Origin: a virus
Virus record (IMG/VR): IMGVR_UViG_3300009154_000111
Location: 1 to 39,337 of that record
DNA length: 39,337 nt
Reading direction: 5' to 3' (one strand)
The notes beneath the pieces were generated by a model, which did no database searches, was not told where the DNA came from, and was given only the letters and a program-made list of their open reading frames with translations. The stretch's first letter is position 1; each line of letters starts with the position of its first letter. The translations under genes and the position numbers were made by a program. Of the stretch, positions 1 through 39,337 are shown in pieces.

Positions 1-423
1 AATGTGGTCTTCTAGATCTGGACCCTCAATATTGTCTTCAAGAGACTCTGATGAGAGTTCCCAGTCAAGACGAAGCTTGCGTGTTGTCAAAGAAACCTTT
101 GAGAAAGTTGCAGCTGCGTTTGTGAACTTAGCTGTGTCGTCAGAAGCGTTTACATAATCACGAGGATTATCTTCTGAAGCTACAGTCATAATTCTTTGAC
201 CTACTGAGACGCGATCAATTTCAGTTGTATTGCTACGCATACGGATTGTACGTGAAGCCTTTGCCAAAATAGTTGCATCCCACATGTAATCTAGGAAGCG
301 ATTAGCTTGATCTGGATATAGAAGTCCAGAACCGCTAAGTGTAGAAGTGTCTGTTGACGCTTGTACTCCGCTTGCACCAAGATTAGTTGTATCAATTACT
401 TTTTGTAATAGTTCATTACTCAT
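1..423 (-). CDS. Major capsid protein, N-terminal 141 residues (runs off the left edge)
   Basis: The reading frame opens at ATG 423 and is still open at base 1, so only the first 141 residues are here. It begins MSNELLQKVIDTTNLGA and continues with a segment reading LLYPDQANRFLDYMWDATIL, then a stretch on arginine-rich strands (RMRSNTTEIDRVSVGQRIM). This pattern is typical of the N-arm and E-loop side of HK97-fold phage major capsid proteins. Position supports the call: it lies directly downstream of the portal and protease/scaffold genes, 24 bases after the protease stop. A Shine-Dalgarno-like AAGGTGG precedes the ATG. The HK97 fold is inferred from gene order and general resemblance; the C-terminal P- and A-domains are outside the window. 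Confidence 0.8.
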   Translation of the reverse strand, partial: MSNELLQKVIDTTNLGASGVQASTDTSTLSGSGLLYPDQANRFLDYMWDATILAKASRTIRMRSNTTEIDRVSVGQRIMTVASEDNPRDYVNASDDTAKFTNAAATFSKVSLTTRKLRLDWELSSESLEDNIEGPDLEDHI

Positions 424-447
424 TTTTTATTTCACCACCTTATTTTT

Positions 448-957
448 TTATAGATTTTTAGTTAAGCTATTAACACCGAGGAAGTGTCCTTGCCATATAC
501 TTTTTTGGATTTTTGTTTCCTCTAGTGATCCGTTAAGATCGCTAGACTTCTTTACTGCTGTTGCGGATTCAAATCCGTTCAGCTTATTATCAACATAGTC
601 AATTTTACCGTACATATCAGTAATTGATTTGTTAATCTCTTCATGCTTAGCTTTGATTTCGTCAATCGCCTTTGACATTTCTGCCCTTGTTTCCTCAACA
701 ATGCGATAAACATCTTGAACTGTTGCTGCATGAGTTGCATAATTCTTTTCAATAGAATCATTAAAGAAGGTCTTAAGGTCAGTTACCATCTTTGTGAAAT
801 CAAGTGTATCCTCAACCTCTGAAATAGCAACAGCCTTTTCGATTGCTTCTCCTGCATCAACTGCTGGTGCTTCTGTAACTTCCGCTACTTCTTCAACAGC
901 TGGAGTTTCAACTTCAGTAACTTCGGTAGTTACTTCTGCGTTTGTTTCTTCTGTCAT
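448..957 (-). CDS. Putative nested in-frame scaffold protein (internal start within the protease gene)
   Basis: Inside the protease-scaffold gene, at codon 290, an ATG (955-957) is preceded at 6 nt by a perfect AAGGAGGT. This is one of the best ribosome-binding sites in the window, whereas the full-length gene has none. Translation from here is in frame and gives 169 residues: an acidic N-terminus (MTEETNAEVTTEVTEVETP), a helical coiled-coil-like body and a basic C-terminus, the usual make-up of a capsid scaffold. Known precedent is phage lambda, where scaffold Nu3 is made from an in-frame start inside protease gene C. That the site is used here is inference; the GGA GGT codons also encode Gly-Gly in the long protein. 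Confidence 0.5.
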   Translation of the reverse strand: MTEETNAEVTTEVTEVETPAVEEVAEVTEAPAVDAGEAIEKAVAISEVEDTLDFTKMVTDLKTFFNDSIEKNYATHAATVQDVYRIVEETRAEMSKAIDEIKAKHEEINKSITDMYGKIDYVDNKLNGFESATAVKKSSDLNGSLEETKIQKSIWQGHFLGVNSLTKNL

Positions 958-1824
958 TTCATTACCTCCTTCATTCTTCTTAATAGTCGCCGCATCAACT
1001 GTGATAGGCGAAACTTTTTTTGTTTTATTTTGATCTGGATAAAGATTGATTGCTGAGCTAGTGTCAATTACGCTTGTTGGAGCGGCTGTTTCTAAAGCTG
1101 AGTGTGTTGGGCCTGGAGCATCATCTTTTTTAAAGTAAGAATCAATTACTTTTTCAATTGCTTCAAATTTTTCTGAATCTGCTTGCTCAACCCAACCAAC
1201 ATTTGTCATTGAATCTCCGCATACAGAACAATTTTTTGCTATTTCTACTGATGTTGATGCAACTTCATCTTCTTTACACCAGTAAACATTTTCTAATGTC
1301 ATATTCTTTGCCATTTTTTGAATAGAAAAAAAGTTAGCAAGTGGATTTGCTGGTGAATCTACTAATGATAGTTCATGTAGATCGTAGTTATGAATAACTC
1401 TACGCTCTTCATCCCCGCCATCTGCTTTTTCCATTTTTGCATCTACAATATTTCCGCCAATTGAAAATCCTGAATAAGTTCCATCAAGAACTTTTTCCCA
1501 CGCATCTTGTGCGCCCTTAGAGATGTATGCTGTGACATAAACGCCACTATATTTCTTACCAGAAGCTTTATCAAAAAAAGCGTCTTCTTTAAAATCAATC
1601 ATCTTGCCTACAGCAGATGGACCATGCATTTCACGTATGTTGCCTCTAAAGCTTTCAAATGCTTTTTTGCTTGCTTCAGATGTAACAATATCCCCATGAC
1701 GGTCTACGTTATCTAATGAAGCAAATCCAGAAACAGTTCTCTTCTCCTTGTTAACCTTTGCAATAGGAAAGGATAAGGCCATTGATGATTCACTATTTTG
1801 CCAATACGTTTTTTGTAGTTCCAT
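448..1824 (-). CDS. Prohead protease fused to a scaffold domain (XkdF/HK97-protease-like)
   Basis: 458 residues. Residues about 15-165 form an HK97/XkdF-type capsid maturation protease: an opening VSGFASLDNVDRHGDIV, a candidate catalytic histidine at H67 (REMHGPSAVG), YSGFSIGG near 117, and the family signature HELSLVDSPANP with candidate nucleophile S153. A C..CG element near residues 182-205, continuing to NVGWVEQA, looks like a small metal-binding insertion. Residues about 290-330 are a Glu/Val/Ala-rich acidic linker. Residues 340-430 are helical and coiled-coil-like, as expected for a scaffold (delta) domain. No Shine-Dalgarno precedes ATG 1824; instead an extended -10 lies 11 nt upstream. 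The gene sits between portal and capsid. M15 (ATG 1782) is an alternative start. The scaffold part may also be made separately from an internal start. Confidence 0.85.
   Translation of the reverse strand: MELQKTYWQNSESSMALSFPIAKVNKEKRTVSGFASLDNVDRHGDIVTSEASKKAFESFRGNIREMHGPSAVGKMIDFKEDAFFDKASGKKYSGVYVTAYISKGAQDAWEKVLDGTYSGFSIGGNIVDAKMEKADGGDEERRVIHNYDLHELSLVDSPANPLANFFSIQKMAKNMTLENVYWCKEDEVASTSVEIAKNCSVCGDSMTNVGWVEQADSEKFEAIEKVIDSYFKKDDAPGPTHSALETAAPTSVIDTSSAINLYPDQNKTKKVSPITVDAATIKKNEGGNEMTEETNAEVTTEVTEVETPAVEEVAEVTEAPAVDAGEAIEKAVAISEVEDTLDFTKMVTDLKTFFNDSIEKNYATHAATVQDVYRIVEETRAEMSKAIDEIKAKHEEINKSITDMYGKIDYVDNKLNGFESATAVKKSSDLNGSLEETKIQKSIWQGHFLGVNSLTKNL
964..971 (-). promoter_or_regulatory. 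Internal consensus ribosome binding site (AAGGAGGT)
   Basis: AAGGAGGT on the minus strand, followed by AATGAA and then ATG 957, inside the protease coding sequence. Length and spacing are ideal for initiating the nested scaffold product. Confidence 0.55.
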
Positions 1825-1835
1825 ATATAATTTAA

Positions 1836-1844
1836 ATAATAGCA
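1836..1844 (-). promoter_or_regulatory. Extended -10 promoter of the protease/capsid genes
   Basis: Minus strand TGC-TATTAT, an extended -10 hexamer, ends 11 nt before ATG 1824. A transcript starting about 7 nt downstream would carry a leader of only a few bases. The gene has no Shine-Dalgarno, which fits near-leaderless translation. No convincing -35 is visible. Confidence 0.4.
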
Positions 1845-1878
1845 GTATTTATAATTAACTCATAATTTACAGTAGTTA

Positions 1879-3456
1879 TTATTTTACTTTTCTACCCTCA
1901 CCTTGAGCATTTCTTCCGCCCCCTGATTTGTCTGGTGCATTTAGATTTCTTTGGGTGTCACGTTCTCTATTGCCATCCATTCTTGCATCTGCTGCTTGTT
2001 GTGGCTTTAGCTCCAAAGGATCATCTCCGCCTTCAATTGGGGCTAAGCCCTTTCTTGAACGAACTTCATTTGGAAGAATTACCTTGTCTTTAAGATAAGT
2101 ATCATCAATTCTTGCCATTGTTTCTTCATCTGTAAGAGACAATTCTTCAAATCTAAGCATAAATGCGTCTGTAAACTCAGCTAAAATCTTGTTAAGCTTG
2201 TACTCAAGTTCTTCTTGCATTGGACGACACACTTGCTCTTTAAATGTTTTATCCGCATCCTTAGCGTTTGCCAATGAGACTCCTGCAGGCATACCAATTT
2301 TAGAAATTGGCACACGATGAGCAATAAGGATACGATCTCTATTTTCTATGGCATAGTTATTAAATGAAGAGTCTTGTATTCCCGCCTCAACTGGCTCCAT
2401 CTTAAATTCAACACGACTATTTTCGCCATCCGATGGAAGAGGAATATAGAGCGTTCTGTGGTTACGGCCTTTAAGCCCAGTCTGAAAAAACTCAAGAAGC
2501 TTACGCTCTGACTCTGCACTTAACTTGGCACCCTTTACAGTAATAATATAGCGTGGCACTGCTTTGTTTTCAAAATAATCTAAATTAAATCTTTGTGCAA
2601 ACTCATCACCAGCTACAGCATTTTTTGCAGATAAAATATCTGGTACACCGTAGTATGTATTTGATGGTGTAAACTTTTTAAAATGAATTACTTCGTTTGG
2701 CTGTGGGTCTGTTCCAATTTGATCTGGAGTTTCTGTATCTCCAAAATTTCTAAAGAATGTATAACGATTATATACAACCTGCACAAAGCCATCACGGTGA
2801 CGACGAATACGCATAGTTGTTGTTGGGATATGTCCCAGATAGCCAATTTTTCCTGTAGCTGTACGACCAACTTCAAGATAAGCGTTACCTGTTGACTCTA
2901 AATCTGTATATACTTTTTTCATATTTTCTGTAAAAGAATCATCTGAATTCATTGATTCAAGAAAATCACGAAGCTCAACTTTTGCTGCTTCAATTTTTGT
3001 GCGTAGCTTGTCAAGCTTCTTTGGATCATCAATAACATCTTGTACTTTTTGAGTTACTTTAAATGTTTCTTCAAATTTATACCCCAGCCCAATTACGTTT
3101 GCAACTTTGGCATTAACTGCTGAATGGTGATAGGGGGACACATCATAAAGTTGTGATAAATAAAGCATGTTAAATGGAGGCTGAACAATCTGAAATAAAG
3201 AATAGCCTGTAAGATCAAGCGGATCAAGCTTTTTAGATTTTGCATCATCTATGCCAGAAAAAGACTTTTCAAGCCTATTAGCTTGACGACGGATATTTGG
3301 ATTAAGCCCGTCCATCTTTTTAATATCATCCCAAGATTTAGAAAACGGATCTTCAAATGCTTCTGATGTAGAGCCACCAAATCCAAAGTCTACGTTTGAT
3401 CTAACTTGTACTTCGTTTTCTTCGTTATCGTCCATGATTGTTACGTTGTGTTCCAT
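1879..3456 (-). CDS. Phage portal protein (PBSX/HK97-like family)
   Basis: 525 residues, normal for a portal. It forms the dodecameric DNA entry ring at the capsid vertex. Features matching PBSX-type portals are: the early PPFNMLYLSQLYDVSPYHHS segment (residues about 94-112, the region reading 'PP...L..L...S..H..AV..K'); the EVIHFKKFTPSNTYYGVP motif near residue 255; the following DILSAKNAVAGDEFAQRFN and YFENKAVPRYIITVKG; and the late helical HRVPISKIGMP region with a long acidic/Lys C-terminal tail (ELKPQQAADARMDGNRERD). The start codon overlaps the upstream stop as TAATG, so translation is probably coupled to the 112-aa gene. Protease and capsid follow downstream. Confidence 0.9.
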   Translation of the reverse strand: MEHNVTIMDDNEENEVQVRSNVDFGFGGSTSEAFEDPFSKSWDDIKKMDGLNPNIRRQANRLEKSFSGIDDAKSKKLDPLDLTGYSLFQIVQPPFNMLYLSQLYDVSPYHHSAVNAKVANVIGLGYKFEETFKVTQKVQDVIDDPKKLDKLRTKIEAAKVELRDFLESMNSDDSFTENMKKVYTDLESTGNAYLEVGRTATGKIGYLGHIPTTTMRIRRHRDGFVQVVYNRYTFFRNFGDTETPDQIGTDPQPNEVIHFKKFTPSNTYYGVPDILSAKNAVAGDEFAQRFNLDYFENKAVPRYIITVKGAKLSAESERKLLEFFQTGLKGRNHRTLYIPLPSDGENSRVEFKMEPVEAGIQDSSFNNYAIENRDRILIAHRVPISKIGMPAGVSLANAKDADKTFKEQVCRPMQEELEYKLNKILAEFTDAFMLRFEELSLTDEETMARIDDTYLKDKVILPNEVRSRKGLAPIEGGDDPLELKPQQAADARMDGNRERDTQRNLNAPDKSGGGRNAQGEGRKVK

Positions 3457-3794
3457 TATCCTAGCTTCATCTCCCGCATTTCTTTAACATATTCCATCAT
3501 TGCAGGTGTGTCCTGTGTATCTGGAATTAAGCCTATATTTGATCTTGTTTTTTGTTCTTCAAGTTCATCATCTGTTACTGTTCTATGACCCGCAAAAAAG
3601 ATAGGCTTTCCTTCTGAAAGACCATGGTATTTAGCAACTTCTTTAATCTTTTTAATCTGCTTAATGTCACCTTTAAGTGACGGGACACAAAGATATCCGC
3701 CTTCATCGTCTATAACTAATGATTCATCGGGCATTTGCCACATATATAATCCCCAGTTGACTTCATCTACGGGGGTAATCTTCATTTTTCCCAT
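3456..3794 (-). CDS. Conserved-looking small protein upstream of the portal, function unknown
   Basis: 112 residues, acidic and soluble, with no membrane segment or signal peptide. It opens MGKMKITPVDEVNWGLYMWQ, then LVIDDEGGYLCVPSLKGD, a lysine-rich stretch (QIKKIKEVAKYHGL) and a C-terminal charged helix (MMEYVKEMREMKLG). It has no recognisable domain. Its stop overlaps the portal ATG by one base (TAATG), and position suggests a head-associated accessory protein. It has no Shine-Dalgarno; an extended -10 (TGGTATTAT) ends exactly 6 nt before the ATG, which would give a leaderless mRNA starting at the A of ATG. Met4 is an alternative start. Confidence 0.7.
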   Translation of the reverse strand: MGKMKITPVDEVNWGLYMWQMPDESLVIDDEGGYLCVPSLKGDIKQIKKIKEVAKYHGLSEGKPIFFAGHRTVTDDELEEQKTRSNIGLIPDTQDTPAMMEYVKEMREMKLG

Positions 3795-3800
3795 GTTGTT

Positions 3801-3809
3801 ATAATACCA
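3801..3809 (-). promoter_or_regulatory. Leaderless extended -10 promoter for the portal operon
   Basis: Minus strand TGG-TATTAT ends 6 nt before ATG 3794, so a normal transcription start would fall on the start codon. The downstream gene has no ribosome-binding site. This would be the promoter of the small gene-portal pair. Confidence 0.5.
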
Positions 3810-3854
3810 TTTTGTTTAGTTAAAGCCTAATAAATGTACTGATGACTGCCATTT

Positions 3855-5822
3855 TTAATATGTATGATCATGTGAAATGACAGCAAGACCGCCATTTAAG
3901 CTTGTAGGAGTTGATCCAATGTACTCAAGAATAGTGCCCAGCGTAGTTGTAGTATCATATACAATTGCAGTTTGTGTAGCAAGATATGAAAGGTATCTCG
4001 TTTGAACCTCTGTTGCACTTAAAGCGGTTGGGAACATGGTTATATATCCATACATTGCTTGCGGAGATGCTGATAAACCATCTGTGCTTCCATTAATGTA
4101 TATTGGATTAGTTGTTGATGTATTATAAACAAGTGTTATAAAATAAGTTGCCCCAGGCACTATAGCATATGAGTTTGTTGATTGTTGTACACCATTGATA
4201 TATAGGGTTGCATTAGCCCCTAGGTTGCTTGATAAGAGGTTTGAGCTACTGGATATAGATATATCTACACCCGATATAGTTGCAGTGTCTAAAACGGCTG
4301 CTGAGCTTGCGCTAGTTCCTGTGTATTTAAACCAAAATTCTATAGTTTTATAAGCAGTACTATTGGTTGATGTAATTACAGCTGATCCTGGATATCCCGT
4401 CCCAGGTGTTTGATTTACAAAATTAATGCCTAAATTCCTGTGTCTTGAAAGCAAATTATCTGTGTGCTCTTTAATCATATAGGTTGATCCAGTTGTAGGG
4501 GTCATAACAAATCCGCCTGAATCTGCTGCTATATTTAAAGTTTTATAAATTTTAATTGAAAGATTATCTAGTCTTGGCTGGGTGCTTAAAGAAGTATCTG
4601 GTGAATACATTTGTACTTTAATTAATAAACTTGCACTTGCATTGTTAAGCGAATTTTGTAAAAAGAAAGGAACTAGTTCATTGCTTAATACCTCATACCA
4701 TGTTGTTCCATTATCATAAGATGAATAAACCTTTATGCTTTTATTCCCGCCTGTTGTTACATTTGAAGTTGCAGTATCCCAATAAATACTTATTCCAACA
4801 AAGCTTATGGTGTTGATTAATGGAAAGTTATAGTACCAAGTACCAGTTAATGTGCTGGCTGTAGTAGTTTGTTTAATCGTTATTCCGCCGTTATCTGGAA
4901 CAAGATCTACATATGAGCCTTGATCATAATCTTTTGAAGAACTAAATCTTCTTTCCATATGTATCATTTCACTTCTTGATTTAATATCAAAATGATAAGC
5001 ATTACCTTGTTGTGCAAAATGGTCTGGTCCAGAATCTGTGTTTGCCCAATATATATGATTATCAATTTCTTTTTTAGAAAGCTTATATGTGTAAAAAGCA
5101 AGATCATTTATTGTAAATGATTTACCTGTTGGGGCTGGCCCTAACTTATACTTTACATAAGTATTTGTAGTCATTGTAAATTTATCATTTTTTGGTATCA
5201 TAACAGATTCATCTGATACGCCATCTGCCATAATTTCAATATTTTTTTCATTATAAGAAAGATATATGTGAACTTTTTTATCCCATGAATACATACGCTT
5301 TTTAGTTGTATATGAGCTTGTGGCAGTATTTACAGTAAAATAAATATAATCATTTTGAGCATATGCTTCAGCAATTACGGTTGTATCATTTACAACGCTA
5401 AATAGATTTGTTTTAGCATCTGGTGCTTCTGAAAATAATGCCCAGAATTCTATTCCAAATATCCCGCCTTCATAATTTTTATCAAAAAAACTATATGTAT
5501 CAAAAATACTTATAATTGAATTATCATTAAGCTTGCAACCATTAATTGTTGAATCGCTAAAAAGACGGGAGTTAAGGGTTAAAATATCTAAGAAAGTTGG
5601 TAATTGAGATCCAAAACCAACAGCAGCATGATTACCACTTACAGATATATCTTCAAAAGTAATAGATCCAGCTTCATATGCATATGTAGCTTCAGAATTT
5701 AACCATTGTTGATATGTTGCGTATTGCTCAAGTACAGTAGCATAGGTGCGGTAGGTAAAGGTACCTGTTAAAGGCTAATAGGCTACAGGATCATCTCTAA
5801 GTACAGCTTCTTTATATGACAT
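3855..5822 (-). CDS. LamG/concanavalin-like tail protein, interrupted by an in-frame amber codon
   Basis: One frame runs unbroken from ATG 5822 to TAA 3855 (655 codons) except for a TAG at codon 16. It reads MSYKEAVLRDDPVAY-stop-PLTGTFTYRTY. Many phage LamG-like proteins open with D.PVAYW.L, so the stop replaces the expected Trp (TGG to TAG). After it, 639 sense codons continue with coherent protein. A first beta-sandwich includes IFGIEFWALFSEAP, IYLSYNEKNIEIMADGV and the closing INDLAFYTYKLSKKEIDNH. A second copy has YKTIEFWFKYTG, LYINGVQQS and YGYITMFPTALSATEVQTRY. The first Met after the stop is at 5294; it has no ribosome-binding site and lies mid-domain. ATG 5822 has a TATAAT 7 nt upstream. 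The gene is either newly broken, a strain variant, or read through. The likely role is a tail or virion-surface carbohydrate binder. Confidence 0.75.
5775..5777 (-). other. In-frame TAG at codon 16, at the expected conserved Trp
   Basis: Minus-strand codons read GCC TAT TAG CCT TTA. A single G-to-A change would convert TGG to TAG. TAG is an ordinary terminator elsewhere in this window (genes ending at 8133, 16436, 26832 and 39134), so global reassignment of TAG is unlikely. Confidence 0.8.
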
Positions 5823-5829
5823 ATAATCT

Positions 5830-5860
5830 ATTATACCTTTTTAATAAATTAAAGCGTTAA
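5830..5860 (-). promoter_or_regulatory. Leaderless promoter of the LamG-like gene
   Basis: Minus strand TTAACG (5855-5860), a 19-nt spacer and a perfect TATAAT (5830-5835), 7 nt before ATG 5822. Transcription would begin at or next to the start codon. This independently supports 5822 as the true start, and so supports the TAG being internal to the gene. Confidence 0.5.
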
Positions 5861-5889
5861 ATTCTTAGGTATGTCATGGTTAATTAAGT

Positions 5890-6459
5890 TTAATACTTGT
5901 CTATTAGCAGGTTCGCGTTGACAACTGACCTTACAGAGTGTTTTTGAGGAGGGGTTATGGCGTGAAAATGCCTACCGTCCACAACAAACGCCGCGCCTCT
6001 TTTAGGGGATATTGAGTGCATAATCGTAAGAGGGGGCTTAATAATCTGACCAGTAAACGTATCCTCATATAAAACTGTATCCCCATCACTATCGTGCAGG
6101 TAATACAAAAATATTAAATGCGGGTCGTCCCTGTCTACGTGTGGGTATAGCGACCCAGTCTTAAAAGTATGAGGGGTTACGTTAAGTTTTACCCTACCAA
6201 GGGAGGTATAAGCTATGCCGTGTTTTATACAGAACTTATCAATTAGCCACTTAAAGTCTTTGTGTATAGGTGAACCTTCAGGTATTCCAGCTGAAAAATA
6301 AGGTACATCTTTTTTACGTGTATTTACAACACCAGGGTGGTCTACGTCGTTACTTTGAGTTCCTTTAAAATAGCACCAAGGTGTATCTACAGAATAGAAA
6401 AGGTCGTCTACAAAACGCATTTCGTCTTCGGTAAGGAAGTCATCATCGTATATAAACAT
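5890..6459 (-). CDS. 2OG-Fe(II) oxygenase (prolyl-4-hydroxylase-like fold)
   Basis: 189 residues. It carries the iron-binding triad of 2-oxoglutarate dioxygenases: HxD at H107/D109 (SLYPHVDRDDPH), followed by LIFLYYLHDSDGDTVLYED; a distal histidine in GRHFHAITPP (H164 or H166); and an arginine for 2OG binding near R177 (SVRSVVNANL). Such enzymes hydroxylate or otherwise oxidise proteins, sugars or small molecules; the substrate here is unknown. It overlaps the upstream 231-aa gene as TAATG, is last of the enzyme island, and is one of four oxygenases in it. Its sequence differs most from the other three, which share a G.RY....W ending that this one lacks. Confidence 0.85.
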   Translation of the reverse strand: MFIYDDDFLTEDEMRFVDDLFYSVDTPWCYFKGTQSNDVDHPGVVNTRKKDVPYFSAGIPEGSPIHKDFKWLIDKFCIKHGIAYTSLGRVKLNVTPHTFKTGSLYPHVDRDDPHLIFLYYLHDSDGDTVLYEDTFTGQIIKPPLTIMHSISPKRGAAFVVDGRHFHAITPPQKHSVRSVVNANLLIDKY

Positions 6460-7154
6460 TATTTGTAAACCTTACGTTCCCAGTAAAGCTTTTTATACAC
6501 CCCACTAGGCTCAGTTCTAAAAACATCCCCAACGTGTTGTTTAGCGTGTGCCTCTTGGTCCGTAAGCATACTTATATTGCTTTTCCAAAGCTCTCTTTTA
6601 AAAGGTATTATTTGAACGTAGGGGGTACCTTTTGGTATTACACCTTTAAAACTTCTTTTTAAGAATAAAGGAACGTTTCCAGGCGTATCCATTTTATCGT
6701 TTTCAATAATACCGTTAGTTACAACCCAAGGTAAATCAAACCTATTTAATGGGCTTACGTATAAAGCGCTATATCCTTCAGGCAAGCTAACCCCCCACTG
6801 AGGCAGCACCGCTATATGATGAGGGTAGCAGTCATCTGGGGCGCTAAATCCTTTCATTTCTGGGCGAACCTCAATAAAAGTTTTATATTTTTCATCAATT
6901 GATACGTGAATATCATCGCCATCCACTTCTATTAAAATATCAGTAGGTGTTACAAAACAATAACCCAGTGACATAGCGTCAAAGAACGGCATACAAGCTT
7001 TAAACGTTGGTTTATTTACGTCGCCCTCTAAATAACGTTCCGCTTCTCTGTACCAGTGGGGTAGTGAATAGAGTGCGGTAATAGGGTTATTTGGGTCGTC
7101 TTGGAGCTTATTATCAAATGAATAAAAAGTAATCTCTTTATCTGTAGGTTTCAC
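6459..7154 (-). CDS. Unknown protein, possibly DUF6065-like
   Basis: About 231 residues from GTG 7154, which has AGAGG 9 nt upstream. An ATG at 7193 would add 13 residues but lacks a ribosome-binding site and overlaps the upstream gene by 56 bases. Visible features are KEITFYSFDNKL at the N-terminus, a beta-rich middle (DILIEVDGDDIHVSIDEKY), LPWVVTNGIIENDK, then FKGVIPKGTPYVQIIPFKRELW. The last element resembles the 'P.GTP..Q.IPFKRE.W' region I associate with DUF6065 proteins of phages and cyanobacteria, but this is from memory. No catalytic motif is evident. It is coupled to the downstream oxygenase by TAATG, so it probably works in the same pathway. Confidence 0.65.
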   Translation of the reverse strand: MKPTDKEITFYSFDNKLQDDPNNPITALYSLPHWYREAERYLEGDVNKPTFKACMPFFDAMSLGYCFVTPTDILIEVDGDDIHVSIDEKYKTFIEVRPEMKGFSAPDDCYPHHIAVLPQWGVSLPEGYSALYVSPLNRFDLPWVVTNGIIENDKMDTPGNVPLFLKRSFKGVIPKGTPYVQIIPFKRELWKSNISMLTDQEAHAKQHVGDVFRTEPSGVYKKLYWERKVYK

Positions 7155-7506
7155 CGAATATGTCCTCTGGGTAGCTGTAATCAACAGAATCATAATAGCG
7201 TGTTAGCTTTGGGCTATTTTCTTGAATATACTGCAACACGTCCATAGTGTTATCAAATTTTAACGATAACTGTGTTAAATGTTCCGCAGCCTCATTATGA
7301 AAAGACTTAGCCTCCTCTTCGGAAGAATGAAGATTATAAAACAATATTTTAAGGTGTGAAATTTTTCCTTCATGCTCTGAAGGAAGAAGAGCAGTTTCAT
7401 ATTTATTGTTTATTAATTTAATAGTATTTAATCTAAAGTAAATACGGTCGTCAAACTTCAATAAAGTTTTTAATTCCCAATGATTTATAGTCGGATCATA
7501 TGCCAT
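7138..7506 (-). CDS. Unknown acidic 122-aa protein in the oxygenase operon
   Basis: Soluble, without signal peptide or membrane segment. It starts MAYDPTINHWELKTLLKFDD and has a helical centre (SSEEEAKSFHNEAAEHLTQL), ending YSYPEDIFGETYR. It is not recognised. It begins 3 bases after the stop of the upstream oxygenase and overlaps the start of the next gene, so it is a member of the enzyme-island operon. Similar short acidic proteins beside phage oxygenases may be partners, but that is conjecture. Confidence 0.65.
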   Translation of the reverse strand: MAYDPTINHWELKTLLKFDDRIYFRLNTIKLINNKYETALLPSEHEGKISHLKILFYNLHSSEEEAKSFHNEAAEHLTQLSLKFDNTMDVLQYIQENSPKLTRYYDSVDYSYPEDIFGETYR

Positions 7507-7509
7507 TTT

Positions 7510-8130
7510 TTATACCTCTTGTTCTAACTTATCCTCATGGTTTGCGTATTCCGTCCAAAAACTAGAAATAGTATAGCGGGTGCCGTTCAATACCCTTTTA
7601 ACTCCATGAGAGTGGTGCACATCCCCTGGAAAAAAAGCAAGCATGCCCGGTTTAACGGGGATAGAAATGCCGTGTTGGGGAAAATGAATATCTCCCCCCT
7701 CAAAATCATCGTTTAAATATAAAACGCAACCCACCTGTCGCCAGTTATACACATGCGGCTCTAACCCATAGTTTTCAAAGTCTGAGTGGGCTGGTTGAAC
7801 GTATCCGTGGGGCCACTTAATTAAATTTAAACTGTCGGCGTATACAACATCAAGGTTATAAACTTTCATTATCTCGTGTTTAATCCTTGTTCTTAAGTTA
7901 ACTAATTTATTAAAAATGTCAATGTCATAAGGTGTCCCTAACCCCTTTCCAATGGATTTAAGATTTGCAGCGCCCATAAATCTATTAGACCACTGGCTGT
8001 AGGGGTCACCCGTAGAGTCCCCCATATCCCAAAGACCATTAGTATCTAAATACTTTTGATAGTTTATAAATAAATCAATTTCTTCTTTTTTTATAAAATC
8101 GTGGATAACTATTATGTCCTCTTTAGCCAT
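7510..8130 (-). CDS. 2OG-Fe(II) oxygenase
   Basis: 206 residues. All cofactor ligands are visible: H115/D117 (VQPAHSDFENYG), distal H175 (VHHSHGVKRV) and R185 (NGTRYTISSFW), on a double-stranded beta-helix pattern (VGCVLYLNDDFEGGDIHFP). This is the classical P4H-type set, close in layout to the next gene upstream, suggesting an old duplication. The gene starts 2 nt after the upstream oxygenase's TAG. The substrate is unknown. An N-terminal helix (KKEEIDLFINYQKYL) is typical of phage members. Confidence 0.88.
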   Translation of the reverse strand: MAKEDIIVIHDFIKKEEIDLFINYQKYLDTNGLWDMGDSTGDPYSQWSNRFMGAANLKSIGKGLGTPYDIDIFNKLVNLRTRIKHEIMKVYNLDVVYADSLNLIKWPHGYVQPAHSDFENYGLEPHVYNWRQVGCVLYLNDDFEGGDIHFPQHGISIPVKPGMLAFFPGDVHHSHGVKRVLNGTRYTISSFWTEYANHEDKLEQEV

Positions 8131-8132
8131 AT

Positions 8133-8699
8133 CTATTTCCTATCTAAAAATGATTGAGCCGCGGATACCGAGTAATCGTAAGACCAAAACGAAGTTATAG
8201 CATACCTAACACCATTAAATATCTCAGTTACCCCGTGCATATACTCAAAAGTGGAGGGAAACATTACTAATAAATTTGGTTTTGGGGTAACAGTTGTATT
8301 TTGATTTGGAAACCATAGGTCGCCCCCAGAAAACTCCCCACCCAAATAAATTAACGCAGAGAATTTTCTATGTGAGGTTCCATTGTCTTCCCCGTTATTT
8401 CCCGTAGAATCAGAGTGCGGGTTGCCAGTCTGCCCTCTATAAGTCCTAGCAAATTGAAGGAGTTCCGCATACAGAGGAACCTCTATATTAAAAGTGTTAG
8501 TTATTTCAGCTGACATTTTAATAGAAGTATCTTTTAAAAGATTAAGAAGCTCGGTTGACTTAACTGAATGCGGGTTTATACATCTACTATCCCACAAAGG
8601 GGTGTGAGGAAGCGGCTCCCAGTCCTCTGTAGTTAAAACATAATTAGAAAGGGTATTAAAGTCATCTTCTAAAAGAAAGTTTTCTTTTTGTATAATCAT
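8133..8699 (-). CDS. 2OG-Fe(II) oxygenase
   Basis: 188 residues with H95/D97 (TGNPHSDSTG), a core FSALIYLGGEFSGGDLWFP, distal H155 (YMHGVTEIFNG) and R165 (GVRYAITSFW). It is paralogous in layout to the neighbouring 206-aa oxygenase. Its ATG overlaps the DUF2061 gene's TGA (ATGA), and it ends in TAG only 2 nt before the next start, so this is a tight operon. The stop matters because it shows TAG working as a normal terminator in this phage. Confidence 0.88.
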   Translation of the reverse strand: MIIQKENFLLEDDFNTLSNYVLTTEDWEPLPHTPLWDSRCINPHSVKSTELLNLLKDTSIKMSAEITNTFNIEVPLYAELLQFARTYRGQTGNPHSDSTGNNGEDNGTSHRKFSALIYLGGEFSGGDLWFPNQNTTVTPKPNLLVMFPSTFEYMHGVTEIFNGVRYAITSFWSYDYSVSAAQSFLDRK

Positions 8700-8902
8700 T
8701 GCTCACGACCCCATTTAACTTTATTCCAAACGCGTTCGTGGACATAGTAAAGAAAAACTTTAGTAAATATCTCCATGCCCGAAATAGCTAAAGCCAGCTT
8801 TGCTTTTCCAGTGATAACATAAGACAAGATAAACGTGTCTACAGTACCCATAAGTCTCCAAGTAACAGCTTTGGTAAAAGAACGTGAATGCGTGACGTTC
8901 AT
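8696..8902 (-). CDS. DUF2061 small membrane protein
   Basis: 68 residues. It matches the DUF2061 pattern: SFTKAVTWRLMGTVDTFILS, then TGKAKLALAISGMEIFTKV and LYYVHERVWNKVKWG, with two short hydrophobic segments likely to form membrane helices. DUF2061 proteins are known to occur beside or fused to CysC-type APS kinases, and the APS-kinase-like gene is immediately upstream here. The function is unknown; a role in membrane association of sulfate-activation enzymes is speculation. A GGGG-rich ribosome-binding site precedes ATG 8902. Confidence 0.85.
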   Translation of the reverse strand: MNVTHSRSFTKAVTWRLMGTVDTFILSYVITGKAKLALAISGMEIFTKVFLYYVHERVWNKVKWGREQ

Positions 8903-8935
8903 TGCCCCGCCCCCAAAGCCATAAAACCAAGTAGC

Positions 8936-9688
8936 TTAGATACCCATTTCGCTACGCTTTTGAGTAGCGCTGATAGCTTCAATTTCTTCTCCTAACTTAA
9001 TTTGTTCAATCTTATATCCAACGTCTCTACCATACACGATGTTGGTAATATTAGGCATTTTAACAACCATAGCCCCAGCCATAGCCGGGTCAGATGAGAT
9101 GTATTTCTTTACCTCATCAAATCCTAGGGGGTCTTTAGGGCTTGTACCCTGAGTGTTGCGCACACCCAACATTACCTGGGGGGTGCGGGTTTTAGCTTCA
9201 TGATACAGAGCATGGTGCCCTTCATGCCAAGGTTGGTAACGCCCAAGCATAAGTGTTGTTGGCGCTTTCCAGTCATGTAGGTTAGATGTAAGTATGATGT
9301 TGTTTACGTGCGTTTCAGAATCAAAGGTTTCAAACTTATAATCAAAAGCTGTTGGATCTTCCCACATCTTATTTGTGTCCTCAAAGCGCCCTTCTTTAAG
9401 AGTATCCATCCATACAAGAATATTTGCTTTGCCAAAAACATTCCTTGTGGTTTGTGTCGGGCAGATGAAATCAACTACTACATCAAACCCTTGACCTGAA
9501 AGCATCTCAGCCATTCCTCCCATACGGCGGGCATGCTCTACACGGTCTTCCGATGAGAACCCAAGGTCAGAGTTAATAGTAGAGCGTACGTAGTCCGCAT
9601 TAATATGTATGGCGTTAATACGGCTGGCTAGCTCAGCAGCTAACGTAGTTTTGCCTGAACCCGGAAGCCCAATAATTTGAATAATCAT
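8936..9688 (-). CDS. APS-kinase-like P-loop kinase fused to an HxGH nucleotidyltransferase
   Basis: 250 residues from ATG 9688, which overlaps the upstream TGA (ATGA); a start at 9700 would add four residues. Residues 1-125 form a CysC-like domain: Walker A GLPGSGKTT (7-15), then NADYVRSTINSDLGFSSEDR (30-49), the characteristic APS kinase segment, and FICPTQTTRN (74-83) corresponding to FISP.R..R. Residues 145-250 form a nucleotidyltransferase with LGRYQPWHEGHHAL (HxGH at 155-158) and a closing ISATQKR (239-245), as in NadM-type adenylyltransferases. The kinase would convert APS to PAPS. The second domain could adenylylate or cytidylylate an unknown substrate. A NAD-salvage (NadR-like) role is an alternative, though the kinase signature favours APS. 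Confidence 0.82.
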   Translation of the reverse strand: MIIQIIGLPGSGKTTLAAELASRINAIHINADYVRSTINSDLGFSSEDRVEHARRMGGMAEMLSGQGFDVVVDFICPTQTTRNVFGKANILVWMDTLKEGRFEDTNKMWEDPTAFDYKFETFDSETHVNNIILTSNLHDWKAPTTLMLGRYQPWHEGHHALYHEAKTRTPQVMLGVRNTQGTSPKDPLGFDEVKKYISSDPAMAGAMVVKMPNITNIVYGRDVGYKIEQIKLGEEIEAISATQKRSEMGI

Positions 9689-10305
9689 TTGTCCCACCAC
9701 CCTACAACGGCGTACCTTGTTCCATACGTCACAGGATGAACGGTATGCGTATATACATAATTTGATGGGAATACAATCATTTGATTTGCTTTAGGTTTGA
9801 TTTTTAATTTAAAGTTATTAAACTCAATCTCTCCACCCTCGTAGTCATCATTAAGATAAAAACTCATTGAAACTGTTCTTGGAAACATTGTGCAGTCATC
9901 AAAATGATTTATAAAATGTCCATCTTTTCCATATTTAAGAATCTGCCACCCTTCTGAAATATTCCATTCATGCGCATTAAATCTAGTTCTATAGTCGTTT
10001 ATAGCGCCATACAAAGATTCGTTTAAAAAATTGTGAGCTGAAAGGGCACCTAAAGAAGGTGAACCAGGTTCTTTTGGTGTTGCAGTATCAAACTTTGGCA
10101 GAGATATAACGCGACAATCTCTAATAGATGAGAGTTTTGGTTTAACTTCATTAGATTCATTTCGCGGTTCACCAGCGCTACCGTACATCCATGATAACTC
10201 GTTAATCTCCACCAAAGACTCCACGTCAACAATAAATGTGGATGGATCTTCCATTACATTTAAATAACTTACAATACCTGGTGCAAGCTCTTCACACTCA
10301 AACAT
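9685..10305 (-). CDS. 2OG-Fe(II) oxygenase
   Basis: 206 residues from ATG 10305 (MFECEELAPGIVSYLNV); an earlier start at 10341 would add 12 residues lying inside the upstream gene. Ligands are H134/D136 (FINHFDDCTMFPRT), H187 (YVYTHTVHPV) and R197 (YGTRYAVVGWW), with core FYLNDDYEGGEIEF. The motif order matches P4H-type enzymes that act on peptides or sugars. It overlaps the zinc-ribbon gene upstream and the APS-kinase-like gene downstream (ATGA), so all three are translationally coupled. Confidence 0.88.
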   Translation of the reverse strand: MFECEELAPGIVSYLNVMEDPSTFIVDVESLVEINELSWMYGSAGEPRNESNEVKPKLSSIRDCRVISLPKFDTATPKEPGSPSLGALSAHNFLNESLYGAINDYRTRFNAHEWNISEGWQILKYGKDGHFINHFDDCTMFPRTVSMSFYLNDDYEGGEIEFNNFKLKIKPKANQMIVFPSNYVYTHTVHPVTYGTRYAVVGWWDK

Positions 10306-10546
10306 TATCAATACCCCATTTTCCAATTGGACATTCCGCATCTTTTAGCTTTGTTTTTGCTTTCATTACGCATCCACATTTTTTGCATTGAGTAGTTAAT
10401 TTTATAAACTCTGGGCACTGTTTGCAAATTGAATACCTTGTGTCTACAACTTCTTCTGAAGACCATTCTATATTGGGGCTTATCAAATCCCAAGGTCGGG
10501 TGTCGCCTATTAATTTTTTATATCTATTTAGTAAAGAATCCGACAT
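10298..10546 (-). CDS. Six-cysteine zinc-ribbon-like small protein
   Basis: 82 residues. Cysteines lie at 41, 44, 54, 57, 59 and 72: YSICKQCPEF, TQCKKCGCVMKAK and DAECPIGKW. The paired CxxC knuckles indicate a small zinc-binding module. Proteins with this C..CP / C..CGC / CP.GKW layout are, to my knowledge, common in aquatic phages next to oxygenases and glycan enzymes, but have no established function. AAAAGGAG precedes ATG 10546. It sits between the sulfotransferase and an oxygenase. Confidence 0.75.
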   Translation of the reverse strand: MSDSLLNRYKKLIGDTRPWDLISPNIEWSSEEVVDTRYSICKQCPEFIKLTTQCKKCGCVMKAKTKLKDAECPIGKWGIDNV

Positions 10547-10549
10547 TTA

Positions 10550-11338
10550 TTACTCCTTTTTTTTATTATATACGTGCTCGTAAAGTTCAAAATCTATGGA
10601 ATTAAGTTCTAAAAATCTTTGAATGTCCTCTTCCGAAAGCATACTCTTTAACACCGTGGTTGTGTACTCTACTTCATTATACGTAACTAATGAGGTATTA
10701 ATCATTTTATTGTTTGTATATTCACCTATAGTAATGCTGTAATTGTCTAAAAACCATTTTTTAATATCTTGTAAAAATTGCTCATGATTTTCTATTGTAT
10801 TTACAATGGCAAATTTATCTAAATACGCTTTAGCCATTTCTAATGTAAACTCTTGTTCTTGGAGACCCCAAGCTTGACTTCTTATTTTATATTCTGTGGA
10901 GCTATTTGAAATTGAATCTTTAAAGATATTTGTTGCGGGGGAGTTGCATATAAATTGTGCTTGAATGTTTCTGTGCCTAATATAACCCAAGTCATCAAAA
11001 AAATAATACTTTAGTTTATCTATAAATTCAGGGATAGCTGAATAAACTTCTGATTTAGAAATAACTTTGTTATAAATAAATAAAAAGTTACTAATTGCGC
11101 GGTCAAGAGGGTCTCTTAACAAACATGCAACATCTAGGTTATCTGTTTTATCAATTGGGTATCTTCCCAAATGCCCTTGAATAAATACGTATTCATTAAA
11201 GTTATCGTTATGTGGGGGTGGGGTAGGGGGATAATGCGTGATTGAGTTTTCAACGAAAGCAGCATGCAACTGTACACTTACCGATGTACCACCAGTTTTT
11301 GGAATGTGTAAAAAGTACAGTCTTTTATTTATATCCAT
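10550..11338 (-). CDS. PAPS-dependent sulfotransferase
   Basis: 262 residues. The 5'-phosphosulfate-binding loop is clear at residues 8-19 (YFLHIPKTGGTS), and the 3'-phosphate-binding segment RDPLDRAISNF at 75-85, as in the sulfotransferase-2 family that sulfates carbohydrates. The C-terminal third is helical with no membrane anchor, unlike Golgi enzymes. AAAGGAG precedes ATG 11338. Together with the APS-kinase-like gene two genes downstream, it implies local synthesis and use of PAPS. The acceptor (host glycan, virion protein or small molecule) cannot be read from sequence. The gene follows the FN3 fibre gene, so virion modification is a reasonable guess. Confidence 0.85.
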   Translation of the reverse strand: MDINKRLYFLHIPKTGGTSVSVQLHAAFVENSITHYPPTPPPHNDNFNEYVFIQGHLGRYPIDKTDNLDVACLLRDPLDRAISNFLFIYNKVISKSEVYSAIPEFIDKLKYYFFDDLGYIRHRNIQAQFICNSPATNIFKDSISNSSTEYKIRSQAWGLQEQEFTLEMAKAYLDKFAIVNTIENHEQFLQDIKKWFLDNYSITIGEYTNNKMINTSLVTYNEVEYTTTVLKSMLSEEDIQRFLELNSIDFELYEHVYNKKKE

Positions 11339-11362
11339 TTCAGCTCCTTTTTAGCAATAATA

Positions 11363-12163
11363 TCACGTAGATGTGTAGCCAACAAATACACCGCAGTTTG
11401 TATATACGCACACGTTTGAACCACAAGGTCTGTAATAGAAGTTACCATTAAATACGCAAGGTGGATTGCTATAAACAGGTGGATTGTAATAAACAGGTGG
11501 ATTGTAATAAACAGGTGGGTTGTAGTACGGGTTGTAATAAACAGGTGGATTGTAGTAAGGGGCTACCGGTGACGTGCTATTTGAAGGCTGACTATTTACA
11601 GAATCGCCGTTAGCGTTAGTCGCTTTAACAACAAAAGTGTAGGCTGTTCCGTTTGAAAGAGACGAAATGGTAATTGGGCTTGTCCCTGTCCCAGTAAAGC
11701 TTCCGGGGGTTGAAGTAGCCGTAAAAGTAGTAATTGCTTTTCCGCCAGTAGCGCCAGCAGTGTAAGTAAGGCTTGCTGAGGAATCTCCGGCAGAAGCTGT
11801 TCCGATAGTAGGGGCTTCAGGCACAGTTGTAACTGTTACTTGAGGGCTTGATGCGGAGATAGGGCTAGTTCCAATAGAGTTTGTTGCAACCGCTGTAAAT
11901 GTGGGAGATGAAGAAGAGCTTAATCCAGTTACAGATATAGGTGAACCCGATCCAATTTTTGACTGGCCTGTGCTGGCAGTTACTGTATAACTGGTTATGG
12001 GCAGACCCCCATCGTAAGCAGGGGGGGTGAATGCTACAGATACAGTGCCATTATTAAAAGCAAGCCCGTTTGCTCCGGCGGCACCAGAATCTGTTCCCAC
12101 CCCAATAATGGGAGCATTTGGGGCTAAACGCCTAGATGAATGAAATCCTCCGACTATAGGCAT
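11363..12163 (-). CDS. Fibronectin-III-like tail protein with C-terminal PPVYYN repeats
   Basis: 266 residues. Two FN3/Ig-like domains span about 16-113 (APNAPIIGVG ... ITSYTVTAS ... ATNSIGTSPISASSP) and 114-200 (VPEAPTIGTA ... ITTFTATST ... NGTAYTFVVKATNANG). They are followed by a low-complexity tract (202-235) built on PPVYYN, then a Cys-rich end (CVFNGNFYYRPCGSNVCVYTNC, written here in two parts: CVFNGNFYYRPCGSN and VCVYTNC). FN3 domains are common on phage tail surfaces. The Pro-Tyr repeats and four cysteines are unusual in virion proteins and may crosslink or bind surfaces. Its ATG lies just after the stop of the collagen-like fibre gene. Confidence 0.75.
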   Translation of the reverse strand: MPIVGGFHSSRRLAPNAPIIGVGTDSGAAGANGLAFNNGTVSVAFTPPAYDGGLPITSYTVTASTGQSKIGSGSPISVTGLSSSSSPTFTAVATNSIGTSPISASSPQVTVTTVPEAPTIGTASAGDSSASLTYTAGATGGKAITTFTATSTPGSFTGTGTSPITISSLSNGTAYTFVVKATNANGDSVNSQPSNSTSPVAPYYNPPVYYNPYYNPPVYYNPPVYYNPPVYSNPPCVFNGNFYYRPCGSNVCVYTNCGVFVGYTST

Positions 12164-12164
12164 G

Positions 12165-13640
12165 TTAAGCGCTCAAATCCCCAACAAGTAACCAGTTATT
12201 AGTTCCCAGACAAATAAGCGTTGCTGAAGAATAAGCGGTACGTAACTTAAGGCCTGGGGTTGCGTTTAAGGTAACACCCGTAGCTGTTACAGAAACACCC
12301 GTTGTTAAAGCTAACAAGTTAATTTGTGTTCCAGCAGGGGCGGTACTTAATGCTGTGGTGACGTTAAATGCAAAAGCACCGTTCATTTGAATCATAGATT
12401 CATAGTCTGTTGTTGCTAAAGTGTACGCCGCTGTTTTAGCTGTAGTGTTAACTGTAAACTTAGCTTGCGCCGTTACCCATGATGTTGCTGAACCATCAGT
12501 GTATAGATACTTTCCAGCATTACCGGTTTGTGTTGGTAACCCTAAACCTTGAATTCCCTGAACCCCTTGAAGCCCTTGTGTGCCCTGCACACCTTGTGTG
12601 CCTTGTGAACCTTGAAGACCTTGTGTGCCCTGCACACCTTGTGTGCCTTGAATGCCTTGCACACCCTGAGATTGATTAAATCCACCACCTTGAAGCCCTT
12701 GCAAACCCTGAATACCTTGTGTACCTTGCAAACTTTGTGTACCCTGTATGCCTTGCGAACCTTGAATTCCTTGAGCACCCGTACCTGCAGCAATAGTAAA
12801 ATTAATTGAATCTGTTCCTATGCGAATAGAACCATCTGAATTAGAACCATTTCCATATTGAACCCAGGTTGTGTTTGCATATGTTGTTCCATTAAGAACA
12901 AAAACATAATCTCCATTTGTAACTTCCCCCACATTACTATTATCATAATCTGTTGCACGAGTAAGTACCCAATAAACAGAGGTAGTTCCTAATGTAGTTA
13001 CTTTATATATACCATTTTCAATTGCATTTGAACGATTTTTAACAAGAACACGATCATTAAGTAGCCATGTATATCCATCTGTGCTTGCAGTTCCAAAAAC
13101 ATTGCTTGTAATTTTTGCACCAACACCAGTGCCATTTTCTCCATCTGCAGTTCCTGCCGTATAAGTAGCATTAACAAAATCTATTACTGTTGCGGTTTTA
13201 ACTGCACCGTGAGCATTTTGAGAACCAGCTTGGCCCATAATTCCTTGAATACCCTGTACGCCTTGTATGCCTTGCGTACCTAGTAAGCCTTGTATTCCTT
13301 GAAGCCCTTGTGTTCCTTGCACACCTTGTGTGCCTTGCATTCCTTGAACACCTTGTATGCCTTGGGTGCCTTGTATTCCTTGAAGCCCTTGTGTTCCTTG
13401 CACACCTTGTGTGCCTTGCATTCCTTGAACACCTTGTATGCCTTGGGTGCCTTGTCTACCTTGCAAACCTTGAACACCTTGTGTTCCTTGTAGACCTTGA
13501 ATACCTTGAATACCTTGAGGACCTGGATGAACATCAACATATGCAGCGATATCAACAGCTAATGCCTGAATATCTCTAGGTACATTAGGAGTATCAGTTA
13601 AAGCGGGGTATCTAAAATTATGATCTGTGGTAGGTGCCAT
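12165..13640 (-). CDS. Collagen-like tail-fibre protein
   Basis: 491 residues. After an N-terminal head with [20 protein letters not shown] (8-27), a Gly-X-Y tract runs from 40 to 139, almost always with Gln at Y ([10 protein letters not shown]). A globular insert follows at 140-285, with [30 protein letters not shown] and [20 protein letters not shown], a domain seen in many phage fibres. A second Gly-X-Gln tract spans 288-366, and a beta-rich C-terminal knob contains [20 protein letters not shown]. Collagen-like trimers probably form the shaft. The tracts are tandem DNA repeats, including a perfect 81-bp duplication, so length variation between strains is expected. A TGGTATACT element lies 9 nt before the ATG. 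Confidence 0.85.
12543..12779 (-). repeat. Gly-X-Gln collagen-like coding repeats, second tract
   Basis: Tandem 9-nt units encoding Gly-X-Gln, interrupted once by GGGFNQSQ. The tract belongs to the collagen-like fibre gene. Confidence 0.85.
13224..13523 (-). repeat. Gly-X-Gln collagen-like coding repeats, first tract
   Basis: About 33 consecutive Gly-X-Y triplets with Gln at almost every Y position. Proline is nearly absent (one PQG at the start). Confidence 0.85.
13288..13449 (-). repeat. Perfect 81-bp tandem duplication inside the collagen-like tract
   Basis: Two adjacent copies (13288-13368 and 13369-13449) are identical base for base, adding exactly 27 residues and keeping frame. This is recent slippage or unequal recombination. 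Confidence 0.85.
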
Positions 13641-13649
13641 GGTGCTATA

Positions 13650-13658
13650 AGTATACCA
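13650..13658 (-). promoter_or_regulatory. Extended -10 promoter of the collagen-like fibre gene
   Basis: Minus strand TGG-TATACT, 9 nt before ATG 13640, in the gap after the TPR gene. It predicts a leader of two or three bases. The gene has no Shine-Dalgarno. No good -35 is seen. Confidence 0.4.
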
Positions 13659-13681
13659 AACTAATGAAAAAATACATTATT

Positions 13682-14239
13682 TTAACCCATAATACTTAAA
13701 TTATACTTAATAGCTGATATATATTCTTCTGACAAATCTTTGGCAAGCAGGTCGTTAAATATAGCCTTAGATTCATCTTTTCTTCCTATCCACCATGCTG
13801 AAACTGCTTTTTCAAATTCCAGGCAATACCTGCCATAATATTCAACATCTACTTCAAGTAATTCAAATATTGATGTATGAAGTAAACCTAATTCAGCAAA
13901 CATATAACACTGTTGCCATTTTTGATTTCTTTCATAGTATCTAGAAAGAATAAAGTAGGCTTCTGGTCTATTGGGCATATATTGAATTGCTTGGAATAGA
14001 GAGTTTTCTAATGTGTGCTCCCGCCCACTTTGATCTGCAACACAATATGAAATCCTTATTAATGAAGCATAAACTAAAAGCGGGTGTGAATCAAATCCAT
14101 ATTCTGCAGTTCTTAAGTAAAATGACATTGCAGCAGCAGTTTGTCCAATAACCTCATATTCTTTTGCAATTTTAAAATTATGCTCTGGATTAAGCATGTC
14201 GTTAGATGCATCTTCAATTAATTGTTCAATTGTTGCCAT
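13682..14239 (-). CDS. TPR-like repeat protein
   Basis: 185 residues from ATG 14239 (MATIEQLIEDASNDMLNPEH), with GGAGG 9 nt upstream. An in-frame TTG at 14245 is too close to that site to be used. Helical pairs resembling tetratricopeptide repeats are visible: FKIAKEYEVIGQTAAAMSFY-LRTAEYG (written in two parts), ENSLFQAIQYMPNRPEAYFI with RYYERNQKWQQCYMFAELGL, and AVSAWWIGRKDESKAIFNDL. TPR proteins mediate protein contacts. It overlaps the end of the beta-propeller gene by 14 bases, suggesting the two products act together, perhaps in glycan handling or fibre assembly. Confidence 0.7.
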   Translation of the reverse strand: MATIEQLIEDASNDMLNPEHNFKIAKEYEVIGQTAAAMSFYLRTAEYGFDSHPLLVYASLIRISYCVADQSGREHTLENSLFQAIQYMPNRPEAYFILSRYYERNQKWQQCYMFAELGLLHTSIFELLEVDVEYYGRYCLEFEKAVSAWWIGRKDESKAIFNDLLAKDLSEEYISAIKYNLSIMG

Positions 14240-15236
14240 ATACAACTGCCTCCTGAATCATTTCTTCAACTATTGTATTTGTAACCTTTAAAACAAATGC
14301 TGCATTATCACTAAATCCAAATGTTATTAATAAATCATCTTCAAGTTTTGCTACACCTGCACAAAATTCAATATATGCATCAAGAAATGAAAAACTTTCT
14401 GGAGACAGCCCAATTAAATTATAATCTTTATCCCACACACAAAGCTTATGACGATATATGCCGTTTTTTTGATTAAGATAGTTATTCCATAGATTTACTT
14501 CATGTGATATTGAAATATAATAATCATTCCAGGGAATCATCTGAGACCCGCCTCTTTGATCTATGCCAACATTAAAAGTATTTTTAAGAGATAACTGTTC
14601 AATGTTTGGCGGGTTAGTAGGAAGAGCTTTTACAATTTCAGTAGGAGAAGTCCATTTAATAAAGTGATATGGTTTATCTATAATAGGGTACCAATTTTTT
14701 TCACAATATGAATCATCTTTACCGAGTGTTGGAATTCTTATTCTTGATATTTCTTTTGCGGTCCAATTTTTCTTATCAAGATCAATCTCAGAATATTCCA
14801 TGCGTCCTTGACCATTTGTAGTTGTATCTCTACGAACTCCAATTAAATAATATTTATTATTCCATTTAACAACACGAGCATCTTCTAACCCCACAAATTC
14901 CCAAAGCGGGGAAACGTCAAGAGATTCAGTATCTACTAAACAATAATCAGTAATATTTAAATCTTTATCAAGTCTACATAAATAATTATATGTTCTAAGA
15001 TTCATATCTTTTTCTGGATGTAGATATGCCAAAGGTCCCCAAGCTGAGGGAAATTTCATATCTTTTTCAGCATGATATAGAGAATAGTTGACATGTCTTA
15101 GATTGACTAGTATATCTCCATCATCATCTATAAAAATGGAAGGATTCATTAATCCCGTCCCTTTACTTAAGCCCTTTTTTATAACCAAAGGCGCTAATTT
15201 ACCACCGTTTTCAACGGCTCTTTGAACTAGATTCAT
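14226..15236 (-). CDS. Five-bladed beta-propeller glycosidase/phosphorylase-like protein (GH130/GH43-like)
   Basis: 336 residues. The sequence carries the repeated blade pattern of this superfamily: GLMNPSIFIDDDGDILVNLR at 28-47, WEFVGLEDARVVKWNNKYYL near 112-131 (the G.EDAR element typical of GH130-type enzymes), RGGSQMIPWNDYYISISHE, then IEFCAGVAKLEDDLLITFGF and AAFVLKV at the end. There is no signal peptide, so it acts in the cytoplasm or on the virion. It could cleave or bind a mannose- or fructose-type glycan. I cannot confirm the catalytic acid. Such propeller proteins also occur beside phage glycosyltransferases. Its promoter (TTTACA, 18 nt, TATAAT) lies 6 nt upstream, so it is probably leaderless. 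Confidence 0.65.
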   Translation of the reverse strand: MNLVQRAVENGGKLAPLVIKKGLSKGTGLMNPSIFIDDDGDILVNLRHVNYSLYHAEKDMKFPSAWGPLAYLHPEKDMNLRTYNYLCRLDKDLNITDYCLVDTESLDVSPLWEFVGLEDARVVKWNNKYYLIGVRRDTTTNGQGRMEYSEIDLDKKNWTAKEISRIRIPTLGKDDSYCEKNWYPIIDKPYHFIKWTSPTEIVKALPTNPPNIEQLSLKNTFNVGIDQRGGSQMIPWNDYYISISHEVNLWNNYLNQKNGIYRHKLCVWDKDYNLIGLSPESFSFLDAYIEFCAGVAKLEDDLLITFGFSDNAAFVLKVTNTIVEEMIQEAVVYGNN

Positions 15237-15242
15237 CTATTG

Positions 15243-15272
15243 ATTATATCTTATTCAATAGGTTCTTGTAAA
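15243..15272 (-). promoter_or_regulatory. Leaderless sigma70-type promoter of the beta-propeller gene
   Basis: Minus strand TTTACA (15267-15272), an 18-nt spacer and TATAAT (15243-15248), 6 nt before ATG 15236. This is the best-formed leaderless promoter in the window. It overlaps the last codons of the upstream 99-aa gene. Confidence 0.55.
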
Positions 15273-15550
15273 GTAGGTTGAGATGCTTGATTAATTAAAA
15301 CATCAATTTCTTCTTGAGTTAATCCCGCCGCAATTAATTTATTATTTGCTTCTTGAATTGGATCAATTTCTACAGGTTCAGGAGCAGTAAAGCGACCTGT
15401 CTCTTCATCATAAGTCCATCCAATACCCGCTGGATTTTCATCTGTATATTCAATTAATTCTGCGCCCATAACTCTAGCCGCATCTTCTTTATCATCAGCA
15501 ACGATAACGTTGCTTACTGTGTTTCCACCCATTACTGCATATGTAGCCAT
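15251..15550 (-). CDS. Small acidic protein following the glycine-rich tail genes
   Basis: 99 residues. It begins MATYAVMGGNTVSNVIVADD, then KEDAARVMGAELIEYTDENP, AGIGWTYDEETGRFTAPEP and a short C-terminal helix (TQEEIDVLINQASQ). Short phage proteins of this type, with a Gly-Asn-x-Val-x-Asn-x-Ile-V-AD start and an 'IGWTYD..TG.F' middle, are commonly encoded next to fibre genes. They may be small virion or assembly proteins, but the function is not established. It has AAGGAG before its ATG. Confidence 0.65.
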   Translation of the reverse strand: MATYAVMGGNTVSNVIVADDKEDAARVMGAELIEYTDENPAGIGWTYDEETGRFTAPEPVEIDPIQEANNKLIAAGLTQEEIDVLINQASQPTLQEPIE

Positions 15551-15565
15551 ATCTATCTCCTTTTC

Positions 15566-16426
15566 TTAGTAGTATAAATATACAACGCCGTTACCGCCTG
15601 AGCCAGCAGTTCCACCAGTAGAAGCGCCGCCACCACCACCACCACCTAAGCCGCCTTTGCCACCATCATTTAGAACACCAGTTGATATTCCTGCTGGATA
15701 ACCAGCATTGAATCCTGCGCCTGTATATCCTGCTCCACCACCGCCACCGCCAAAAGATGTTCCAGTTCCAGTTGAACCAGCACCACCTGAATAGAAATCA
15801 CCAGTACCGCCAGCACCGCCTGTGCTTGTACCTGCTGTTCCTGCTGCACCACCGCCACCAGTAATTAGACCACGACCTCCAGCAGATGCAGTTACTGTTC
15901 CAGTTATTGTTGCTGAGCCACCGCCACCGCCAGTATTTACTCCAGCATTACCAGCAGTAGCAGAACCGCCAGCAGCGGCATAACCTGTTGAAGTTGTAGA
16001 AGGCGCGCCTGTGTAAGAACTTGTTGATGTGGTAGTTTGATTAGGCGTTGTTGCCCCACCTCCTGCACCGCCAGAAATTTGAGATGAACCTGCACCTGAA
16101 CCGCCACCCGAAAAAACCATTCCATAGATTGATGAACCGCCGCTTGCACCACCACCAGCAGTTGAAGTTCCTATGCCACCAGCGCCTACTGTTACTGAGT
16201 TTGAAATATAAGTCCAACCAGCAGAGTAACCACCCGCACCGCCGCCACCACCACCGCCAGTTGTTTGTGTGCTTCCTGCACCACCACCGCCGATGACGAT
16301 TGCATAGACTCGGTTGATACCAGCAGGAATATCAGTTACAGAAGAAGATGTTGTGTATGTGCGTTGCAGTTTGAGTCCGTAAGGAGTATCAGTAAATTGT
16401 GAATTGCTATAAATAGTTGCGCTCAT
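15566..16426 (-). CDS. Glycine-rich tail adhesin-like protein (group A)
   Basis: 286 residues. The N-terminus SATIYSNSQFTDTPYGLKLQ is followed by a beta-strand motif (IPAGINRVYAIVIGGGGAG), then roughly 220 residues rich in GGGGGAGG runs, and ends GGNGVVYLYY. Conserved landmarks are GGYSAGWTYISNSVTVGAGG and SSIYGMVFSGGGSG. Long Gly runs can pack as polyglycine-II helices, as known for the T-even-type gp38 adhesin tip. This makes a tail-tip or decorating role plausible but unproven. It starts 9 nt after a TAG that ends its paralogue, in the same frame. Confidence 0.75.
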   Translation of the reverse strand: MSATIYSNSQFTDTPYGLKLQRTYTTSSSVTDIPAGINRVYAIVIGGGGAGSTQTTGGGGGGGAGGYSAGWTYISNSVTVGAGGIGTSTAGGGASGGSSIYGMVFSGGGSGAGSSQISGGAGGGATTPNQTTTSTSSYTGAPSTTSTGYAAAGGSATAGNAGVNTGGGGGSATITGTVTASAGGRGLITGGGGAAGTAGTSTGGAGGTGDFYSGGAGSTGTGTSFGGGGGGAGYTGAGFNAGYPAGISTGVLNDGGKGGLGGGGGGGASTGGTAGSGGNGVVYLYY

Positions 16427-16435
16427 AGTTGCTCC

Positions 16436-17365
16436 CTAGTAGAAAAGGTAAAGTATTCCTGCGCCGCCTATTGAAGAAGTACCGCCAGTTGGTGCAGCAC
16501 CCCCACCACCCCCACCGATTCCACCTGCGCCACCAGCATTTCCTGATGCAGCAGTTCCGTTACCTGCAACTCCAGCACCACCACCACCTGCGCCAGCAGT
16601 TCCAGTACCAGTTGAACCATTACCACCTGTATAAGTTGTTGATGGGTTCAGAATTGAAATTCCAGTTCCACCATTACCGCCTGTTCTGCTTCCAGTAGTT
16701 GTACCCGCGTGACCACCGCCACCACCAGCAAAACCTGAACCGCCGTTACCAGCAGTAGAAGCAGTAGATACTCCGCTTATTCCAGCAGTTCCACCACCAC
16801 CACCTGAAATTCCATTACCGCCGTTACCAGCAGTAGAAGAACCACCTGCGCCGTATGTGCCATACCCATAGCCACCATTAGCACCAAAACCTCCATTGAT
16901 AGATGTTGCAGTTCCACCAATCCCATTTGCCATACCCCAATAATTGCAAGCATAGTTATTCAAATAACCACCATAAGAAGATATACCACCACCAGATGAA
17001 GGCTGACCACCTACTGCAATTATATTTCCATAGCGTGTATAACCACCGACACCACCAGTAACACCAAAACCAACTATGCAAGATGATGTTGCAATAGTCC
17101 AGCCCCACGAAATCTGTCCAGCACAACCTGAACTTCCATTAGCACCAGCAGATCCACCGCCACCAGCGCCAACTGCGATGGCATAAACAAATGTAATTCC
17201 AGCAGGGATTGTTACTGATGTATCGCCAGCATTTTTAGTTTGTTGTAGTTTTAAGCCGTAGGGCAAAATAAAATGCGTATTAGATAAAGGTGTTGAGGCA
17301 GGAGAAGATGGGTGCCAATCACTGACTTGTGAACTTACTTCGCCTCTAGGTAAATATTGATGCAT
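16436..17365 (-). CDS. Glycine-rich tail adhesin-like protein (group B)
   Basis: 309 residues. It opens MHQYLPRGEVSSQVSDWHPS, a group B N-terminus shared with the genes ending at 26832 and 27735. It then has THFILPYGLKLQQTK and VTIPAGITFVYAIAVGAGGG, a Gly-rich body with blocks such as GGFGANGGYGYG, and the aromatic end LYLFY. It terminates in TAG. The downstream paralogue begins three codons later in the same reading frame, so readthrough would fuse the two proteins (about 600 residues). The most likely role is a tail adhesin. Confidence 0.75.
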   Translation of the reverse strand: MHQYLPRGEVSSQVSDWHPSSPASTPLSNTHFILPYGLKLQQTKNAGDTSVTIPAGITFVYAIAVGAGGGGSAGANGSSGCAGQISWGWTIATSSCIVGFGVTGGVGGYTRYGNIIAVGGQPSSGGGISSYGGYLNNYACNYWGMANGIGGTATSINGGFGANGGYGYGTYGAGGSSTAGNGGNGISGGGGGTAGISGVSTASTAGNGGSGFAGGGGGHAGTTTGSRTGGNGGTGISILNPSTTYTGGNGSTGTGTAGAGGGGAGVAGNGTAASGNAGGAGGIGGGGGGAAPTGGTSSIGGAGILYLFY

Positions 17366-17374
17366 ATCTAAACC

Positions 17375-18268
17375 TTATACTATACGATTAACGTAGCCTG
17401 AAAGCGCAATGACGTTGGCTGTTGAAGCGTACGCATAGATTGCCGAATATAAAGTAGAAGACGTATTGTTAGATAAAATCAATCCTGGTGTAATAAGAGT
17501 TAGACCAGATTGAGCGGGGATAGTAATTATCTGTTGTCCAGATATAAATGCAGATGCGCCTGTCTGAGCAATTCCATATTGAAGAGTTAACTGAGTAGCA
17601 GCATTAGATAGGTTATTTGCATAGAGCCAAACTTCATCAAGTCCCGCACCTGTGTTGTTATGGATAAATGTACCAACTGTTGGAGATGCAGTTGCTAGAC
17701 CAGTCTGAGTCGAGATAGCACCAGTTGTTGTTGATAATACTGAGGTTGTGAATGTGTAAGAACCAGAAGAACCAGCGACCGCGGTAATTGGCGAAGAAGA
17801 GACGTTATAGCCAGCGGTAGTCAAACCAGTTACAGTAACTAATTGAGTAGTTGCAAACTGTACTGTTGATGTTGTTGTGTACACAGCGTTATATGAAGTT
17901 GCTGTACCCGATGCAGTAGCAGAAATTGCGCCAACAGTAAACGGTATTGATGCGGTAAATGTAGTAGAAGACGGCACAGATGTAATAATAATGTTTAGTA
18001 AGTTAGCGGAGGCAAAGTTAGTTCCCGCAGTAAAGCCAGAGATTGAAATCAACTGACCAACTACAAACGAGTGAGACGCTGAAGTTGTGTAGGTAATAGT
18101 GTTAGATCCTGCTGCAGCAACTGCGGTGTTAACGGTTGCAGTGGTAGTCGTAGGTGAGGCTACTGAGGTGACATAGATACCAGAGGCAAGAGTGGTAGAG
18201 GTTGCCGTGACTAGGGTCGGATAGGAATAAGGTTGACCCGATAGTAATACTTTGCTATATGTTGCCAT
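17375..18268 (-). CDS. Beta-rich tail protein with a ..SHSFVVGQ.. repeat motif
   Basis: 297 residues, Ser/Thr/Ala-rich. It contains YTTSASHSFVVGQLISISGF and a second variant (VQFATTQLVTVTGLTTAGYN), a recurrent strand motif also present in the 1383-aa and 1532-aa tail proteins. It ends with a distinct domain (GTFIHNNTGAGLDEVWLYAN ... LTLQYGIAQTG), which resembles phage tail proteins with a beta-sandwich ending. AAGGAG precedes the ATG. Virion structural protein; exact position unknown. Confidence 0.65.
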   Translation of the reverse strand: MATYSKVLLSGQPYSYPTLVTATSTTLASGIYVTSVASPTTTTATVNTAVAAAGSNTITYTTSASHSFVVGQLISISGFTAGTNFASANLLNIIITSVPSSTTFTASIPFTVGAISATASGTATSYNAVYTTTSTVQFATTQLVTVTGLTTAGYNVSSSPITAVAGSSGSYTFTTSVLSTTTGAISTQTGLATASPTVGTFIHNNTGAGLDEVWLYANNLSNAATQLTLQYGIAQTGASAFISGQQIITIPAQSGLTLITPGLILSNNTSSTLYSAIYAYASTANVIALSGYVNRIV

Positions 18269-18310
18269 TTATATATCTCCTTGTTTATAGGTTTATTATA
18301 CCATTAATAT

Positions 18311-19951
18311 TTAAAAAACCTGGCTTGCTAGGACCATTTGATCCCCGTCGCCTTTAGTAAAATTACCTATTGGATCTATTGCTGATAATACTGTACCACC
18401 ACTATTTTGCCATTCTGTAAGGTTTGCAGTTTGAGATGCTGCACCTTTTACTCCTAATGCAAGATAAGCAGCATTTGATGCAAACGCACTAACTCCAGCA
18501 AGACCTATGTGATTATTAGAGCCACCTCTAATTCCACCTTGTGCATAAATTGATCCATAATTAACATTTAATTGATTACTTGCATTTAATTGTAATAGTA
18601 TAGCACTTCCAGAATTTTTAATTTGAAAATAATCTGCAGTTTGAGTGCCATTTCCATTTATAGTTAAACCAATAATATCTTGGTTATTAGAAATAGCCAT
18701 TGTGTTGGATCCACCATAATTGCCTTGAACTGCTAATCCACCTTGTAACCATGTATTTCCAGTAAATAATGCGCCACCTTGCGCTGTAACTTTAGCTAAT
18801 AATCCGCCTGAACCATTTTGCCATTGTGTTAAATCTCCTTGTTGAGAAGTGCTACCTATGCCACCTGAAGTATATGTGTCTACTAAAGGATTAGTAACAG
18901 TAAATTGTGAAGCAGTTGCAGATGCAATAGTTGCGTTAGTTAAATTAAAACCAGATCCTGCTGTTGCGCTTGGATTACCTGTAGATACAATTCCAGTAAT
19001 TGTTATTTGTTCGCCAGCATAAAGATAAAAAGAATTTGTCGAATTGTAGGTTATTGTTGTGCCATTTGCTGTTGCATTTGTAATTGTATAAGTTGAATTT
19101 GTTCCTTTAACAATCAATGGCATTTGATTTGAAAATCTTGAAGCTATAGTAAAAAAACTAGTATTTAAAAAATTTGCATTGTTAGTTGGCATTTGTATAA
19201 TTGAACCAGTTGTAGCAGTATCTTGTATATTATTTGCAAGAACGCTTGTTGTTAAAATTCCATTACTAAATTGTCCTTGACCGCTAGGTGTAACATAACC
19301 AGTTCTTGTACCGCCTGTACCAAAAAATTCCATAAGATTTGATATTTGTAAAGGATGAGCTTGAATTACAACTTGTGTATTAATTGGATTTACTCCAGTT
19401 ATACTAAGTTGTGGGCTTGGTCTTAATATTCCAAATCCTGTTCCAACACCACCTGGTGTAAATCCTGATCCTAATACCGTAAAAGCCCAAGCTCCTGAAC
19501 CGCCACTTATTGATGTTACCACCCATATTCCATTAAAATAACTAGGGGTTACTGATGATATTTGTACTTGTTGACCAACTAAAAGTGGTTGTGAAGATAA
19601 TCCATATGTAAATGTTGCAGTTGTTGAAGATGTGGCTGTTGCAGAACCAAGAGGATAATTTTGGTTTGCCTGCCCAAATGCTGGTGTATTTCCAATATAT
19701 ATATTTCCTGCAGAATTTATTGAAGTTCTTGTTACTCCCGCATTATCTTGTATTTGAACTAAATCTAAGTTAGGAAGAGATGCACTTTTTAAAGTTAAAC
19801 CAACATTTGTAGCATCTGGAAATATAATCCCTGCTTTAGAATTTACTGTAGTTGTATTTATAGTATTAGTTACGTTTAATACGTCATCAACATTTAATTC
19901 AGATACCTTGGCAGGATCTTGATATGTATACTTTAATTTATCTAAAGCCAT
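18311..19951 (-). CDS. Tail-fibre protein with QWQ repeats
   Basis: 546 residues. N-terminal residues 1-80 contain ALDKLKYTYQDPAKVSELNV and an IQDNAGVTRTSINSAG motif. The body carries repeats of the type 'DLTQWQNGSGGLLAKVTAQG' and 'ANLTEWQNSGGTVLSAIDP-GNF', shared with two other fibres in this window. They are separated by SAS/TAS-rich linkers with the VGQ.V.I motif. The C-terminus ends KGDGDQMVLASQVF. GGGAGG precedes the ATG. This is probably a fibre built from repetitive beta strands; attachment point and receptor are unknown. Confidence 0.7.
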   Translation of the reverse strand: MALDKLKYTYQDPAKVSELNVDDVLNVTNTINTTTVNSKAGIIFPDATNVGLTLKSASLPNLDLVQIQDNAGVTRTSINSAGNIYIGNTPAFGQANQNYPLGSATATSSTTATFTYGLSSQPLLVGQQVQISSVTPSYFNGIWVVTSISGGSGAWAFTVLGSGFTPGGVGTGFGILRPSPQLSITGVNPINTQVVIQAHPLQISNLMEFFGTGGTRTGYVTPSGQGQFSNGILTTSVLANNIQDTATTGSIIQMPTNNANFLNTSFFTIASRFSNQMPLIVKGTNSTYTITNATANGTTITYNSTNSFYLYAGEQITITGIVSTGNPSATAGSGFNLTNATIASATASQFTVTNPLVDTYTSGGIGSTSQQGDLTQWQNGSGGLLAKVTAQGGALFTGNTWLQGGLAVQGNYGGSNTMAISNNQDIIGLTINGNGTQTADYFQIKNSGSAILLQLNASNQLNVNYGSIYAQGGIRGGSNNHIGLAGVSAFASNAAYLALGVKGAASQTANLTEWQNSGGTVLSAIDPIGNFTKGDGDQMVLASQVF

Positions 19952-19973
19952 TTAGAACCTCCCCCGCTTTTTA

Positions 19974-22900
19974 TTAAGCTTGGGCTTCTGTCCAAGCAAC
20001 ACGTCCAAGTACTGATTGAGCTGTGGTACCTACGTTTGTTACAACAATTGTAAGAACGTCGGGACCATCTGGATAAATATTATTATTTGAATATAAGGTT
20101 CCATTACCTGTAATAGCATTACCTAAATCACGAAGTGTGTTAATTTCATTTGAACCAGTTGTTGATACAAAGAATCCACCTGTTGTTTCACCACCCTGAA
20201 TAATATAGTTACCACCAGCAAAGTCAGCAATTTGACCAAGTGAAGATGTTGGTGAAGATACAGCGTTTCTTACTGGGTTTGTCCAAGTTGCATATGTATT
20301 TGCTGTTGGATTAAATGGAACTCCATTCAAAATAGCCTGTACGAATACGTTACCTGAAGATGTACCAAGTAGAGAAATATCAAGTGTTCTAAACACAAGC
20401 TGCATACGATTAATTAATTCACGACGACCAAAGAAATCTGCAATACCAGTATCTACTGAAGGTGATATACGAATTGAGAATAATGCTTTTGTTGTAGCTC
20501 CCGCAAATGTTAGTGCAGCAGATGAAAGCGATACCGCATTATTTAATGTAATTGCTGTACTTGATTGTACTGATGCAACATATGTATTTGCAGGAACACC
20601 AGTTCCAGATACATACATACCAGCAACTACGTTTGTGTTTGCTGCAGATAATGTTACAGAAGTTGAAGATCCTGATGTAGATCCTGTTGCTGTTGTACCA
20701 TTCGCTGGTGCAAGGGCGGTAGGTGTAACTTGACCATAAGTAAAGAGAAGCGACTTATCATCATCAAAACGACCATCCATAATAACAGATGTACCCCAGT
20801 GTGACATTGTAGGTCCAAATGTTGGAAATGCTTGCTCAACAACTACTGGCGTAGTTGCAGAATATGTAAATGCTGTTCCTGTTGTAGCACCCATTGGAGG
20901 GAAGTATACAAGTGGGTTTGCAGTTGTTGCTGCTGCAGATAATGTTAAGCTTGTTCCGCTAATATATTCAATTTTTGTTCCATCTGGGAACGTTGGGTGA
21001 ACAACTCTTTGTCCAACTTGAAGACCTGTATTTGCAGCAACTGTTCCAATATTTGAACCTGCTGCAATTGTTAATGTATAGCCATTAGTTGTTAAATTAC
21101 CTGCCTGTGCACGGGTAACACCAGTAAATGTATTTCCAGTTATACCTGTATAGTTAAAATATTCAAATGCTGATCCAGATCTAATTACTGCAGTTCCTGG
21201 CAATGTTGCAGATCCTGCGTAAAATCCTGTTGTATTTGCAACTGTAATTGTTGTATCAGTTGTTCCAACGCTTGCTTGAATTTGAGTTACCGCTGGTTTG
21301 GTTTCTGATTCATAACGACCTGGAAGGTTTCCTGAACGCATGTAAGCCATAGCATTTTGATTGTTATTTGCTAATTTGTGTACATAAATAATATTACCCT
21401 TTGGACCACGGAAGCCCCAACGTACGGCACCTGCGCCATACCAAGAATAATCAATATAAAACATTTGCATCTTTGTAAGATCTAAGTTATATCCTGATGG
21501 TCCTGTTCCGTCAAGCTTATCAATATTCCATGCAGATTGTGGAATTCTTGTTTCAACAGTCTTAGAAACAATTACGTTTGTAGCTGTATTTCCACGATAT
21601 GATGGCTGTATTGTTAAAGATGTATCTGAAGCAATATCAATAACTTTATATGACTGTCCACGAAGAATAATAAAATCTCCTGGAACCAATTGCTTATTAA
21701 ATGATGTTGGATATGCTGTGCTTGTTTGTGTTACTGTATTTGAACCCTGTGTAACGCTTACACGTCCCGCTGATTGAAAAATAGAGTTACGACGAACTGC
21801 ATATAATGTTATTCCATCAAATTCAAAGAAAACACCATTTTGCTGATCAAACATTCCTAAACGATTAAACGCACCGTTCCAAGCATTTACTGCTACATAA
21901 TACTGACCTGAAGCTGTTGCTGCTTGTGGAGTAATAGATGCTACATAAGTAAAGTCTGTTAATGATGTTACGTTTGCAACAGTAAATGTACCGTTGTATC
22001 CATTTTCGTTAGCACCATAAATTGTTACTTGATATCCTGGCTGTAAGCCATGACGTTCTTTTGTTTTTACCGTTACAGTTGTACCAGAAGATGTTAAAGA
22101 ATCAATTCCAAATGTTGGCTTAAGAATTGTTCCAGACGATATTTGAATGCCCTTACCTGATTGATAACGGAAATAACGACGTGTTTGACGAACTTGAGCT
22201 ACGTTATTTGAACCACTATTTGTTGAGAACATAACTCCACCATCAAAAGCACGGTGTGTAACTTGAGCTTGATTACGTGCAAATATTGATGCATAAAATG
22301 TTGTTGATGTTGAAGATAAAGCTGCAGTTAAATTATTGTTTAATGTAATTACTGTACCTTGAATATCTTTAATTATTGAACCATTAGGAATACCAGTTGC
22401 TGCAAATATTGTCATACCTAATGATAATCCTGTAGCTGATGCGACTGTAATAATGTTTGATCCCGCTACACCTGTAGAAGTTGTAGCAGTTGGAGATGCT
22501 GAAGCAGTACCTGTTTGTGCTGCTGTAGCATAATATATAAACTGTGTTGGTGTAACAACTGTAGCAACATGATAATTACCGTTAATTGTTCCAGATAAAC
22601 CTGTTGTTCCAACAACTGCAACTTCATTTCCAAGCGCTAAACCATGTGGGACTGTTGTTGTAACAGTTACAGCACCTGTGTTTGTATTGTATGCCATTGT
22701 TGGAGCTGTTATTGTTCCAGCAGTTATTGAAGCATTTGTAAAGTATGTTCCTGCTTGTACTTGTGTTTTATATGTATCAAAAATAGATGTTGATGCCCAA
22801 ATTGTTGGAGTTGGGCCTTTTGCTGAATATGTAAGTGCAGAAACTATAGAAGCAGATGCTGTAGATGTTGTAATACTTGTTGTAGTATTATTTACAGTAA

Positions 22901-24125
22901 ATGAAGTTGCTGCAACTATTGATTGAACAATAAATGTTCCGTTAGCTCCCGCTGTTGTTGCACCTGTAATAACAACTGCTGATCCAACTGGTGGAGGAGT
23001 TGTTGTGTTATATGTAACTTGTGTTCCAGTTCCTGCAGAAATTGCAGTAATAGAAGCTGTTGGGGTTGTTTCAACTATATAGTTACCAATTGCTGTTGGA
23101 GAAAATGTATCTGATACAACAATAGGAGATCCTGGAGCTGGTGCAATATTATATACAACATTTCCTGTACCTGTTGCTGCACCCGTTCCATTGCTTGCAA
23201 TAATAAATGATGTTGGTGTGGGTGTTGATAAAACTGGAGTTGCAATAGTAGTATTATATGAACCACCTGTAGCAGTTAATCCTGTAACTACAACTAATTG
23301 TCCGACTGATAGGTTATGTGCAGCAGATGTTGTATATTGAGCTGTTGTACCATTTCCAAATGCTCCCGCAGATGTTGTAGTTATAATAGAAGCGTTTGTA
23401 TAAACAGTAGTTGCTCTTGTTCCTGCCGTTGCAGTTTGAATATCTAAAGTATTAAGTGAGTTAAAAACAAATGCATAAGCAAATGGACGGTTATTCATTA
23501 ATCCAAGGTTTTCCCACTTAGAAACCTGAGATGAGTATTCAAAGTCTGTATCAACAAGAGCTTGAGGTGAAGACATTCTAAGCTTACCAACTGGATCAGT
23601 CATTTCTTGTGATGGTTCAAACTTTTCTGCATATTCGTCAATTGTAATTTGCAACTTATCTGTAGTTGCCATTGTTGTTGTATTGTAGTTTAATGTTACA
23701 ACCGTATTTTCGTTAATTGTTACAAGTCCACCAGATACATAAGTTCCCGCCGCATTTGTTGTTACAGTAAATGTTGTAGTTGTAGGAACAGAAGCGATTG
23801 TTCCAACTATGTTATATGCATATGGTGTAACACCAGTAACTGTTACTGTTTGTCCTACTATAAAACCATGTGCTGCAGATGTTGTATATGTTGCAGCAGT
23901 TCCTGAGCCAGATGCGGCTGTTACTTGAAAAAATGTTGATGAATCTCCGTATGTTGCATATGATGATGCTAAGAGGGACGGGTCTGAAAAATTGTATATT
24001 ACCTTATTGGCTGTTACGTTAGTTATAAGAACAAGACGCTCTCTTGTAATAATTCTAGGAATAACCACAGTCCTTGTTGCTGGATTAAATGCATAGCTTG
24101 TTTCAAGTAGAATCTTTCTTGCCAT
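19974..24125 (-). CDS. Large beta-rich tail protein
   Basis: 1383 residues. The first 200 residues read MARKILLETSYAFNPATRTV ... YTTSAAHGFIVGQTVTVTGV ... LQITIDEYAEKFEPSQEMTD. They are followed by at least four variants of the 'AAHGF.VGQ.V.VTG' motif. A long middle domain contains NGAFNRLGMFDQQNGVFFEF, RNSIFQSAGRV and MFYIDYSWYGAGAVRWGFRG, then VHKLANNNQNAMAYMRSGNL. That segment resembles a domain I know from tail genes of many aquatic phages. The C-terminal part is rich in jelly-roll-like strands and ends NVGTTAQSVLGRVAWTEAQA. It is the largest ordered (non-collagen) virion protein here. The gene has an internal GGAGCG ribosome-binding site shared with the end of the previous gene. Confidence 0.75.
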   Translation of the reverse strand: MARKILLETSYAFNPATRTVVIPRIITRERLVLITNVTANKVIYNFSDPSLLASSYATYGDSSTFFQVTAASGSGTAATYTTSAAHGFIVGQTVTVTGVTPYAYNIVGTIASVPTTTTFTVTTNAAGTYVSGGLVTINENTVVTLNYNTTTMATTDKLQITIDEYAEKFEPSQEMTDPVGKLRMSSPQALVDTDFEYSSQVSKWENLGLMNNRPFAYAFVFNSLNTLDIQTATAGTRATTVYTNASIITTTSAGAFGNGTTAQYTTSAAHNLSVGQLVVVTGLTATGGSYNTTIATPVLSTPTPTSFIIASNGTGAATGTGNVVYNIAPAPGSPIVVSDTFSPTAIGNYIVETTPTASITAISAGTGTQVTYNTTTPPPVGSAVVITGATTAGANGTFIVQSIVAATSFTVNNTTTSITTSTASASIVSALTYSAKGPTPTIWASTSIFDTYKTQVQAGTYFTNASITAGTITAPTMAYNTNTGAVTVTTTVPHGLALGNEVAVVGTTGLSGTINGNYHVATVVTPTQFIYYATAAQTGTASASPTATTSTGVAGSNIITVASATGLSLGMTIFAATGIPNGSIIKDIQGTVITLNNNLTAALSSTSTTFYASIFARNQAQVTHRAFDGGVMFSTNSGSNNVAQVRQTRRYFRYQSGKGIQISSGTILKPTFGIDSLTSSGTTVTVKTKERHGLQPGYQVTIYGANENGYNGTFTVANVTSLTDFTYVASITPQAATASGQYYVAVNAWNGAFNRLGMFDQQNGVFFEFDGITLYAVRRNSIFQSAGRVSVTQGSNTVTQTSTAYPTSFNKQLVPGDFIILRGQSYKVIDIASDTSLTIQPSYRGNTATNVIVSKTVETRIPQSAWNIDKLDGTGPSGYNLDLTKMQMFYIDYSWYGAGAVRWGFRGPKGNIIYVHKLANNNQNAMAYMRSGNLPGRYESETKPAVTQIQASVGTTDTTITVANTTGFYAGSATLPGTAVIRSGSAFEYFNYTGITGNTFTGVTRAQAGNLTTNGYTLTIAAGSNIGTVAANTGLQVGQRVVHPTFPDGTKIEYISGTSLTLSAAATTANPLVYFPPMGATTGTAFTYSATTPVVVEQAFPTFGPTMSHWGTSVIMDGRFDDDKSLLFTYGQVTPTALAPANGTTATGSTSGSSTSVTLSAANTNVVAGMYVSGTGVPANTYVASVQSSTAITLNNAVSLSSAALTFAGATTKALFSIRISPSVDTGIADFFGRRELINRMQLVFRTLDISLLGTSSGNVFVQAILNGVPFNPTANTYATWTNPVRNAVSSPTSSLGQIADFAGGNYIIQGGETTGGFFVSTTGSNEINTLRDLGNAITGNGTLYSNNNIYPDGPDVLTIVVTNVGTTAQSVLGRVAWTEAQA

Positions 24126-24126
24126 A

Positions 24127-25020
24127 TTAGTACGCTCCTAGTAAAATGTCCATTGCTTTAAATGGATAAGAATATGTTGTTGATGATACTGTCTGTCCCG
24201 CTTCAATCCTGCCCACAAAAGTTGTTCCTACGGGCGGGACTTCAGAAAAAGACATATATCCATCTGAATCTAATATAAATCCATCATAACTGAAAGGACT
24301 TCCCCAAACATATTCTGGTAGACTTACACTTTGAATTATACCATTAAGAGTTATTAAAAGCCTAAAAGGGTTTGTTATTGCTTGAGTAACTCCTTGCCAT
24401 GTGGGAAAAAATCTATTTTCAATTCCGTCAAATTTATAATATAAATTATCTAAGGGGGTTATTTCTAAGTTAGATCCTGCAATAATAGTTCCAGTATTTG
24501 TAGTAATTGAATTTACTGTAGCATTTCCAGCACTATCTATTTTTGCAATTATATTTCCGAGTGAATCTTGCCATTCTTGTAAATTGGCACTTTGACTTGT
24601 AGCACCTTTTATAATAAAACCTTTATTTGTTGATGTGCCAATGGTAATTTGTTGGGGGGATCCAGTAAATGTATTAGAGTTTGCTAAATATGGAATAATA
24701 ATTGGATCTACAAGAAGATTTACTCCAGATGTGGTTAAACTTGATGCTATATTTAGACTTATTGTAGTGCCAGATAGATTTATAGGAGATGTTGCACTTC
24801 CAACTCCCGCCGTTCCCGCCGTTCCTGTAGGTCCTTGAACTCCTTGTATTCCTTGTATTGTACTTTGAGCACCTTGTATACCTTGTGCTCCTTGAGTTCC
24901 TTGAACTGCTACAGAACCAACAGATTGCCAAACGTAGCCAGTCCAAATCCATGTAAGTCCATTAAATGAATATGTAGTTACATTTGCTACTAAACCTGAA
25001 GTTGGAAAATTAATTGGCAT
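24127..25020 (-). CDS. Fibre protein with short collagen-like stretch
   Basis: 297 residues. It starts MPINFPTSGLVANVTTYSFN and GLTWIWTGYVWQSVGS, then has a short Gly-X-Gln stretch (VQGTQGAQGIQGAQ, continuing to GIQGVQGPTG). A beta-rich region has a single QWQ-type repeat (SANLQEWQDSLGNIIAKIDS). It ends with a knob-like domain including NPFRLLITLNGIIQSVSLPE and FKAMDILLGAY. It appears to be a miniature of the 1532-aa fibre. GGAG precedes the ATG. Confidence 0.7.
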   Translation of the reverse strand: MPINFPTSGLVANVTTYSFNGLTWIWTGYVWQSVGSVAVQGTQGAQGIQGAQSTIQGIQGVQGPTGTAGTAGVGSATSPINLSGTTISLNIASSLTTSGVNLLVDPIIIPYLANSNTFTGSPQQITIGTSTNKGFIIKGATSQSANLQEWQDSLGNIIAKIDSAGNATVNSITTNTGTIIAGSNLEITPLDNLYYKFDGIENRFFPTWQGVTQAITNPFRLLITLNGIIQSVSLPEYVWGSPFSYDGFILDSDGYMSFSEVPPVGTTFVGRIEAGQTVSSTTYSYPFKAMDILLGAY

Positions 25021-25052
25021 TTATTTGCTCCTGTAACTTATTATACATTATA

Positions 25053-25886
25053 TTAATAATAAAGAAGTACACAACCACCACCACCTGAACCAGCAGCACC
25101 TGATGTTGAGGCCGCCCCACCACCACCGCCACCTAAACCTCCGTTACCACCATTGTTTCCAACTGCATCTTTGCCAGCACCTAAAAATCCAGCGCCTCCC
25201 CCTCCACCACCAAAAGTTATTCCTGTTCCTGTTGAACCTAAGCCACCAGTATAGAAATCACCTGTGCCGCCGTTGCCACCTGTGCCAACTCCTGATGTTC
25301 CTGCTGCACCACCGCCACCACAGATAAGTCCACGGTTACCGCCACCAGCATTTATTGCTCCAGTAGTACCTGCTTGTCCATTTGCTCCTCCCGCTGAAAC
25401 CCCAGCAGCATTTTGTGCACCAGCGTAACTATAAACTCCGCCTGAAGACGAAGGCGCTCCTGTATAAGAGACGGTTGACGAAACTCCACCACCTGATGTT
25501 GCACCAGCAGCACCTCCACCACCTGTTCCAAGCTGTGCACCAGAACCACCACCAGCCATTACCATTCCATAAATTGATGAACCACCATTAGCACCAGCAG
25601 CCGCAGTACTTGGCCCAGTGCCGCCAGCGCCGACTGTTACCGTATTTGAAATATAAGTCCAACCCGTTGAGTAGCCTCCAGCACCTCCAGCACCTCCACC
25701 ACCAGTTGCAGTAGATGAGCCACTACCGCCACCACCAATAACAATTGCATACACTCTGTTTATGCCTATGGGAATAGTTACTGAATATGTTTGATCAGTT
25801 GTAGTTGTATTAGTAAAAGTTTGCTGTAGCTTAAGACCCAAAGGAGTATCACTATACTGTGGGCTTTGATTAATACTAGAACTCAT
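25053..25886 (-). CDS. Glycine-rich tail adhesin-like protein (group A)
   Basis: 277 residues. It has the group A start SSSINQSPQYSDTPLGLKLQ, then SVTIPIGINRVYAIVIGGGG, GGYSTGWTYISNTVTVGAGG, SSIYGMVMAGGGSG, variable Gly-rich loops and the end GGGGCVLLYY. The skeleton is the same as the gene ending at 15566, with different spacers between conserved landmarks; such a pattern is consistent with hypervariable adhesin loops. TAAGGAG precedes the ATG. It is first on the map (last transcribed) of a four-gene tandem array of Gly-rich paralogues. Confidence 0.75.
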   Translation of the reverse strand: MSSSINQSPQYSDTPLGLKLQQTFTNTTTTDQTYSVTIPIGINRVYAIVIGGGGSGSSTATGGGGAGGAGGYSTGWTYISNTVTVGAGGTGPSTAAAGANGGSSIYGMVMAGGGSGAQLGTGGGGAAGATSGGGVSSTVSYTGAPSSSGGVYSYAGAQNAAGVSAGGANGQAGTTGAINAGGGNRGLICGGGGAAGTSGVGTGGNGGTGDFYTGGLGSTGTGITFGGGGGGAGFLGAGKDAVGNNGGNGGLGGGGGGAASTSGAAGSGGGGCVLLYY

Positions 25887-25895
25887 TATTACTCC

Positions 25896-26822
25896 TTAAT
25901 ACCATAGATAAACAATTCCGTTGCCGCCGTTACCACCAGTACCTAGTGGGCCGCTTCCGCCACCACCGCCGCCACCAAGTCCACCTTGTCCACCGTATAC
26001 TCCAAGACCATCTGAACCAGCGCCAGCAAATCCTGCTCCTCCACCCGCGCCTCCGCCTGTACCAATTCCTCCTACAGCCGCTATTGTTCTTCCGCTTGCT
26101 CCTACGCCACCTCTATAAAAATCTCCTGTACCTCCAGAACCACCAGTAATGGTTGCTGTAATACTTGTAGTAATGCCGCCACCACCGCCTCCGCCTATTA
26201 AACCTGAACCAGCAGGTCCGCCATTATTATTACCAGTAGTTACGTTCCCGTACCCACCACCGCCACCTGAAACTCCTGCGGCACCAGGTGCACCACCCGT
26301 GCTACCACTGTAAGTAGCGCCACCGCCAGCGTAAGAGATACCGACAGAACCGCCATTGGATGAGAAGCCACCAGGGGCTCCCGTATAACTTACTGCACCA
26401 CCGCCACCAAAGCCTGATGTTCCTGCTCCACCACCTGCGCCACCTGGAATAACACCACCGCCGCCAGTAGAAGCACCGCCTCCAAGTCCACCGCCACCTG
26501 CCATCACCATTCCATAAATAGAAATTCCACCTTGAGAGCCGCTGCTTGAGGAACCACCAGTGCCGCCTGCACCAACAGTTACAGAGTTGGAGATATAAGT
26601 CCAACCTTGAGAGTACCCACCAGCACCTCCGCCGCCTGCGCCACCGCCACTGGAAGGAGCGCCACCTCCTCCTCCTCCTCCACCAATTACTACAGCCCAT
26701 ACACGGTTTATACCAGCAGGAATTGTTACTGAAAAAGTTCCAGGGGTAGAAAAGGTCTGTTGTAATTTAAGATTATAGGGAGAATCAACAAATGATGAAT
26801 TCTTATAAAAGTCTATGCTCAT
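25896..26822 (-). CDS. Glycine-rich tail adhesin-like protein (group A)
   Basis: 308 residues. It has the group A N-terminus SIDFYKNSSFVDSPYNLKLQ, then IPAGINRVWAVVIGGGGGGG, GGYSQGWTYISNSVTVGAGG and IYGMVMAGGGG, and the end GGNGIVYLWY. It is the longest group A member, with extra Gly runs near residues 55-65 and 200-215. A short AGGAAA site overlaps the TAG stop of the upstream paralogue, so translation is tightly linked. Confidence 0.75.
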   Translation of the reverse strand: MSIDFYKNSSFVDSPYNLKLQQTFSTPGTFSVTIPAGINRVWAVVIGGGGGGGGAPSSGGGAGGGGAGGYSQGWTYISNSVTVGAGGTGGSSSSGSQGGISIYGMVMAGGGGLGGGASTGGGGVIPGGAGGGAGTSGFGGGGAVSYTGAPGGFSSNGGSVGISYAGGGATYSGSTGGAPGAAGVSGGGGGYGNVTTGNNNGGPAGSGLIGGGGGGGITTSITATITGGSGGTGDFYRGGVGASGRTIAAVGGIGTGGGAGGGAGFAGAGSDGLGVYGGQGGLGGGGGGGSGPLGTGGNGGNGIVYLWY

Positions 26823-26831
26823 AATATTTTC

Positions 26832-27728
26832 CTAATAATAAAGTAGGATTACTCCATTTCCGCCATATGCTCCTATTGTTCCTGCACCGCCGCCACCGCC
26901 TCCAAGTCCACCAGCGCCAGAATTAGTTAAAGTAGCATCTTTTCCATTACCTGCTATGCCTGCGCCACCGCCACCATTACCATTGTTTTGTGCACCACCT
27001 ATTGATATTGTATTAGTTATAAGATTAAATCCATTTCCACCAGCGCCGCCTATATTTAATGTACTTGAATTTAATCCCATTCCGCCGCCGCCGCCAATCA
27101 TTCCAGCACCGCCATTTCCACCAGTATTTGTTAATGAACCTGCTCCATAAGAATTACCAGCACCGCCGCCGCTAATTCCACTTCCTCCATTGCCTCCAGA
27201 TACACCATTTACATTAGAGGAAAGAGCACCACCACCGCCAGAACCATTACTACCATTTAAATTTGCAGCACTGCCTGCTGCGCCACCAGGCATACCCCAA
27301 TAATTTGTTCCCCCAGCAGTTTGATTTATATTTGAGCCCTGACCACCACCAGTCATGGTTTGACCTGCATTATAAGAACCCCCACCATTTGTAAAAATAC
27401 TTCCATATCGTGTATAACCTCCAAAACTGCCAGTATTGCCAGCGCCTACAATACAAGTTGGTACTGCAGGAGTCCATCCCCAAGCAAGGCCGCCAGCACC
27501 GCCGCCTCCTATGAGCGTACCTGCCCCACCACCCGAACCGCCGCCTGCAACAATTGCATATACCCATTTTATATCTGAAGGTATTTTTACTGTTCCAGTA
27601 GATAATAAAGTTTGGCGCAATTGCAAACCATAAGGAGTAATAGTAGAATCAGTAGTAACAAAATTGGATGACGGAAACCAACTTGATACTTGTGTGCTAA
27701 CTTCGCCTGCTTTTAATTGTTTATGCAT
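26832..27728 (-). CDS. Glycine-rich tail adhesin-like protein (group B)
   Basis: 298 residues. It has the group B start MHKQLKAGEVSTQVSSWFPS, then ITPYGLQLRQTLLSTGTVKI, VYAIVAGGGSGGG, WGWTPAVPTCIVGAG, GGYTRYGSIF and TNYWGMPGGAAGS. The same landmarks occur in the 309-aa and 299-aa members. It ends ILLYY and terminates in TAG. The single Cys (PTCIVG) is conserved within group B. Likely virion surface. Confidence 0.75.
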   Translation of the reverse strand: MHKQLKAGEVSTQVSSWFPSSNFVTTDSTITPYGLQLRQTLLSTGTVKIPSDIKWVYAIVAGGGSGGGAGTLIGGGGAGGLAWGWTPAVPTCIVGAGNTGSFGGYTRYGSIFTNGGGSYNAGQTMTGGGQGSNINQTAGGTNYWGMPGGAAGSAANLNGSNGSGGGGALSSNVNGVSGGNGGSGISGGGAGNSYGAGSLTNTGGNGGAGMIGGGGGMGLNSSTLNIGGAGGNGFNLITNTISIGGAQNNGNGGGGAGIAGNGKDATLTNSGAGGLGGGGGGAGTIGAYGGNGVILLYY

Positions 27729-27734
27729 AATATG

Positions 27735-28634
27735 TCACCAGTAAAGGTAGATGATTCCGTTGCCACCTGAACCACCTAATGAAACACCCGCGCCTGCACC
27801 GCCCCCACCTAAACCACCAGAACCGCCAGTTAATGTATTTGGGGCGTTTAAACCATTGCCCGCTACCCCAGCACCGCCTCCACCTGAGCCGTTAGTTGCG
27901 GAACTTAAACCTGTTCCGCCAATTGTAATTGCGCCAGTCAAGATATTGACCCCGTTACCGCCATTGCCGCCAACATTTAAAGTAGAACCTGATTGGGCTC
28001 GTCCAGCGCCGCCACCAACAATTCCTAAACCACCATTTCCGCCTGTATTTGTTGCAGCACCTCCCGCTAATACAGAATTACCGCCACCGCCGCCTGAAAT
28101 ACCATCTCCACCCGCACCAGCCACAGTTCCATTTGCACCACTACTTCCACCGCCTGCCCCTGAACCTGAACCTCCTTTTGTCCCAGAAGAGCCAGCAGCA
28201 CCACCAGGTATGCCCCAATAATTTGTTGAGCCTGAGGCATTACCGCCACCTGCGCCACCAAGTGCTCCCGAGGCTTGTTGCGCACCACCACCGCCAGCAA
28301 AAATGTTTCCATATCTTGTGTAATTTCCACCATTAGACCCTGGTGCGCCGCCAGCACCAACGACACAAGATGATGTTGCTATTGTCCAACCCCAAGCAAC
28401 TCCACCTCCGCCTCCACCTGAAGTTGAACCAGCACCGCCGCCGCCGCCAACTGCGATGGCATAGACAAAGTTTATTCCATCAGGAATAGCAACTGTTCCA
28501 GTAGATGTGATTGTTTTTCGCAAAGTTAAACCATATGGATTAACTAACGATGTGTAATAAGAAGTATTAGAAGAGGTTGGATTCCAAGAACTTACTTGGC
28601 TACCAGATTCTCCACGCTTTATAGGATTAGCCAT
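27735..28634 (-). CDS. Glycine-rich tail adhesin-like protein (group B)
   Basis: 299 residues. It starts ANPIKRGESGSQVSSWNPTS, then LVNPYGLTLRKTITSTGTVA, INFVYAIAVGGGGGAG, WGWTIATSSCVVGAGG, YTRYGNIFAGGGGA and TNYWGIPGGAAGS, ending IIYLYW. The start codon overlaps the stop of the 1532-aa fibre gene (TAATG), so the Gly-rich array is translated as an extension of the fibre operon. Confidence 0.75.
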   Translation of the reverse strand: MANPIKRGESGSQVSSWNPTSSNTSYYTSLVNPYGLTLRKTITSTGTVAIPDGINFVYAIAVGGGGGAGSTSGGGGGGVAWGWTIATSSCVVGAGGAPGSNGGNYTRYGNIFAGGGGAQQASGALGGAGGGNASGSTNYWGIPGGAAGSSGTKGGSGSGAGGGSSGANGTVAGAGGDGISGGGGGNSVLAGGAATNTGGNGGLGIVGGGAGRAQSGSTLNVGGNGGNGVNILTGAITIGGTGLSSATNGSGGGGAGVAGNGLNAPNTLTGGSGGLGGGGAGAGVSLGGSGGNGIIYLYW

Positions 28635-31600
28635 TAACTAAACACCTGCCCTGATATAACTCCTTGATCTGTGTCATAAGTGGCGGCAATAGAAGTTCCT
28701 ATTGGTCCTTGAATTCCTGTTAATCCTTGTAGCCCTTGATAATTTCCATATGCCTCAAACCATTCAGTATCATCATATACATAAGTTCTACCATCATTAG
28801 TATTTACCCAAACTTGACCACTATATAGAGGAGTTGGTTGAGTTGCACTAACATTAAATGTACCTTGTGTACCAAGAGTTCCTTGAATTCCTTGCAGTTG
28901 GGCAAAGCCAAAACCTTGTAAGCCTTGCAAACCTTGTGTGCCTTGTAAACCTGTATTACCTATTGCTCCTTGCACACCTTGAACACCATCTTGACCTATA
29001 TATCCTGCAATACCTTGTGCACCAGTTATTCCTTGTGATCCCGTGCTTCCCGTTGTACCCTGTGTTCCTTGAATACCCTGAATACCAAAATTACCCTGTA
29101 CGCCCTGTGTTCCTTGCACACCTTGTGTGCCTTGAACTCCCTGTATACCTTGAGGGCCAGTTACACTAAGAGATCCATCACCCATAACATATTGTACAGA
29201 TGTTCCACTTGTTGTTATATATTTAGTTGCAGTTATATTTCCAGAAGAGTCTACTTTTGCAAGTACAGCTGTTGTTGAATCTTGCCATTGTGTAAGATCT
29301 GCAGTTTGAGATGCTGCTCCTCTTGCTGTAAATGATACTACAGTAGATGCACCTGATATTGCACGAAGCGATGTTGAACCACCATTTACATCAAGTCCAT
29401 TTTGAGCATAAATTCTTCCATCTGAAGCAATTCTTGCAACAGCTGTTCCTGAATTTATTTGCCATTGTTGTAAATCAACTGATTGTGAATTTGCACCTCT
29501 AACAACAACTGGTATAACGTATGGAGCAAACGTTGTTGCATTAAAATAACCTAGGGTTCCACTTGAAAGTTTACCACCAGAATATATGGTTGAAACAACT
29601 GCTGTTGTTGCAGTCATAGCACCATTTGCATCCCACCAAGTACTTAAGTTTCCAGCTGAATCTCTAAATTCCATCATAGCTGCAGTTTGATTTGCAGCCG
29701 CCTTAATAATAATTCCACTATGTGACTTATCTGGTATTGTAACTGATAATCCAGCTGTTAGAGCTACTGTTCCAGTTCCCGTCGTTACCGTTGTATTTGT
29801 TGTATTTGCAACAGTGAAAGAATAAGATGATCCTGCAGTTACTGTGGCAACGGCGGTTACCTGGAAAGTTCCATTATAACCTGTAGGAACAATGCCAGAT
29901 ACTGTTACATAATCTCCAATTGATAGCACTTGCAATGTTGATGTATAAGTATATGTTGCAGTAGTTGAAGTAAATAAAACTGCAGTAATATTTGGTTGAA
30001 CTGCACTATTTGTTAAAGCAGTTGATGATCCAATAACCATTTGACCTAACGCATTAACTGTTGATAAAACAGTGCTTGATGAATTTTGATATTGAACAAG
30101 ATCAGCAGTTTGATTAGCAGTTCCTGGAATTAAAAGCTTTTGTTCTATAGCGCTTGAGTTGTTTCCAAGTGTCAGCTGTCTAATATTTGTATATTTTAAT
30201 ATACTGTTATTTCCGCTAACGTTAATATTTCCACTAGAGGTAAGGGATGTAACACTAAATCCTCCAGTTGAATCTACTTTTGCAAGAACAGATCCGCTTG
30301 AAGTCCACCATTGCTGAATATCTGGAGTTGAACCACCAACAACTGCAAGACTTCCACCAGAAGTGTAAGTATCAGTAATTGATACGGAAACTGTAACAGT
30401 TGTAGAAGTAGCAGCAATTACAGGTGCATTAGTTACGTTAAAACCTGTACCTGCAGTAGCAGATGGATTATTAGCAGAAACTATATTTGTAACAGTAATA
30501 TTTTGACCTATGGTAATTACTGAAGCGTTTGATGTTGTATAAACAATATTACCACCGCCTGCTGTAGCATTAGTAACTGTTCCAGTAGACAAAGCTGCTT
30601 GTTGAACTGCTAGTGGCAATTGATTGCTTGACAAACCAATTATTCTTAATGCTGCGGCATTTAAGGTATTGCTTGTGTTATTTTGAGGAACGATATAAGA
30701 ACCATTTGCATTCGAACCTCTAATTGTTGAACCTACATTTATATTTTGAGCTGTTAATTGTCCAGAAGTATATAATGCGCTAGCAGTTAAAGCTCCCGCT
30801 GAATCTACTTTTGCAAGAACAGTTCCGCTAAGGTTTTGCCATTGTGTTAAATCGGGAGTTAATCCAGTTAGTTGAGTTGTTATTGTTCCGCCAGAGGTCC
30901 ATGTATCAGTAAGTGCAGATGGGGCGGTAACTGTAATTGAAGTTGTGCTTGCAGCTGTAATTACTCCAGTTATATTAAAACCTAATCCAGCAGTTGCGGA
31001 AGAATTTCCTGTAGATACAACACCAGTAATGGTTACTGTTTGCCCTACAGCAAATACTAGTGAAACATTTGATGTGTAAACAACTGATGTAGTACCATTA
31101 GCAGTTGCACCTTGTATTGATCCTGTTGATCCACCAGATGCTTTTACTGTTAAAGGCAGTTGTGTGCTGTATTGAGCAGCTAATACTGCACCGCCCGCAT
31201 TAAGTGTATTACCCAAAAGATTGTTTAATTTTAAATTAACTCCATTAGATGCAGAACTACCAAATAGCCCTGTAGCAAGAATATTTCCTTGTGCAGAAAA
31301 AGTTCCATTTACGTTCATATTTCCATTAGGGCTTAAATAAGCAATAACTGACCCTGTACTGCTCTGCCATTCTTGTAAATTGACTGTTTGAGAAGTAGCG
31401 CCTTGAACAATTAAAGGAGTTGTAAATGGGCTTGTAGATGAAAACGCACCAATAGCACTTAGATAAGCATTTCCAGTATTTACGCTAACTGTGGTATTTG
31501 TTGTATTAGCACAAGTAAATGTATAAGCGCCAGACGTTCCACCAACTGATTGAATTACAAAAGTTCCATTATAACCAGACGGAGTAAACCCTGTTATAGT

Positions 31601-33232
31601 TACTGTTGAGCCTGGTGAATAAGGGTTAGTTCCGTATGTATTGGTTGAGTTATATGTAACAGTTGTACTGGTAAAAGAGGTAATAGTTACACCAGACGCA
31701 GTTCCACCTACAGTATTTGATGAAGTTTTTCCAACATAAATCTGTCCTGCGGGATTTACGCCTGATAAAACTGTACCTGCGGAATTTTTATTTTGAATCA
31801 AATCTCCAGTTTGAGAAGCTGTTCCTTTTATTTCTAAAAGAAGATTGGGCGCATAGCCGCTTGCAATACTTTGATAACCCGAAGTTATTTTTCCGCCACC
31901 TACGCTGGCATTACCGCTTGAATCTACTCTAAAATAGCCGCCGTTTGTAGCAGTTGCGTTTAATATATTTTGAGAACCAGCAAAAGCGGTTAAAGTTAAA
32001 GGTACAACTGCGCTAGTAGGAGCAAAAGTATTGGCGGCAGTAAATGTATTTGTTGTTCCTTGAATTGCTGAACCATCAATTCCTTGAATTCCCTGTATTC
32101 CTTGTGTACCTTGAATTCCATTAAAACCTTGTAAGCCTTGAATTCCATTTGTACCTTGAATGCCTTGTACACCTTGCGTACCCTGTAAACCTTGTGTTCC
32201 CTGTGTTCCTTGCGCTCCAGTTGTTCCTTGAATACCTACGGCGGTGGTAACTAAAATTACTTGATGATTATTAGAAAAACCAGTAATACCCAATCCTAAT
32301 CCTTCTACATATGTTACTGGAATTTGAACATAGGTATTATTTCCTGGATTAATAGTTCCACTTACTATAAATTTTTGATAATTGTTAGAATCATTTTGAT
32401 CTTGAATAAATACATTATCATTTACTTTTAATAGCGCTAAGAACATATCTATATCAATACTAAGCCTTGTTAAATGATTAATATATAAAGCAGTAGAATT
32501 TATTTGAGTAGCATTATTGTATCTTATATCTCCATTTGCTGGCTGTGCATTAGTTGTGCTATTTGCATCAATCTTATACTCAAAATAGCTAGAGGATACT
32601 CCACTTGCTCCAGTTACTCCTTGAGTACCTTGAATTCCCGTCGTTCCTTGCATACTTTGTATGCCTTGAATTCCTTGTAATCCTTGTGTTCCTTGAACAC
32701 CTTGAATACCTTGTGTTCCTTGAACACCTTGAATACCTTGTGTGCCTTGCACACCTTGAATACCTTGTGTTCCTTGAACACCTTGAATGCCTTGTGTGCT
32801 TTGTACGCCCTGTGTTCCTTGAACACCCTGAATGCCCTGAATACCTTGTGTTCCTTGAACACCTTGAATGCCTTGTGTGCCTTGCACACCTTGAATACCT
32901 TGTGTTCCTTGAACACCTTGAATACCTTGTGTGCTTTGTACGCCCTGTGTTCCTTGAACACCCTGAATGCCTTGTGTGCCTTGCACACCCTGTGTGCCCT
33001 GTGTACCCTGCACACCTTGCATGCCTTGCACACCTTGTGTGCCTTGCGTACCTTGTGGTCCTTGCAAACCCTGAACGCCTTGTATTCCTTGTAATTGTGC
33101 ATATCCAAAACCTTGTGCACCTTGTGCACCAGTTGGACCCTGATATCCAGATGTTGATAATATTACTTCGTTATTAGTTTCTACAACAGTTATTTCATTG
33201 TTCTGTTGATTAATATAAATATTATCTGTCAT
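28634..33232 (-). CDS. 1532-aa collagen-like long tail fibre
   Basis: The N-terminal 30 residues ([20 protein letters not shown]) are followed by a Gly-X-Gln collagen-like shaft at about 32-211 and a small domain ([20 protein letters not shown] ... [11 protein letters not shown]-type strands). A second short collagen-like tract follows, then about 900 residues of beta-rich repeats. These contain eight variants of the motif Q-[ST][21 protein letters not shown] (for example [20 protein letters not shown]) and several 'V.ITG......GYNGTF.V..V' strands. A third collagen-like tract has QLQGIQG on both sides, and a C-terminal domain reads [20 protein letters not shown]. It is clearly a tail fibre; trimeric assembly is inferred from the collagen-like tracts. 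The start overlaps the upstream gene stop (TAATG). Confidence 0.85.
28860..29160 (-). repeat. C-terminal collagen-like tract of the long fibre
   Basis: Gly-X-Y triplets, less regular than the N-terminal tract (contains GNFGIQG, GSTGSQG and GYIGQDG). It includes [12 protein letters not shown], a near copy of [12 protein letters not shown] at the N-terminus. Confidence 0.75.
32055..32238 (-). repeat. Middle collagen-like tract of the long fibre
   Basis: Gly-X-Y triplets with Gln or Asn/Phe at Y ([16 protein letters not shown]), ending [10 protein letters not shown]. Boundaries approximate. Confidence 0.75.
32600..33139 (-). repeat. N-terminal collagen-like tandem repeat tract (about 540 bp)
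   Basis: About 60 Gly-X-Y triplets, mostly Gly-Ile/Val/Thr-Gln. The DNA is built of 18- and 27-nt units, and higher-order copies of about 150 nt with the rare variant QST (from a single base change in QGT) recur. This shows recent segmental duplication within the tract. Confidence 0.85.
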
Positions 33233-33576
33233 TATAGTATGGTGTTAGGCCTAACCTGAAACCATCCTTGTACAAGAGTTTTACGCCTTAAACTTGCATC
33301 TATAGATATGATCTGATATTTAGATTTTGGTAAATTAAATTTATTTGTTTGAGCTGGGGTTAACTCAACATGAATAACGCCTGTTCCAGTAACTGTAATT
33401 CCGCTACCTAGGCTTGCGGTAGCACATAAAACGCTTCCGCCTTCTCTATCTCTTACTTCCATTAGGAAATTGTATCCAGTGAAATTGATTAATGCTCCTG
33501 CTGAATCTTTTACAGTTATGTCAACGGACCACGTATCATTTTGGATAATATCATAATTGATTTCTTGAATTGCCAT
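33232..33576 (-). CDS. BppU/Ig-like small tail protein
   Basis: 114 residues. The pattern [41 protein letters not shown], then [19 protein letters not shown] and [13 protein letters not shown], matches the Ig-like N-terminal domain found in phage baseplate upper proteins (BppU) and related fibre adaptors. It is the first gene of the tail-fibre operon, suggesting that it connects the long fibre to the tail. The gene starts after GGGGTG and its stop overlaps the long-fibre ATG. Confidence 0.7.
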
Positions 33577-33643
33577 TTATGCACCCCAATATATATATAG
33601 ATTTACATAGTCATTCTACCATTTAAAGGTTCTAAAACATAGA

Positions 33644-33672
33644 AAACCCGCCCTGTGGAGGAGGGCGGGTTT
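33644..33672 (-). terminator. Strong hairpin terminator after nrdJ
   Basis: AAACCCGCCCT / AGGGCGGGTTT form an 11-bp perfect stem with a 7-nt loop (GTGGAGG). On the minus strand the stem is followed by TTCTATGTTTT. It lies 28 bases past the nrdJ stop and separates nrdJ from the fibre operon. Confidence 0.85.
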
Positions 33673-33700
33673 ATGTGGATTGGTGTCCTTTTATATTATA

Positions 33701-35635
33701 TCAGCTTTGACCAATATCTACTATTTCGCATTCACCCGAAACACACGCCAATGCTTGTGTTCCAGTTGTTGAATCTTCTAATTCATATAGTGATAATGCT
33801 TCCCAGTTAATAGATGTAGGCATCTTAGAAACTAGCTCGTTATAAGCATTTTCATCAACTTCTTGATATGGGGCTTGAGCATATGTGTGGTCAGAATATG
33901 GAAGGAATGAAATTCCAGAGCACTCGTCAAAATGCTTATAAACCCATGCTCCAACTTCCATCCACTCATCTTCTTTAACGGTAATAGTTACAGAAGGCTT
34001 GTGCTCACACCAATGGCGTTGATATGTAAGCCAAATCTCAAGTTGTTGAATTGCATTAACTTTATCTCTAGTAATAGCATTTGAAGGTGCTTTTACTGGA
34101 AATGAAAATACAATTGTATCTTGTGGCTTCATTACATCATCTTCTGCAGGAATACCTGAATCTTTAAGAAATTGAGTAATAGGATCTTTCTTATCCCCAC
34201 GAACTGTTCTAATATAATATTCTGAATGCCATGGATGCATTCCTGAAGATACCCCGACCAATTGGGACACTGTGCCTGAAGGCTTTACGCAAGTGATTGC
34301 TGCTGAGGCGGGAATCCCAATTTTCTCTGCCTCTTCAATATTTGTTGCAAGTGCATACTCACGAAGTCTATTTAAAGTATCACCAAGCTTATTCATTCCG
34401 TCTTGTCCAGAAAAGAATTTGTTTCCAAATTGACCAGTAAGTGAAACTCCAAGTAGGCGTTCTTCTTCGGTGTTGTCCTTCCAAATCTTACGAATATACT
34501 TAAAGTCTGTAAGTGTTGATTGCCATGTTCCTAGAATTGTTGCAAGGCGAACTTTATTTGCAACAGTTTGAGGTGTATCTTCTTCACGTAATACGACTTC
34601 TGAAAGATTACAAAACTGATAAGGACGGAGAATGATTTCCGAGCAAGGGTTTGTTCCATAATGAATCTCTTCAGAACGACGACCATATTTGGCTGCTTGC
34701 TTTTGTGCTGCTGCCACATTATAGATACCTCTTTCGCCTGACTTTGAATCATAGAGTGATTTCCATTCTGCTATAAATTGAGCCATCTCTGGCTTGCGTG
34801 AATATGCAACAGAATTATTTGCTAATGCACGTTGTGCATTTGATTCCCACCAATTACCAGCTTTTGCTGCTGCCATTTCAATATCATTAATATTAGAAAG
34901 AGAAATTAATGCTGAACGACGTACTCCTCCAACAACTACAACTTCTCCAATTTTACACATAATATCGTGAGCTTCAATTGGCTTAAGTTGACGACCAAGT
35001 GCTCCCTTAAAAATTTTGATTGTAAAATCAAAAAGATTTACTAATGGTTGTGGCCCAGATGATCTTCCGCCCATAGTTTTAAGACGAGCACCAGAAGGAC
35101 GAACCTTGCTAATGTCAATCTGTGGAATTTGTCCTGCCCAAAGAAGTGAAAGAAGTTCACGGTAGGCTTTAGCCCAACCTTCTTTTGAATCCCCAACATT
35201 GATTACAGTATTTGATTTTTCTAAAGTTTCTGGAAGGGAGGGAAGCTTATTAACGTACTTATATTCAACAGAAAATCCAACACCAGTACCACACATAAGA
35301 ATATACATTGCTTCATCAAATGAACGAGCATTGTCTACTGGAATAAATGAACAGTTATATCCCGCAACATTTTCTCTTTCTAATGCTGGACCTGCAGTCA
35401 TTACAGAACGCATTGAAGGCATTACATTACGATTAAATACTGCATCTTTAAGTTCTGCTACAAGTGCATCATCTGCAACATAACCATGATTATCACGAAG
35501 ATGACCCTGCATAAAATTAAAGTAACGATCTACTGTTTCACCCCATGTTTCACGACGATTTTCACTTTCTAACCATCTTGCATAACGAGATAGTGCAATA
35601 AAGTTTTCATACGGGTTTTCAATAGTTCTAGACAT
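33701..35635 (-). CDS. nrdJ: Adenosylcobalamin-dependent ribonucleoside-triphosphate reductase (class II)
   Basis: 644 residues, a compact single-chain reductase. It converts ribonucleotides to deoxynucleotides for phage DNA synthesis, using B12. Active-site cysteines map by motif: C95 (AGYNCSF), radical C331 in TNPCSEI with E333, and C342 (QFCNLSEVV). The C-terminal redox pair is C631-x4-C636 (ACVSGECEI), as in the monomeric Lactobacillus leichmannii-type enzyme. NVMPSMRSVMTAGPAL and MCGTGVGFSVEY at the N-terminus are also class-typical. It is shorter than the roughly 740-aa bacterial type and shows no ATP-cone. GAGGAG precedes ATG 35635. It follows a putative extended -10 promoter. Confidence 0.92.
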   Translation of the reverse strand: MSRTIENPYENFIALSRYARWLESENRRETWGETVDRYFNFMQGHLRDNHGYVADDALVAELKDAVFNRNVMPSMRSVMTAGPALERENVAGYNCSFIPVDNARSFDEAMYILMCGTGVGFSVEYKYVNKLPSLPETLEKSNTVINVGDSKEGWAKAYRELLSLLWAGQIPQIDISKVRPSGARLKTMGGRSSGPQPLVNLFDFTIKIFKGALGRQLKPIEAHDIMCKIGEVVVVGGVRRSALISLSNINDIEMAAAKAGNWWESNAQRALANNSVAYSRKPEMAQFIAEWKSLYDSKSGERGIYNVAAAQKQAAKYGRRSEEIHYGTNPCSEIILRPYQFCNLSEVVLREEDTPQTVANKVRLATILGTWQSTLTDFKYIRKIWKDNTEEERLLGVSLTGQFGNKFFSGQDGMNKLGDTLNRLREYALATNIEEAEKIGIPASAAITCVKPSGTVSQLVGVSSGMHPWHSEYYIRTVRGDKKDPITQFLKDSGIPAEDDVMKPQDTIVFSFPVKAPSNAITRDKVNAIQQLEIWLTYQRHWCEHKPSVTITVKEDEWMEVGAWVYKHFDECSGISFLPYSDHTYAQAPYQEVDENAYNELVSKMPTSINWEALSLYELEDSTTGTQALACVSGECEIVDIGQS

Positions 35636-35671
35636 TTAATTTATTCTCCTCAGATTTTTAGATAGACTCCT

Positions 35672-35680
35672 AGTGTACCA
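35672..35680 (-). promoter_or_regulatory. Extended -10 promoter for nrdJ, inside an inverted repeat
   Basis: Minus strand TGG-TACACT lies 36 nt before the nrdJ start, within CTAGTGT-ACC-ACACTAG (35670-35686), a perfect 7-bp inverted repeat. The dyad could be an operator that controls nrdJ or a weak terminator for the upstream glycosyltransferase. No -35 is seen. Confidence 0.35.
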
Positions 35681-35690
35681 CACTAGAATT

Positions 35691-36689
35691 TTAAAAATGG
35701 TCTTTTTGAATTTTTTTCAATCTCTCAACTGCAGGTTTAGAGACCTTGTCCCAATTGTAATCTTTATGTATAAGAAAAGAATTCTTATATGCTAAATCAG
35801 AATATGTTTCATAATTTTTAGCAACATCTTCCATATAAAATTTTAATTGCAGCGCATCAGGTTTCAAAAGTAATCCTGGATGAATATCTGGCCAAGGTGA
35901 TTGCCACCATGTTGAATTTAAAGGCATATGGATATATTTTGCATATGTTGCCCAAGCTTCTGTACATATTGTTGGAATTCCCATAGCCATTGCTTGTAAT
36001 GGATTAAATCCAAATCCCTCGCCCCAACTAGGGTAAACAAAAACATCACACATGTCATACAATTCAATCATTTGTTCTGGAGACAATTTGCTTTCTATAA
36101 TTTTAATATTTTTATAAAATACGTTTGGGCTTCCGTCATATTCTTTTGTAATTGGATCTTTAACTCTTGTTGTATTCATTCTTGTGCATTTTAAAATCAA
36201 TTCGTAATTTGGATTATCTCCATAAAGCTCAACAAAAGTATTAACGACTAGTTGTGCATCCTTTCTGTCTGATGGACCACCAACATGTAAAAATCTAAAT
36301 GGGCGGGATGAATCAATTGAGCGTTTCTTAGGAATCCAATCATCTAAAATACCATGCTCGTATACAAATATGGGTTTATCTGTGTGCTTAGAAAAAATTT
36401 CTGCACACCAAGGAGATGTTGTCCAAAATTCATCAATATGAGCTAAAGCGTGATGCCATCCAAAAAGTAATTCTGTAGATTCCCAAGGTGTATAACCAAT
36501 CTTATATTGATCTTTACCAAAAAGGTACATATGTGGCATATTAAAAGCAATACCAATATTTGTTTCTTTTGATTTAATTAAACATTCTACGCCTAGATTT
36601 TTAAATGAATTAAATATATGAAATGACGCTTCACCATAGCCTACATTGCGATCCATGTATTGTGGTGCACCTGTAAATGATACTTGCAT
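35691..36689 (-). CDS. GT4-family glycosyltransferase
   Basis: About 332 residues from ATG 36689 (MQVSFTGAPQYMDRNVGYGE); an upstream ATG at 36725 would add 12. Rossmann-type GT-B organisation is visible: IGYTPWESTELLFGWHHALA in the N-domain, FRFLHVGGPSDRKDAQLVVN at the start of the C-domain, and MCDVFVYPSWGEGFGFNPLQ. The last is the donor-binding EGFG motif; the usual second glutamate of E-x7-E is Gln here. The enzyme transfers sugar from a nucleotide donor. A role in modifying virion proteins, DNA or host surface is possible but not shown. It stands immediately upstream of nrdJ and divergent to the lysis gene. Confidence 0.85.
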   Translation of the reverse strand: MQVSFTGAPQYMDRNVGYGEASFHIFNSFKNLGVECLIKSKETNIGIAFNMPHMYLFGKDQYKIGYTPWESTELLFGWHHALAHIDEFWTTSPWCAEIFSKHTDKPIFVYEHGILDDWIPKKRSIDSSRPFRFLHVGGPSDRKDAQLVVNTFVELYGDNPNYELILKCTRMNTTRVKDPITKEYDGSPNVFYKNIKIIESKLSPEQMIELYDMCDVFVYPSWGEGFGFNPLQAMAMGIPTICTEAWATYAKYIHMPLNSTWWQSPWPDIHPGLLLKPDALQLKFYMEDVAKNYETYSDLAYKNSFLIHKDYNWDKVSKPAVERLKKIQKDHF

Positions 36690-36710
36690 AACACTCTTTC
36701 TGACTTGTTT

Positions 36711-36742
36711 TTGATAGTATATCATGATAGACTGGATAATAC
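36711..36742 (+). promoter_or_regulatory. Divergent overlapping promoters between lysis and late blocks
   Basis: For the plus-strand lysis gene, TTGATA (36711-36716) and GATAAT (36735-36740) are spaced 18 nt. For the minus-strand glycosyltransferase, TATTAT (36736-36741) lies about 10 nt before ATG 36725. The two -10 boxes overlap almost completely, so only one polymerase could occupy the site at a time. Confidence 0.45.
36716..36733. promoter_or_regulatory. 18-bp palindrome in the divergent promoter (candidate operator)
   Basis: AGTATATCATGATAGACT is a palindrome with one mismatched pair around a perfect 10-bp core TATCATGATA. It lies in the spacer of the plus-strand promoter and upstream of the minus-strand one, a classical place for a switch repressor. 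Confidence 0.4.
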
Positions 36743-36766
36743 TACTCTTACCCCAGGAGGTTCAAA

Positions 36767-37459
36767 ATGAACAATGAGAACAAAGTAAGGATAAGGACAG
36801 CGTTGGTTATGGTATATGTGAGCATTATCACACTGCTTTTTGGAATTAATTCTGAAGCCCACGCTCAAATGAAGGAAGCGATAGTGTATAATAAAAATAT
36901 ATTATATATTAATAAATTTAATAACTTAGTTAATATAAAAGATATGATTAATATAGATTATAATAATATATTAAAGAGAAAAGTCCATACAAAGACTTTT
37001 TATTTAGTTAATGATTTATCCTCTAGAGACACTTTTCAAATGCCCGATTATAGCCATGAGCTAAATCTAAAAACAACAAGAGTAGACAAGCGGGTAATAA
37101 TATCAAGATTAGCAAATGCACTCAAATCCACTGAAACAGGTGGAGCGGGAGCGTATTATCGCAAGTCTTATTCCAGCAGTGCATGCGGTGCATACCAGTA
37201 CATGCCAGAAACATGGAATAACTACATGGGCTACAAAAATCCATGCAAAGCCCCAGAATGGGTACAAGACGCTAGAATAATTCATGAACTTGAATTTAAC
37301 TACAAAAAGTACCATGACTGGACAAAGGTTATTGCATCACATTTAATGCCTTCTCGTGCAAACAATAAGAAAACTTGGAACAAGCCAGTTTCTGGAAATC
37401 CTACTGTTGCACAGTATGTAAATTCTGTTTTAAATAAGGCGAACTTAGTGGCTGCATAA
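36767..37459 (+). CDS. Secreted lytic transglycosylase-like lysis protein
   Basis: 230 residues. Residues 8-33 form a signal peptide (basic VRIRTA, hydrophobic LVMVYVSIITLLFG, cleavage likely after AHA-Q). The SLT/lysozyme-like domain occupies about 110-230. The likely catalytic glutamate is E123 in ALKSTETGGAGAYY, followed by SACGAYQYMPETWNNYMG, the typical G-YQ-M-P-TW element, and CKAPEWVQDARI. It ends NPTVAQYVNSVLNKA. The middle (35-110) is AT-rich and poorly ordered. It would degrade peptidoglycan outside the membrane, during host lysis or entry. AGGAGG precedes ATG 36767. No holin was recognised nearby, and the secretion signal could make one unnecessary. Confidence 0.85.
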   Translation: MNNENKVRIRTALVMVYVSIITLLFGINSEAHAQMKEAIVYNKNILYINKFNNLVNIKDMINIDYNNILKRKVHTKTFYLVNDLSSRDTFQMPDYSHELNLKTTRVDKRVIISRLANALKSTETGGAGAYYRKSYSSSACGAYQYMPETWNNYMGYKNPCKAPEWVQDARIIHELEFNYKKYHDWTKVIASHLMPSRANNKKTWNKPVSGNPTVAQYVNSVLNKANLVAA

Positions 37460-37701
37460 TGCGGATTCAAGTCTTTTCAGAATATTTACAATTAGCGCAG
37501 GCGGGGAAGGTAAACTTCCTCGCCTGTCCTATGCATCAACAAGAAGAAGCGATATTCCCGCTATCCCATAACTTGGAAGAAGATAATATCGTGCTACACT
37601 GCTATGCATGCGGTTATAAAAATACTGCAGGCTCTACTCTATATAATAATTTAATTGAACTTATAAAGGCGCAATTGAGTGAGCCCGAAAAAATGGACTA
37701 A
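37459..37701 (+). CDS. Small zinc-finger-like protein
   Basis: 80 residues. A CPMH pair (residues 23-26, ACPMHQQEE) and CYACGYK (residues about 48-54, VLHCYACGYK) could together ligate zinc, as in small ribbon domains of phage nucleic-acid proteins. It starts at an ATG that overlaps the lysis-gene stop (TAATG). The function is unknown. It probably shares the lysis promoter. Confidence 0.65.
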   Translation: MRIQVFSEYLQLAQAGKVNFLACPMHQQEEAIFPLSHNLEEDNIVLHCYACGYKNTAGSTLYNNLIELIKAQLSEPEKMD

Positions 37702-37703
37702 CA

Positions 37704-37937
37704 ATGGCAAAAATTAATATAGAAAAGGCCTACATAGAGGCTCATAGCGACGATGAGGATAACTTTAATATAGAGATTAGCTGTAATGGAGTTCTCGTCG
37801 GAAAGAGCCCTCTAAGCCCCGCAAAATGGCTATTTACCACAACCAATGATGACGGAGATCTGGTAATTAATAATTCGGCGGGAATGGAAGGCTCAAAATG
37901 GGATCATATAACAAGAGAGATTATAGGCAATGGGTAA
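37704..37937 (+). CDS. Unknown acidic small protein
   Basis: 77 residues (MAKINIEKAYIEAHSDDEDN ... GSKWDHITREIIGNG). No motif is recognised; it is acidic, with a beta-like middle (FNIEISCNGVLVGKSPLSPA). It follows the zinc-finger gene by 2 nt and overlaps the next gene's start, so it is in one operon. Confidence 0.55.
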   Translation: MAKINIEKAYIEAHSDDEDNFNIEISCNGVLVGKSPLSPAKWLFTTTNDDGDLVINNSAGMEGSKWDHITREIIGNG

Positions 37938-38166
37938 TATAAAAGACGAATTAGACGATACTGACGCTATTCTGGATATATTAGATAATATAAGAGAGCT
38001 AGTTGGTGCAATATTTATCCAATCCCAGCGAAATTATGATATGTTAGCTTTGATTGGTGAGAAACTAGGTGCTGATGTTGATTCTATGTTATTTAAGCAC
38101 CAACAAGGACAAGTCCTTGCTCCCCCGCCTTCTTTTTTAATTGAAGATGAGCAAAATGAGAGCTAA
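37930..38166 (+). CDS. Unknown helical small protein
   Basis: 78 residues. An acidic N-terminal helix (KDELDDTDAILDILDNIREL) is followed by VGAIFIQSQRNYDMLALIGE and a Pro-rich end (APPPSFLIEDEQNES). It overlaps the previous gene by 8 bases. It may be a small regulator or oligomerising protein; there is nothing specific. Confidence 0.55.
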   Translation: MGNIKDELDDTDAILDILDNIRELVGAIFIQSQRNYDMLALIGEKLGADVDSMLFKHQQGQVLAPPPSFLIEDEQNES

Positions 38167-38275
38167 ATCTCAAAAATTATGCAAACATGCCTATAAAATG
38201 TCTGTATGTCCATGTAGAAAAGCAAAAAAGACTACTTTCTGGCATAAAATAAAATTATTTTTACTAAAAGTGTGA
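38147..38275 (+). CDS. Tiny basic Cys-containing protein
   Basis: 42 residues from ATG 38147 to TGA 38275 (MSKMRAKSQKLCKHAYKMSV, then CPCRKAKKTTFWHKIKLFLL-KV), overlapping the end of the previous gene. It is highly basic, with C12, C21 and C23. Its codons look reasonable, but there is no strong ribosome-binding site. M4 (38156) is an alternative. The stop lies inside the operator/terminator dyad. Confidence 0.4.
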   Translation: MSKMRAKSQKLCKHAYKMSVCPCRKAKKTTFWHKIKLFLLKV

Positions 38276-38286
38276 TATAGATCACA
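38271..38286. promoter_or_regulatory. CRP/GlxR-like operator 1
   Basis: TGTGATATAGATCACA: exact match to TGTGANNTANNTCACA, the consensus bound by actinobacterial cAMP-receptor-type regulators (GlxR/CRP). Confidence 0.55.
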
Positions 38287-38311
38287 ATATAAACATAGAA
38301 TATTGTAAATA

Positions 38312-38327
38312 TGTGATCTAAGTCACA
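38312..38327. promoter_or_regulatory. CRP/GlxR-like operator 2
   Basis: TGTGATCTAAGTCACA: a second exact match to TGTGANNTANNTCACA, its centre 41 bp (about four helical turns) from operator 1. Confidence 0.55.
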
Positions 38328-38581
38328 CTTTTATGTTTTTTTAGGTGATTTGATAGTGTCATATGGGCAAATTTAGATCTAGAAGCTATCTCCTTCTTAC
38401 ATATATCACATATAACTATTCTCATACTGCTATTCTAGCAGTTCCCGCCTCTTTTTGTCCAATATAAGTTACTAGTGAGTATTTTTACTTTTGATCAAAA
38501 TGTTAATGGAGTTTTAATTTGTATGATTCCACTTTTAAAACTCTTTTTTTAAAAAAAATAGAGCGCACATAAAGGTCAAAT

Positions 38582-38637
38582 CGGACATATTGCACGCTAT
38601 GTGTTCTATATCACATAAATAATGTCCAATATGTCCG
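38582..38637. promoter_or_regulatory. Perfect 11-bp inverted repeat CGGACATATTG...CAATATGTCCG
   Basis: Arms at 38582-38592 and 38627-38637, 45 bp apart centre to centre, flank operator 3 and lie immediately upstream of the promoter at 38647. Candidate phage-repressor half-sites. Confidence 0.45.
38600..38615. promoter_or_regulatory. CRP/GlxR-like operator 3 (one mismatch)
   Basis: TGTGTTCTATATCACA matches TGTGANNTANNTCACA except for one position (T for A in the left half). It lies about 40 bp upstream of the -35 of the next promoter, a usual activator position. Confidence 0.45.
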
Positions 38638-38646
38638 TGTTGGTGC

Positions 38647-38675
38647 TTGATTTTTCCAATTTAGTATGCTAGTAT
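38647..38675 (+). promoter_or_regulatory. Promoter of the right-hand small-gene operon
   Basis: TTGATT (38647-38652), a 17-nt spacer and TAGTAT (38670-38675) with an extended -10 (TGC-TAGTAT). It leads to an AAAGGAG ribosome-binding site and ATG 38726. Confidence 0.55.
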
Positions 38676-38725
38676 TCTACTATAAAGAAAATCAAGAAAG
38701 GTTCTTGATAAAGAAAGGAGTTCTA

Positions 38726-38884
38726 ATGAACTCACTATATAATCCAGCGGATAGCCTTAAGCCTATCCTACACTTCCCGTCTAAAGATGGTAGTTGCTTC
38801 TACTGTAACGAAAAAATCACTTTCGTTAGAGGTCTAAATCGCTATATGGGCGATACTAGTATCCGTTGCAAGGAGGCTAAGTAA
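38726..38884 (+). CDS. Small Cys-containing protein
   Basis: 52 residues from ATG 38726, with AAAGGAG 5 nt upstream. The sequence MNSLYNPADSLKPILHFPSK, then GSCFYCNEKITF and DTSIRCKEAK, shows a CxxC and a further Cys, so a small zinc-binding module is possible. An upstream in-frame ATG at 38666 falls in the promoter and is rejected. First gene of an early-looking operon. Confidence 0.6.
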   Translation: MNSLYNPADSLKPILHFPSKDGSCFYCNEKITFVRGLNRYMGDTSIRCKEAK

Positions 38885-38991
38885 TGATTGTGAGAATAAT
38901 CACATCTCTAGTCCAACTAGCCTTAGCGGGTGTTGTCATACCCCTATGCTATGCTATCTACCTTGACATAAAAGAAATGAGAAATGACTAA
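38884..38991 (+). CDS. 35-residue single-pass membrane peptide
   Basis: MIVRIITSLVQLALAGVVIP-LCYAIYLDIKEMRND: a hydrophobic helix with a short charged tail. It overlaps the upstream stop and the downstream start, both as TAATG, so it is evidently translated in a chain. Function unknown; size and topology recall small phage membrane peptides such as holin-like or superinfection factors, without proof. Confidence 0.55.
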   Translation: MIVRIITSLVQLALAGVVIPLCYAIYLDIKEMRND

Positions 38992-39134
38992 TGGCTTATA
39001 CATACTCTTGGGAAATTAAATCCACTCTTGACCCTCGTGACTTTATCACATGGGAAATGGATGAGGAGCCTGAATCAGAGTCAGACTCTTTATTCATCCC
39101 GACCCCTGATTTTGACCCAGACGAAATTCTATAG
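38991..39134 (+). CDS. Very acidic 47-residue protein
   Basis: It begins MAYTYSWEIKSTLDPRDFIT, then WEMDEEPESESDSLFIP, TPDFDPDEIL and ends in TAG. Highly acidic, with no cysteine; such peptides often mimic DNA or inhibit host proteins, but that is conjecture. It starts by TAATG overlap. The TAG stop is one of several showing TAG to be an ordinary stop here. Confidence 0.5.
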   Translation: MAYTYSWEIKSTLDPRDFITWEMDEEPESESDSLFIPTPDFDPDEIL

Positions 39135-39136
39135 AT

Positions 39137-39167
39137 TTGACAATATGTCAGACCCTAGTGCTATACT
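39137..39167 (+). promoter_or_regulatory. Promoter before the gene at the right edge
   Basis: TTGACA (39137-39142), a 19-nt spacer and TATACT (39162-39167) with an extended -10 TGC. The -10 is inside the inverted repeat CCTAGT-GCTAT-ACTAGG (39154-39170). Confidence 0.5.
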
Positions 39168-39201
39168 AGGAAAATAACCACCTAATAGAAAAGGATAAAA
39201 A

Positions 39202-39337
39202 ATGACAGTAGCAAATAAGACATACGCAATCGGCGACCTCTTTACTACACAGCGTAGTAATGTAACAGGAACAATTACAGAAATTGTCCCAGTAACAGAA
39301 AACCGCACTCGTGTAAAGTTATCGCTTGATAATGGCG
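39202..39337 (+). CDS. Unknown protein, N-terminal 45 residues (runs off the right edge)
   Basis: ATG 39202 is preceded by AAAGGATAAAA. It starts MTVANKTYAIGDLFTTQRSN and continues VTGTITEIVPVTENRTRVKL, a small beta-barrel-like beginning. It is not identified; its own promoter lies just upstream. Confidence 0.6.
   Translation, partial: MTVANKTYAIGDLFTTQRSNVTGTITEIVPVTENRTRVKLSLDNG

Follow-up and report, generated by a model that had tools for sequence, protein, structure and literature searches.

A long frame on the minus strand of an uncultured phage is broken almost at its start by an amber codon, and this locus raises the question of whether the stop is genuine and, if so, whether the protein beyond it is still made. 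The DNA analyzed, termed the window, is a linear virus record of 39,337 bp from a freshwater-type bacteriophage. The frame opens with ATG at 5822-5820 and runs through MSYKEAVLRDDPVAY to TAG at 5777-5775 (DDPVAY-stop-PLTG), after which 639 sense codons lead to a TAA terminator. Minus-strand reading thus bears out an earlier sequence-only reading, which had described a frame from ATG 5822 intact except for TAG at codon 16, with 639 sense codons after it. Its further statement that no restart precedes Met177 (5294) holds for ATG, GTG and TTG alike, none of which occurs in frame between the TAG and that codon. The features of the locus are collected in Table 1.

Table 1. Positions of the interrupted gene, its parts and its neighbors within the window.
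Feature	Position	Strand	Basis or remark
LamG-fold gene, likely of the virion; 655-codon frame interrupted at codon 16 only	3855..5822	(-)	ORF reading; Pfam; full-length homologs L003, L018, L019, L013 at 72-82% identity
TAG at codon 16; TGG (Trp) in relatives	5775..5777	(-)	
15-codon open stretch ahead of TAG (MSYKEAVLRDDPVAY)	5778..5822	(-)	
Longest ATG-initiated frame past TAG, from Met177; 479 aa, beginning within the LamG domain	3855..5294	(-)	
TATAAT box, probable -10 element of a leaderless transcript, 7 nt ahead of ATG	5830..5835	(-)	Common to several relatives
Small conserved gene between LamG gene and portal	3456..3794	(-)	Order kept in Streptomyces phages Francob and Beuffert
Portal protein gene; syntenic neighbor used for finding relatives	1879..3456	(-)	PHROG 12, E 4.8e-58

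The identity of the gene is given by its domain content and its surroundings. Residues 120-253 match Pfam Laminin_G_3 (PF13385) with 37.3 bits against a cut-off of 27.6, which upholds the first half of the earlier label "LamG-like tail gene"; the tail or receptor-binding role would be conjectural, and a more fitting description is a virion gene of LamG fold located just upstream of the portal. The structure model, whose confidence is moderate (mean pLDDT 69), consists mostly of beta structure; it places a helix at residues 3-9 and a strand at 14-16, the last residue of which is Trp16. A fold search returned generic lectin-like jelly rolls only, at a TM of 0.25 that carries no functional meaning, and no solved structures related by sequence and no DNA-level match to isolated phages were found.

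The window portal shares 55-57% identity with its counterparts in Streptomyces phages, among them Beuffert, a member of the Stanwilliamsviridae. In these phages, genes annotated as hypothetical (Francob gp22 and Beuffert gp21) occupy the same place, followed in the same order by a small gene, the portal, the capsid maturation protease and the major capsid protein. Their products have a Laminin_G_3 match and Trp at position 16, and they are homologous to the window protein along almost their whole length (hhalign 99% for Francob gp22), although they are 561-573 aa long, uninterrupted and about 23% identical to it. By homology and by synteny upstream of the portal, the window gene belongs with the gp22-type genes of Stanwilliamsviridae-like Streptomyces phages, and its product is likely a LamG-fold protein that would be displayed on the virion surface.

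Several features of the surroundings and of the family can be noted here. In Streptomyces phages, the glycosyltransferase, RNR, endolysin, LamG and portal genes follow in close succession. In the window, about 28 kb of collagen-like, glycine-rich and small enzyme-like genes (5823-33700) separate RNR from the LamG gene. Long collagen-like QGxQGxQG repeats at 12165-13640, 24127-25020 and 28634-33232 (-) mark three probable fiber proteins, and an opposite-strand gene at 36767-37459 (+) may encode a secreted transglycosylase-type lysin, which its sequence resembles. The homologs in L030, L054, L058 and L099 carry extra modules of about 200 to more than 1,000 residues between the equivalents of residues 317 and 327, which split the LamG protein into N-terminal and C-terminal modules.

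The codon replaced by the stop is strongly conserved. The proteins of L018 (82% identical), L003 (80%), L019 and L013 (both 72%) are uninterrupted, 655 residues long and encoded with TGG at codon 16. Across 25 homologous starts, which include these four and most of which adjoin portal genes, codon 16 specifies Trp in 24 and Tyr in one (L038). The syntenic genes of Francob and Beuffert, which start MTYIYYVLKEGPIGLW and MTYIYYALREGPIGLW, respectively, likewise have Trp16. Residues 1-16, which align with the starts of these Streptomyces phage proteins, hold the invariant or near-invariant family positions M1, S2, Y3, L8, D10, P12 and W16. The earlier claim of an amber codon at a conserved Trp is therefore sound, and the comparison with related genomes that it called for gives TGG at codon 16 with one Tyr exception. 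Comparison of the homologous sequences confirms Trp16 as the ancestral residue, which a single transition (G to A) converts from TGG to TAG.

The viral collection was also scanned with a pattern for the gene start that permitted TAA, TAG, TGA or TGG at codon 16. Among the listed matches there were at least 97 distinct sequences with TGG, one with TAG (the present one) and none with TAA or TGA, so a recurrent amber codon at this site was rejected. In about 560 homologous gene copies no internal stops were found elsewhere, other flagged stops falling at alignment ends. Because the Trp replaced is conserved in 24 of 25 homologs and the TAG is the sole in-frame stop in 11,828 codons, its position is beyond chance.

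The age of the stop can be judged from the selection acting on the remainder of the frame. In a codon model of five close homologs, the window branch has a dN/dS of 0.088 and the remaining branches 0.080, and selection has therefore acted on the gene until very recently. Fixing the window branch at 0.15 worsens the fit by 3.3 lnL units, and neutrality worsens it by 33, which suggests that any constraint-free part of the branch is at most roughly 5%. Pseudogene decay was rejected, as dN/dS is not raised. A branch constrained like those of the relatives means either that the stop is very recent or that the protein is still made. The gene thus shows what is expected of a recent nonsense allele, namely an ancestral sense codon in relatives, an intact remainder and constraint that has not yet relaxed.

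A scan of viral contigs shows that the TAG is present twice. Contig 3300010885_025881 aligns with window positions 392-12332, differs there at 9 of 11,941 bp and has the identical TAG; the LamG gene itself contains a single difference, Lys193 in one and Arg in the other. An error private to one assembly is therefore unlikely, and the TAG is probably, on this sequence evidence, a real strain allele. The two contigs may nevertheless share reads, if one assembly co-assembles the sample of the other, and an error common to both could have arisen if, for example, both were built on the same low-coverage reads. Such an origin would fit a codon one base away from that of all near relatives, and L012, L013 and L100 carry similar assembly numbers, which may mean that the samples come from one study. 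Moreover, two 3300010885 contigs both stop matching the window at exactly 392, within the probable major capsid gene; this break is perhaps an assembly branch point and would point to mixed strains in that assembly. However, the two assemblies agree on the TAG yet differ at 9 other positions, and hence are not the same consensus, and the rest of the window contains no further in-frame stop. An error shared by the two contigs is accordingly considered unlikely.

If the stop is real, the protein could still be made by readthrough, in which a suppressor tRNA of the phage or host, or natural misreading, would fill codon 16 and yield full-length protein at a reduced or regulated level. The intact frame past the TAG, constrained as in relatives, is consistent with this, since a low dN/dS is also expected if readthrough is functional, as is the fact that the stop is UAG and occurs at one position only. 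Related large phages also bear tRNA clusters, and that of the 92 kb contig G009 includes a tRNA-Trp(CCA), located at L214 1655-1728. Against this, no relative has a stop at codon 16. The RNA downstream of the TAG is no more structured than shuffled sequences (fold z -0.30), and a readthrough RNA element was rejected on this ground. There are no tRNA genes within the 39,337 bp of the window, while 14 of the 22 records searched, the window among them, have tRNA genes. In the regions examined around the tRNAs of related records the anticodons are ordinary and none is CUA; these records include G005, a 77.8 kb contig with an RNR 95% identical to that of the window. The search for a CUA-anticodon tRNA that had been proposed earlier was therefore negative for the window and for the tRNA regions of related contigs. 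The window is a linear genome fragment, so a suppressor tRNA may lie elsewhere in the genome or in the host; a search by exact pattern for a contig continuing it rightward found none.

The use of TAG across the window bears on the same question. Its 34 genes end in TAA (25), TGA (6) or TAG (3), which falls below the earlier count of at least four other genes ending normally in TAG, and readthrough of two of the three TAG-ended genes would fuse neighboring genes. Across 32 genes comprising 11,828 codons, a single TAG occurs in frame and neither TAA nor TGA does, and reassignment of the stop codon was rejected for this reason. Tandem glycine-rich adhesin-like genes at 15566-17365 and 25053-28634 (-) lie one stop plus 6 or 9 nt apart. 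All four of their junctions keep the same frame, so that any readthrough would fuse the genes, and TAG stands at two of them (16436 and 26832). This spacing may simply follow from a Shine-Dalgarno site that overlaps the stop. As a sign of readthrough the in-frame adhesin junctions carry no weight, because there are only five of them and duplication relates them to one another.

Known recoding systems offer some likeness to this arrangement. In phages using genetic code 15, TAG is reassigned to glutamine genome-wide (PMC11210395, PMC9523058); re-annotation raises their median gene length by about 70%, and about half of them carry a CUA suppressor tRNA (PMC11210395). These phages share with the window an in-frame TAG inside a gene of the structural module, but here there is one such codon in 11,828 and TAG is a normal stop that ends 3 of the 34 genes, unlike in a TAG-recoded genome. 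In programmed readthrough of the Q-beta A1 type, in phage structural genes, the stop divides two products that both function. Both cases have in common a virion gene in which a long open frame follows a stop, whereas the present stop is confined to one strain lineage and leaves a peptide of 15 residues, being neither conserved at its site nor followed by a stimulatory RNA structure.

The earlier suggestion of a readthrough switch thus finds no support in recurrence of the stop, in the tRNAs of related records or in an RNA element, and TAG otherwise ends genes normally. A possible route would lead only through a tRNA in the missing part of the genome or in the host, or through natural leakiness, and functional readthrough appears improbable. 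It is very doubtful that the host of this strain has an amber suppressor, or that the missing genome part does (for example, one descended from a tRNA-Trp(CCA) such as G009 encodes), such that synthesis of the surface protein would hinge on that tRNA and its display would be limited to permissive hosts. Least probable of all is a start downstream of the TAG that yields a shorter functional protein. The frame past the TAG would allow it, but with no in-frame ATG, GTG or TTG before codon 177, which falls in the LamG domain, such a start was rejected, and it would discard the conserved residues 1-16, whose counterparts open the Streptomyces phage proteins.

Among the four explanations offered by the earlier reading, a fresh nonsense mutation and strain polymorphism are both favored, while assembly error is unlikely given the second contig and suppressor readthrough is unsupported. 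The TAG is most likely a TGG-to-TAG nonsense allele of recent origin, real at strain level, through which an accessory virion protein with a LamG fold is lost. The change from G to A would have occurred in one uncultured phage related to the Stanwilliamsviridae, of which at least two near-identical strains would carry it. Translation of a probably leaderless message would then yield a peptide of 15 residues and end. No start is available before Met177, which falls inside the LamG domain; a restart there would break the domain, for which reason the allele is expected to be null. That a virion gene should have a null allele as its consensus in both assemblies comes as a slight surprise.

The organization of the locus shows how such an allele might be borne. 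The TATAAT noted earlier does lie 7 nt before ATG 5822, and the leaderless-type start proposed with it is supported by several relatives that keep TATAAT 6-8 nt before the same ATG. Several homologs share this TATAAT-to-ATG spacing; in others the start has a Shine-Dalgarno sequence. Similarity to L003, L019 and L013 sets in at 5840-5844, 18-22 nt ahead of the ATG and just in front of the TATAAT, and the genes further upstream differ. This pattern suggests a mobile cassette in which the gene travels together with its promoter. In addition, many relatives that have the portal carry unrelated genes in the LamG slot, and no LamG homolog was found in the 108 kb contig G010, the 92 kb G009 and several other large contigs, all of which are fragments. 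The LamG gene is an optional module at this locus. The nonsense allele is therefore probably tolerated, and may be kept in the population on these terms.

Unless peptides or a suppressor tRNA should reveal readthrough, the finding matters little further. It would offer a momentary view of gene loss among phages in nature, with a very recent nonsense allele in an accessory virion gene that is replaced in relatives.
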